DNA from: Mixophyes australis
Lineage: Eukaryota > Chordata > Amphibia > Anura > Limnodynastidae
Direction of reading: 5' to 3'
Length of the DNA: 64,000 bases
Assembly: GCA_036250195.1 (NCBI GenBank)
Contig: JAVHZZ010000003.1
Location: forward strand, 55,691,521-55,755,520
Part shown: positions 1-64,000 of the stretch, in pieces
Position numbering within the stretch: position 1 is the stretch's first letter
Layout: each line of letters starts with the position of its first letter
Program-made: the position numbers and the translations under genes
Notes under the pieces: model-generated
Told to the model about the DNA's origin: nothing
Databases searched by the model: none
Seen by the model: only the letters and a program-made list of their open reading frames with translations

Positions 1-62
1 ACACAAACAGTGTATAAATCCTGAGTTTAACATTTGGGCACACAGCACATCTGAGTAATATT

Positions 63-658
63 TAGAGATGTTCGGGCTCAGTTTTCTGAAAACCGAACCC
101 ACCCAAATTTAGGGGATCCGAGTAGGCTCGCGAGCCGGCTTTATTACTTTCACGCGTCCATGGATCTGAATTGATGAAAAACGTCATCGTCGCATTTTCA
201 GATCTCGCGAGTTTTGGATTACATAAGTACCAGGAGATCCAGCACCATTGCTCACACAGAAACAGGGGTAACAGTGTTCTTGTCACTCTCCATTCTCCAG
301 TGACATTGCTCAGTGCCATTGCTCACACAGAAACAGGGGTAGTAGTGTTGTTCTTGTCACTCTCCAGTCTCAAGTACCATTTCTCAGTGCCATTGCTCAT
401 ACAGAAACAGGAGGGGCAGCAGTGTTCTTGTCACTTGACAAAAATTGACTCGAAATTACTGGAAATTAATGTTATTGAGGTTAATAATAATGTAGGAACA
501 AAAAAAAAGCCCAATTATATGATTTTAGCAAAAAAAAAATAGGAATTTTAAGAAAAAAAAATAGGGATCCAAAACCAAAACACGCGAGGGCGGTTTTGCC
601 AAAACACGTAGTTAAACCAGATCCAAAACCAAAACACGAGGGACAGTGAACATCTCTA
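63..658. mobile_element. Non-autonomous hAT element (MITE), deletion derivative of the element at 40682
   Basis: The ends read TAGAGATGTTC and GAACATCTCTA, an 11-bp perfect terminal inverted repeat of hAT form (TAGNG). An exact 8-bp direct repeat, GTAATATT, flanks it at 55-62 and 659-666, the hAT hallmark. The last 200 bp or so, read on the minus strand, match the first 200 bp of the hAT element at 40682 (GTGTTTTGGTTTTGG runs, then the CTACATTATTATTAA block). The first 100 bp match the other end of that element in reverse complement. No transposase remains, so it is a deletion derivative that would depend on a related transposase. The short ORFs crossing it are not coding. Confidence 0.88.
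245..435 (+). repeat. Three-unit tandem repeat inside the hAT MITE
   Basis: A unit of about 71-74 bp starting CCATTGCTCA(C/T)ACAGAAACAGG occurs at 245, 316 and 390. It occupies the middle of the MITE, replacing the transposase region of the parent. The autonomous relative also has a subterminal tandem array, but with an unrelated unit. Confidence 0.75.
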
Positions 659-706
659 GTAATATTAGCCTGAGACACCACCGTCATCTGCACACTGAGA
701 CAGCAG

Positions 707-879
707 GGGGTATATTTACTAAACTGCGGGTTTGAAAAAAAATGTAGATGTTGCCTATAGCAACCAATCAGATTCTAGTTATCATTAATTTAGCACATTT
801 TACATAATGACAGTCAGAATCTGATTGGTTGCTATAGGCAACATCTCCACTTTTCAAACCCACAGTTTAGTAAATATAC
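707..879. mobile_element. Harbinger-like palindromic MITE, copy 1
   Basis: Two arms of about 75 bp are near reverse complements: GGGGTATATTTACTAAAC at the left and GTTTAGTAAATATAC at the right, each containing the GCAACCAATCAGATTCTA motif or its complement. It belongs to the same family as copies at 5382, 7308, 41567, 54130 and 54635. CAG stands at the left border. The right end has decayed (no CCCC or second CAG), so no duplication is demonstrable here; the superfamily call comes from the other copies. Confidence 0.8.
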
Positions 880-2065
880 GCACACATTTATCTGCTCACT
901 GGGACAGTTTTAACTATACATTTAACTATACATTTTTTAATACTTCAGACCAAGTCATTACTTAGCTTAACATCAGTCTTTATTTGAGCCACTCAGTTTA
1001 ATAAAGTATATTTGAAAACCAGTGTAAGTCACTTACCAAGCATATAAAGGACACCTTACAGCTTTGAACCAGTTGTGCTCCTCAAGTTGCTTAATTGCAC
1101 CTATATTTCCACTGGGGCACAATTGTGAAGGAGCAGCAATTTACACCGTAAGAGGGAGACGTTGGGCAGAGTGAGGGTGTCTCTAGTGAAGCATGGAGTA
1201 CGTGAACCAGAGCAGAAACATGATTTTAATTGGTGGAGAGGGAAAATTGTAATGATATAAAGGGTTGGAGAAGGTGCACTTTTGGGGGGTGTTCTTTGCT
1301 GTGCATGGCCATTCCCACTCCAGAAAAGGACTAGAAATCTGCTGCAGCTCAGAGCTGGTAGAGACAGAGTCTTGTCCTATACTTTGAATAAGACAAAACC
1401 ATTCCCATGCATAAAGAAGTAAAGAAAAACTAAACTGAGAATCTGGAGAAACTGTATCAAAATGCAATTCTGGCAAATTGATGATTTTGGGCAATATTGT
1501 CAGCCAGATTTAATTAAAGTCAAATTGTACCATTAATTAAATTACCATTTTAAATCTGCCTGTCAATATCTCCATCATTGATTGAACAGAATCGCGCTTT
1601 GATACTTTTACCCCAGAGTCTCAGTCTGCCCCACTGCTAGATAATCTGGGCTGGTTTCCTCTATATCACAGCATAGGTATTCCTGATTGTGACAAACAGC
1701 CTCAGTCTGGTTAGCACAGGGCTGGTGACTCTACTGGGGGAACACAAGTAAAAGCAGATTGCCCCCCTGTCAAAGGCTAACATCCCCTCGGGCTGTGGGA
1801 GCCAGGGAAATTAGAACGTTTTGGATCTTTTACCACTCCAGTATTCCCAATAAAAAATCTCTTCTTTCTTGTCTTGTCATAGACCAAATGTGAAAAAGTC
1901 ATATATGTATTACTAAACATCTCTGTATTCTCATGGGGTGTAACAGCTAATACCAAATAACACAATTATTTCTGTTTTTGATTTGGTCGAAACTTGAGAT
2001 AAGTTGGACTCAACATATATACGCGAAATTCACACTTTTCTTTCATGCATCTTTATCTTGCATAT
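880..2065. other. No gene or element recognised
   Basis: AT-rich sequence without a long open frame, terminal repeats or tandem structure that I can see. The short antisense frames here resemble no protein family I know. Confidence 0.5.
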
Positions 2066-2149
2066 GTACTAAGCAATTTCGCAGCTCTGTGCAGAGAACT
2101 CACTCACATCAGTCCCTGCCCCATTGGAACTTACAATTTAAATTCCCTA

Positions 2150-2198
<49 letters not shown>

Positions 2199-2406
2199 GA
2201 CACACAGACTAGGGTCAATTTGTTAGCAGCCAATTAACCTACCAGTATGTTTTTGGAGTGTGGGAGGAAACTGGAGCACCCGGAGGAAACCCACGCAAAC
2301 ACGGGGAGAACATACAAACTCACAGATAAGGCCATGGTTGGGAAATTAATTCATGACCCCAGTGCTGTAAGGCAGAAGTGCTAACCACTTAGCCACCATG
2401 CTGCCC
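2066..2406 (-). mobile_element. tRNA-derived SINE with microsatellite
   Basis: Read on the minus strand it starts with a tRNA-like promoter: TGGCTAAGTGG (A-box-like, plus-strand 2385-2395), then GGGGTCATGAATT (B-box-like). A conserved body follows (CTCCCCGTGTTTGCGTGGG, CCAAAAACATAC, GGTTAATTGGCTGC) and then a (TG)n tract. The same body is on the plus strand at 52777 and, more decayed, at 50741. In those copies the 3' end resembles an L2 LINE tail (GCTATATAAAT then ATGATG), which suggests mobilisation by L2 machinery. This copy lacks the last few tens of bases. Confidence 0.75.
2152..2192 (+). repeat. (CA)n microsatellite
   Basis: About twenty uninterrupted CA dinucleotides within the SINE body, followed by CAGA variants. 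The same position holds a CA/GA tract in the SINE fragment at 38253. Confidence 0.95.
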
Positions 2407-2745
2407 AGTGCTGCCACTGAGTTTCCAGTAAGCACCAGTGTTAATGGTTGTTAGTTTGGCTGGGAAAGTGAGATAAGAACCCAGGGTGTGAGAAGGACTT
2501 TTTTGTTCATATGTTGGTGACTTTAAACTAAAAGTAGTTAAATAAAAAAAGTCTGAAAGGGACGAAGTTAGTGGCAAAAATCCAAAGGGCTATTTTCCAA
2601 CTTAACGTCATTCCTTTTCTGAATCAGACTAGCGGCATTTTCATAACATCGATATTAGAAGTTATATTTACTTGTTTTCTATGAACTCGACATTCGGTAA
2701 GTGCTGGCAAATACATAGCCTGATACATAGGCGTTTAAAGCTTTG
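2407..2745. other. No gene or element recognised
   Basis: A spacer of about 340 bp between the SINE and a palindromic MITE. Nothing recognisable. Confidence 0.5.
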
Positions 2746-2934
2746 GGGGTAAATGTATCAATCTGTGGGTTCTTCAACACCCGCGTGTTCAGCCTCTTCC
2801 GCGATTAAATTTCAAGCGGCGCTGCATTGTAAAGGGTTAACTTCCCTTTACAATGCAGCACCGCTTGAAATTTAATCGCGGAAGAGGCTGAACACGCGGG
2901 TGTTGAAGAACCCGCAGATTGATACATTTACCCC
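2746..2934. mobile_element. Harbinger-like palindromic MITE, second subfamily
   Basis: This is an almost perfect 189-bp palindrome. The arms run from GGGGTAAATGTATCAATCTG and ACACCCGCGTGTTCAGCCTC inward to GCATTGTAAAGGG, then back out, with a loop of only a few bases. The 3-bp duplication TTG flanks it (2743-2745 and 2935-2937). The outer bases are shared with the more abundant family but the interior differs, so it is a sister subfamily. A half copy lies at 46704. The low divergence between arms suggests a fairly young copy. Confidence 0.85.
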
Positions 2935-3711
2935 TTGGTGTGTAACACACCTGTGTATTCCTGCCTCAAACATATTGGAGCAATCGTGCAGCCTACAGAC
3001 TGCATACTGCTAAGTTTTGCCACTTAACAAACAGGCAACTACATTTGCAGACATATTTGGAAATAAAATAAATAAACATATTAATTACCTAGGTTGCTGA
3101 TTGCTTGTAATGAAAAATAAATGTAAAAGCATTTTGCATTTTGTACAGTATGCATTTTTTTTTAATTTGTTGCATTATATACTACATTTTAACAGATTAA
3201 ATATTGAATTTTTTGCAACAAATAATTGCTTGCTAATCACCTTTCCGTGATTCTTGGGTAATGAATGTAAAGTAATTTTTATATCTAAAATGATAATATC
3301 TTGCTGGAATAGATGATAAAACAAGCTCTCTAGCAAAGAGATGATGCAAGTGCACAGATAGAAGCTTGAGCCTTAAGCTTCGATCATATACAGTTAGGAA
3401 AAACTCGCTGCTTGGATGCGTTTAGTCGAACTTGATTTGTTTCACGACAAATTTGTAGAACACATCTATGAGTTTAAATCTGAACTTTGAGTTTTTGTAA
3501 AAATATAGTAGATAAGTACATTATCTTATTACAATCAGAAAGAGCTTACTTTCAAAAACAAAATAAGTCAAACTTAGGTTTTAAAATATATTCACAAATA
3601 CTTATGTTATTTTTCCTTAAGCAGGAAACAACAGTTTTTAGTATTTTTTGTTGTGCTTGTTTTGCAAACCTTATTTCAGTATGGTGATTCCTTTCCCATT
3701 TAAGGCATGGT
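2935..3711. other. No gene or element recognised
   Basis: AT-rich DNA with homopolymer T tracts. The 66-codon frame near 3487 has low complexity and I do not support it as a gene. Confidence 0.5.
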
Positions 3712-5178
<1,467 letters not shown>

Positions 5179-5381
5179 GATCTATCATCCCGCTGTGCTG
5201 GCTTATAGCATTGTACCCTGCCCTGCATTGAATCCCTGCACCAACTCAGAATTCACTGTAGGGCAGAAACCCAAGGAGTTCTCTGCCAGGCTCATAGGTT
5301 TTTGAGACTCTGGTGGGTGAGAGAGAAAGGGAAGAGTAGATCAGCAGCAGGAATTGATAACTGTCTGTAAAACCGCACCAA

Positions 5382-5556
5382 GGGCTAGATTTACTAAGCT
5401 GCGGGTTTGAAAAAGTGGGGATGTTGCCTGTAGCAACCAATCTGATTCTAGCTTTCATTTATTTAGTGCATTCTACAAAATGACAGCTAGAATCTGATTG
5501 GTTGCTATGGGCAACATCCCCACTTTTTCAAACCCGCAGCTTAGTAAATCTAGCCC
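5382..5556. mobile_element. Harbinger-like palindromic MITE, copy 2
   Basis: Arms GGGCTAGATTTACTAAGCTG and CAGCTTAGTAAATCTAGCCC enclose the shared GCAACCAATCTGATTCTAGC palindrome. The 3-bp duplication CAA is at 5379-5381 and 5557-5559. Confidence 0.85.
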
Positions 5557-6232
5557 CAAATGTACAACTTTAGAAAATGTTCCCAGTAAATTCCAATAAT
5601 TGCTTGGCAAAATGGGCACTGTAGACTCCTGCTAAATTGATGATTACTAGTCTCAACCTGCAAATTTAATTCTTGTATTCGCACGTACATTACAACAGAT
5701 ATCCTCCACTTTATATGGGATGTCCAACTTCACAGATTTTAGAAATAAATGCAATTGTACAAAATACACAGCCCTCATTTAAAAAGTGCAACCAGTGTTA
5801 ATATTAATAACAGGTCAACACATTTAAGTGATTTGTGTTTTATTTTGAATAAAATCTTTTGTTTGAAAAAGTTTTTATTAAAATTTAACAGAAAGTATCA
5901 AAAACATTAATGTTTTTTTGTTTTGTATCAGAAAATAGTAAGGCTGTGCTACAACAGCATGCTTATCTAAATATTAAATACAATCGGCTCTGTGTCCAAA
6001 TGTACATAGAGCCCCGGTGCTCTGTTTTTGGAGCAGAGCGACGCCATATAAAATAGTGATTTATTACATAAAACCAGTGGTCGAGGTGGAAATTTAGAAG
6101 TGGCGGTATAGAAAATGTAATGTGAATGTAAGTGAATGGAATTTGATTTATAATGAGGGCAGTAGGAAAATGGCGATCTGGCATACCACCGTATACACCC
6201 CCACTTCAACCACTGCATGTAGCATAACTGCT
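5557..6232. other. No gene or element recognised
   Basis: AT-rich up to about 5960, then mixed composition. Nothing coding. A 14-bp direct repeat at 6233 marks the left edge of the next unit. Confidence 0.45.
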
Positions 6233-7073
6233 CAAAAACAGAACAGAGAACAAATAGTGGGGGATCCGCGCTATTCACGTGTGTGATGAAATGGGCAGCC
6301 AGAGGAACAAACAAAAGTGGTGGTCTCAAACCCCTATGGGATACAACAACAATGGATTCCCCAGCGCGATAGAGGGATGGAAAGAAAGAGAGGGGGGGGA
6401 GGGAAGGGGAAGTTTGGTCGGTGAAAAGGCAAAATAGGAATGGTAAATTTGTATATGATTGTGACAGTGTAAATAAAGTGGACTCACTTATTGTTTTGAG
6501 CACTACTGTTGGCCATTTGTGCGGGGACCTTGAGACTACTACTCGGTCATCACGTTAGGAGTACACACTCTCCAGGAGTGGGATCGCTGAGTGAAAGAAG
6601 GACCTCTGAAAGGATTATCTGGACACATCTTCTGGGGAGGGAGGTAAGTGCACTACCCAACCTTCCCAGACTCGTGCTTTAACATTCATTGTTTTTGTTT
6701 TTTTTGCATATAATATATCTTTTATTAGTGGCTGCCACTTTGGACTGTGAATTATTATTTAGTTTTCTACTACAACTCCACATCATCAACGGATATTTAT
6801 ACCATATTGAGATATCCTCTTGTCGTCCGTATAAGTAAGTCCAGATTGTTTTTAACACTGCCACATTCATATACATATACCATATTGAGATGTCTTTAAT
6901 TTGTCTGCATTAGTGAGTCCACTTTATTTACACTGTCACAATCATATACAAATTTACCATTCCTATTTTGCCTTTTCACCGACCAAACTTCCCCTTCCCT
7001 CCCCCCCCTCTCTTTCTTTCCATCCCTCTATCGCGCTGGGGAATCCATTGTTGTTGTATCAAAAACAGAACAG
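6233..7073. repeat. Large inverted repeat, possible unclassified foldback element
   Basis: Arms of about 155 bp at 6341-6497 and 6905-7060 are near-identical reverse complements (GATACAACAACAATGG at the outer edge; AAAGTGGACTCACT at the inner edge). They enclose a spacer of about 400 bp. That spacer contains a partial tandem duplication built on ACCATATTGAGAT near 6800 and 6880. A 14-bp direct repeat, CAAAAACAGAACAG, lies at 6233-6246 and 7060-7073 and could be a target-site duplication, although on the left it is about 95 bp outside the arm. The purine-rich tract in the left arm explains the short frames called there. Confidence 0.6.
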
Positions 7074-7307
7074 GACTGAGTATTTCAGCACAGGATGGAG
7101 GGGAAGGATTTTAATAATTAATCTCATCACAACGCATGGTCTCCCTCTCTCAGCCGTGACTCAGCCTCCAGCCAGGCCCCACAAATGGCCGCACAAAACA
7201 ATCTTCCGGAGGAAAATATGACTAAAATAATGTACGTGGGTCATGCTTTCTTACATATTTGTCTTTCTACATGAACAACTTTATATGTAAATTAGTGGAG
7301 ATTGTAA

Positions 7308-7482
7308 GGGGTATATTTACTAAACTGCCAGTTTGAAAAAGTGGAGCTGTTGCCTATAGCAACCAATCAGATTCTAGCTGTCATTTTGTAGAATGCACTA
7401 AATAAATGATAACTAAAATCTGATTGGTTGCTATAGGCAACATCTCCACTTTTTCAAACCCGCAGTTTAGTAAATATACCCC
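7308..7482. mobile_element. Harbinger-like palindromic MITE, copy 3
   Basis: It begins GGGGTATATTTACTAAACTG and ends CAGTTTAGTAAATATACCCC. The 3-bp duplication TAA is at 7305-7307 and 7483-7485. The right edge abuts a hAT MITE whose target site spans this border. Confidence 0.88.
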
Positions 7483-7487
7483 TAAGT

Positions 7488-7693
7488 CAGTGGTGGGCAA
7501 ACTCAGTCCTCAAGGGCCTTCCACCAGTTCATGTTTTTAAGATTTCTTTAATCATGCACAGCTGAGTTAATCTATTTGGCTGGGTCAGTAATTATCCCAG
7601 CTGTTTCTACAGACAGAAATCCTAAAAACATGAACTGTTGGTAGCCCTTAAAGGACTGAGTTTGCCCTTGAGGACTTAGTTTGCCCACCACTG
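7488..7693. mobile_element. Short hAT-like MITE
   Basis: Terminal inverted repeats CAGTGGTGGGCAAACT and its complement lie within a 206-bp foldback. A perfect 8-bp duplication, CCCTAAGT, is at 7480-7487 and 7694-7701. CAG...CTG ends and 8-bp duplications are typical of the hAT superfamily. The target sequence straddles the end of the neighbouring MITE, so this insertion is the younger. Confidence 0.87.
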
Positions 7694-7701
7694 CCCTAAG
7701 T

Positions 7702-9377
7702 GATGTAATATTTGTATAGGATAACCAATATCTCGCTTGAGACTGCACCACAGGGACCAGAATTATTTCATGAGTAACACTTTTTTTTTAAATGAGGATT
7801 TTAATTCTTAATTTTCTTTTTCATTTTTCAAAAAAAGGTGTTTTGTTTTTTTTGTTTCATTTTTAACTGTGCTCTATTTATCCATTTTTCCCAATTGTCC
7901 CTATGTGGTTCTTGTAGACTATACATATACTATACAGTTGTATATACTATATGTTTCTAATATTTATATGATATATATGTGCTGTATATATATTTTAAGT
8001 GATAGCTTACGCTTGACAAAAAGTCAGGGTTAAACCCCCTTCCCAATGAACATTCTGTGAATGCCCATATACTCCTATGAATAAATATACAGGGTAAAAA
8101 TACTCTTTATTTTATTACGGTCTAGACTTTAATACAGTGAAAGACTAGGTGCTACGCTAGGCAGAAAAATAAAGAAGACCGGAGTCTGAACAATACAATA
8201 CTGTCCTATGAAATGAAATAGACCATTTTAAAAATGATTTTAATTTAGATAAAATTCTGTGAAGCATATCCACATATGCATAACAATGTAACAATATACA
8301 AAGAATGCAGATAGACATCAGCATGCTGTTCAGGCTTCTGTTGAGAGATACTATGTTTCTCCTTCATATTTAAAATAAAATGTGACACATTTCTAATAGA
8401 AATGATAAAGCGTAGCTTCTGAAGCAGATGTTGTAAACATGATTCCATCATGCTCAGTATTTACTATTATGTGTACCCTGTTGTGCTGTGGTATGGTTTA
8501 ATAGTCTGCCATATATCAGAATGATTTGAAGGTTGATGTTAATGAAGGTCTGATTATTTATTATATTTTGCTGCTTGTTCATATTGTTTTTGTCATCTAT
8601 GCTTTCAGTCATAAACATTAACATACTACAGTACAATGCTGAAAATACTGCTTCCGGTTCATGCACTCACCAGTATTTAACACTCTTAAAATGCATGTTA
8701 ATTGACTTCCTCCCTTATCTTTTCTGTAATTAGTATCTGACATTAGAATGTGTTGATTTTACTCCTTTCTAACCAGTGTGGATTTTTACTTCCACTGGGG
8801 TCCAAGACTTTCTCTGACCTTTTCACTTGTCTCCACAGTGTATGATCATTATATTACCCCAAAGTTGTGGGAGGGGTATCAATAAGAGAATTTGAGAAAA
8901 CAAAGGGCACTGAAACTTTTGGCTAAAATGAATGATTTAAACAGGTAGCCTGAAAGGGATCCCCCCAGATAAAAATAAAATAGGGAGGGGGGAAAACTCG
9001 CCAAAATGATAAAGTGAGGAAAGGGACATATTAGTATATAAAGGTATTCATCCTCACCCATCAGCCAATACTAAGCTTTCTAATTGTCGGAGGGTTGATG
9101 ATTCAAACATGCAGTGAGAAAAGAAAGTCAAAATGTTCCAAGATAGGAATGTTTGAAGCACTTCCCAATACACAATGCAAGAAAACAGAGATGAATCTTT
9201 CTTAAGTAGCTATAACCCAGACTAACCATTTGTTCTGAGACACTTGAGATATTAATGAACTTAATAGTTATATATAAAAAAAATATTTGAATGTTTAATA
9301 TTAGAAAACTGAAGAATTTAAAGGAGTATAGGCCAAAAAATAATGATTAAAAATTTTGTGGATGGAAGCTAATATAA
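7702..9377. other. No gene or element recognised
   Basis: Very AT-rich, with TATATA-rich stretches around 7920-8000. No terminal repeats, no coding signal. Confidence 0.5.
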
Positions 9378-9600
9378 AACCAGTCAGTTATACACATCAG
9401 TCAGTTATTCACACCAGTCAGTTTTACACATCAATCAGAAACACATCATTCAGTTACATATCACTCAACTACATACATCAATCGGTTACACATCGGTCAG
9501 TTATACAAAGGTCAGTTACATATAAGTTAATTACACAGCGGTCAGTTACATACCAGTCAGTTATACAGATTAGTCAGTTACATATCAGTCAGCTATATAT
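9378..9600 (+). repeat. Degenerate minisatellite, CAGTTA-based
   Basis: About a dozen imperfect units of 16-20 bp built on CAGTTA(C/T)ACATCAGT, ending in (TA)n. The 113-codon frame across it is a product of the repeat and is not supported as a gene. Confidence 0.8.
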
Positions 9601-9703
9601 ATATATTATGCTTTCCAATGACTCCTCTTCAGTTTCCTACCTAACAATTTTGCCTTCTATGTACTACCTTTCTACTTCCTGCCTAACTACCATCTAACAG
9701 TTA

Positions 9704-10654
9704 CTTCAATAAGTGGGCTGTCCTCTCCTCTCCCTTCCCTCTATTCCAGACATTATCTACTGCCTCCCCGATTTTGCACACTTTATCCCTGTTCATTCCC
9801 TTCTTGATCCCTTACAGTTAGGCTTCCGCTCTCTCCAAATCACCGAGATTGCCCTCACCAAGGTGATTAATGAACTACTCTTGGCTAAGTAAAAGGGGCA
9901 CTTCTACCTGCTTCCTGCTCCTTGACCTCTCTGCCAATTTTGACACAGTGCACCATCCTCTCCTCCTTGACACCCTTCACTTCCTTGGCCTTTGTGGCAC
10001 TGTCCTTTCCTGGTTTACCTCCTACCTCTCTGATCATTCTTTCAGTGTCTCTTCCCTTGGTACCTCCTCGCCTCCTGTCCCACTACCTGTTGGGGTTCTC
10101 CAAGGTTTTGTTCTTGACTCATTACTTTTGTCTCTTTACACCTTCTCTCATCCAGTTCTTTGACCTCCAATATCACCTCTATGCCGGACACTCTATTCTA
10201 TTTCCTCCCCTGATCTCTGTCCCACACGTCTTTCCCATGTGTCCAACTGCCTCTCTGCAATCTCCACCTGAATGGCTGGACCTCAAGCTCAACAGATCCA
10301 AAACTAATATTATCATCTTTCCACTACCTAGCATCACATCCCCTCCTCTGCTATCCGTTAAGGTTGATGGAGTTGCCCTCTCCCCTGTTCTTCACGCATT
10401 TTACCTGGGGGAAATCTTCTTCTCCAATGTTTCTCTTCTGCTATGCCTCTCTACAAAACCCTCCATTGGCTCCTTATTCCCTCTAGATTACAATTCAAGT
10501 TGCTTACCCTCACCAGTACTCTTTAATACTCCCCCTTCATACATGTCCAAACTTGTCAAGAAATACTACCCTACTTGCCCATTACGTTCTGTCAATGACT
10601 TTCACATCTACTCATCACCTATCACAACCTCACACTCGAGTTCAATAAAGGCCT
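9704..10654 (+). pseudogene. L2-type LINE fragment, decayed reverse transcriptase
   Basis: Translation in shifting frames gives L2 RT blocks: the region before the palm (LLDPLQLGFRSL), then LLLDLSANFDTVHHPLLLDTL and SWFTSYLSDHSFSVSS. The segment that should hold the catalytic YADD reads YAGH near 10177. Further on there is a C-terminal remnant (SKLVKKYYPTCPLRSVNDFHI). Several frameshifts and internal deletions, the lost catalytic pair and the missing 3' tail make this an old, dead copy. It is related to the element at 3712 but more divergent. Confidence 0.8.
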
Positions 10655-12661
10655 AATGAGGCTGGGGAAATGGATGTTTGAATCAAATGAAGGACCTCAG
10701 TTATGGATACATGAATTGAATGATATACATAAAGGACAAGGAACACTGATAAATTGTAAACAACATATGAATTGAATAAAACACTAGGAACACTGATATA
10801 CAAATGAAATGAAGCAATGGAAAAAAAAGTTATACATTTATGAACAACTTGAGGAAACAGCCAAATGAATCCATTATAGACTGGGATAATGAGTATACAT
10901 ATTTAATAAGGTCTTGTGAAATGAGTGTACAAATAAAAAAACTGAGTAGATAAAACAAGCATGCAAATAAAAGACAAGAGATTGGGAAACAAATAAATGA
11001 TTGCAATAAAGGGCTGGGGAAACTTTCACAAAGATCAATTGAGGGAACTGTGGAATAAATTAAATATGGGCTGGGAAGCACATGTGTACTAAATTGAGAA
11101 TAGCAAAGGTATGCAAACGGGATAAAAGTTTTAGGAAATGGGTGCAAGGGTATATACTCAAGGTGGGGTATGTGAGCTTATAGACATATTAGGAACTGCT
11201 TAAATTGGGGAAATGGGGCTATTGAATGTAAACACATTAGATCTTTGGAAGTAAAAGGTTTCAAGAATAAACTTTGAATTGATGTTTATTCAAGGAGGAG
11301 GTAATGCGTGAAACAAGTGGCGTTTAAGGAAAGAAATATGAGCATACTTGAGTTGAATAGTAATTACTAGTAGAAAATAAGAAAAACAAAACTGAAAAAA
11401 ACATTGTAATGGAAACAAAAATTACTCTGGTATTAGGAAGTGAAAGAGCACAGATTGGATAAAACAATTGAGGAGAATGTAACTGATTGATAGCATGGTA
11501 TAGAGCTGGCAATGAAAAGCTGGGAAGTGAGAAGGGAAAGCATTGAAGTAGTGAAGGGAAATGTGAGGAAAACACACAGGGAATGGTTACATTGAGACGA
11601 GCAACTATAGGCATAGTATAGCTGTGATGAGTGCTGGAGACTGTGCATACTTCGGCTTTCATAAGGACTCATATAGAGTCCAATGTAAGTCCGAAACGGA
11701 AGCGTCAGATGCTCTTTACTGTACTATGCATGAGCAGTAAACAGGAGTATATCTAAGTCTGCATAGAGACTCCTCTCTGTGGAGGGAGGCGGAACAGGGG
11801 AGTGAAAGTGCAGGGGTAGACTAAGGACATGTTAACCCTCCTTATGTGTTATGTAGAATAGGAAGCAGCTGCAGATACACCTTAGTCAGCCCAAGTATCT
11901 CAAAATCACCATTCAGTCTCATGTGACACTTTAATGCATTAATACAAGCAGTAAGTCCCTTTATCTTTATTATCATCCATATCAGCACCAACAAATCTTA
12001 ATACCTAACGGGATTCTTATCATCATACACAGCAATTTGTATTTGTCAAATACTTCGTAATAAATAAAGACTATAACTCTCTCACTAAAATTGACTGTTG
12101 CCCAAAATTAAATGTTTTGATCATTTTCTGCTTTGTTGCAGCCTTCTCGGCTATTATTCTTCACTTACAGAGGCAACTATTCCTAGATACCTTAGCGGGG
12201 AATAAACAATGGGCTGTAACTGAGTTCATGCTCAGTTTTGTAAGAAACAATTTCTTTAAAAACATAAAAGATAAAAACTTGACAAATATATTATAGTCAA
12301 GAAACAATAAGAGAAACACAAATCTTTCCAAGTTCGGTTTATAGAAAGCTTTATTACATAGGGTAAAAAAATCGAATTTATAACCAGTTGATTATTCTTT
12401 ATTGGGTTTTTTTTAAAAAAAGGAACACACAGAAGTAACCCCTGCTTAGCAGTAGGAGGAGCAGTTTTTCCCCTCTGCAAAATGCATTAAAATCTCTGCC
12501 ACCTCTGAGGTTCCAGAGGTCAGGTCTTGTCCTTTAATAGGATGCATGTTATGCAGTAGGATATACTTCTGCAGGAAAGGGCATTTCTAGGTGCATTTTT
12601 AATAGTGTAATAGAAAAAGCACAATGCCCCCTCAATCTCAAACATTTTTATTGTTTCCACC
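10655..12661. other. No gene or element recognised
   Basis: An A- and G-rich stretch (10655-11660) with a loose internal periodicity of ATGAATTGAATA-like words, then ordinary AT-rich DNA. It could be an old, unrecognised repeat. The C- and S-rich antisense frames around 11324-11672 are not supported. Confidence 0.45.
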
Positions 12662-13425
12662 TATAATGAGCCACAGCAGTACTCGTGATGGTTCACTCTG
12701 TCCGTCTTCCTTCCTGACTGTTTGCTAGGCAGGCGGACAGATCTTCTGTAAATTGGACATTGCAATCGTGTGATCACCTATTACCCTGTGGAGGGTTCAC
12801 TTCCAGCACACCTTCTGATGGGTCTTCATTACTTTAAAAGGCAGGGACAACTGATCCTCCCTAATAGTTAAATAGTTTGTTCATGTATTCGTGAGCGTGC
12901 TGTGTTACTGTGATTTGTGCGCTATTTAACTGTTGCTTAACCGTTGCCTATGTCTGGATATTCTCTGTCTACTGCCTGTCTCAACCATTGGCTTTCTTTC
13001 TGGACCTCCCTAGCTTGCTGCATGTCCTGACCACTCGGTTTGTCTCCAGTTATGACTGTTTGCTGCCTCCCTCTGCCAATACATCATCTCAGGTTACTCT
13101 TTTGTTTACCACCTGGGGGCAAACAAAAGAGTAACTTGGGACTTGCAGAATCCACTGCTTAATACATTTACCACCTGGTGTTCTACTAATCGGTCCACCA
13201 GTTACAGCCAGTCTCAAAGCATCTTCGCTACCTGGCACCTGAAATAAATTCTTACTACTCTGAGCTTCAATCCTGGGGCTATCCAAGTACCTGTGAGAAT
13301 ATAGCTCACAGGTATAGGTGAAGACCATTCATACACCTTGTTTTAAGAATTTATCAGATGTTCAGTGGGAGCTGTTATACCACTAGGGCATTTTCCAGAG
13401 CATGCTCCAACTGGTGAAACTAGGC
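12662..13425 (+). repeat. Worn LTR-like sequence related to the solo LTR at 55717
   Basis: It shares order and words with the LTR at 55717: an ATAATGAGC-like start, a TATA-like TTTAAAAGGCAGGGA region near 12832, and TTACTACTCTGAGCTT (near 13250) followed by TACCTGTGAG and AGGTGAAGA. The borders and target duplication have decayed, so the ends given are approximate. It holds the hairpin at 13093-13135. Confidence 0.42.
13093..13135. repeat. Perfect 15-bp stem hairpin
   Basis: GTTACTCTTTTGTTT and its exact complement are separated by 13 bp. It lies inside a worn LTR-like sequence. No run of Ts follows to suggest a terminator. Confidence 0.85.
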
Positions 13426-14778
13426 AAATGTTCTGTTTTGAAAGGGTGCTTCCAAAGATCAAGAAGTGGATGACAAGTAGGCACACTTGCACACGCAGAG
13501 AAGCATTGCTGGTCCCAACATTTTGCTGTTCATGAATTCCCCTATTGTGTCTGCTTTCAGTATAGTCTTCTCATTATAATGTGTTATTTTTACATGCTAT
13601 TATTGTTTAGTCAATAGACCAGACAACCAGATTTCGCATTGTATGGGCTTAAGACTCCATTAACAGTAGTGAGCATTAAAAAGTATTTATGAACATTTTG
13701 GCAAGGTCTCAGGATTTAAGTGTTTGTGTAACTAAACAAAGTTTGCATTAAAAAAAAAACCTATCCCCTATATTAAAGAACATGTTTAATATAAGAACAC
13801 AATAATACATACAATGACATAAGCTCTAGATTTTTATATTAAAGTTCAATCATGTTTAATTTTATATAGCATATATTAAACACTTAGTATATCGGTAATA
13901 GCTGTAATTTTATTTTTTTATTATTTTGTCTGAACAACACAAAAGAAATCAGAAAAAGTTTACAACAAAAATGAACACATTTCTAAGGTAAAAATATTAT
14001 AGTTAACTAAAATGTACACCAATTTTCTTTCGGCCTTGTTATTTCACAAATCATTAAACATAACAGAAATGTTAAAGTAAATATGTCCTGCCCTGGAAAA
14101 TGCAGAAGGTCAAAGCATAAAGTTGTAATGGTCTCTGAGAGTGCCCATTAGGTTAGGCCATTACATAGAGGGCTAGTACATAATTACCCTTATTTTGTCA
14201 TCCTAAAACAGTAGATGGAGCTGTTTATGATTACGGATGCAGCCCACCCATGTAGTAAAATTTGATTGTGGTCAAAGGCCACCTTCTTACTCCAAATCAT
14301 ATTTTTTTTAAATACCACTGAAAAGGATAATATTTTTTCCAACCACATTAGAAAAATAACAGCAGACATATACATCAAATGTTTCCTTTTGCTAATGTTT
14401 TTTTTTTTGGGGTTCTGAAAATTAGAATTTAAATAAGTATTACCCACAAATACATTGTATACAGTATTATACAGATGGTTAATTTCAGCTGCACTCAGAA
14501 TGTATTTCATCTTACAAAATATTCATACATTACATACAGGTATGACAAAGCAGCAGCAGATAATAATAAGGGTGTTTGGGATGGTAATTCAGGCCCAGAA
14601 CAGTAGACGAGATTCAAACATTCCTCATTGAAACACAAAACCCAACTATTCTGTGTTGGTATCAATATAAAATAACTCTATGTTACTTAAAAGTCAGTGT
14701 GCACATTTTCGTCTCCTATTGGTGGGCTACATCATTTTCATTCTATTGCATAACTCATACTTCTGCAGACAAGTCTAT
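13426..14778. other. No gene or element recognised
   Basis: AT-rich DNA with scattered poly-T and poly-A tracts. The 106-codon antisense frame at 14190-14510 is lysine- and asparagine-rich with no recognisable domain; I do not call it. Confidence 0.5.
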
Positions 14779-15786
14779 ATCATCATCATCATCATCATCA
14801 TCATTTATTTATAGAGCGCCAGCAAATTTCGTAGCGCTTTACAATTGCCGAAAAATCACCTCTGATCTCCATAATCACCATAATCATCTGCACCACAGAT
14901 TATGTAGCGCTGGACAGTCAACTTACAGATAAAAGATGAGTACAATAATATTAATGGCCGATACAGTGACAAGAATACAATTAAGCATAATAATGCCTCC
15001 ATGGATGGTCATGAGCTAGCAATAATAGAATGAGGTAGTAGAGCAGACACCTTAAGACATGACAACAAGTTCATGCGATGGAGGTCAACATGAAATATAA
15101 AGAGGGACTGCCTGTGAATGCTTACATTGCAAAGTGAGGGTGGATTTAGAGACTGTAGTTGCAAATGGGGCAAGTAGGTGAAAATGGGGCAATAGTGAAT
15201 GTGGTGAATGGATGAGGCAGGTGGAGTGGATGTGTGGAGTTAGCGGTTGGGAAGACAAGCATTAAGAGGCGAGTTTGAAGGATGGGGTAGTCTGGTAGGC
15301 ATGGAGTTCCATAGGTGGGAGAAGGGTAGGATAAGTGTTAGAAATTGAAGTAGGAGGAGGTAATGAGGGGGTTAGAGAGTTGAAGGTCAGAGGCAGAGTA
15401 AAGTGTATGTGCTGCAATGTACCTTGTGATGAGGGCAGAGATATATGGAGAGGAGTTGCTGGTGAGGTCCTTGCAGGTGAGGGTGAACAGATAGAATAAA
15501 ATTCTTGAGGCAATGGGGAACTAGAGATTTACAGAGAGGGACAGCTGATAAGGAGTGGTGAGAGAGAAAGATAAGCTTAGCCACAGGCATTCAGTGTGTA
15601 TTGAAGAAAGGAAAGTGGGTTTGGTGAAGCCCAGTGAGGAGGAGGTTACAGTATTAAAGGGGGGAAATAATGAGCGAATGGACCAGGGTTTTAGTTGCTT
15701 CTTTAGTGAGGAAGGGACATATTTAACAATGTTGTGGAGATGGAGGTGGTAGGATTGCGAGAGGTCATTTTTCTGCACTCCCTAAA
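14779..15786 (-). mobile_element. L2-tailed dispersed repeat, minus orientation
   Basis: Starting from the plus-strand left, it begins with (ATC)n, then ATTTATTTATAGAGCGCC and GTAGCGCTTTACAATTG. This is the reverse complement of an L2-type 3' end and tail. About 900 bp of purine-rich sequence follows (GGTTACAGTATTAAAGG, GATAATGAGCG-like words) that translates to no RT. I recognise the layout as a common amphibian repeat type, possibly a non-autonomous passenger of L2 machinery, but cannot name the family. Confidence 0.55.
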
Positions 15787-16483
15787 TAGAACAAGTAATC
15801 AATTCACATCTACAATTAGCAGATATCTACTCTCTGATTGGTGATTAGTGCAGGTTCTGGAGGTTGATTGCTGGAGGAAAGTCAGGCTGAATAAGTAGAG
15901 CTCTGTGTGTTAGGTTACATTAAATGTCAATTCTGGCACATATTTGTAGTCATCAGTACCAGTGTATGATAATCCACTGGTGTGTTAGAATGTAAAGGCC
16001 TCACCTTGATCTCTTGGTGCACCTACCCTTCCTTTTAGGATGTAGGCTCTCACTAACAGGGCCCTGTTTCCTTGTCTTCTCCTTCCACTATTGCATCTTG
16101 TACCTTGAGGTACCCTAGCCCTTTTTCTTCAACCCGGACCAACTTCACTTTTGACTTACCTTCACTCTTACACACTGCCCTCTAATTAACTTGATCGGCT
16201 TTACCATGTTACCTGGTAATCTGTTAACTAGTAGATGTTTGATCTTTGTATTTTTATGTTTAGTCGATGAACTTATTTTGTATTGTACTGTGGATATTTG
16301 CTGTCTGTGTATTGTTTACTACTGTAAAGATGGTCCCTGAACTCCACATAACAGTCTGGCCAGGATCTCAGATGTCTCACCAGCCGGATGTCTTCCCTCA
16401 TTTACAGTTCAGCTGGAATCCTGGGCTCTCTCATGCTCCCTCATTCTTTGTGTTATAATTCTCCTCCTCCTCCCATGCTAACA
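15787..16483. other. No gene or element recognised
   Basis: Mixed composition, moderately C/T-rich around 16020-16200. Short frames such as 16267-16458 lack any domain. Confidence 0.45.
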
Positions 16484-18745
16484 CCAGGGGAGGGCTAGGC
16501 CAGAGGGCAGGGGGGCATGTGCCCGCCAGGCCGCTCGTCCATAATACATTTTGGGCCATCAGGTCAGCAGGGGTGATGCACGTCCATTACTACAGTGCCT
16601 ATTGACAGAGAGACGGCGCATCGGCTCACTGCAGCGTCCTGACGTGAAAAAAAGATGTCAGGGCACTGCCAGGACAGAGGAGACAAGGTGGAGCCTGCAC
16701 GGACGTAACAAGAAGACGCAGGAAGAAGTTACAGAAAGAAGAAAAAAATGAAGCTCTGGAGCGTTCAGGTAATTAAATTAAAGGGAAGGGGGTGGAGACA
16801 GGGGGAGGCTGGTGAAACAGGGGTGCTGAAGACACGAGGAGGCTGGTGAAATGGAGTTGCTGGTGAGAAGGGGGTGCTGTAGACAAGAGGATGCTGGTGA
16901 GAAGGGGATACTGATGAGAAGGGGGTGCTGGAGACAAGAGGAGGCTGGTGAAAAGGGGGTGCTGGAGACAAGAGAAGGCTGGTGAAAAGGGGGCATTGGT
17001 GAGAAGGGGCGCTGGAGACAAGAGAAGGCTGGTAAAAAGGGGGGTGCTGGAGACAAGAGGAGGCTGGTGAAAAAGGGGGGGGCTGGTGAGAAGGGGGGTG
17101 CCGGAGACAAGAGGAGGCTGGTGAGAAGGGGGGTGATGAGAAGGGGGTGTTGGAGACAAGATGAGGCTGGTGAGAAGGGGAGGCTGATGAGAAGGGGGAC
17201 TAATGAAAAAAGGGGGCTTGAGACAAGAGGAGGCTGGTGAGAAGAAGGGGCTGGTGAGAAGATGGGCTGGAGACAAGGGAGGGCTGATGACAAGAGGAGG
17301 CTGGTGAGAAGGTGGTGCTGATGACAAGAGGAGGCTGGTGAGAAGAGGGGATTGAAGACAAAAAGGGGCTGGTGAGAAGAGGGGGCTGGAGATTTCAAGG
17401 GGCAGGGGGGTGGAGAGAAGAGGGGGATATAGTAATGCATGATGCATGCTGTTAAAATACATAAATAATATAAAAAATAAATCAGCAAAATATTAATTTG
17501 CAATAATAATCTCTATTAAAAATGAGGAAGGTTGTAACCCATAATTTGATTGTGGAGCTGGTGGGGAAATAGACATTTGTATTACATTGGAATGTTAATA
17601 ACTTAATGTTGGGGCTGGTGAGGGGTAAAATCGGTCTGTTTGTTAAATGTGGAGATTATTAATTTTATGTCTGGGCTGATGGGTGGGGTATGTTTGTTTA
17701 TTAAATGGGAATGTTATAAATGTTATTATTTTATTGTAGAGGATTGGTTGGGGAGAAGGAGGCTTTTAATTTAATGTTGGATTAGTTAGGGGAAGAAGGC
17801 ATTATTATTAAACATGGGTGCTATTAATTTTATGTCGGGGTTATATGGAAGAAAATAGACATTACACTTAAATGCTATTAATTAAATTCTGGAGCTGATT
17901 GGATGGAAGTAGGCCTATTTATCCAACAGAAAAAGCTACTGATTTAATGTCCGTCTGGTTGTGGGGAAGGAGGCCTAGATTCTTCACTCACTTCTCAGCT
18001 TTTCAGAAGGTGAATAATAACTATCTCTTATCCAAACAGGACCCCAACATTCCAGGATCTGGCCAAGCAGCAACGGAGTATAAGACCAGCAGCCAGAAAA
18101 CACTGGTGATGCGTAACTCCCATAAAGGTACGTTGTAGAAAGAGGTAACCTATTGGTCCAGTGGCAAACGCAGTGCAGACAGCCTATGGAGTCCGCTCAT
18201 AGTAGGCAGCATTGCATACTGCTTGATATGGCCGTGCCATTCATTGATAGAAAATTGGTACTACAGCTTCCAGTACAATATTCTATAAACAGACGACACA
18301 CCCTAATCCAGTAGTATGTGATGGCCACCTGTGCGTGGACTGCATAGGCAGCCTACGCTGCATTTCTCTATAGTGCTACGGGGCTCCTCCCCTAGACTAC
18401 GGGAGCCCTGTAGCAACAAATGACTGAGTGCGATCACCACAGTATTGATGGGCCAGGATGTCAAAGATTATAATCAGACAGGTATGTAAAAAAGGGAAGG
18501 AACATATACAATAAAATGCGTATATAAAGAGAGGTTTGTTTTTTGTTGCATTATTTATTTTCATTTTTTAAGATTTACATTTATAATAATAAATGTACTG
18601 CTGGATTAAACAACACTAAAAAAACCCTTTTTATATTGATAAATATAAATTATACCAAAAACAACCCTTTAAGAATAGGTCGCTACTTGTGGGCCAGTGC
18701 TGTATGCTTGCTCCCCGGGCTGAAGTCTGCCAGCCCCTGGCTAAC
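16484..18745 (+). mobile_element. Unclassified repetitive element with internal minisatellite, copy A
   Basis: Segments shared in the same strand sense with 47103-48350 show a repeat family: the start (GGGCTAGGCC, GGGGGCATGTGCCC, CATTTTGGGCC); a piece with GGTCCAGTGG and AGACAGCCTA (near 18150), then AGTACAATATTCT; and the end (ACCAAAAAC, CCTTTAAGAATAGG, GGGCCAGTGCTGT, AAGTCTGCCAGCCC). Each copy has a different G-rich minisatellite. I see no transposase, RT or clear terminal repeat, so the class is unknown and the borders are approximate. Confidence 0.5.
16790..17420 (+). repeat. G-rich minisatellite (GGAGACAAGAGGAGGCTGG-type)
   Basis: More than fifteen imperfect units of about 30-40 bp, built from GAGGCTGGTGA, GAAGGGGG, TGCTGGAGACAA. 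The two strands are strongly skewed (G on plus). On the minus strand the array produces overlapping proline/serine-rich frames of 229 and 241 codons. These result from a repeat with no stops and are not supported as proteins. Confidence 0.9.
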
Positions 18746-19768
18746 GCCCTGTCTTCCTTCGCTTCCAATCCCTGGGGTTGGGTTCCTACAATCCTCCTTT
18801 ACCCTGGCACATTCTGAGCGGATATAATCTTACCAGTGCTTCCAGACCCTGTACCCCCTCACCTAAGCCCTGACATGGACTGGGACTTATGCTCTCTCAG
18901 TGGTAAATTGGCACAAAACCTCCAGTGTTTAGTGACTGTTCACCACCTACAAAGGAAGCATATGTTGCAGCATCCTGTCTAACTCTTGACTGTTCTCACT
19001 CTCTCCACTCACTGAATGGTGTATATTGGCTAAAGTGAGGGTTTAAAAGGGAAGTCCCCCCCACCCGGGGAGAACGGAAAGCATAAGCAGATAGATTATG
19101 TTTAATAGACCCAGCTAGATCATATAGTTAAATACAAGTATATGTTGCTTATAATCAGGACCACCATTGTGGAAATTTAACTAGCTGTCTAAGGCCAGGA
19201 AGTATCAGTAGGGTTATATTGAGTGCTGGACATTGCTTAGCCATACCTCGCGACTGACCCGTTTCAGCTGGACAGGCCTGATTCAGCCTGGACAAACCGT
19301 ATTCTAAACTGGGTGGCAGAATGTGGGCAGAGATGTGTGACTTGGGGATGTGGTTTGCGTGAGTAGTGCCTATTTTGCCTCATTTGGCCTGGATAAATGT
19401 TGGAAGGAATGTTTAGTGGCTGCTGTGTCACTGATAGTTTTCATCAACTAAAGTCACAAAAGCAGTTCTGAATTAAGCATTTATTCAGCTAGTCAAACAT
19501 GGCATTCAGAAGCTGGGGGAAGCTTTTGATTGGAATCACTAATCAAGGTTGTGATAGCTTCTGAATGCTGATGCATGATAAAACATTCAGAATTCCTCTT
19601 GTGTCACTAACAGTAATAATAACAAAATAAAGCAAAGATAATATTAAGTGTGTTGTTAAGGTAACAAGTAATCCTCATGGGGTGTCGATAACCATGTGTT
19701 ATAAAGTACGCCATGGACACCGTCATGTATCTTTATTCACACAAGATTATACTATGGGTCATTAAGTG
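18746..19768. other. Left flank of the provirus; nothing coding
   Basis: There is no recognisable gene. A 13-bp perfect inverted repeat, GCATTCAGAAGCT / AGCTTCTGAATGC (19503-19515 and 19555-19567), may be the core of an old foldback element. The final AGTG (19765-19768) is the left copy of the provirus target duplication. Confidence 0.5.
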
Positions 19769-20382
19769 TGTCGAAGTCAGCAAATTGGATAAAGTCATTT
19801 CAATTAAAGTCTAGCAAACTTGGTTGTCTTTGTCTGAAAAGATGCGTACGGTACGCATCGACGTACAAGGGCACGCTACGGCGTGAAAGGGCGTACGCAT
19901 CCACTACACGTGGCAGCAACAGTAATTGGTCTTTTACCATACATTCGCACAAACACGCATACTTATAAAATAGTACACATTATTGGTAGTTGCAACACAT
20001 AGTCAGTTATGTTGAAATATAGTAGTATTTATATGTTATATCAGAGTTACATGCATATTAGTGAAATACACAGAACGGGTTAAAGGAATAACATCATGAG
20101 TGGTATCATAATGAACCTTGTTACATATCCTACTGTTTGGTGCGCTCTGCGAGGGAATCGCAGAGTGCATACGCAAGTTATGAATGATAGGGAATTATGA
20201 ACTACTTAAGACTAAGGAATTCTGGCGGGAAGAGCAGAGCATACCCCCTGCAGAGATGACCCCCTCCTTTGGATTCCTTAGGATGAACCAGCCAATGATT
20301 GACGACCCCTTGGACATTCCTGAGACCCGGACCAATAGATGCAAGCCATACCATCTTCATTGTATTACTGTATTTGATTGTG

Positions 20383-20390
20383 TATATAAG
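20383..20390 (+). promoter_or_regulatory. TATA box of the provirus promoter (5' LTR)
   Basis: TATATAAG in the last third of the LTR, about 150 bp before the AATAAA. By comparison with other retroviruses transcription should start some 25-30 bp downstream, giving an R region of roughly 100-150 bp. The same box in the 3' LTR is at 29393-29400. Confidence 0.75.
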
Positions 20391-20531
20391 CAGCAGCTTG
20401 TGATCCAGAGTGCAGACTTCTTGTCCCCAGACTTCAGGATTGAATGACTGCACTGGATCCAGAGCGCCTGCGATAAGTAACGGCTGTATTTACTATTACT
20501 TCGCTTGAGCATATTTTTTCCACTTATTGCG

Positions 20532-20537
20532 AATAAA
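20532..20537 (+). promoter_or_regulatory. Polyadenylation signal in the LTR
   Basis: AATAAA within GCGAATAAATC; the functional copy for the genomic RNA would be the one in the 3' LTR at 29542-29547. A GT-rich stretch (TTTGTGCGTTG) follows, as expected for a downstream element. Confidence 0.8.
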
Positions 20538-20609
20538 TCTTTGTGCGTTGGAAACACAAATCGAGGTTCGACAATCGTTATTGGTTAGCGACTATACGCA
20601 CATAACAAT

Positions 20610-20627
20610 TGGGGGCTCGTGAGCTTT
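20610..20627 (+). promoter_or_regulatory. Primer-binding site, tRNA-Pro-like
   Basis: TGGGGGCTCGT begins 2 bp after the 5' LTR and matches the complement of the tRNA-Pro 3' end, the primer of many gammaretroviruses. The match stops after 11 nt; the remaining bases of the usual 18-nt site differ. Either the site has decayed or the primer is a diverged tRNA-Pro. Confidence 0.8.
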
Positions 20628-21601
20628 GGAGGTTTCGTTGCCGATGATACGCAAGACCAACGGATTTCGGTTCCTCAACAAAGGGTGGAGACGCGTCATA
20701 AACGGGTAAGAACGCATGGTGTTCAAAACCTGAATTTTGCTCTGTGTTGCGAAACCGAATGTCCGTTTTGCATTATCTAGGGCACGCTAACTAGAACCTA
20801 GGGACAAAAGAGAAAACTGTTTCTTTTTTCTGTCATTGTGCGTTTTAACTGTATTGCATTGTTTAGCGTATGTGTACTTCCTGCTGTGCGTACGCAAACT
20901 TCCGGTAAACTTGCCACGTGGTTAAACAATCGTTTTGATAGTTATTATACATGCATAGTATAATTACTTGTGAAAGCCTCTGAGACATTATTACTATTGT
21001 TGGGAACTTTTGATTTTCTGCGCAGAAAAGGTGTATAGTGTGTGATGTTGTAACGTAGATACACTGTTTTATTGTTGAGGTGCTCAGTTGCTGTCTGACG
21101 AGGCGGATTGCCCAACTGAAGGACGGTATACAGGGCAGGTATACCGAATGCGAAAACTGGGTTTTCGCAAAGCGCTACCAATAGATCGCAAGGTTTGCTA
21201 ATAATTAGTATTGGTAGGCAGTGCGATCCGGTCGCACCGTTAGTGCGAATTGGTGAAGCAGCTAGGAGGAATTATACTGGAAAGGCAGGTTGATTGTATC
21301 TACTTTGCGCTCCCAGCGATAATAAACTCAGCAGATTTTGTGGTTTAGCCAGGGTATCGAGGAGCTGATAGCCCTTGGGGCCCACAGTGATATTTCTGTA
21401 TTAGGGAAAAGCGAGTGAGCGCGGCTAAAGGAAATACGTTCACCGAGGATTATAGATCTCTAGCGGTGAGTATAGCAACAGAGTTGAAATTATTAGGTGG
21501 AAAGAACAGAGCATTGCGGTGTGTCTGTATTTCACATTTGGCCGGAAGGAACAGAGCATTGCGGTGTGTCTGTGTTCCGGGTAGAAGGTATATTGTTCAA
21601 C
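20628..21601 (+). promoter_or_regulatory. Untranslated leader of the provirus
   Basis: About 970 bp between the primer site and the gag start, where packaging and dimerisation signals should lie. GGGTAAG at 20704-20710 is a good candidate splice donor for the env message. A 45-bp tandem duplication is at 21504-21593. An in-frame stop at 21494 shows that no long N-terminally extended Gag is encoded in this copy. Confidence 0.65.
21504..21593 (+). repeat. 45-bp tandem duplication upstream of gag
   Basis: The 25-bp core starting GAACAGAGCATTGCGG is at 21504-21528 and again at 21549-21573, period 45 bp. It ends just before the gag ATG at 21602. The period is a multiple of three and is open in the gag frame. 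Confidence 0.8.
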
Positions 21602-22072
21602 ATGGGTGCTAAGCATATGCTAGAGATGGTCAGTGTACTGCCTAAGGAAGGCCCTATTGGTTCAGCGAGGTTTCTCATGTGTAAGAAATATGGTGCATAT
21701 GCAACTGTGTATTGTGACACGTGGGTCGGGATGACCAAAGCTTGTGATAGGCCTTTCCCAACAATAGGGAGTTTTAATGCAGAGGTACTGAATACTGTAA
21801 AAGATAGAATATGGTTGATCAAGTCAACGAAAAAGAGAAATAGACATAATGATTGTTTAAAATTGTGGCAAATGGAAGGTAACATGTGGCAGAGCAGCGA
21901 ATGCAAACCGGAAATAGGCGTGGCGAAAAGCGCGCGCAAGGCGGATGTAACCATTGAGAAGCGTGGCGAACTCAGTGCAAGTGCGCCCCCGCCACCTTAT
22001 GTGGTGGGAGGGGTAAGTACAGCCGTTGTTAAAACTGAAAATAGAAAAATTACTAAGTTGTACCCTGTTTAA
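21602..22072 (+). pseudogene. gag: gag, N-terminal part (matrix and late-domain region), ends at a premature TAA
   Basis: I chose the ATG at 21602 because it gives MGAKHML, with glycine at position 2 for N-myristoylation of the matrix domain. The 156-residue open part contains a basic stretch (STKKRNRH) and PPPPY at residues 129-133, a late domain of the kind that recruits NEDD4-type ubiquitin ligases for budding. In gammaretroviruses the PPPY lies between matrix and capsid, as here. Translation stops at TAA (22070-22072). The downstream sequence continues in the same frame with capsid, so this is a nonsense mutation and not the natural end. As it stands no full-length Gag can be made. Confidence 0.88.
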
Positions 22073-22924
22073 AATCAGTTTCAATCAAGTGTATCTGAAA
22101 ACGAAGATGAACCCACTGTGATTTCGGCCATTGCCCATGCTGTTAATGTACTAGAGGCTCAGCGCAAGTATGAGAAAATGGCTGAGATAGGTGAGAGTAG
22201 CGTGATCACTAGGAGTGAAAGTGTTCTAAATCTAGGGCCTGTAAATCCTGTAGCGTCCCCTGAAGTTAGTGTACCAGAGGGTGTGTTCCCGGTCCGCACA
22301 ATATCAGTTCCCAATGGGAAACCGGATAAGGATGGTGTAGTTCCTTTAAGAAATGTTACAATGCATTGTCCCTGGACTAGATCAGAATTACGTTCCATTA
22401 TGACTGAATTCCCAGATCCTAGAAAAGAGTTAGCTAAATGTCAGAAATTTGTTAAAGACTTAGGGAATGCTCATGAACCAACCAGTAAGGATTGGCGGGT
22501 AGTGTTGAGGGCGTGTCTTCCTCCCAATACTAACATACAAAAATTTATTGGAGATTGTTTGTTGGAGGAAGATGACACCCTGATTGATGAGATTAACCAA
22601 CGGAATATAGAACAAATTGTCAAACACTTAGCCATCTGTTTTCCAGTAGTAGTAAATTGGAGTAAGATTTTCACCATTAAACAAAAGGATAGTGAAACTG
22701 CCTCAGATTACTTTGCTAGAGCTATAACAGCGATTGCACGATTTACTGGGATATCCAACATAAGTGAGGACCCACATCACAGAGAGGTAGCTGTAGGGGT
22801 ACTGATGGATGGCCTTAGGGAAAATTTAAAGACGAGAGTACAAACCACATTACCTAATTGGAGAGGCGTCACGGTAGACTTCCTTAGGGAGTCTGCTGTG
22901 GAGCATGACAAGAACCTTTTTTAG
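22073..22924 (+). pseudogene. gag: gag, capsid region
   Basis: In the same frame as the matrix part, 283 codons after the TAA are open. The sequence matches the layout of a gammaretrovirus-type capsid: PLRNVTMHCPWTRSELRSI opens the N-terminal domain, and the C-terminal domain holds the major homology region (FTIKQKDSETASDYFARA) and VGVLMDGLRENLKTRVQ. Capsid forms the particle shell. The frame ends at TAG (22922-22924), directly after a run of six T (22917-22922). Nucleocapsid follows in the +1 frame. The simplest reading is a 1-nt gain in the T run; a sequencing error or +1 frameshifting cannot be excluded. Confidence 0.88.
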
Positions 22925-23222
22925 AAAAAGGGAAGAGAAAAGTGATAGGTTAATGACGGTAAGTATACAGGCTCTAGAAGGGGTGCATACACGACCACCA
23001 GCATACAACCCATATAACAGGAAACCTAAAGTGATCAGGTGTTTCAACTGTAACGAGGAAGGACATTACAGGAGAGATTGTAATAAAGAAAGACTCAATA
23101 CACATAGGGGTGGGTCACATAGATATCCTCCAAGAAAGGATTCACATAGACTAGAAGACTCACATCTACCCGCGCGTATTACGGCAGCAAATGCTGCACG
23201 GGAAATCACTAGTCAGCGCTAG
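22905..23222 (+). pseudogene. gag: gag, nucleocapsid region with CCHC knuckle and UAG terminator
   Basis: This frame overlaps the end of the capsid frame. It first gives a charged stretch (RKREEKSDR), as found at the capsid/nucleocapsid junction of gammaretroviruses. One zinc knuckle follows, C-X2-C-X4-H-X4-C (CFNCNEEGHYRRDC, 23040-23081), then a basic RNA-binding tail. It ends at TAG (23220-23222), followed by GGGTCAGGT in the same frame as pol. This is the gammaretroviral arrangement in which Pol is made by reading through the gag UAG. The ATG at 22905 is not a natural start; the segment belongs to Gag. Confidence 0.88.
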
Positions 23223-26200
23223 GGGTCAGGTCATACCTGTAGTCTACAGCCAGTGAGGTTAACTGAGAGTCAGAGTGAAGAACCAACAATGATAGTTGAC
23301 ATAGCTGGCAGGAAACAAACTTTTCTTGTAGATACAGGGGCGGCCCGATCTGTGATAACCTCTCCTTTCAATCTACAGGTGACCAGCAAAACTATTCCAG
23401 CTATGGGGGTGACGGGAAAAGTGTTACATTATCCTCTAACTAAACCCGCCGAAGTTACTATCGGGCCTCTGCATACTAAGCATTCGTTTCTCTTGGCTGC
23501 AGCGGCTCCTACTAACTTGCTAGGGAGAGACTTGTTATGTAAAATGGGATGTGTCATATACTGTACTTCAGATGGTGTGTTCCTAGATATACCCGAGAAG
23601 GTTGCACATGAGGTACAGGACATATTGGACACCCCTCCAAGGTTATTGTTACACTCTCCTGTTATAGAACAAAGTCCATCTCAAGTAAAAGGGATGTTGC
23701 TGGAAATACCAGGTTCCCTATGGACCAGAGATGGACAGGACACTGGACTGATGGCAAACGTAGCCCCTGTCATGGTCAATCTAAAAAGTGGTAGGATAGC
23801 TCCAAAAATCCCACAGTATCCATTAAAACCGGAGGTGGAACTAGGGGTATATCCTGTTATTGAGAGGCTGTTACAACAAGGGATTTTAATTCGTACAGCC
23901 AGTACAGCAAATAGTACCATTTTCCCTGTGAAGAAGAGTGGGGGGAGGGGCTATAGATTAGTCCAGGACTTAAGGGGAATTAACAAAGTTGTTGAGAGCC
24001 AATTCCCCGTAGTGCCGAATCCAGCTGTCATCCTCATGCAGATTCCACCGTCTGCCAGTCATTTTACTGTCATTGATCTATGTTCTGCTTTCTTTTCAGT
24101 CCCTCTTCACCCTGACTGCCAATACCTTTTTGCATTCTCCTACAGGGGAGTGCAATACACATGGACCAGACTACCCCAGGGGTTCATTGACAGCCCCAGT
24201 ATTTTCTCCCAAGCCTTACATGACTGTTTGCAATCCTTTCAACCCCACAATGGGTCTGTTCTAATTCAATATGTGGACGATTTGTTGTTGTGCTCTGATT
24301 CTTTTATGTCATGTTTACATGATACTAAATTGTTGTTGCTTCATCTTTCACAAACAGGGCACAAGGTGGCAAAGGATAAATTACAGCCATGTCAGACTAA
24401 GGTCAAATACTTAGGACACTGCCTCACTAAGGGGCTAAGACACCTGACAACCGACAGAATTGAGGCCATACAACACATGACCCTGCTGCAGAGCCAGAAG
24501 CAGATTCGTACTTTCTTGGGGATGTGTGGATACTGTAGGTCCTGGATCCCAGGTTTTTCTATTCTGGCATTACCATTGCAGGAGCTAGTCTCTTCCTCAA
24601 AACCAGAACGTGTCGTACACACAGAAGAGTCGGAGCAAGCGTTCTTTAATCTTAAAGATAGTCTGACAAGAGCACCTGCATTGGGAATACCTGATTATGA
24701 AAAGCCTTTTGAGCTATTTTGTACAGAAGCTGATGGCTGTGCAGCAGGTGTCCTCACACAGAAACATGGTGACGCTAGCAGACCGGTAGCATACTACAGT
24801 GCACAATTAGACAATGTGGCAAGGTCACTCCCAACATGTCTCAGAAGTGTAGCAGCAACGGCTCTTCTAGTAAGTAAGAGCGAGGATGTAGTATTAGGAC
24901 ATAATTCAACCATCTATACACCCCATGCTGTATCAGCTCTGTTAAATTCAGCCCAAACCAGACATGTTTCTTCAGCTAGATTCACAAAGTGGGAACTAGC
25001 CCTGATGGCACCCTCAAACATCACCATCAAACGATGTAGCACCCTAAATCCAGCTACATACCTTCCGTATGTGTCTCAAGAGACACAAAGGGTGGGAGGT
25101 GAGGAGACCCTGGTTGATGATGAGTTAGGCAAGAATACTGACACGCATGACTGTATGGAACACCTGAATCAGACCTTTACTGCAAGGCCCGACATACGTG
25201 ACACCCCCTTAGAAAATGTAGATTTTACGTTTTATACAGACGGAAATTGCCATAGACAGACAGAGACAGGAGAGCTATGTACTGGTTACGCTGTTGTAGA
25301 CGATCAGGATGTGGTAGAAGCTGAACCCCTTGGTCCACCTCACTCAGCCCAGGTGGCGGAACTAGTAGCACTAAGGAGAGCGTGTGAATTGGCAGAGGGT
25401 AAATCAGCCAACATATATACTGACTCTAGGTACGCCTTCGGGGTAGTGCATGATTTTGGGGCCCTTTGGCGTCTTAGAAACTTTACGACAGCAGCAGGTA
25501 CACCAGTGGCACACTCACAACACATAAAAGGACTTCTGACAGCGATACAGTTACCCAGAACAGTAGCCGTCATAAAGTGCAAAGCCCATACCTTTGAAGA
25601 AGACCCAGTGTCATTGGGCAACAACAGGGCAGACGAAGCTGCTAAATGGGCAGCAGGGCAACCTATGACTGTATCGACCGAGACTATGATGGTTTTTCAG
25701 ACATTAGACACGCAGAAATTAATTGAAATGCAAGATTTGTGTTCCCTGCAGGAGAAGGCGGTCTGGAAGGCGAAGGGATGTGGTCAAGAGTCCTCAGGAC
25801 TCTGGAGGGATGGACAAGGTAAGCCTGTAGCTCCCCGAACATACTATCCAAGCGTGGCTGAAGCAGCACACGGCCTGACTCACCTGGGTAAAGAAGGTAT
25901 GTGCAAACTGGTGAGAGCATACTGGTGTGCTCCCGGATTTTCCTCTCAAGCTGGTAAGAAAGCAATGTCATGTCTTACTTGTTTGAGGAAAAATGTTGGG
26001 AAAACTATTCCAACTGAGCCATCCCACATCCCTCCTACAGACGGACCTTTTCAGGTAATACAAATTGACTATATCCAACTACCACCGTGCAGGAATCTAA
26101 AGTATGTGTTAGTGTGTATTGATGTGTTTTCCGGTTGGGTAGAAGCATATCCGGCAGCCACTAATACTGCTGTGTTCACTGCAAAGAAAATTGTACAAGA

Positions 26201-26897
26201 CTTTGTGTGTAGGTTCGGTATCCCTAAAATCATTGAAAGTGATAGGGGTACCCATTTTACTGGTGATGTCTTCCAAAATATGTGTAAACTCATGGGAATC
26301 AGTAGCAGACTTCACACCCCTTACCGACCACAAGCCAGTGGTAAGGTGGAGAGAGCAAATGGTACTATAAAGAACAAACTAGGTAAGATAATGGCTGAAA
26401 CTGGGTTGGCATGGCCTGAGGCTTTGCCGTTGGTCCTCCACAGCATTCGAACCACTCCTAGACCTCCTCTTAATCTGTCCCCCTTTGAGATACTGTTCGG
26501 ACGACAACCTCATTTGATCGTGAGTCCACAAGACGACTTAAAGTGTAATAATGAAGTGACTGTACAATATCTTATAAGAATGAGTAGACAGCTGAAACAA
26601 CAACAACAAAAACTAAAAATGCTGTCACCTGGTATGCCAGAGACGAACTGTCATGATGTTGAACCTGGAGACTATGTTATGATCCGCAATTTCTTACGTT
26701 CAGGTTGTTTAACAGACCATTGGGAAGGCCCGTACCAAGTGCTGCTGACCAGTACTACATCACTGAAGGTTGCAGAGAGAGACACTTGGGTCCATTCCAC
26801 CCACTGCAGGAGAGTCCATAATCCGGAGAAAGTGCAAGACAAGACTCAGACCGACGACATAGAGCTGTCACTTGTGAGCCTGTTCCGGGAGACCTAA
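23223..26897 (+). CDS. pol: pol polyprotein: protease, reverse transcriptase, RNase H, integrase
   Basis: Open for 1224 codons from the gag UAG, so it should be made as a Gag-Pol read-through product. Residues below are counted from 23253. Protease has the aspartic site DTGA (27-30) and LLGRDLL. Reverse transcriptase has LPQGF and the catalytic YVDD (340-343), then FLGMCGYCRSWIPGF in the connection region. RNase H begins near FYTDGN (D663). Integrase has an H-X3-H (from 873) with a CLTC zinc-binding N-terminus, and catalytic D939, D997 and E1033 (35 residues between the last two). All key residues are present. The size is typical of gammaretroviral Pol. With gag broken upstream, this copy can express Pol only if gag is corrected or bypassed. 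Confidence 0.95.
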   Translation, partial: GSGHTCSLQPVRLTESQSEEPTMIVDIAGRKQTFLVDTGAARSVITSPFNLQVTSKTIPAMGVTGKVLHYPLTKPAEVTIGPLHTKHSFLLAAAAPTNLLGRDLLCKMGCVIYCTSDGVFLDIPEKVAHEVQDILDTPPRLLLHSPVIEQSPSQVKGMLLEIPGSLWTRDGQDTGLMANVAPVMVNLKSGRIAPKIPQYPLKPEVELGVYPVIERLLQQGILIRTASTANSTIFPVKKSGGRGYRLVQDLRGINKVVESQFPVVPNPAVILMQIPPSASHFTVIDLCSAFFSVPLHPDCQYLFAFSYRGVQYTWTRLPQGFIDSPSIFSQALHDCLQSFQPHNGSVLIQYVDDLLLCSDSFMSCLHDTKLLLLHLSQTGHKVAKDKLQPCQTKVKYLGHCLTKGLRHLTTDRIEAIQHMTLLQSQKQIRTFLGMCGYCRSWIPGFSILALPLQELVSSSKPERVVHTEESEQAFFNLKDSLTRAPALGIPDYEKPFELFCTEADGCAAGVLTQKHGDASRPVAYYSAQLDNVARSLPTCLRSVAATALLVSKSEDVVLGHNSTIYTPHAVSALLNSAQTRHVSSARFTKWELALMAPSNITIKRCSTLNPATYLPYVSQETQRVGGEETLVDDELGKNTDTHDCMEHLNQTFTARPDIRDTPLENVDFTFYTDGNCHRQTETGELCTGYAVVDDQDVVEAEPLGPPHSAQVAELVALRRACELAEGKSANIYTDSRYAFGVVHDFGALWRLRNFTTAAGTPVAHSQHIKGLLTAIQLPRTVAVIKCKAHTFEEDPVSLGNNRADEAAKWAAGQPMTVSTETMMVFQTLDTQKLIEMQDLCSLQEKAVWKAKGCGQESSGLWRDGQGKPVAPRTYYPSVAEAAHGLTHLGKEGMCKLVRAYWCAPGFSSQAGKKAMSCLTCLRKNVGKTIPTEPSHIPPTDGPFQVIQIDYIQLPPCRNLKYVLVCIDVFSGWVEAYPAATNTAVFTAKKIVQDFVCRFGIPKIIESDRGTHFTGDVFQNMCKLMGISSRLHTPYRPQASGKVERANGTIKNKLGKIMAETGLAWPEALPLVLHSIRTTPRPPLNLSPFEILFGRQPHLIVSPQDDLKCNNEVTVQYLIRMSRQLKQQQQKLKMLSPGMPETNCHDVEPGDYVMIRNFLRSGCLTDHWEGPYQVLLTSTTSLKVAERDTWVHSTHCRRVHNPEKVQDKTQTDDIELSLVSLFRET

Positions 26898-26954
26898 AGC
26901 CTGCAGTTGAGACACCTGAACCAGAGACGTTGCCTTAGAACTATCTTTCCAGCG

Positions 26955-28013
26955 ATGGAGTGGCGGTTTTTGTTTTTCTTTTGTTCCAGGATTTTCCTTG
27001 TTTTTACTTTTTCTAGGACATTCTATTTTTGTGAAGGAGGATGGAGGACGGAGGAGAGTTCTGGGAGTGATACGGATGAAATAGAGGCCGAAGAAAAGTT
27101 AATAGGATATCCTGAGCAGCCCATTATCAAACTTGGTCCAGGGGTTATGAAAAGGTCTGCTAGCTCAGGAACTCGGAGGCAGTGTGAGGGGCTATTGTCT
27201 GATGAGTATTGTATCTGCAAGTTCTGCAACTCCCTAGTTGACGAGAGATGCATCCAACGATGCCAGTCCCCCAGTACTCTGAATATAGGCGGGCATCCTT
27301 TGGAGGATTATCACTCCCTGGTGGGTAAGGTGCTAAACCAAACTGAGTGTTGGGTGAGCTCTCACGTGCCTCAAGGGCAGCATAACATAGGACTAGTGCC
27401 ATTCCCGCTAAACATATCCGAAGTACTCGAATTAAGGGGTGGGAGGCCCATAGAAGGGAGGTACAATAACACTAGGTCCCCTAGTCTGACGCTTCGACAA
27501 TACTCCATAGGCAGATCGTTGCTGTGCCTAAACATATCTCATGCAAAGCGCCTGGAGAATTGGGAGGCTGACCTATCAGATCAGACAATGGCTCGCCACA
27601 CTCATTTTAGAGAGAGACTCACAAGGTCACTACTTGGCAGGAATGCTGATGGAAGTCACAAGTTAGGGCGTATAACCAAACATAAGAAGGTATCTATTGG
27701 AAAAGTCTCTACAGATAAATGTGAAAATATCATTAATGCCGACACGTGTCTAGAGCAGATGGAGACACTAGGCATGGGTAGTTTTATCAAAACTCTGTGT
27801 GATATAATTCATGGGCATACTGTTCCTTATGTTCTCCCTGATGATGTGTATTTTGTTTGTGGGAGGAAAGCTTATTCCTGGGTGACTCCGAGTTCCAAGG
27901 GCTTGTGTTTCTTAGCTAAACTGGTTCCTGAAATCATGACTATTACTCATGAAGAAATGGTAGATATTCACAAGACTACATCACCACCATACATACACAC
28001 ACACACAGTATGA
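26955..28013 (+). pseudogene. env: env, surface subunit (SU), frame lost in a CA repeat
   Basis: The frame is open from 26907, but the ATG at 26955 gives a better start: MEWRFLFFF followed by a phenylalanine-rich hydrophobic signal peptide. SU then has an acidic stretch (SDTDEIEAEE), a cysteine-rich patch containing CKFC, and four N-X-S/T sites (NQT, NIS, NNT, NIS). CKFC has the CXXC form that in gammaretroviruses bonds SU to TM; whether it does so here is inference. The frame runs through (AC)6A at 27995-28007 and stops at TGA 28011-28013. The +1 frame is open across the same region and continues into TM, so the reading frame was lost by slippage in the CA tract. Env starts after the pol stop, with no overlap. 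Confidence 0.85.
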
Positions 28014-28749
28014 ACACCGTGGCAAGAGAAATATGATTCCTGGTGAGGAACCCATAGCTACAAAATTGATTAGTGAAACTGCTGGTTTCCAAGTTATGGT
28101 TGCTCTAGATCTCACCAGGACCGCTCGGGGGACATTAAACTTTAAATATATCCAAGACCTAGCTAAATTAATAGATAATATCACCGAGATGTATGATGAC
28201 ACTTTCAGGTATACTGGAAGGGAGCTACAAGCGTACAAGAAGGAGTTGGTGCAACATAGACTGGTACTAAATTATCTCACCTCTATTACTGGTGGGTACT
28301 GTGTGACACTGGCCACCCAGTTCGGTGTCAAATGTTGCACGTACATTACTAATAATACGGAAGACCCTAAAGAGGTTATAGACCGGAAGATGGGTGAAAT
28401 TTTGCAGCTGAAATGGGAATTTCGAAAGAGCCATAATTCTTCGTTATATGAGGTCGGGGAAAAGGTGGCGGGTTGGTTCTCATGGTTGAACCCAGCAAAA
28501 TGGTTCTCCGGTCTGGGGGAGTGGGTACAGGAAATGGTTGCTAGTGTAGGTAAGCTCCTTCTCCTTATACTGGGTGTCATCTTAGCAATTGGTTTAGTTG
28601 TCAAATGTGTTCCTACTGTGTTGAAGTGTGGAAAACGGTCTCATGGGAGTAACACTGAGAAAGAGACTGAAAGGGTGGTACCAGATACCGAGATCATGGT
28701 CTGTGAAGAAGTATTGTATAATCCTGAACTTGAAACGGTGATTGGGTGA
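28012..28749 (+). pseudogene. env: env, transmembrane subunit (TM)
   Basis: In this frame RGKR (28018-28029), a furin-type cleavage site, is followed by the TM ectodomain. The first residues after the site are not a typical glycine-rich fusion peptide. A helical heptad region (LAKLIDNITEMYDD ... ELQAYKKELVQHRLVLNYL) leads to GGYC and a CC pair ten residues further, a CX10CC motif where CX6CC is usual. Three N-glycosylation sites, a tryptophan-rich pre-membrane segment (WFSWLNPAKWFSGLGEW), a membrane helix (28557-28613) and a cytoplasmic tail of about 40 residues follow. The tail ends at TGA, 29 bp before the 3' LTR. The ATG at 28033 lies after the cleavage site and is not a natural start. Confidence 0.88.
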
Positions 28750-28766
28750 TAGTTTATTACACTATC

Positions 28767-28777
28767 AAAGGGTGGAA
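28767..28777 (+). promoter_or_regulatory. Polypurine tract
   Basis: AAAGGGTGGAA directly precedes the 3' LTR (one C between). It primes plus-strand DNA synthesis in retroviruses. One T interrupts the purine run. Confidence 0.7.
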
Positions 28778-28778
28778 C

Positions 28779-29617
28779 TGTCGAAGTCAGCAAATTGGAT
28801 AAAGTCATTTCAATTAAAGTCTAGCAAACTTGGTTGTCTTTGTCTGAAAAGATGCGTACGGTACGCATCGACGTACAAGGGCACGCTACGGCGTGAAAGG
28901 GCGTACGCATCCACTACACGTGGCAGCAACAGTAATTGGTCTTTTACCATACATTCGCACAAACACGCATACTTATAAAATAGTACACATTATTGGTAGT
29001 TGCAACACATAGTCAGTTATGTTGAAATATAGTAGTATTTATATGTTATATCAGAGTTACATGCATATTAGTGAAATACACAGAACGGGTTAAAGGAATA
29101 ACATCATGAGTGGTATCATAATGAACCTTGTTACATATCCTACTGTTTGGTGCGCTCTGCGAGGGAATCGCAGAGTGCATACGCAAGTTATGAATGATAG
29201 GGAATTATGAACTACTTAAGACTAAGGAATTCTGGCGGGAAGAGCAGAGCATACCCCCTGCAGAGATGACCCCCTCCTTTGGATTCCTTAGGATGAACCA
29301 GCCAATGATTGACGACCCCTTGGACATTCCTGAGACCCGGACCAATAGATGCAAGCCATACCATCTTCATTGTATTACTGTATTTGATTGTGTATATAAG
29401 CAGCAGCTTGTGATCCAGAGTGCAGACTTCTTGTCCCCAGACTTCAGGATTGAATGACTGCACTGGATCCAGAGCGCCTGCGATAAGTAACGGCTGTATT
29501 TACTATTACTTCGCTTGAGCATATTTTTTCCACTTATTGCGAATAAATCTTTGTGCGTTGGAAACACAAATCGAGGTTCGACAATCGTTATTGGTTAGCG
29601 ACTATACGCACATAACA
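28779..29617 (+). repeat. 3' LTR
   Basis: 839 bp, TGTCGAAGTC to CATAACA; no difference from the 5' LTR found by eye. TATA box at 29393-29400, AATAAA at 29542-29547. The right target duplication AGTG follows at 29618-29621. Confidence 0.96.
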
Positions 29618-29621
29618 AGTG

Positions 29622-30101
29622 ACAGAGTAGGTAGTATCACATCTAGCAGCAAAATAAAATGTGAAGGTGTGACACGTACCCATGTGGCATAACCACATCC
29701 CCAATACTGTATGACCATTCCCCTTTTGTGTGCGCTTGGCCTGCACAACTTGTCCCATTTTCCAGCTAGAAAATGTAATAGAGGTAGTCAGTCTCTGAAG
29801 TCAATATGACTGATTGGTGAGACACAGTTCTAAACCTTTGTGGCACGCCATCCATGCTCTTCACATGGAAGTAAGTTCCATGTGGAGAGCATCAGGTCAA
29901 ACCACAGCTAGCAATTCTGGGTGATATCACAGCCTAAGAACAATTAAAGCAAAGGCTGAAGTGCTTCTGCGTGACACCTCAGCTCAGTGGAGTAATGAGA
30001 ATATTAATTCACTTACAGTCGATACTGCTGAGCATTACAATTCACTCTAATAAATAATGTGAGTATGACTCTGTTGTTATTTAAACTGGTGATGTTAGAG
30101 C
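29622..30101. other. Right flank of the provirus; nothing recognised
   Basis: Ordinary sequence without a frame or repeat that I can name. Confidence 0.5.
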
Positions 30102-30106
30102 AATAT

Positions 30107-30768
30107 TGTCAGACGCCATCCCCGCACATTTACCCAAGTGCCAGGGACGGACGCCTTCCTCTGTTGCGGTACTGTTGCATTCCATTGCCTTGCAATGGAA
30201 TGTATCTCTTCTTTCTGGTCACGGCTGGTGGGCGTATGAGCAGTAAGTTCGCCAGCAGCGTCCCATTGCCTAGGCAACGAGGCGCTGGCTGTTCGGCTGT
30301 CAGCTGTTCTGCCACCCTATTCACTGCCATCAATGAGAGATCAGTATTGTCTATTTAAAGGAGGCTCTGGTGCCAGAGAATCAAGGTCCCCTTATGCTCC
30401 AGCGTTCCTGTTTGCTCCCAAGCATCCTGACTGACTCCTCGGCTCCAGACTTGGCTTTCCCTGTCCTCCCTTTTGGATCTCCTTCTGGCATTGAGAGAAT
30501 TCCTGGCTTGGCCTCGGGCTTCCTGACTATGCTCCTGTCTGACCCTGTTGTATCTTTCTGCTCACACTGCCTGATCTTGGATTGTCTGACTTCGCTTATT
30601 CACCGATTGCTTCACTGGTGGCTGACTAGAAGGGCTGCAACCTGCGTGTCTTCTGCAGTTAACTCCAAACTCCCTTATGAAGACCATAGGCACATTTAGA
30701 CTCCGTGCCTCCTTGTTTAGCAGTGCAATTACCAGTAAGTAGGCCTCAGTTTTCTTCTATCCGTAACA
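30107..30768 (+). repeat. Solo LTR, family B
   Basis: 662 bp beginning TGTCAGACGCC and ending CCGTAACA, flanked by a 5-bp direct repeat AATAT (30102-30106 and 30769-30773). TCTATTTAAAGGAGG near 30350 is a TATA-like promoter. The C/T-rich downstream half resembles the LTR at 55717 in layout, but with little direct identity. A 5-bp duplication is usual for Ty3/Gypsy and many other LTR elements. No internal region is present, so it arose by LTR-LTR recombination. The frames inside are not genes. Confidence 0.75.
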
Positions 30769-30773
30769 AATAT

Positions 30774-32058
30774 CTAGACTCAGCTTTGTCTACAGTATTG
30801 TGCTTATATATTGATTTGCGTCCTGCACAGAACTGTTTCCTTGTTTAACCCTCTACTGGATTTGCATATTGCTGCCCATCACCATACCAATCTATACAAC
30901 CTTGTGCAAAAGTAAATGTACCACTTTGGTTTATCCCCCTCACAGGTAAACATATTTTGAGGGCCTACTATAAAGTTCAAAATAATACATTTATACAGAG
31001 GTGTTACTAAAAGCTCATATGTGTATCTGCAACTTTCTCAGGGCCCCAGTGCACAACTTAGTATAGTGAACTCTGTCCACTTCATTACATTCATTCTGGC
31101 GACTAATGTACAATACATAGTCATAGCCTATTCTTAGGGATACTATGCAAATCTGAGACCAGTGTGCTGGCTAGTATTCAAAGTTGTGCTATATCAGCTG
31201 CCTAGTATAAAAAGAATTACCAAATCCAGTGAGAATTCTAACCTGGAGACAAAGCTGCACCAAATCTGGTGGCTAGTATAACTAGCAGAGCTCAATCATG
31301 GAGTTAGTATAGAAAGCTGATGTAAATATAAACCAGAGATGAGATAAAGATAGGTGCTCATATTAATGCAAATGTTTTAAGTTAGAAGTAAAATATTTAA
31401 TTGAATGTGAAAACTAAAAATCATACATTGTAATACATATTTGTCTTTAAGAAAGGATGCAATAATGTAAATTTTGTGTAGCAAACAATTGCTCTGAACA
31501 AAACTTTACATTAGTTCCATTAACTCTCCATATGATTTCACTTACACCGATCCCTTTAGTGTATCTTTTCTATCATAATGCTTTATAACTTACATTAGAA
31601 ATAATGAAAATTCTATTTACTATTTTACAGCAAATACAATATTAAATTGAACAGTAATCTAAAAATAATCTAAATTTTCCTTCCTATACCTCAGCTATTA
31701 AGTTAAATGAGTGTTCTGGCTGGCCATATTGTAACATTAATTACAAGACTGTCTCCAGCCTAACCCATTTTCTTCAGACATGTCAGTTTTCTATTATTTA
31801 AATCCACGATTTAATAACTATAGCAGAACATAACTAATTGTTCATAAGAGAGAAATAAAAATGTGCAACAAGTCTGTTATATATATGTTTTCAGAGACTG
31901 TTTTACATCCATTTGCTGGGGCCATTGTGAGATTATGTTTTATATGTTTACATACAGGATTTTCATTTTTGTTCAGGTTTTGCTCTTACTATTACATTCT
32001 ACCACTTCTGGGGTAAAAAAAAAACAAAAAAACAAATGTCAAGTCATGTTGTGTATGT
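30774..32058. other. No gene or element recognised
   Basis: AT-rich, with loosely repeated words (GAGACAAAGCTGC, CTAGTATA) around 31150-31330 but no clear unit. Confidence 0.5.
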
Positions 32059-32066
32059 AGCACTGG

Positions 32067-32429
32067 CAGGGCCGGATTAAGGGATTTGAGGCCCCTGGGC
32101 TAAGCGGGCCCCCATTCCCCAGTGAGGCCCCCCATTTGATCTGATCCCCCCTCCAAGCGCTTACCTTCTCCTGTCACTGTTGTCCTTCCGCGGCACGCTG
32201 TAAGCTCCTCACTGAGGAGATTTTGTGACTCTCTCACGAGATCTCCTAAGTATGGAGATTACTGAGTGCCGCGGAAGGACAACAGTGAAAGGCTGAGCAG
32301 CATTGATCAGGCCGAGGGTGCCCCCGCCCCGGCCCGATTAATAATGCTGCTGAGCTCTGTCAGGGGCCCCCTGGATGCCCGAGGCCCCTGGGCTGTAGCC
32401 CAGTGAGACCTAGGGTTAATCCGGCCCTG
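32067..32429. mobile_element. hAT-like MITE (CAGGGCCGGATTAA termini)
   Basis: Termini CAGGGCCGGATTAA and TTAATCCGGCCCTG enclose 363 bp. A perfect 8-bp duplication, AGCACTGG, is at 32059-32066 and 32430-32437. Inside is a second inverted repeat, TGTTGTCCTTCCGCGGCAC with its complement (about 32187 and 32266). GC content is well above the surroundings. No transposase. Confidence 0.9.
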
Positions 32430-32564
32430 AGCACTGGTAACCCTGTGGGCTTCAAAACCTTGTGTTCGATACCCAGGATAAAATAAGGGCAATCATAAAA
32501 CGCCAAATCTGGAGACTGCACACAATGCATTAGTCAGGTGGGTTATTTAAATAAACAATACCAG

Positions 32565-33500
32565 GGGGTAAATGTATCAAGGTGAAAATCCAGCGATTTT
32601 CTCGGGAGAGTTGTATGAAGCTGAGATTTCATGTAAAATCACCAAATATATGAAGCTGTGATTAAGAAAACTCTCCTGAGTTTGCTTTAAATATTGCAAG
32701 ATACAACACCCTGCATCCTAGCAGCGTGTTTAGTAAACACATCACTGTTACACTGCCCCTGTCTGTACAGTCAGAGGTCCCGGCAGCTGTCAAATGTGTA
32801 AAAAAAGATTAAAAAAATGTTTGTTTTTTTTAAAAAGTGTGGGGTCCCCAAGCCCGGCCTCTATTAACCCCAATGCTGCCAGCCTACTGCTGGTTATGTG
32901 AAATTCAGGGAAAAAATTTATGTGGGGTCGCCCCGATTTTCTCATAACCAGCACTAGACAAACCAGCCGAAGGTGGGCGGCACTAAAGCAGGGGGACACG
33001 CGGCAGGGATCCCCTGCTATAATTACAATCCAACCCAGGCTGTTCAGCACTGGGCTGGATTCCGTAGGGGGTGGGGTCCGCCCAAAAAAATGAGCGGCCC
33101 CCCTCTCTAGTAATAACCAGCCCAGTGCTGAAAGCACTAGGGCTCTTCGTACCCCGTGGGCTGTGGATGGTAGAGTAATAATGCTGAAAATAATGTAAAA
33201 TAACTAACAGACGCCATTTTGTTTTGTGGAACTACAAGTCCCAGCCAGCTAGGGCTGCCCTAAACAGTCTGGGCATGCTGATACTTGGAGAACCACAAGT
33301 GCCAACATGCCCTGACACCCATGGCAGGCTGAGACCTGTAGTTCCACAAAAATAATGTTAAAAAAACCAACACTCCCTGTTTTAAACCACCAAATTTTTA
33401 TAAAAATAATTAAACCCCACTCAAAACAATACACACCCTCATTCATACCACATAAATTTATTAAAAATAAGAAAACTCCAAAATACTCATCAATCAGATT
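32565..33500. mobile_element. Fragment of a larger Harbinger-bordered or composite repeat
   Basis: It begins CAG then GGGGTAAATGTATCAAGG, the left border of the Harbinger-like MITEs. It continues with different, GC-richer sequence including ACTACAAGTCCCAGCCAGC (33231) and GACCTGTAGTTCCACA (33331), two reverse-oriented copies of a short word. No right border was found before the L1. The element is either truncated or split by the L1. Low certainty. Confidence 0.4.
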
Positions 33501-34931
33501 TCTTTTCCTTTCGTCAGCAGCTTTTAATCCAAAATTGCTTGAAAATCATGTCCCAAATAAATTTGCAATTCCAAAGGAATATTCAGAGATATTCAGGAGG
33601 AGGTCTTCCGATTTAGCAATATTAATCTTATAGCCAGAAATGCGCCCATATTGGTGTAAAATGTTGAAGATTCCGGGAAGCGACTTCCCCGGCTGCTGGA
33701 GAGTCAAAAGGACATCATCCGCAAAGAGAGGAGCTTACTCTCCAGGTTCCCCGTTTGCACACCTCGTATATCCGGACAGGCTCAGATAGAAGCAGCAAGA
33801 GGTTCTATAAGGAGGGTAAAGATGAGAGGAGACAGAGGGCAGCCTTAGCGAATACAGTTGGATATGGTAATAAGGTCAGAAGGAGAGCCGTTGATCATGA
33901 CTCTCGCACAGGATCGAGAATACAAGGCTTGAATACCAGTAAGGAGTCTACCTGACGTTCCAAACGCCGACAAGGCTCGGGACATAAAGTTCCAGGAGAT
34001 CCTGTCAAAAGCCTTCTCAGCATCAAGGGAGAGAATAATAGCCGGAACCCTTCTGGTATTCATAATATGAATCAGATCAACGACTCTCCTGGTATTATCT
34101 CTGGCCTGGCGGCCCAGTATGAATCCAACCTGGTGGTAATGTACAAGAAGGGAAGGGCCGAATTTAATCTATTAGCCAAAACTTTAGCATATAATTTAAC
34201 ATCCGTAATAAGCAGGGAGATAGGGCAATAAATAGTGCAGTCATTAACATCTTTACCCTCTTATTGAATAACAGAGATCCGAACCTCCAAAGAATCCCTG
34301 GACCAAGAACCCCCGGTCAGGATTGAGTTGAAGAGAGTGTGCAAACAAGGGATCAGAAGCCCAGCAAAGCTCTTAGCAGTGAAGCCATGAGGCCGGCAGA
34401 GCCTTTCCTGATTTCTGGGATTTTATGGTCTATTCAATCTCCTCGCTAGTAATCACCCAGAAGAGCACTAGCCTGTGGAGAGAGTTTCGAAATCTTATCA
34501 GTGGGCTGAGAGAGGTTGTAAAGTTTAGTATAGTAGGATTGGAAGGCAGCACGTATCCGCTGAGGGTCATAGTGTAAAACTCCATCGGAGTCCCTGATAG
34601 CCAGGAGATTCCGGGCCGCTAACTTAGCTCTAAGTTTGGTGACCAGCAATCTATCAGCCTTGTCGGCCTTTCATAAAAGCGCTGATTGAGCCACTTCAAC
34701 TTATTAGCAACCTGACAGGATAACAAGAGATTTAGTTCACCTCAAACAGAAGCAATTTCCTGTAGAACCAAGGGATCAGGATTCAATTTGAGATGTTGCT
34801 CTAGAGCTCTCAAAGAGTCCGTCAGTTGAATAGTTTTAGCGAGATGAAATCGCTTAGTCCGAGATGCCATAGCAATAAGATGACCCCGTATTACCACCTT
34901 ATGAGCATCCCAGAGAGTCATAGGAGAAATA
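33501..34931 (-). pseudogene. L1 ORF2 reverse transcriptase region, broken
   Basis: Pieces in different frames align in order with L1 ORF2. 34446-34649 gives the linker before the RT (KLRAKLAARNLLAIRDSDG ... RAAFQSYYTKLYN). 33845-34063 gives RT block LSLDAEKAFDRISWNFMSRAL. The catalytic box reads LFADDVLL near 33720, followed by ISGYKIN near 33630. The sequence fades out soon after, near 33501. At least three frame changes are needed, so no enzyme is made. Confidence 0.8.
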
Positions 34932-35777
34932 TCAGAGGTTTCGTTCGTCAAAGTATTCAGAGAGAAGAGAATGAAGGTGAGTAACAGTTTCGTTGTCATA
35001 AAGGGGTGATTCGTTTATTGTCCAGGTTGCTTTAGGAGGGCGGTGGGTCAGGGAGGTAAGTACAGCTGAAACAGGGGTGTGGTCCAACCAAGTAACAGGA
35101 AAAATCTGGGAAGAGCTAGGTTTAAGAGTGAGATCGTGGCTGAGCAGGATCATATCAATCCTGGAGTAAGTATTATGGGGAGAAGAGAAGAACGTATAGT
35201 CCCTGGCCAAGGGGTCTAGTACTCTGCATGAATCATATAAGTTATGGAGTTTTAGAAAAGCCTGTGAGGCAGCAGTATTGTGGACATATCTCGTCAGGGG
35301 TGAAGAGGAGGAGGCCGAGGAGCGATCTATAGTCGGGGCTAAGACAGCATTGAAATCCACAGTGACAATAAGTTCACCCTGAGGAACACGCGCTAACAAA
35401 GAGCCCAATTTTTTGAAGAATTTATGCTGACCGGTGTTGGGAGCATAGAGGTTCACTAGAGTGCAGGGGAGATTATTTAAAGTGCCTATGAGGATCAAGA
35501 ATCTACCTTCTTTATCCTTATGACAGTCTCGAAGTTCGAAAATTAATTGGCATGCAAACAATATTGCTACTCCCCAGTTTTTCTGCCTATAGTCACATGC
35601 ATGATATGTCAGGGGTAATTTTCTGGAACGAAGCTCAGGGTGGAGATGGTTGACAAAATGCATTTCTTGCAGGAATGTCAAGTCTCTTTTAAGAGACTTG
35701 AGAGACGAATGGAGCTTAGCCCGTTTCTGAGGGGAGTTGAGGCCCTTGACAATGTAGGAGGTAAGGTTAAGGGCCAT
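34932..35777 (-). pseudogene. L1 ORF2 endonuclease domain
   Basis: The 281-codon frame is an apurinic/apyrimidinic-type endonuclease of the L1 clade. It has LTSYIVKGLNSPQKRAK at the N-terminus, LTFLQEMHF holding the metal-binding glutamate, NLYAPN, and VDFNAVL at the position of the family's GDFN (G lost, D and N kept). SRIDMILLS and the final LDHTPVSAVL follow, where families have SDH (S replaced by L). This enzyme nicks the target DNA to prime L1 copying. The frame ends before the RT; the rest of ORF2 lies in other frames down to 33501. Confidence 0.85.
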
Positions 35778-36915
35778 AGGTAAGTCCGTGTGGGGAACGC
35801 TAGAGACCAGAAGAGGGAAGAGATGTCCAGGGAGAGAAGAAATAGAAAGGAATGTACAGGGAATGACAAGGTAAGTGACGACCAGTGAGGAGAAGGGGGG
35901 GGCCCGAGGTTATGGGTTCAAAGGACCGACATAGCGTACCAAAGTCCACTTGCCGCAAATGCTGGTAAAGGGTAGGACATGATGGACAAGCCATCAGGGG
36001 GACGAGCATAGAGCCCTAGGCTCTAAGGGGGTGGTAGACTAGCACCAATCAAAAAACGGAGGGCCAGGGGACCAAGGAGAAGATCCCAAGTGACCAACTT
36101 AGTGTGTATGACCTATGGAGAGGGAGGGGAGGGGAAAAGGTATGAGGAAATTACTGAACCCTAGGGTAAAGAGGAAATAGGGGAAACAGAGGGGAAGAAA
36201 AAACAAAGGAAATAATCACCAGCAATAAACATATTAAATGGAGCAAAAATTAACTCGATAACAAGAGGTATATCGTAGTGACCACATGAGAAGCTACTGG
36301 GTGTGGCCCGATATAAGGGCTGTGAAGAGAGAGTCTAATAGACAATAAAACAACTGTAAATACAACATAGAAACAATTAAAACAAAACAGCACAGTCACT
36401 TATCGGTGATGAGGACAGGAGCTGTAGTCTGTGCATCGTCAGAGTCTCATCCAACCTAGAAGAAATGGTAAAGAGTAAAGCCCGTCCTCTCTTAAAGCAG
36501 GCGAATACCAGGCAACAGTCAATAGAAGGCAATACAGTATCAGGTGCTAGTAATATAATCCCAGCACAGTAGAAGGTGAAGGACGAAAACAGCTGAAGAT
36601 GTGACTACCTTGAAATCTGTATCTATATTTAGAACTATATCAGGCAGCTGCGAGGGCCACATCGGGACCCGTAGAGGGAAGTGCAGCCGCACTTTGAAGA
36701 GGGAGCAGGAACAGGGACAAGCTGGTCAGGGATCCGTGGATTGCGGTTTAGAATGGCGAAGAACAGTTGACCAATCTCTACGAGGAGGCCGTTGTGCTCT
36801 GTGTGGAGGGTCCCGCTACAGTAGCAAGAGCCTGAGAAGAGCCTGAGAGGCTTCCAGGGAGGCATGTTGGTTCAGGCCAATCTTTCGTAGAAGGTCCCGT
36901 GCTTCACCTAAACTT

Positions 36916-37341
36916 TTAGCTGACAGTTGTTGATTCTGGCGCCAAAGATAGAGGCGAAAGGGAAACCCCAAGCGATATCTGATGTTGTTCTCTCTGAGGA
37001 TTGAAGTGACAGGCTGGAGTTCTCGCCTCCGGGATAAAGTGGTGGGAGAGAGATCCTGAAAAATTTAAAATGTGTATATCCATCATAAGATAAAGAAGGA
37101 AGCTTTCTGGCAGCTTGTAGGACAGCTTCTTTAGTCGTGAAATAATGAAGACGGAGGTTAACGTCCCTAGGTGCAGAATGATCAGATGGGCGAGGTTTAA
37201 GGGCCCTGTGGGCTCTATCCAGCAGAGTTGATCTTCCGGAACTTCTGGAGCAAGCTGGGAGAAAAGTTTCTGTAGATAGGGTTCAACAAACTCTGGGATA
37301 CCTTTGATTCGAAGGTTGTTTCTCTGGGCTCTATTGTCCAT
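36916..37341 (-). pseudogene. L1 ORF1 fragment (RNA-binding chaperone)
   Basis: The start, MDNRAQRNNLRIKGIPE, is the entry to the RNA-recognition domain of L1 ORF1 proteins, usually preceded by a coiled coil. The coiled coil should lie upstream (after 37342) but is not in frame. ORF1 protein coats L1 RNA as trimers. The later part of the frame drifts away from the family (SLSHHFIPEART matches in register only partly), so a frameshift within it is likely. A remnant, not a functional gene. Confidence 0.75.
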
Positions 37342-37890
37342 ATCTTCTTGACGCTCATGGATAGACAGACTGGCACTGAGGACAGAAAGTATGGGAGCTG
37401 TGTCCTTTCCCAGGCCCCACTATCTCACAGAGAGAGGTCCCAGACGCCGACTTGGGTCAGAGGCAGTCGGGGGTAGTTGAGCAGCTTTTGCTTGCAAGAG
37501 AGTCCCGGGGGCATCCCGGGGGCGCTTGCGTGTCTCCGCACACTAGGCCACAGAGCGAGTCCAAACCGTCCACACGTCAAATGGGGACCGACCGCCGCTG
37601 CCAGCTGGCGTTGGAGACCAGGTACGCTAAATTTCTTGGTGGGAGGAAGAAATATACTGCAGGGTCCGCGGCACGGCGGGTCTCAGGCACGGGGATGGTC
37701 TGTCCAGATCCACACAGAGCCCATTATCCGGAGGTCCCAATTGGCACCAGTCAATAATCTGGGATGAGGGGGGTTCACTCTGGTACCGTCTGCTCGCTCT
37801 TGGGGGCAAACAACCAATTTAGGAAGGATTTTGCAGCCTTCAGGAACGGAGCTATGCAGAAGCTCGACCACCTACAATGACGCCCAAGCC

Positions 37891-38252
37891 ACGCCTCTTA
37901 GGGCTTTATTTTTATACCTGCCCCCAAAACATCAGAGACATTGTGGATTGGCCCCCACCACTAGACAGTGGTTAACAATTTCCACTTATGCATCATGCTA
38001 ATGAGTTAGATTCTCCAGGCAGGGCAGCTATCAGCACTTCAAAGTGGAGGGTTAGTTTATTAAAATCAAGCCCCATACGGAATTGGATATGGTAGCACTA
38101 GCCTATCTTTTTTAATGGATATAGAATATTTAGAGTTTAGCAAGACATTAAATACTGTATAACACAATAAATCAATTCAGAGATTGAAAATCCTTGACTT
38201 TAAGATAGTAGAATGGATACAGTTTTGGCTAAAGGACAGGAGACACATCATC
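37891..38252. other. No gene or element recognised
   Basis: A short spacer between the L1 5' end and a SINE fragment. Nothing recognisable. Confidence 0.45.
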
Positions 38253-38400
38253 ATCACCATTTATTTATATAGCGCCACTGATTCCGCAGCGCTGTACAGC
38301 AAACTCATTCACATCAGTCCCTGCCCCATTGGAGCTTACAATCTAAATTCCCTAACATACACACACAGACACAGACACAGACACAGAGACACAGTGCTAT
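38253..38400 (-). mobile_element. SINE/L2-tail fragment, minus strand
   Basis: CATCATCATCACC, ATTTATTTATATAGCGCC, GCAGCGCTGTACAG, ATCAGTCCCTGCCCCATTGG and AATTCCCTAACATACACAC form the reverse complement of the 3' end of the SINE at 2066 and 52777. The 5' promoter half is missing, as expected for truncated reverse transcription. Confidence 0.75.
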
Positions 38401-40284
38401 AGCCAATAGTGTAAGCGCAAATTAAGGTTTGGTAACCAGTGGAGTACACAAAAGTCTTTCTATCCATAAATGTTTTAATCAGATTAGTAAGGAACGCCAC
38501 TAATGGCAAAGTTTCCATGGCAACTGTGGTTTGTTACCAATTCTCATTTCTCACAGTTTAATGGGATTAACTAACTTGTAGAACCAATTTGGCACTCTTT
38601 CATTTACATCACACCTGAGGTGTACACTTTAGGACCAACATCTTGGACTGTGTTTCCTCAACTTGTGGATGAGGATGGGTACCTCAGAGATGATAGGGAC
38701 CATTACATTGTAACAACATTTGAAGTTTGAGTGAAAGTGAATGATTAGGACCTACATTGCTGAAATGGAAAGATGGAATTGGCTCAAATTGTCTTTTTTT
38801 TTAGTGTCAGTTGTGTGAGTTGGTGAAGACTAGAATGCAGTGAAGCCATTCATGCATTAAACATTATGGCTTGTGAACAATTAGAAATTGAATTGATCCC
38901 CGATTTGGTACATGATTGCTATTGGTTACCAATTTATCATTTCTACATATACAGTTTGAACTGATGCCTTCTGTATCAAAGTTGAAAATAAGCACTTCCA
39001 TTTCATTTTCATCTTTAAGATACAATTATTATATGCAAAGATATCTGCCCTGGAAACTGGGACAATAATGAATTATATATCACTGTAATTATCTATCTTA
39101 AAAAAATAATTCTACAATATTAGGGATCTTTTGAATGGGAAGTTGCATGCTCAAGTGACTTGCAAAACATAATGTAAAATTCTAAGAAAAAGTATACTTA
39201 GGGAACATTGATGTTTTGAGTCCCTAAATCAGGCTAATTGGTAGAACCTGATGCTCTACAGACACAAATAGGAATAATAAAAAAAATGTTATTTTCAACA
39301 CCGTTAGGAACAGAGGTATAATTGGCACATTCTGCTAGTGAATCATGGAACGAATAAAAAAAGAAAAAGGAATAAAAGCATGCCTTTCAGCTAATAAACT
39401 ACACAAGTGGCTGTGTTATGTTAGAGACTGCATGGTGCTCTAGCACGTATCTAAAAGCTTTAGTAATTTAAGCTGTAGAAAAGAGATCTAGTGTACGGTA
39501 ATTGAGAAACCAAGGACACATTTTTAAGACCTGAAACGGCACATTATGGCACAAATTGCATCTATGCGTATTTAGAGATTGATAAAGTAGAATGAGTGAT
39601 TTGGTATGGAAACCAAAATAGGTGGAAGAAATCACGTCCTTAAATTGCCCTCATACTATTAGGAATGATGGAAGGAAAGTAAGAAAGCATAAAAATCCTG
39701 TCTTGAAAATGTTGACTGGCCGCCAGGATTCCATAAAAGGTTCAGAATATTTATGGTTTGCAGATGGATAAAAAAAGATTATGTATTACATGTACCACAA
39801 GGCGTAATATTATATTGCAGTTACTTTAGTCCACTCACATTACATAATCTTAATTTTATGGAAAAAGAAATATACTGCTGCAAAGCTAAAAAAAAATGTA
39901 TGAGAATTGCCTTTGGTAAGATATTTGTTAAATATTTTTTAATGTACTTGAATGTTTAGGAATTTTTTACATAGTAACATAGTCACCGAGGGCAGAGACT
40001 ATATAATATGGTTACTAAATATGACTTTAATTATTAAATATCAGTTTGATGTGTGGTTGTATATAAAAGAACTGTATTAAAACAATACTAAAAATATAAG
40101 TAAACATCAAACAATTGTTTGCAACTGTCTTCCAAACAAATTCTATTATCCTAGAAATGATTTAAACTGTATTTAAATGTATTTTTTTTAAATATTCATT
40201 TGGTGTTTGTTGCTCTTTTGGGCTCATTAGACAGGAATTGCAGCTAGCCAAGTTCTTGCTTCATTACAGGATATAGAATACCTT
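38401..40284. other. No gene or element recognised
   Basis: AT-rich intergenic DNA with no terminal repeats, no tandem array and no convincing frame. Confidence 0.5.
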
Positions 40285-40673
40285 TTACCCCTTCAGTGCT
40301 AAGGATAAGTGGGACTCATCCTGCACATATATCTCTAAAGTGCTAAGGATAAGTCCCACTTGTTCACCAGAAAATAATCCTACACTACATAAAACATTAA
40401 GAAGTTCAGGGATGGGGAAGAAGTCTCCCATCCTGCCTCCAATAACCTCAGGGGCAGCCTTGTTTGAAAGAGGGGACTCCCTTGTTTTAAACAATGTAGC
40501 TCTTTGAAGCTATTATCTGGTCAACACGTGTGATCACCAAACAATAATCCCTACACTAAAGAATTCATTAAGGAGCCCAGGGATGGGGTAGGGGTGTTCT
40601 AATGCACAGATCTTCCCCATCCTGGCCCCAAGAAACTATGGGGACCCCTCATTTGAAAAAGGATAATGCACAC
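40285..40673 (+). repeat. Tandem repeat units into which the hAT element inserted
   Basis: Two diverged units of roughly 180-200 bp share CACTA(C/A)A, CATTAAG(A/G)AG, CAGGGATGGGG and CCCATCCTG(C/G)C. A third unit lies at 46501-46640, on the other side of the hAT element, with CATTAAGAAGTC, AGATGGGAGATGGGG and CCCACATCCTAGC. The transposon thus split an older array. Confidence 0.7.
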
Positions 40674-41465
40674 CTTAGTAGTAGAGATGTTCAATGACCC
40701 CCGTGTTATGGTTTTGGCTTTGGTTTTGGATCTGGATTAACTTCGTGTTTTGGTTTTGGATCCTGATTTATTTGCTAAAATCACATATTTTTGCTCCCCC
40801 CCTACATTATTATTAACATCAATAACACTAATTTCAAGTCATTTGCAGTCAATTTTGACAACCTCACAGGTCACAATATTATTTTCATAAACTTTTAAAG
40901 AAAGACTGCAGCGACCTGGCTGGATGCTAAGCGGCAGAGCAATGACTCAAACACACGGCAATTCCTAGCACATCTAGGAAACATTGCCACACAACTGTGT
41001 CAGTAAACAAAAGTGGTGCAAGATGGAATTGTCCTTGGATCATGAAATCAGTTATGGTTCATTTGATCGCTCCACCCGTTCCTTGGATAACTGTAGTAAT
41101 TCTACAGCTAAGACATGGCAATGAGCGCTGCCCTCCCTCCCCGGGATGCGTGCTTTTATCAGACTCAGACCAATCCATGGTGCCAGAAATGCACTAAAAA
41201 GAGCCATTGTAATTCACAGCAAAAAGCAAGTTCATCACTGAGCTTCGATACAGCCCCAATTCACAAAAAATATAATATAGTTAGGTACCTTTGACGTAAA
41301 GTGCAGATTACAAACACTTTGTGCAATACTGATGAAACAGCAGCAAAGTGGAAGGTAATACATATACACGACTATTTAGAGATCCATGCTTACATTACTT
41401 CTGCAAGAAACGTTGTTCTTTGGTAATAAAACTGTTGTCTTTATACCGTTCAAAAAAATGAAAAA

Positions 41466-41775
41466 TAATCCTCCAACATTCTTTGGATTTTAATAGTAGG
41501 ATCAGGTGGAGTTACAGCAGAGGTGTCACTAATTCTGGTCAATTCTTTTACAGTAGACAAGACCAGGGGGTAGATGTATGAAGCTGAGAGTTTTCTGGCG
41601 AGTTTGAAAAGTGGAGATGTTGCCTATAGCAACCAATCAGATTCTAACTGTCATTCTGTAGAATCTACTAAATAAATGATAGCTAGAATCTGATTGATTT
41701 TTCAAACCCGCCTGAAAACTCTCATCTTGATACATTTACCCCCAGATGTCAAAATGTTGTGCTGAGTCATCTGCA
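41466..41775. repeat. Duplicated transposase segment interrupted by a MITE
   Basis: After removal of the MITE at 41567-41742, this stretch matches 42462-42600 in the same orientation (AGTAGGATCAGGTGGAGTTA, GTCAAAATGTTGTGCTGAGT, CATCTGCATCATC). It is a tandem-like duplication of part of the transposase, located downstream of the gene. The uninterrupted copy provides the empty target site for the MITE. Confidence 0.82.
41567..41742. mobile_element. Harbinger-like palindromic MITE inside the hAT element
   Basis: Starts GGGGTAGATGTATGAAGCTG and ends CATCTTGATACATTTACCCC, with CAG on both sides (41564-41566 and 41743-41745). The paralogous segment near 42558 reads GACCAGATGTC without the insert, which proves the borders and the 3-bp duplication. 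A CWG target and G-rich termini are known for PIF/Harbinger elements. Confidence 0.92.
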
Positions 41776-42161
41776 TCATCAATGGGTGTCTAAGATTTTT
41801 GCAAAGCACACAACAGTATATAGCACATGTAGGTAACATTGGCACACAGCAGTAGCTGAAAGAAAAAGTGGTGCAAGATGGAATTGTCCTTTGTCCCTCC
41901 CACCCACCCTCATGTTGGATCTTAGAAAAGGACATGCACACTTTAACAAACCAAGCACTCCAGCGACAAGGAGTTCCACTTTTGAGGCTGATGTGCTTGG
42001 TTTGTTTGGGCCCCCACAAAACAATCTAATAATGGGCTTAAGGCACCTAAGGTAACAGTGCTGTTAATGTACTCCACTGTGGCAAGATGTTGTTGTCATC
42101 ATCCTCAGCCTCATCCTCACTCTCATCAGTTTGTATATCATCTTCACACATTATTTACTTA

Positions 42162-45100
42162 TCACCGCTGGAATCCACCCTTACAGAAGTCTCTGTATTT
42201 TGATGTAATTGGCGGGAAAAGCCTACCTCGTGGAAATTGAAGTTCATTTTTATGAACATCATTTTTTCTATATTTTGAGGAAATACGCCGACTGCTGACT
42301 AGGTTCCCGATTGTGCTGAAAACTCTTTCCGAGTACACACTGGAGGGTGGGCAGCTTAGGCAGTGCAAAGCGAGTTGGTACATGGGTCTCAAAATTCCTT
42401 TTTTGTCCTCCCAGTAAGTAAAGGGACTGTCTGATGTGTCTATTTCTATGCTGCTGTGAAAATAATCCTCCACCATCCTTTGGATGTTGATAGTAGGATC
42501 AGGTGGAGTTACGGCAGAGGTGTCACGTTTTTTGGTTAATTCTTTTAGACCAGACCAGATGTCAAAATGTTGTGCTGAGTCATCTGCATCATCCCTGGGT
42601 CTCTTGGGAAAGCTAAGTTTTTTCCTAGCAGTGTGAGAAACTGAAAGAGAAGACGCCGTCCTGTCACGTAACACTTGAGCTGTCATCCTTGCATCTCTTC
42701 AGATCTGGGTGAGTTGGAAACAAAGAGAAGACATAGCTCTTAAACCAAGGATCAAGCACAGTCGCCAAAATGTAGTGATCCGATTTCAAGATTTTGATAA
42801 CTCTTGGATCCTGGCAAAGCGAATAAAGTACTTGATCTACAAGTCCGACATACTTAGCGGAATTGCTTTGTTTAATCTCCTCCTTCAGTTTCTCAAGCTG
42901 CTTTTTCAAAAGTCTAATTAAAGGAAACACTTGACTCAAGCTAGCAGTGTCTGAACTCACTTCACAGGTGACTACTTCAAATGGTTTCAGCAACTTGCAC
43001 AACACGGAAAGCATTCTCCACTGCACTTGACTAAAATACATCCCCTCTCCTTTCCCAATGTCATGGCTTGAGGAGTAAGCGTGGATGGCTTTTCGCTGTT
43101 CCTTCATCCGCAGAAGCATATACAGGGTGGAATACCACCTTGTCACAACCTCTTGCTTCAGTTGGTGGCACAGCAAATTAAATTGCTCTTGCAGCTGCCA
43201 CAATCTCCTACGCGCTGTTGCCAATTGTCGGAAATGTCCAGATATTTTACGGGCCACAGACAGCATCTCTTGCACATCCCTGTAATTTTTTAAAAAGCTC
43301 TGCACCACCAAGTTTATTGTGTGAGCAAAACAGCGAATGTAATGGAATTCACCCAGCTGTAATGCTCTCACAATATTAGTGGCGTTATCAGAAATGACAT
43401 ATCCTGAGGAGAGTCCAAGCGGGATAAGCCATGTTGCAATGACATCCATTCGATTTTGTAACAGATTGTCAGCTGTATGCCGGTGATACACTGAGTAGCC
43501 TGCCTCTGACAAATATGGCGTACTTGGGTACATGTTGCTGCTGTTCCTGCTGGTGAAGGCGAATCACCAACTCAGTGGGCTGTCACAGTCATATAATCTT
43601 TAGTTTGCCCAGTTCCACTTGTCCACATATCTGTGGTTAAGTGTTCAGTGGGTAGAATGGCATATTGCAGCCAAATAATAACATTTTTACTAACCTTCTG
43701 GTAGAGGTGAGGAATAGTGTTTCTACTGAAATGGTGTTGTGATGGAATTTGGTAACAGGGACACAAGACCTCAAAGTAACTATCTAAAACCAGCTGCACT
43801 AATAGTGGATATTGGATGCAGATCTAATATGAGCATAGTCGCCATGGTGTCTGTGATCCGCTTTGCGACTGGGTGACAGTTTTCATACTTGCTTCCTCTT
43901 GCAAAGGATTGTTTAACAGTCAATTGTTGTAAACTATTAGTAGTCTTCCTCTTGGTCTGCTTCTAGGAGGAATATTCACACCCAGCAGCAACAACAGCAG
44001 CAGCAGTGGGACTAATGCTCAAGAATTCTTTAGAGGAATTAAGGATAGTGCAGGAGTCATCTAGCCTTATCAGCTTGGATGCAGGACTAACTCCGATCAC
44101 TACTGAGGATCTTGATGAGGATGGTGTTGTGGTTGTAGATTGCAGGCGTTGGGATGCAGGTGAGAGAAGGGTCCTAGCTGATGATGGACTGCTTGTTGTT
44201 ATTTTTTTACTATAACTTTCTGATTTTCCCAACACATTGCCATGAGCTCGCGTAAAATGGTGTAACATGGATGAGGCTCCTATATGGTTAAGGTCCCTCT
44301 CTCGACTGACTGTGGCTTTCTATACACTACAAATGGCTAGACAACTATTTTCAGGATTTAGGTAGAAATAATTCCACACATAAGAAGTGGCCTTTTTGGT
44401 CTTATGTCCAGGCATGACAATGGCCTTCTTGTTATCACATGCCAGAACTGCTTCCACTGGTGTAGGACTTATACAAACAACATCATCCTCATCACCATCC
44501 TTATTAGCACACTCGTTGGCTACACAAATATCACCCTCATCCTGTTCCAATTCCAAAGTGGCATCCTCAATTGGTGTATCACCGGATACACTTGGGCTGT
44601 TCAGGCACACATCTGCAGAAATGCTGAAAGGGGCCTTCTTTATGGGTACACTATAAGACAGGTCAGGATTACACATAGCACTCATGGATAGACTCTACTC
44701 AGGGATTTGTGTCATTTCTGAATCAGAACATACATTTTTCTCTAATGCCTTACTGTTTTCTTCCAGCTCGGATTTTGCATGTAAAAGTATTTGGACACTA
44801 CTTTTGGGTTCAGAATGACAAGGTCTTGCTTGGTCATGACTGACCTTACAATAAGATGCCTCAGTGACAGTTGCAGAACTAGCACTTAAAGAGAAAGGCG
44901 AAGGCCTCAATTTTTCCTTGCCACTGCGTGTATAGAATGGCATGTTGGCAATTTTATTTTTTTCTGCACATAACTTTACCTAGACTACAGGTCTTTTTTT
45001 CTTCACTGAGGTAAAAGGTGTTTTTTTACATTTTTGTTTCCCTGACTTTAAAACACTATGCACTTCAACATAGGCTATAGCAGATGATGTAGAGGGATTA

Positions 45101-45186
45101 CTATCAACATAACTGGTGCCAGCAGCTGCTTGGTGCTCCTTGTCTTCTGTGTACTGCTCTGAATCCATTTTGATAACACAGTACAA
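42162..45186 (-). pseudogene. hAT transposase with BED zinc finger, broken
   Basis: Frames read in order on the minus strand: a charged N-terminal part (45186-44695, two pieces); a BED finger split by a stop at 44320 (SYVWNYFYL ... CLAIC, then LHHFTRAHG); the start of the catalytic domain (43799-43572, with STDMWTS-like LTTDMWTSG and YMTVTAH); the core (43533-42664, with ISDNATNIVRAL and CFAHTINLVVQ); and the C-terminal dimerisation domain (42686-42162, with SVYSERVFSTIGNLVSSRR). The first four pieces share one frame and are separated only by stops; frame changes occur at about 43.8, 43.55 and 42.67 kb. The family cuts and pastes DNA with 8-bp duplications. This copy cannot make the enzyme. 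Confidence 0.9.
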
Positions 45187-46200
45187 TGTGACTGCAGATT
45201 TAGAAGAGCAAGCCTCCCAGCCCTATTATTTCTATTTCAGCAATGACAATTAGCAATGGAGCAATGGAGCTCTCCTCTTTGTGTTTTACCTATATAACAC
45301 AGTACAATGTAACTGCAGATTTAGAAGACCAAGCCTGCCAGCCCTAATATTTGTATTTCAGCAATGACAATTAGCAATGGAACTATCCTCTTTGTGTTTT
45401 ACCTATATAACACAGTACAATGTGTCTGCAGATTTAAAAGACTAAGCCTGCCAGCCCTATTATTTCTATTTCAGCAATGACAATTAGCAATGGAGCAGTA
45501 GAGCACTCCTTTTTGTATTATACCTATATAACACAGTGCAATGTGTCTGCAGATTTAAAAGACCAAGCCTGCCAGCCCTATTATTTCTATTTTAGCAATT
45601 ACATTTAGCAATGGAGCTCTACTCCTTGTGTTTTACCTATATAATACAGTACAATGTGACTGCAGATTTAGAAGACCAAGCCTGCCAGCCCTATTATTTG
45701 TATTTCAGCAATGACAATTAGCAATGGAGCAATGGAGCTCTCCTCTTTGTGTTTTACCTATATAACACAGTACAATGTGACTGCAGATTTAGAAGACCAA
45801 GACTGCCAGCCCTATTATTTGTATTTTAGTAATGACAATTAACAATGGAGCATTTCTCTTTGTGTTTTACCTATATAACACAGTAAAATGTGTCTGCAGA
45901 TTTAAAAGACCAAGCCTGCCAGCCCTATTATTTCTATTTCAGCAATGACAATTAGCAATGGAGCTCTGCTCCTTGTGTTTTACCTATATAACACAGTACA
46001 ATGTGACTGCAGATTTAGAAGACCAAGCCTGCCAGACCTATTATTTGTGTTTCAGCAATGACAATTAGTAATGGAGCAATGGAGCTCTCCTCTTTCTATG
46101 TTACATATATAAAACAGTACAATGTGACTGCAGATTTTGAAGACCAAGCCTGCCAGACCTATTATTTCAGCAATGACAATTAGCAATAGAGCAATGGAGC
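45173..46200 (+). repeat. Nine-unit subterminal tandem array of the hAT element
   Basis: Units of about 113-121 bp, each starting ATAACACAGTA(C/A)AATGTG, with GCAGATTTA(G/A)AAGACCAAGCC and TTTCAGCAATGACAATTAGC. Units start near 45173, 45294, 45410, 45527, 45647, 45761, 45876, 45989 and 46103. The array sits between the transposase start and the transposon end, where promoter and subterminal transposase-binding sites would lie. Confidence 0.9.
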
Positions 46201-46500
46201 TTTCCTGAATATCACTGGAAACTTTGAAGAACACTGCTACCCCTCCTCTTTCTTTTCTAGCTATGATGCTGCCCAACTGCACTAGAAACTGCCCCTTCTG
46301 TGTCCCTCTGTGAAATGGCGCTGGATCACCGTGGAGTGTGGTTCTTATAGAATCCAACACTAGCAAGATCAGAGATCCGACGACGTTTTGCCTCGTTTTC
46401 AATTCCGAGGGCGCACGAAAGTACCGAGCCGACACGGATCTGCTATTTTCGGGTGTGTTCGGTTCTCGGGGAACCGAGCCTGAGCAATCCTACTTAGTAG

Positions 46501-46640
46501 ATATTGTCTGGTGATCTTCAGTCAATAGCACCCCACATTATAGAAAGCATTAAGAAGTCAACAGATGGGAGATGGGGATTGTAATGCTCAGATCTCCCAC
46601 ATCCTAGCTTCAATAAACTTGTTTTATGCGGTAGGTTGTC
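46501..46640 (+). repeat. Third unit of the tandem array split by the hAT element
   Basis: Matches the units at 40285-40673 (CATTAAGAAGTC, GGAGATGGGG, GCTCAGATCT, CCCACATCCTAGC, AATAAACT). Confidence 0.65.
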
Positions 46641-46703
46641 TATTTTTTAAAATGGTCTACCCATATTATTACTACACATTTTATGTATTTCATTCAAGAC
46701 TAG

Positions 46704-46797
46704 GGGGTAAATGTATTAAGCTCCAGGTTCTTCAACACCCGTGAGTTCAGCGTCTTCAGCGATAAATTTAAAGCGGCGCTGCCTTGTAAAGGGAAGG
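46704..46797. mobile_element. Half copy of the second Harbinger-like MITE subfamily
   Basis: GGGGTAAATGTATTAAGCTC, GGTTCTTCAACACCCG and AAGCGGCGCTGCCTTGTAAA match the left arm of the palindrome at 2746. The right arm is absent. TAG stands at the left border. Confidence 0.75.
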
Positions 46798-47102
46798 TCT
46801 TAGCTCCCTACTGTGTAATGCAACCACTAAGGAGCACATTTTTGTAACATCTAAATAGTTATTAAAAAGACAATACATGGTTCTGTAGCTGGAATCATGA
46901 AACCATTGGGGCTAAAATGTCACTTATCATTTACACAACATAATTGTTTATAAAAAAGGATATTGGGATAATTCAACATATGTAATTTGCGTAGCATAAA
47001 TTGCATAATGTTGCTCTGTGCATGCCACAAAATATCTACTTTAAGGATTTTCTGTGTGCATTTAGACATTTCTTTTTACTTTTGCATACATGAAGGAAGG
47101 TA
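46798..47102. other. No gene or element recognised
   Basis: A short AT-rich spacer of about 300 bp. Confidence 0.4.
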
Positions 47103-48350
47103 GGAGCGGGCTGGGCCGAGGGGCAGGTGCCCCCCAGCCCGGACGATAGAATTCCATTTTGGGCCGCCTGGTGGTCCAGTGGTAATGCAATGGAGACAGC
47201 CTTTGCGGTCTGTGCAGGGGCTGTCACATCGCGTAGTACTCACTGCAGCCGCATCATTCATTCACAGAATATTATACTACAAGCTGTAGTACAATATTCT
47301 GTGACGGGATGATGCCCCCGCAGTGAGTACTCTGCGATTTGACAGCCCATTCACAGAACGCAAAGGCTGTCTCCATCGCATCTCAGTAGCAGCTTACATC
47401 ACCAGGTCATGTGACCACAGTGGTCACATGGTTGGAAGTATAGGCGGGGCTGATGGAACTCTATGGTCCGTGTGCAGGAGCTGTAGCATTTCTCTCTGTG
47501 TAGAAAAAGGGGAGTTAGCGTGTGTAAAGGGGGGCATATGCGATTGAATCTGCAGGGTATAGGGGGACATGTGTAGCTAAAGGTGCTGGGGCAGAGGGGG
47601 GCATGTGTAGCTAAAGGTGCTGGGGCAGAGGGGGACATGTGTGGCTGAAGGTGCTGGGGGCAGAGGGGGACATGTGTGGCTAAAGGTGCTGGGACAGAGG
47701 GGGGCATGTGTGGCTAAAGATGCTGGGGGCAGAGGGGGCATGTGTAACTAAAGCATGTGGTCAGAAGGGGGGCCCTAATTATAAAACGTGGGTGATATAT
47801 TGATTTAATGCCAGGGATTGTTGAAGTTTTCTAAATTTCATGTACCCATTTTTTTTTTACCAAATAGGGCCTCCAAGGATCCAGAGCTAAAGTAGGCAGC
47901 AGCCACAAGTGGTGACAGTGACAAGAACAGGTAGAAGAGAGCAGGACAGTCTGCCAACTGTCCTGAATCTGGTGGGACAGTCCTGAATTTGGTCGACTGT
48001 TTCACTTAGGACAGTTGGGAGGTATGTCCCACTTCACCATGTACTGCTAGTGAAGGCAGAACTGTGTGCACCTAACAGTAGTGCACACAATATTGCCTGT
48101 GTATTTTTCTCTAAAATGATAACCATGCTACATCATAGGGGGTTACCCTGTCTATAGTGCCCAGGCCCCCCACAACCTTAATCCAGCTCTTGGCCTGGGC
48201 ATAAATATATATATATGGATTAAGCAGCACAAATAGCCTCTTTGTATATAGATAAATATATATTGTACCAAAAACCACCCTTTAAGGATGGGCCGCTACT
48301 TATGGGCCAGTGCTGTGTGCTTGCCCCCCGGACTAAAGTCTGCCAGCCCT
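47103..48350 (+). mobile_element. Unclassified repetitive element with internal minisatellite, copy B
   Basis: Shares with 16484-18745 the G-rich start (GGGCTGGGCCGAGGGGCAGG, CATTTTGGGCCGCC), GGTCCAGTGG with GAGACAGCCT, AGTACAATATTCTGTG, and the end (GTACCAAAAACCACCC, TTTAAGGATGGGCCGC, GGGCCAGTGCTGTG, AAAGTCTGCCAGCCC). Between 47216 and 47358 there is an inverted repeat around TAGTACAATATTCTGTGA. CTTAATCCAGCTCTTGG near 48177 recalls the ends of the hAT MITE at 32067 and may belong to another insertion. Class unknown. Confidence 0.5.
47556..47755 (+). repeat. G-rich minisatellite (CATGTGTGGCTAAAGGTGCTGG-type)
   Basis: About six units of 33-34 bp with GGGGGACATGTGTAGC, TAAAGGTGCTGGGGCAGAG. The 102-codon antisense frame (47399-47707) is a product of the repeat. 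Confidence 0.88.
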
Positions 48351-49280
48351 CTCCTAATGGAAGGTTATATCTGCTGTATTATATGAAGCCTAAGAGTATA
48401 TATTTTTTTCACTATGAGAACAAATATTTACAAAAATTTATTGCACTTACCACATTGGTCTGGGTATATATGTGTAAATACGCCTGCTGTAAGTCTGTCA
48501 CATATGCAACAGGTTCGGTGCTCGATGCATCTTCAGATGCGTGGAAATCAGCATGTGGAATACTCTTTTTTTGTGTGCACATTGTTGAGCCATAAGTTAT
48601 GCATTTGTGGAAAATAAAGTCAGCCAAGGTGCAGCTCATGGTCCCATGCACCTCAATTAATGTAAGAGCGCCTAGTCTTTGGTCAAAGCTCCTGAGTGCA
48701 CCAGCCGATGGGAATAGCTGGGTGGAGTGATGCTTTTATGTGTAAAGTATTCAGTAGACACACTGGTGTGCCTAATTTTGCAGAGCAGTGGGAAAGCAAG
48801 ATTTCATTTTGTACAATGGTTTGTTAATGCGCTCATTTCCACTCTACAAAAGGACCCTTTTCTATACTTTCAATGGGATGTGATTTGCATTTTCTAGTTG
48901 CATTGAGGTAGCGAAGACTTTGCCCAATGTAAAAAAAAACAACTTTAAACACACACAAGTTCCACGTGTAATAATGGCAGCCCTCTCATATCTCATTTAA
49001 GCCATAATTGAGGCTAATCCCAGCAATGATTTTTAGAAGAAAAACAATAAAGTGTAATTTAATGGGAGTGACGCTTCTAAAGGTTGGACCTTTGATGTGA
49101 TGCTTACACATTTGCACAGTGCACCTCTCTATATATCTAGCTTAGAGAGGTGTCTCCCAAAGGTGGTGAGTCATAATTCACTTTGATCTGCGCTGAGTGG
49201 ACCCATAGTAGGTGCACTTATTATATGAAACTTGATTTTTTTTTTGTCTAGTTGCCTTTTTTTAAGATGAATAATATATA
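48351..49280. other. No gene or element recognised
   Basis: AT-rich intergenic DNA. Overlapping short frames near 48412-48651 show no domain. Confidence 0.45.
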
Positions 49281-49679
49281 TCTACTATATAAATGCCTAG
49301 TGGCGTGTGTGGGAAAAAAAACCGAGCTGCAGCGCCACCTGGTGGGCAGAGTTATACACTGACCTATATATTTCTTGAAGGAGAAGTGACAGTTGGGAGT
49401 GGTTGGTGGTTGCCGGGGGTGACAGTGGGGAGTATTTAACACCTTAAGTAGCTTGATGAGGGTTGTGGCGATGAAGATGAAGGATGAGGTGATGGAGAAA
49501 AATGATGAAGTGGTGACATGTGGACAAAACCACGTTAAAAAAGGGCGCTTGCTTCGGGAAGTAACGCTCTTCCCCTGAGGAGGCCTGGGCTAGGCCCAAA
49601 TGCATGACAAGAACCTTTTTAACACCTTAAGTAGCTTGATTTGACTAGAATGCATGAGTATCATGCACGGGTTAACTTG
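49281..49679 (+). mobile_element. Helitron-like non-autonomous element
   Basis: It begins TCTACTATATAAATGCC directly after an A, the usual Helitron 5' form. Near its end is a small hairpin (GCATGA/TCATGC, 49652-49666), followed after 9 bp by CTTG and then T in the flank. Canonical ends are CTRR, so CTTG is one base off. There is no terminal inverted repeat and no duplication, both as expected for a Helitron. A 22-bp direct repeat starting TTAACACCTTAAGTAGC (49436 and 49619) lies inside. No Rep/helicase is encoded. Confidence 0.6.
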
Positions 49680-50740
49680 TATTTTATATTTTATAACTAT
49701 ATTTTAGGTCGTGAAAGGCCGTATTTGGCTCACAAAGGTGCTTGTTGTATTTAGACCAAGGATTCACCCATATTTACATTATTTGAAATGTATTCACAAG
49801 TTATTGTCAATTTTCCTCAACTTTTACATATAAGGTGTGATTGTGAATGTTTCCAAAAAAATATTTTGTAAGTCAACTTAACTTTTAGGCATATTGGTTC
49901 TTAAATTAAGCGTGGATCATTCGCATTATAATTAAGTTGATTAAATGGATATAAGGGATAATGCACTACTGCAAACTACAGTAAAAGGGTATTTGAAATC
50001 ACAGAGGAATTCTGTGTCCATATAAAAGCATGGAGCTGCAGGCTTCTAATATCGTTATATTTTAGTAGTGGGTGCATTATTTCTTACAATATGTCATATG
50101 AGGTCCCATAAGAAGGTGAAAACCTTTGCTCCTACCATAGTCCACACCATCTTGACCTTCTATTCTATGAGCTTCCCATAAAAACAAGTGCATTAAAAAT
50201 AGGATCACAATGTCATATTTGCTTTATGGGGCCACATTTTGACAGTTTTTTAAATTACCTTAGGGGAAAATTCAATCAAACGCTATGTGTCTCCAGTACA
50301 GTCAGTTGCGACACATCGAGTTGAAGTCCGGGAAGAAATCCTAGCTCATTTTTCCACATAGAGGTGTGCATAAAAATAAGCAGAGATTTCTTACTGTACT
50401 AGGCGGCAATGTGTGCGCAGTCGGACATTGTGGTGATGTCTGCGCATCGCATTGACTTGAATCTCCCATTTGTAGGGACAAATCTGAAATATACTGTTAT
50501 AGCTGTCACACTCTGGCATGGGTGATGTAAAGTGTCCTACAATGGACACTGCAGTGAAAGATATTGTTAACTCTGTCAATCTCTGGCAACCTTAGTCTCC
50601 AAAGCTAAAGACATAAACGTGTATGATCTCTTACTTTCAAACATTACCTAGAATTTCCAAAACCAGAAAGAAGAAAATAGTAAATCATTGCTTCTGTTTG
50701 ATGAGAACGTCACACACACACACACAAACAATTCTCTTAT
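49680..50740. other. Mostly unrecognised; possible worn foldback
   Basis: AT-rich. GGGGAAAATTCAATC (50264) and GACTTGAATCTCCC (50455) look like the diverged arms of an old MITE, but the borders cannot be set. A short (CA)n lies at 50711-50726. Confidence 0.35.
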
Positions 50741-51003
50741 ACAGTGGTTAACACTGTCTTACAACAATAGGGCCAGGAGTTTGAGTCAGAATAGGACCTT
50801 ATATTTGTGGAGTGTATTCTCCCTGTGATTGTGTGGATATCCTCCAGTTTCCATAGGTTAATTGGCTTCTGATAAAATGGACCCTAGTTTGTAAGTGTGT
50901 TTTGTAGGAAATTTAGATTGTACGCTCCAATGCAGCTGGGACTGATGTGAATGACTAAATATTTATTATACTTTGCTGTATAATATGATTAATGCTATAT
51001 AAA

Positions 51004-51034
<31 letters not shown>

Positions 51035-51050
51035 TAGTATTAATAATAAT
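50741..51050 (+). mobile_element. tRNA-derived SINE, diverged copy
   Basis: Reads in the order of the SINE at 52777: AGTGGTTAACACTG, CTTACAACAATAGGGCCAGG, TGGAGTGTATTCTCCCTGTG, GGTTAATTGGCTTCTG, AAATTTAGATTGTA, GGGACTGATGTGAATG, ATGCTATATAAATAATAAT, then an (AAT)n tail. The first few bases are lost. Confidence 0.72.
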
Positions 51051-51317
51051 TTAAACATTTTATTCTACTTTATTTTAATAACAGTCTCATCTTTTATATT
51101 TCTTTAGATTCATACTCAATTGTAACTTCACTTTTGTTAGGTTTCCTCGCTGGTCCTTGAGCTGTGTGATTTTTTTTAAAATATATGTTTTATATATTGT
51201 CAATAATTCATACATTCACAATGGTAATCCTTTCTACACTGAAATTGTGACAAAATAATGCATTGATTAAAAGATTACCTAATTTCACCACACAATATAT
51301 GTGTACCCCTACAAAGG

Positions 51318-51318
51318 G

Positions 51319-51358
<40 letters not shown>

Positions 51359-51480
51359 CTTTTATTCATAAAGCACCAACATATTTTGCAGCACTGTGTA
51401 TTGCAGGGATCGTGATCCAAATAATAAATAACAATGACATGGAATAGAAGGTAAAGATGATCCTGCCCAACTCAGCTTAC
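51318..51480 (-). mobile_element. L2-type tail fragment with (ATT)n, minus strand
   Basis: About twelve ATT units, then CTTTTATTCATAAAGCACC and GCAGCACTGTGTATTGC, the reverse complement of an L2-like 3' end. The rest of the element is not identified. Confidence 0.5.
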
Positions 51481-52776
51481 AAGTTGTGGGGAGCAACTGG
51501 TGCATATGTTAGCATAATAACAATTGTAGCTGGTGGTACAAAAAGTGCATATGACTATTGTGAGTCAGATGCCACCAATATTAAAGCAGTGATTGGCAAC
51601 TGGCATTTTTGTGCAGCTACGGGTAGTGTGGTACTGTTGGAATGAAAATAATAATAATGACTGATCTTCAATATTTTTATAGAATAAGTCTTCTTTCACT
51701 TCTGGGTCTCAATAAGGCTTTCACGTTTGTATTGCATGAGCACTCTTGTAGCTATCTGCCAGCTCAGAGGAGTTGTGTGCCGGGTATTTTTCTTTGGCAT
51801 CACGCTTACAGCTGGACACAGAGCCAGGACACTTGTTTCCCGTGTTCACAGAAGAGGTCTCGGAGATCACTAGAAATGATAATAGCAATGACTATTGAAG
51901 TCTCTAGGTCCAGCAGCTGAAGTGAAATCATATTCCAGGAGATCTTTGAACCCGTCCTTGTCTTTGGTGTGATGACACCAATAGCTTTTAAACTACTTCA
52001 CATTTGTAAGAAAAGGATTAAGTGTGAGGTGGGGCACAGAGCACTTGGTAGAGCTGTAACAATTGCTTCCAAACCTCTGTAAAGCCATATATTTTTTCTA
52101 CGCTCTCTGCAACATAATAGGACTTGTAAAATTACTGTTGCATCTTTGCTGTTCCTCTTAGCACAAGTCATTGTGTCAGCATTTCAGAGTCTAAAGCTCC
52201 CTCATTATGCAGGTAACAATGTCTAAAAACTAATCATGAAGGTAAGATAAAACAGTGCTAGCAGCGGCTTAAAAAAATCAGGATCTATAATAACGTGCTG
52301 TCACATTTTTCCTGGATCCTGAGGTATCAGTGTCCCCTGGGTAAAAGTTTTGAGGGCGTCTTTTAGCTATTAAACCTTCATGCACAATGTTATTCTGCTC
52401 ATTACAGACATACTTAATGCTGTTCTCTTTGAACAGCAGCTGTAAACAAAATATTTATCACTTGCCTGGGACTGGCTAAAAAAGCTCTTTTAAATGCAAT
52501 GGAAATGACAGGAAATATAGTGGAAGGGAAGAAATCTCAACAAAGCAGCATGGTGAATGTAAATAGAGTAGAGGTGGAAAACAAACCCAGATAGAGCAAC
52601 CCAAGATACAATATAAATTACAACATGCTGACACATTACTCTCATCAATTCATTAAACAATATTGTGTTCTACTATTGGACAGGTTTAATTTTAATAATA
52701 TTGCAGAAAAGGCACAGGCATACAGGTGCTCAAATACAGGGACAGCCAGTTCATGCTATTTATACGTTTATATCAC
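51481..52776. other. No gene or element recognised
   Basis: Complex, non-repetitive-looking sequence of moderate composition. The short frames at 51457 and 51642 have no domain. One of the better places in the window to look for unique or conserved non-coding DNA. Confidence 0.4.
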
Positions 52777-53074
52777 GGGCAGCATAGTGGCTTAGTGGTT
52801 AGCATTTCTGCCTCACAGCACTGGGGTCATGAGTTCAATTCCCAACCATGGCCTTATCTGTGTAGAGTATATTCTCCCCATGTTTGCATGGGTGTCCTCC
52901 AGTTTGCTCCCACAATCCAAAAACATACAAGTAGGTAAATTGGCTGCTATCAAATTGACCGTAGTGTGTGTGTGTTAGGAAATTTAGACAGTAGACTCTG
53001 TTGGGGCAGGAACTGATGTGAGTTCTCTGTACAGTGCTGCATAATTAGTGGGGCTATATAAATGATGATGATGA
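52777..53074 (+). mobile_element. tRNA-derived SINE, fullest copy
   Basis: It starts GGGCAGCATAGTGGCTTAGTGG with an A-box-like TGGCTTAGTGG, then GGGGTCATGAGTTCAATTCC, which fits a B box (GGTTCRANTCC-like). The body follows (CATGTTTGCATGGG, CCAAAAACATAC, AATTGGCTGCTATC). The end is TTCTCTGTACAGTGCTGC, GGGGCTATATAAATG and (ATG)n, shared with L2 LINEs. A SINE with this 3' end would be copied by L2 enzyme. It is followed immediately by the hAT MITE at 53080. Confidence 0.8.
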
Positions 53075-53079
53075 CATTT

Positions 53080-53396
53080 CATACTTGTCAACTCCCGGAA
53101 ACTTGCTTCCGGGAGTTGGGGGCGTGACTGCAGGGCGGGAGGGGGCGGGGCAAGGCCAATCGCGTCATTTTGGCCCCGCACTGTACGGCGCGGGGGCGGG
53201 GCCAAAATGACGCGAATGGCCTCGCCTCGCCCCCTCCCGGCCTCCAAAATGGCGTGATTCACCGAGAATCTCGTCAAATTACGAGATTCTCGGTGAAATC
53301 TTGGATCCGGGAGAAATGCCAGCTCCCCCGGGAGCCCGGGAGACTGACCCGAATTTCGGGAGTCTCCCGGACTTTCCGGGAGAGTTGGCAAGTATG
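53080..53396. mobile_element. GC-rich hAT-like MITE (CATACTTG termini)
   Basis: 317 bp with ends CATACTTGTCAACTCCCGGA and TTTCCGGGAGAGTTGGCAAGTATG in inverted orientation. The flanks TGACATTT (53072-53079) and TGATATTT (53397-53404) are an 8-bp duplication with one mismatch. Inside are further inverted repeats (GGCCCCGC and CCGAGAATCTCGT with AATTACGAGATTCTCGG). Frames across this GC-rich block (52984-53415, 53170-53487) are not genes. Confidence 0.82.
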
Positions 53397-53556
53397 TGAT
53401 ATTTTGCTCACTCAACTATTGTATTCTATGACCAATAGCAAGATTATTGCATTTTACCTACTGTACAGCTTCTGCTGCTTTACATAAGCAGCTCCTCTTG
53501 CAGCGTGTAATGGCTAAACCAATGTTTTATCACTGGATTACCAATCCCTTCACATA

Positions 53557-54118
53557 GGGGCACATTTATCAATGTTCGCATAAAGTGAAAAATAGTTTTC
53601 AATCCTTATCGCATTGAGAAAAATTGAACTATTTCTCAAATTGATGAAAAACCCAACACAGAAACAGCAATTCCGATAAACTGCTGTTTCTGTGATAAAA
53701 AAAAACATACTTACCCCGCCTCTTCGGAATGCGCTGTCTCCGGATCTCCTCCTTGTCCTCTTCGTTTCTCTTCTTACTGCAATTGCGAATGTGCAGTTTG
53801 AGGAACTGGACATGCAACCATAGTTGCAGAGAGAGAGTGTTGAGTGACAGGGAGGGATCATATGTCCAGCTCTACTCCTGACAGCACTAAAATTATTAAA
53901 TTATGATAATGTACGCCAGCTTCAACTTGATAGAATGCGAAAGGGAGCAGTCACCATACTATTGAATGGTGACTGCTCCCAAAAACGAAACGGAATGCAA
54001 AGCAGCCGATATCCACAATATCTTCTGCGATGCACCTTCCATAAATATACAGCACACTTGGGCTGGAGTTACGGAAATACAGTGAAATTTTGCTAGCACA
54101 ACTTCATAAATATGCCCC
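53557..54118. mobile_element. Harbinger-like element, 562 bp, different interior
   Basis: Ends GGGGCACATTTATCAATG and ACTTCATAAATATGCCCC with the 3-bp duplication ATA (53554-53556 and 54119-54121). The interior is not a simple palindrome, though GGGAGCAGTCACCATA and ATGGTGACTGCTCCC (53945 and 53966) form a central hairpin. No transposase. Confidence 0.78.
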
Positions 54119-54129
54119 ATAAACATCAG

Positions 54130-54313
54130 GGGATAAATGTAGCAAGCTGCGAGTTTTGAAAAGTGGAGATTTTGCCATAAGCAAACAATCAGATTCTAGT
54201 ATCATTTATTTATTACATTCTACAAAATGATAGCTAGAATCTGATTGGTTGCTATAGGCAACATCTCCACTTTTCAAACCTGCCGGAAACTTACAGCTTG
54301 ATACATCTACCCC
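54130..54313. mobile_element. Harbinger-like palindromic MITE, copy 5
   Basis: Starts GGGATAAATGTAGCAAGCTG, ends CAGCTTGATACATCTACCCC, duplication CAG (54127-54129 and 54314-54316). It sits only 11 bp from the preceding Harbinger-like element. Confidence 0.86.
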
Positions 54314-54553
54314 CAGACCTCATATCTAGGCATTTTGTCAATCACCAACTAGTTGCACTTTCCTTATTTCTCATATTCTTTCCATACTTATATTTTGCGG
54401 GGGTTTAAAAGAACAATAGCATCAATTTAATTTTTTTAAACAATCAAATTGTTTTAAATATATTTACTTTTAATCAGATTGCAATCCCGAAAAAATTGAT
54501 TAATGCATACTACAGTTTTGTTTTGAAACAATATTGCACCTTTGTAAAACCAT

Positions 54554-54852
54554 GTGCTGCCGCAGGATGGGGCAAATTCAATATGTGCGGACAGATGTAG
54601 AGATGAGCTGGACGCATCTCCCTTTTAGCTCCGAGGGGTAAAATGATCAAGCTGCAGTTTTGAAAAAGTGGATATGTTGTCTATAGCAACCAATCAGATT
54701 CTAGTTATCATTTATTTTGTACATTCTGCAAAATGAAAGCCAGAATCTGATTGGTTGCTACAGGCAACATTTCCACTTTTTCAAACCCGCAGCTTGATAA
54801 ATTTCCCCCTAAATCTGTCCGCACATATTGAATTTGCCCCATCCTGCAGCAC
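54554..54852. mobile_element. Foldback element interrupted by a Harbinger-like MITE
   Basis: Arms of about 40 bp, GGATGGGGCAAATTCAATAT with GTGCGGACAGAT (54554-54595) and their complement (54813-54852), enclose the MITE at 54635-54808. The outer foldback is thus older. Its own superfamily is unknown. Confidence 0.75.
54635..54808. mobile_element. Harbinger-like palindromic MITE, copy 6, nested
   Basis: Starts GGGGTAAAATGATCAAGCTG and ends CAGCTTGATAAATTTCCCC. The flanks CGA and CTA are compatible with a decayed 3-bp duplication. Confidence 0.8.
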
Positions 54853-55711
54853 AGTGATTATGTGCTACAGACAAATGCAGGAAATATTTTCCCTGTGTTT
54901 AAAATAATTGCATTTGCACCCTTTGCATCCCAACATGCTTTGTCCAGGTGCAAATTTGCTCCTTTCTCTGGATTTGCTCCTAACTGTAAATGAATATTTG
55001 AGTATTATATATAATTAAACATCCTAATAATTCATGATTAATGTAATAATAAAAACCGTTGAGAAAATAGATATTATTAGGAACAGGCACAAGTAAATGA
55101 CCATATTTCGTTTTTGGGGCTACTCCTGGTTTCCCTATCTCTGCAGAGAAATGTTGCACTGTGCACTGACATGCTTTGTCTTCCCATCCAAGTGTCAGAG
55201 CTGCAGACACGTGCATCTCAGCAGCAGGCGCCGCTCCTACACAGAGGTACATTACAGCTCACGGGGGAGATGCTACTCATTCTCACAATAAAACTGTCAT
55301 GTTCTTTTATATAAGAAGCTCATAAAAAGAACCCTACACAAGTCAGGGAGACAGGAAAATGAAGAACTTTATGGCGCACACGGGTCATGAGTCGTAAAGA
55401 CAATTAGTATGACTTTAGGTTTATGACACTAACTAAGGAAACAGCACTAGATTTGCCATGGAGAAGAATGCCTTTGCTCTTATTTTTATTAATTCCGCAT
55501 TGTGTGCAGTTTCTACGTACATTCCCAACAAATATATTCTTTATAGTAGTTATCAATGGTTATAATTGTAAGAACATCTTTTTTTAAACTTTGCATTAAT
55601 TTAAAGCCAAATCTTGCTTTTCAGGAGGCAGCACTGGTCACCTGATACTACAAAAAGCCTTATAAAAGCATAGGCAACTTTAAGGGTTTAGCAGAGACTG
55701 GACTTCCTTTC
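54853..55711. other. No gene or element recognised
   Basis: AT-rich intergenic DNA. The three short overlapping frames at 54980-55314 share the same ambiguous stretch and none has a recognisable domain. Confidence 0.4.
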
Positions 55712-55716
55712 GTATG

Positions 55717-56552
55717 TGTTATGAGCGGCGGGGAACCACCACTCGTTCCTACCCGCATCCCAGCTGTTGTCATGACAACTGCCAGGACGTCACTTTCGCT
55801 TCCTGTGTCCCGGCCATTGTCAGGGAAATGGCTGTGATGCCATTCTAGGGCCCTAACACCTGTGGGGCTAATTAGCCCATTAATCAGTCTACTCCTGGGG
55901 GCCAATTACCCTATTCCACATCTCCCTGTTGATTGGTCCTTTTCAGTATTTAAGGCAGGGAGGGCTTAGTCTCCCTGCCAGTTTTATCGTTTCAGTCCTG
56001 TACTGTTGCTGACCTGCTGTTGGATTCCTGTCTACCTTATCTTCCATTGTGAACTTTGCCTGTACCTTGGACCGCTCCTGTATGATTGTGACCCTGACCT
56101 TTTGGCTTGTATTCTGGACCTTGCTGTTTGCTTGTGACCCTGACCCTGTGGCTTGTATTCTGGACCTTGCTGCTTGCTTGTGACCCTGACCTTTTGGCTT
56201 GTATTCTGGACCTTGCTGTTTGCCTGTGACCCTGACCTTTTGGCTTGTATTCTGGACCTTGCTGTTTGCCTGTGACCCTGACCCTTTGGCTTGTATTCTG
56301 GACTTGGTTGTTTTGCTACGGACCTCTGACCTTGGCCTGCCTCTGACCACCCGCTCCAGGCTGGGCTAGAGCCCCCGGTTCCATCTGTGCTACGACTATC
56401 TTTGATGAGCTTTTACTACTCTGAGCTTAAGAACTGGGAGCATCTGAGTACCTGTGAGCACATAAAGCTCTACGGGAAAGGCGGCTGCTAAAGGTGAAGA
56501 TCTCTACTCTAACTGTTCTAAAAGCTCATCTAGGTGGTCGTGGGCCGTAACA
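55717..56552 (+). repeat. Solo LTR, family A, with internal minisatellite
   Basis: 836 bp from TGTTATGAGCGGC to GGGCCGTAACA, flanked by the 5-bp duplication GTATG (55712-55716 and 56553-56557). A promoter-like TTCAGTATTTAAGGCAGGGA lies near 55943. Downstream is the 46-bp minisatellite. The ends TGTTA...TAACA and 5-bp duplication fit an LTR retrotransposon of Ty3/Gypsy or a similar class. No internal region, so a recombination remnant. Confidence 0.78.
56090..56320 (+). repeat. 46-bp minisatellite in the solo LTR
   Basis: Five units starting GACCCTGACC at 56090, 56136, 56182, 56228 and 56274, each with TTTGGCTTGTATTCTGGACC. The 135-codon antisense frame here (QANSKVQNTSQK repeats) results from the array. 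Confidence 0.92.
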
Positions 56553-56557
56553 GTATG

Positions 56558-57098
56558 GCTCAAGCTCCCGCGTTTCTCAGCCAGATTTTAAAAATCTTCA
56601 TTGGTGACATTGCTACTGGTTTTTAAGTGAGTGTCTGTCTATTTGTTTAATAATGTAGGTCTCTGGTAAACAACAATGCGTTATTTTCATCCCTTACAAA
56701 CACTACTACAAACATTTGTAACGTGCTCTTAATAGGACAAATATCATAATTTGCAAACATTATTACATCTAGCAATGATATAAATGCCATTAGTTTAGAC
56801 TTCTGCATGAAAATTTTTAATCAAAAGTACACTTTTTTTTAGAGTACATGATTTTGCTGCCCCCCAAACATGCTGACTTAGGGGCAGTTGAAAAACAACA
56901 TTAGTCCCTGCAGCATAGTGTACTATTTACTTAATTGAATGTGCTCATAGAACTCCACTCAGGTGAAATTTGACAGAAAACAGGTTGTACACCAGTTAAT
57001 TAGAGTGTCATTTAAGTAAATTTTTGGAATATCAGAGTCAAATCATATTTAATACGTAGCTATAGGAATGTACATTAAAAGTTGAAAATTAATATCCA
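56558..57098. other. No gene or element recognised
   Basis: AT-rich. Nothing recognisable. Confidence 0.45.
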
Positions 57099-57411
57099 TG
57101 GGCCTACTCAAAAAAAATTGAGTAGGTTTTCTCCTGGACAAAACCATGTTACAGTGCAAGGTGTGCAAATTAGTTTTCTATTTTGCACATAAGTTAAATA
57201 CTGTCTGTTTTTTCATGTAGCACACAAATACTTGATAGCATATTTGTACACTGACATTTAAAGTTGATATGTGTGCTACATGAAAAAACACAGTATTTAA
57301 CTTATGTGCAAAATAGAGAACTAATTTGAACCCCTTGCATTGTAACATGGTTTTGTCCAGGAGACTACTTACTCAATTTTTTTACTTAACTTTCCTTAAT
57401 GAATCAGGCTC
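57099..57411. mobile_element. Foldback MITE (GGGCCT...CAGGCTC ends)
   Basis: Long inverted arms: TCTCCTGGACAAAACCATGT (57132) with ACATGGTTTTGTCCAGGAGA (57344), and TTTGCACATAAGTTAAATAC (57182) with GTATTTAACTTATGTGCAAA (57292). AAAAAAATTGAGTA and its complement lie nearer the ends. The outer ends, GGGCCTACTC and TGAATCAGGCTC, differ slightly. No clear duplication. Confidence 0.75.
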
Positions 57412-57478
57412 CATATCTACAAGGCCTTAAGCTGTTGCCTTATGTTGGCTTACTATATATCCCACTGTGTGCCCTGTG

Positions 57479-57630
57479 GAGTAAATTTACTAAAGCTTCT
57501 AAAAAGGAAAAGTGGAGGTTTTTTCCCATAGCAACCAATCATATTCTAGCTTTAATTTATAATGTAATGTAGCTATAATATGATTGGATGCTATAGGCAC
57601 CGCCTTCTCTTTTCCTTTTTAGTAAATGTT
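57479..57630. mobile_element. Worn Harbinger-like palindromic MITE
   Basis: GTAAATTTACTAAAGC, AAAAGTGGAGG, GCAACCAATCATATTCTAGC and the matching complement (ATATGATTGGATGCTATAGG, CTTTTTAGTAAATG) show a diverged member of the family. The outer G/C runs are lost. Confidence 0.65.
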
Positions 57631-58678
57631 ATAAATCTGTTACTGTATGGTTACACTGTATATATATTTACAGAGCACATATAATACATACATACAATAT
57701 TAGCTAGGTATGTACCTAGAAACTGCTGTCTTATTTAAAAAATTTTGGAAACATGAACTTGCACGTTGATGTGATGCAGTAATGAAAATCAGATGTTAAT
57801 AAAACCTGTACTTACTGGTGCTTGCTAAGTTATACAGCTGTTAGGACGGCAGCTGTTCGTGCTATTTGATATCATTTCTTTCATCAAGCAAATTACCGAT
57901 TTCTCACTTAACATGTATCATTGAGAAGGATCTGTCTGGCTGTAGCAGATCAGGTACGGTTTAATGATCCTTATTCCCACCAACAGATGTGTTAAATTAT
58001 AGAACTATAGATAATATGTGACAAACCTGATATGTGTGAAAAATCCTCAGTAGCATAAAAAGGAAACGCCAAACTATAAAATGCACGTCTACCTGACACT
58101 GGGCAAGGCTGTTTCCTGCTAGTGATAGAGAATGGACAACAGTGGAATACTGTGCAAATTATACAGATACAATTACAAGTCAAGCCTTCTCTTCATGTGA
58201 GACCTAGCATGACTGTAAGCATTTGCTATTTCCCAGTAAATGAAGAGATATGACCTTCGGGACTGCTAAGTTGATTGCATTTACATGCTTCAAGGTACTC
58301 TCCTTTTTTATCAGCAGAGTTAAATTGAAAAGGTGAAATGGCTACCTAGATCAATGACTTTTGGTGTGGTGCTTTATTATAACTCGCATTATATTTTTGT
58401 GTCATGTTTAGTTTATCATTTCCAGTACAAAAATGTAATAATAAAACCAACTGCTGTGGTTTACAAGAGCTGAGTATATAGGTAAGGGGTTATATACACA
58501 TTTGATATGCACTAAGATGTACTTTCTGTAATATTATGTGGTCAAATGAAATACACATTATTCTCTTATTTCTTATAATCCAATTGAAAATACAGTGAAA
58601 TGCAAAGACTAAAGGTAATTTACTAACCACAGGTATAAATAAAATATACAGACCCAGATTGGCTTATTTGTTCACCTT
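57631..58678. other. No gene or element recognised
   Basis: AT-rich, complex sequence. No repeat structure seen. Confidence 0.45.
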
Positions 58679-59133
58679 GGGCCTGATGTAGAGTTGGGTG
58701 CAATTTATATTGAAATCTTAAGTGTAAAGTGCATCCCGTAATTTGCGCAGAACTTCAAGTCCATGCAACTCAGAATACTATGCAAATTACATAAACACAC
58801 CTCCAACTGCCTTGTGGGACTGTGTGCATGATACACTTATCTGTATTGATCACAGCAGCCCAGTAAAGCAGATAGATAAATAAATAAATTGATGTATAAA
58901 AAAAATAAAAAAAATAAATAAAATAAAAGTGCTTCTCTCCCCCAAACAGCACAAGTTTTGGTTATGCTATACATTGCTAGGTTTGGCCACTACATTCAAC
59001 GTTCCACTTATCTAAGCGCAGAGAGGTACAAGAGGGAGATCTGTCTCAGTTGGAGTGCAAACTGAGACGGATGATTGGCTGAAAGTGCTTTTTGCACTCA
59101 TGTTGGACTTGCGTTTGACTCTACTTCAGGCCC
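58679..59133. mobile_element. Foldback MITE (GGGCCTGATGTAGAGT ends)
   Basis: Termini GGGCCTGATGTAGAGT and ACTCTACTTCAGGCCC are inverted repeats with one mismatch, about 455 bp apart. The interior is AT-rich with (AAATA)n near 58880-58925. The target duplication is not clear. Confidence 0.65.
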
Positions 59134-61440
59134 CTTGTGTATACATAGGTGCATGATCATTTTCCCAGTTGTAGAACTTATAAAACTCAATGGAGCTTCA
59201 TTTATGTCTTAAGTCATTCAGGAGAGGAAGGAAACATTAAGACTCATCTTTTTTACATGTGTCACATTTATTCTTTTCCATGTTTTTATTACCTTGAGAG
59301 CATAAATAGGCATTTTACAATATTAAGTGCATTTGGTTGGAACATAAAGTGTATTTTTGAAATTATAGACCAACACCCAATTTCTGTCATCTCCAATGAT
59401 GTGTAAAGTGGATGTGCTGCCTAAATACTCACCCATATATACCCATAAACACCATTCCACCACTCCAAGCATGTTTAAATGTCTTGACCCAGAGTGAGGC
59501 ATTTCTTAGCCTGTTACTAACCTTCTTTCAGCAAGGAACAACTGATCTACCTACCTGCTCCCATCAGGAGTAGAAGTTTACACTGCATAAATCATCTTTA
59601 TTTGTATCAACACAATTTGAATTTATGGAAGATTGACCTTAGTGGAATTGTGTCTTTTTTCAACCTTACTATCTATTTACTCTTTTATTATTTAAAAGAA
59701 AATCTTAACAGATTCTTAAGAGAGCTGCGATATTAGTATAACAATGTAAAATTAAAAGTAGTACTGGCTGCCAACCAAGTTCAATTGTATTGAATAAGGA
59801 AAGGATGAGGATATGAGAGCTCAGACTACCATCTTTTCAAACTGAAGTGATACAAGTCAAATGGATTCTCCAGCTCACAAATATATAGGAAAACCATAAA
59901 TATATATGAGCTTTTTCTACCAGAAAGCATCAAAGTTTAAATATTATTTTACTTTTTCTATTATTATCAATTGTAAGATATCACAACATGTGTAGCCTTT
60001 CCTTTAATTGGATGAGAATCAAACTATGGTAGAAAGTTTTGATGTTGAAGTAGATGATCACCAAGCAGTCACTAGGAAGTGTTTGTTGCCTTTGAGTACA
60101 AAAAAGCATATTGATGGATTAGATTAGAGCCATCCTTAATTACATTAAATCTATATGGCCGCCCTTTGAGTCATTTCAGTAATTGCATTATAATTATTAT
60201 TAATATTATTATTATTTTTATATTGTATGTGAAAGATTCTGAAATATATTAGTTCATCATTCAAGACAAGGCAGTGTTTCCACTTCCATACTATATTAAC
60301 TTTTAATTTATGTTTACTGTTTGATTTGTGGGTTATATTATTAATAAAAAAGATGATAGCTCATTTATCTTTTTACGAATATCTGCATTTTTTTCAAGCT
60401 CGTAAGGCATACAAAATTATAAATCACCCATAGGGTTGCTAAAATATACAGAAAAAGATATGTTGTCTTTAGCTAAACCTAGTACAGTTTGTTCCTTCCT
60501 CCAGTTTGATGACCTGGTTTAGTCTCTACACATCTATAATTTCAGAAAGTAAAATATTTGACAGATTCAGCAGCTGGGATTAATTCATTTTCAACACAGT
60601 ACATACCACTCAAGTTAAATATCAAGGCCATATATGGATCTGTGTATTTTGTATTATGAACAGAGAAATGAAGGGAATATTGTATAACAAAGCAATTAAA
60701 CTAGTTTCAAGATGTAATAAAGAAGTATATAAAGTGCTTATTATAAAAAATTAAGTTCATGTCTGTTTAGTTGTTTTGTCTTCCAGTTGTCATTGATTTT
60801 CAACTAGCTTTTAATATATATATATTACTTTTAATGCACTGCACTTTACAACTTTCTATCATTCATAATGGTTTTGTGCTTTATAACTACAATAACATGA
60901 ACAATATAATGAAATACAATTACTAGAACATTGCATAGTAGTACATTATTAATAGTACAATTAACAGCATTATCTATATTATTACAAGTACACGGAGGAA
61001 AGTACATTGAAATGCATCTCTGTTAAAGAGGTGTGTAGATTCAGTGAGAGATATGGCTGATACATTTTCCTATCTGTAAAAGACTGATAAATGCAGACTT
61101 TTTAAAACTCAGGTGGTCCGACCTGTATTCACACTTTTCTATGCTCCAATGAAACATAGCCATAAAAAAAAAAGAAAAATGCAAATCACCTATACCATGT
61201 AAATAATACAATCACAATTGATATATATTAAAACTAATTTATTCAAATAAATTACACACACAAAAAATATCAATGTAATTAAAAAAGTCCAAATAAAAGC
61301 CTGAGTATACAGCATGTTGAAAGATTAAATAGTCAAATTAACCTACAGAGCACTTGTAGAGAACTGGTTATATATAAAGTCACGTTATAATCAGGTGTTA
61401 ACCAGATTCAAACTCACGAATATGGAAAGAGTTTACAAGC
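59134..61440. other. No gene or element recognised
   Basis: Long AT-rich stretch without visible repeats or coding frames. The part around 60100-60300 (AATTGCATTATAATTATTATTAAT and similar) is rich in homeodomain-type AT words, but such words are expected by chance in AT-rich DNA. Confidence 0.45.
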
Positions 61441-62107
61441 TGTTGTAATTGATTGGTCCAATAAAACATGTATTACAGACTGCAGCCCCCAAACCACTTC
61501 TCATGGAGTTTAGTGAGATGGAAATTAACAGAAAAAATGATTTGCCATTTGTCTTATCTCTGAAACATAGAAAGATAGATTTTGAACCGCTAGGCCCATC
61601 TAGTCTGCCCATTGTTTTATTAACCGATGGTGAAACCATATTTGATCCTTTATTCTTTATAATGATATTCTTATGTCTATTCCAAGAAAGTTTAAATGGA
61701 TCTACTGTATTAGCCTCTACCACCTCTGATGGGAGGCTATTCTGTGAAGTAGTTTTTTCTCCAATTTCCTCTGAACCTACTTCCCTCCAGTCTCAGTGCA
61801 TGTCCTTATGTTCTAGTACTTCTCTTCCTTTGAATAATGTTTCACTCCTGTACCTTGTTCAAACCCTTGATATATTTGAAAGTTTCTACCATGTCCCCCC
61901 TTTCCCTTTCCCTTTTCTGCTCCAAACTATACATATTAAGATCTTTTAGTCTTTCCGGGTAAGTTTTGTGCTGTAGGTCATGCACCATTTTAGTTGCCCT
62001 TCTTTGTACAGTCTCCAATGTATTTATATCCTTATAGAGATATGGCCTCCAGAAATGAACACTGTATTATTGATGAGGCCGTACCAATGACCTATACAGT
62101 GGCACTA

Positions 62108-62290
62108 TTACTTCTTTTTTTCTACTACTGAATCCTCTCCCATCTGACTTGCTTTCCACATTCCTTTGTTACATTGCTTACCTGCCTTTAAGTTACCTAA
62201 AATAGTGACTCCCAGATCCCTTTCCTCCTCAGTAGTTTCCATTATAGTGCCACTAATACTATATTTAGCCTTTAGGTTTTTGAGACCCAA
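62108..62290 (-). pseudogene. CR1 ORF2 post-RT fragment
   Basis: A 60-codon piece with TEEERDLGVTILGNLKAGKQCNKG, the conserved segment after the RT catalytic core in CR1 elements. Frames on both sides are broken. Confidence 0.8.
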
Positions 62291-62630
62291 GTGTATGATT
62301 TAGCATTTTTTGTCATTAAGCTGTAGTTGCACTCTCTTGACCATTCCTCTAGTCTACCTAGATCATCAATCCTTTTTTTGCTCCTTCTGGTGTGTTTTCC
62401 CTGTTGCATATGTTTGTGTCATCTGCAAAAAGGCATACTTCCCATCAATACCATTTGCAATGTCACCAATAAAGATATTAAAAAGCACTGGTCCAAGTAC
62501 AGATCCGTGTGATAACCTTTCCCTCCTGTGAATGTACTCCATTTACTATAACTCTCTGTGTCCTATACTGCAACTAAGATCTTATCCATTCAACCATCTT
62601 TGAATCCAATCCCAAGCTTTCAAGTTTATT

Positions 62631-62939
62631 TTATAGTCTGCAAAATAGGACAGTGTCAAAAGCCTTACTAAAATCTAGATAAGCTATATCTACAGCCCCT
62701 CCTTGATCTATTACTTTAGTCACACAGTCAAAAAAGTCAATGAGATTTGTTTGACATGATCTCCCCCCAGGAAAACCATGCTGCTTAGGATCCCGTAAGT
62801 TACTGGATTTGAGATATTCTACAACTCTTTCTTTTAATAGTGTTTCCAACAATTTCCCTACTACTGATGTAAGACTCACTGGTCTGTAGTTGCTCGTCTC
62901 TTCCTTGCTTCCACTTTTGTGCAGTAGGACTACATTCAC
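62631..62939 (-). pseudogene. CR1 ORF2 reverse transcriptase fragment
   Basis: A 102-codon piece holding CR1 RT blocks: NVVLLHKSGSKEETSNYRPVSLTSV (finger region), LKSSNLRDPKQHGFPGGRSC, and IAYLDFSKAFDTV, the palm motif with the first catalytic aspartate. The YADD block should follow at about 62.4-62.5 kb but is not in frame. The enzyme of intact copies reverse-transcribes CR1 RNA at its target. This is a fragment. Confidence 0.85.
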
Positions 62940-63235
62940 TCTTTTCCAGTCCTCTGGAATTACTCCTGTAGCTAGTTACTGATTGGATAATTCTGTTGAT
63001 GGTGTTACCAGCACCACCTCTGTATTTCTGTTCCAGCCTGTGAAGGGCGCATTCCTTTTTAGACCTTTTGAAACTATTCACTCAAGGGAAGATGCTGATC
63101 CTGTTAGGGGAAGCTTTAAATAAAGACATGCCTTCTAGTTTTATGGTTATATGGGACATTTAACTGTTTATAATAGCAATGAATGTGTCTTCAACCAATT
63201 GTAATCATTGTCCTTAACTTTTCCCCAGAGATGTC

Positions 63236-63735
63236 ATATTGGATTTACAATGTTATGCACCAACATAGATCTCCTAACGTGTTTCAAAATATCTCCCAAA
63301 CCAACATCTCCTTTTCTTTCTTTCCTCTGGTCTGCAAACCTTCAAGCACTCAGTAAATACCCACCTTTTCAGGCAAGCTTATTCAATTCCTCAATCACCC
63401 TTTTACTCTTCCTGGGTTACCCTATTACCATCCTTTACAGAGTAAACACAAGGCAACAACCCTTTGACCAACATTGCTGTGTGACTGATCATACAGCCCA
63501 CTAAGCACATTTTTAACATTTGCAATCTGGCTGGACCAATACGCAATCTGTATCACTTACCCTTGTGCATCAAACCTCATTGTCCTATAGATTGTAAGCT
63601 TGTGGGCAGAGAATTCTTACCTCTTTGTCTGTCTGTATTACCCAGTATTGTTTATTACTGTGTTTATTCCCATTGTAAAGTGATAGGGCATTTGTTGGCG
63701 CTATATAAACAAATGTTGATGATGATGATGATGAT
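63236..63735 (+). mobile_element. L2-type LINE, 3' end only
   Basis: It matches the end of the element at 3712: AACCTTCAAGC, CACCTTTTCAGGCAAGCTTA, TTCCTCAATCACC, CCTATAGATTGTAAGCTTG, CTGTCTGTATTACCCAGTAT, then TTGGCGCTATATAAACAAATG and (TGATGA)n. A worn C-terminal coding remnant is followed by the 3' UTR and tail, a heavily 5'-truncated copy. Confidence 0.85.
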
Positions 63736-64000
63736 GCACGTGTAAAAAGTGGTGTGGCTACCCATTATTGAGCTAGGCAACTGAATATATGCATTTTTAA
63801 TGAAATAAATAATGATTCTTGCTTTTCATCTATTCTGAGTTTATCTTTTTTGACTATCTTGATACATTTCCATAACAGTTTCCATGATTTTGAACTCCAT
63901 AATGTGTTCCTACAAATGTGTATCAAAAAGGAAGCTCAAAATCACCAAGGTACAGCTCAAAATCCCTTTTGATGACACTGTGTGCTTGAGTTTGTGGAGG
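63736..64000. other. No gene or element recognised
   Basis: AT-rich end of the window. Confidence 0.4.

Follow-up and report, generated by a model that had tools for sequence, protein, structure and literature searches.

Results

Structure of the provirus

The window, that is, the whole 64,000-nt stretch of Mixophyes australis DNA analysed here (contig JAVHZZ010000003.1), carries at positions 19769–29617 a provirus with two LTRs, a primer-binding site, a polypurine tract, a target-site duplication and gag, pol and env genes (Table 1). The env gene was called by position and by eye, the primer-binding site and the polypurine tract by position alone; the first 11 bases of the primer-binding site are presumably of the proline-tRNA type. 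Base-by-base alignment of the two 839-bp LTRs bore out the preliminary description, in which they had shown no difference, as the pair is identical at 839/839 positions. The base following the pair also matches, by chance. The flanking 4-bp duplication reads AGTG. The LTR-to-LTR spacing amounts to 9,010, which is 5 above the most frequent value of the family (9,005, accounting for 8 of the 35 spacings of 8–9.3 kb that the first 100 listed LTR places gave), and this excess is the sum of a 1-base and a 4-base insertion in the focal copy. Searches of phage records and for tRNA were uninformative about the provirus, and an Rfam search returned nothing above the gathering score.

Table 1. Features of the focal provirus (window coordinates).
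Feature	Position	Strand	Basis or remark
Target-site duplication, 5' copy	19765..19768	.	4-bp direct repeat
5' LTR, 839 bp	19769..20607	+	LTR alignment
Primer-binding site	20610..20627	+	by position
gag, first piece	21602..22072	+	first in-frame ATG at 21602, begins MG, ends at TAA
Lesion 1, in-frame TAA (gag)	22070..22072	+	sequence; comparison with other copies
gag, second piece, open stretch	22073..22924	+	sequence
Lesion 2, T6 run (gag)	22917..22922	+	frame change; comparison with other copies
gag, third piece	22905..23222	+	CCHC zinc knuckle; ends TAG
gag stop TAG	23220..23222	+	pol carries on in the same frame, read-through layout
pro-pol, open	23223..26897	+	protease, reverse transcriptase, RNase H, integrase with MLV-type C-terminal domain
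env, first piece (SU side), from first ATG	26955..28013	+	open reading frame
Lesion 3, four extra bases in CA run (env)	27995..27998	+	alignment with other copies
env, second piece (TM side)	28033..28749	+	hydrophobic anchor
Polypurine tract	28767..28777	+	by position
3' LTR, 839 bp	28779..29617	+	LTR alignment
Target-site duplication, 3' copy	29618..29621	.	4-bp direct repeat

The pol gene is fully open, as had been described, with an ORF of 1,214 codons (23253–26897). Likewise, gag is broken twice, by an in-frame TAA and by a frame change in a T6 run which is one base longer than in 44 sampled copies of the family. For env, a +1 frame change near position 28000 had been proposed; the effect on the frame holds, but its size had to be revised, as the gene carries four extra bases relative to 15 of 15 other copies, a shift equivalent to +1. 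Two of the three lesions are slippage-type length changes, one in a T run and one in a CA run. No unusually stable fold was found just 3' of the gag TAG (z 0.84). The front of gag was not recognised by Pfam, a weak match to Gag_p24 (E 0.051) falling below the cut-off, and the env pieces matched none of the Pfam families at E 0.001, nor did a search at E 5 give a credible match.

Classification

The MLVIN_C domain, the protein matches and a tree of pol sequences place the element among the class I ERVs. In this tree of 23 midpoint-rooted rows, which were picked from pol's own matches and therefore inform placement within class I only, the focal pol falls in a set of 10 rows (98/95) whose six named members are all frogs (Rana, twice, Bufo, Ascaphus, Pseudophryne and Leptobrachium). 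The closest proteins share 78% and 57% identity with it and the nearest named one, from Rana temporaria, 45%; solved structural relatives include the MMLV reverse transcriptase. The domains of the focal pol, including the MLV-type integrase tail, resemble those of frog and lower-tetrapod class I (gamma/epsilon-like) ERVs.

A gag TAG with in-frame pol, a 4-bp duplication and one CCHC knuckle are gammaretroviral traits. The focal provirus shares all of these, and the integrase tail, with the gammaretroviruses murine leukaemia virus (MLV) and reticuloendotheliosis virus (REV). In the strict sense it is not a gammaretrovirus, as its pol lies outside the five-row MLV/REV set (100/100). Moreover, the env of MLV overlaps pol, whereas the focal env begins after pol without overlap.

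The family in the host genome

Exact matches to a 36-base gag tag were found at no fewer than 1,304 places in the host genome, and to a 36-base LTR tag at no fewer than 3,937. The 44 copies used for comparison are a non-random sample, 29 of them chosen by their likeness to the focal copy in a 351-base gag stretch (all on C1) and 15 by likeness in the LTR. In this sample gag is open in 33 of the 44 copies, while env, counted as open at ≥600 codons, is open in 12 of the 15 other proviruses, 9 of which have both genes open. Perfect 4-bp repeats border all of these 15 other proviruses.

The family is young. LTR pairs differ in 13 of the 15 other proviruses, by 3–5 differences in four and by 1–2 in nine, and the two remaining ones, which have identical LTRs, are both broken in gag or env. 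At the family mean, zero LTR differences are expected in ~14% of insertions, and at frog rates they fit an age of up to about 0.6–1.8 My. The identity of the LTRs supports the recent insertion claimed previously and puts only a loose upper limit, roughly these 0.6–1.8 My, on the age of the focal provirus.

Variants of the focal copy and timing of insertion

Comparison with the sampled copies revealed 15 focal-only events in 4,467 internal bases and none in 1,678 LTR bases. Under a uniform post-insertion clock such a distribution has a P of 0.008, which becomes 0.057 for the 9 events left after dropping five CpG sites and one site common to older copies, and 0.03–0.13 if the family's own ratio is used. 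Some of the focal-only changes probably predate insertion, as internal events occurred without any LTR events. Thirteen substitutions had initially been taken as private to the focal copy; this count is weakened by 21885, a CpG site whose variant is present in 58 other places, and by 28131, found in 10 of 16 env-search copies, most of them older.

The same imbalance could have arisen if gene conversion between the LTRs had wiped out the differences of an older insertion in which lesions simply accumulated. The focal LTR is within one change of that of another copy, and a conversion from outside would be hard to see. We nevertheless regard conversion as distinctly unlikely: it is not the rule, since most of the other proviruses retain LTR differences, and a lack of differences is already expected in a fraction of insertions at the family mean.

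Over the leader and gag, no other copy in the comparison of 45 is as isolated as the focal one, whose nearest relative differs by 0.65% as opposed to at most 0.47% for the others. Because of this isolation and the non-random choice of the 44 copies, a closer sister may lie outside the sample. None of the six gag substitutions found only in the focal copy among those sampled is silent; the corresponding non-silent shares in the other 15 proviruses are 19 of 26 for gag and 34 of 56 for env. The six focal substitutions lend weak support to an absence of selection.

Distribution of the three lesions

Neither the TAA nor the T6 lesion occurs in any of the 44 sampled copies, and the env CA lesion is absent from the 15 other proviruses and from 16 further env-search copies, one of which has a different length at the CA site. 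The env DNA search yielded 17 candidates, all of them scored, and listed none of the 15 known proviruses, so that its figures are not copy counts; presumably the omission of very common words makes it skip them. Genome-wide, the exact TAA tag occurs at 3, the exact T6 tag at 2 and the exact CA tag at 16 other places, and no place except the focal provirus bears two or more of the three, although exact tags overlook any sister copy that has changed further within the tag itself. Uniqueness of the lesions to this copy, which the preliminary description had named as an argument against trans-mobilisation, hence holds for the set but not for each lesion singly. Three TAA places are ordinary, because recurrences of a given substitution in 1,304 copies are expected at ~1.3, 4.3 and 10.9 for divergences of 0.3, 1 and 2.5%.

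The carriers of single tags are divergent. The three TAA carriers, all of them read, lie 2.2–2.6% from the focal copy and have none of three nearby variants in common with it, and the two T6 carriers, also both read, lie 1.5–1.8% away and share none of six other gag variants. One of the latter (L088 on C4) has one of two focal-only early-pol variants, namely 23646 but not 23690. Eight of the 16 CA carriers were read; they lie 1.2–10.1% from the focal copy, with 28131 common to none of eight and 27635 to none of seven. For the carriers read, common descent was rejected as the source of the tags, as they are divergent and lack the other focal gag and env variants scored; the early-pol variant of L088 is a point against this. 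A defective lineage marked by these lesions is therefore not seen.

Errors of assembly or base calling might in principle account for the lesions, two of which are length changes in simple runs. This is very improbable: the affected runs are short, the remaining lesion is a plain substitution and identical alleles are present in other assembled copies.

As its first option, the preliminary description had named a copy already defective and packaged in trans, which would imply a defective but mobile lineage. In such trans-mobilisation, at least once, the RNA of a parent provirus that was already broken would have been packaged by proteins of intact relatives and then inserted. Likely helpers do exist, given the open gag and env genes of most sampled copies, and the internal changes without LTR change hint at changes before insertion. 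In the genome assembly, however, no parent or sister bearing two of the lesion tags was found, and none of the seven covered focal variants of the leader and gag, the stop included, recurs in the copy whose LTR is the closest found (one difference). Trans-mobilisation of this kind is accordingly unlikely, and a mobile lineage with this lesion set was rejected, as no two insertions share the lesions by descent among the carriers read.

Discussion

Very probably, the focal provirus is a member of a recent burst of a class I family and was broken on its own line, with no broken lineage on the move. A class I (gamma-like) ERV family expanded recently to >1,000 copies in the genome of Mixophyes australis, presumably powered by copies with open genes. 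The two lesions in gag and the one in env would then have arisen on the line of the focal copy itself, either as errors of the last reverse transcription or transcriptions or by neutral mutation following insertion. An error in the final reverse transcription yields a copy that is broken at birth, has identical LTRs and needs no helper, because the packaged RNA was intact. The dilemma which the preliminary description had seen between identical LTRs and broken genes is therefore weaker than stated: the other sampled copies with identical LTRs are broken as well, and zero differences are compatible with an age up to the limit given above. A broken lineage moving with these lesions is neither needed nor seen.

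In the cattle family ERVK[2-1-LTR], competent elements occur next to defective ones, 85% being a shorter D-type without functional genes (PMC10924933). The frog family is similar in being young, with intact and defective copies together, but it differs in that the focal lesion set is copy-specific and that gag and env are each open in the majority of the copies sampled. Identical LTRs, intact genes and polymorphism characterise the invading ERVs, or ERVi (PMC10435555); of these features the focal provirus has the identical LTRs, but not all of its genes are intact.

The lesions of the focal copy are in themselves ordinary, and the noteworthy part is the family. One may tentatively envisage a germline invasion at or near its peak, in which env-bearing class I copies are still inserting and broken members ride on shared viral proteins, which would partly uncouple mutation from mobility. 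A young, env-carrying class I ERV with a four-digit copy number, mostly open in gag and env in the sample, offers a good natural case in which to follow the decay of an invasion, and its many datable copies would allow measuring the share of insertions which arrive already broken.

Organisation of the provirus

The provirus in the window (contig C3 of the 3.126-Gb host assembly G000; G000:C3:55691521-55755520) is flanked by AGTG on either side, and the LTR identity claimed in the preliminary description was borne out base by base. Gag lies in three pieces, env in two, and pro-pol is open. The earliest in-frame ATG of gag opens a protein starting with MG, and pol continues beyond the gag stop in the same frame, the read-through arrangement of gammaretroviruses; just 3' of this TAG, no fold of unusual stability was found. 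Pfam searches matched zinc knuckle, protease, reverse transcriptase, RNase H and an integrase with an MLV-type tail, with no convincing match for the front of gag and no credible one for either env piece. By eye, the TM side of env has a CC pair, then TYI and a membrane anchor; the cysteine preceding the pair stands 10 residues off as against six.

A protein search with pol, scored on the 7,992 candidates with the most words in common, passed 504 matches; among the best 120 of these, two unnamed proteins ranked first (78% and 57% identity), followed by Rana temporaria (45%) and Bufo gargarizans (43%). The tree built next comprised 23 rows, 22 of which we picked from the search matches; pol grouped with the two unnamed rows (support 100/100) within a ten-row set (98/95) in which every named row is a frog, and outside a five-row set holding MLV and REV (100/100). 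Together with genome size, this placement suggests a frog or other amphibian as host.

Features of the window
Feature	Position	Strand	Remarks
Provirus	19769-29617	+	LTR pair, 839 bases each, identical
Primer-binding site and polypurine tract	inside provirus		assigned by position
gag, earliest in-frame ATG	21602		
gag, in-frame TAA	22070-22072		lesion
gag, T6 run	22917-22922		lesion
gag stop, TAG	23220-23222		
env	26955-28749		
env, CA-run insertion	27995-27998		lesion
Endonuclease/exonuclease-family fragment	34935-35777	-	LINE-like
hAT transposase fragment	42165-42686	-	C-terminal
Tandem array	16793-17392		period ~17/85 bases
Tandem array	45173-46206		period ~113/234 bases
Tandem array	47561-47753		period ~34 bases
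Tandem array	56078-56333		period ~46 bases
miRNA-family match	712-877	-	
miRNA-family match	7314-7476	-	
miRNA-family match	54659-54787	+	
miRNA-family match	57146-57350	+	

The miRNA-family matches (E 6.9e-16 to 9.9e-8) all fall short of the gathering score of their family and may derive from repeats.

Size and age of the family

Exact matches to 36-base tags, which leave copies altered within the tag uncounted, occur at 1,304 places for gag and 3,937 for the LTR. By these counts about a third of the LTRs, on a very rough estimate, are solo or stand beside a changed provirus; solo LTRs thus seem few for a family so large, as in a young one. The 100 LTR places that head the listing are all on contig C1; they include 35 neighbours that share a strand and lie 8-9.3 kb apart, with a modal spacing of 9,005 in 8 of the 35; that of the window is 9,010. 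At G000:C1:154032176-154041531 and C1:72277628-72296061, gag tags recur on one strand at even intervals of 9.0 and 9.2 kb, in rows of two and three; these may be tandem proviruses with common LTRs that arose by unequal recombination.

Ends were fetched for 15 other proviruses with both LTRs, found among 40 scored of the 455 candidates closest to the window's LTR. A perfect 4-bp duplication flanks every one, and between the two LTRs of each there are 0 to 5 differences (29 over all pairs). For a frog host, and at the frog rates used in the excerpted text of PMC12822217 (1-3 x 10^-9 changes per site per year), their mean age comes to 0.4-1.2 My, and a pair without differences could be as old as 0.6-1.8 My at the 95% limit. 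Identical LTRs thus do not mean that no time has passed. Relatives from the env DNA search (L076-L085) are 84-93% alike across env and 3' LTR, and the lineage was probably in the host germline already before the burst.

The family was not found in the open papers searched, with queries lacking the host name. According to the excerpts consulted, XtERV-S, a class III element, comprises recent frog ERVs with identical LTRs alongside older broken kin (PMC8278194), and in the deer mouse autonomous ERV waves were followed by non-autonomous ones (PMC10089650).

Distribution of the coding lesions

The combination of identical LTRs and coding lesions that had puzzled the preliminary description is real but not rare in the family, because each of the two other sampled copies whose LTRs are identical also carries a break, in gag for one and in env for the other. 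Its env frame change is likewise present, although the insertion comprises four bases relative to other copies and not one. The alignment over gag took in 44 other copies, namely the 15 proviruses above and 29 C1 copies out of the 39 others that the gag search scored, and neither the TAA stop nor the T6 insertion occurs in any of them; the env insertion is absent from the 15 and from 16 further copies of the env search.

Genome-wide, the exact TAA, T6 and CA tags occur at 3, 2 and 16 other places, respectively. The search for copies sharing these lesions, proposed in the same description, revealed a second lesion tag within 10 kb of any other nowhere but in the window. All three TAA carriers, 2.2-2.6% from the window, have none of three other covered window variants in common; both T6 carriers (1.5-1.8%) lack six other gag variants, and, for two early-pol window-only variants, one has 23646 and the other neither. 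Eight of the 16 CA carriers were read (1.2-10.1%): 28131 was found in none of the eight and 27635 in none of seven, the eighth alignment beginning past it. Among 1,304 copies, a divergence of 0.3, 1 or 2.5% would make any one substitution recur about 1.3, 4.3 or 10.9 times, and judged by sequence the tags in the carriers examined are taken as recurrences, by slippage in simple runs and by substitution at the expected frequency. None of seven covered window variants, the stop among them, is present in the copy whose LTR is nearest (one difference).

Timing and origin of the changes

Relative to the sampled copies, the 4,467 internal bases hold 13 window-only substitutions and 2 such insertions, and the LTRs hold none. 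All six such gag substitutions change or stop the protein; in env two change it and two are silent. Among the 15 other proviruses, 19 of 26 gag and 34 of 56 env substitutions are non-silent. If all events were post-insertion at a single rate, a changeless LTR pair has P = 0.008; without five CpG sites and 28131 (nine events left) P = 0.057, and with the ratio observed in the 15 P = 0.03-0.13. Therefore part of the window-only changes, which may or may not include the lesions, probably predates insertion. The label window-only holds for the sample: the variant at the CpG site 21885 occurs at 58 further places, none near a lesion tag.

Packaging of already broken RNA by relatives, the option placed first in the preliminary description, is possible in this host because likely helpers are plentiful; in the excerpts consulted, such packaging is known elsewhere (PMC10924933) and named as a route (PMC10435555). 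Nothing shows it for the window copy, however. Reverse transcription is error-prone, and the plainest account of the broken copies is that open copies would make particles whose error-prone copying would leave some new copies broken at birth, with the remaining ones decaying later. Birth defects of the last cycle, an option absent from the preliminary list, would leave the LTRs identical and make a helper unnecessary.
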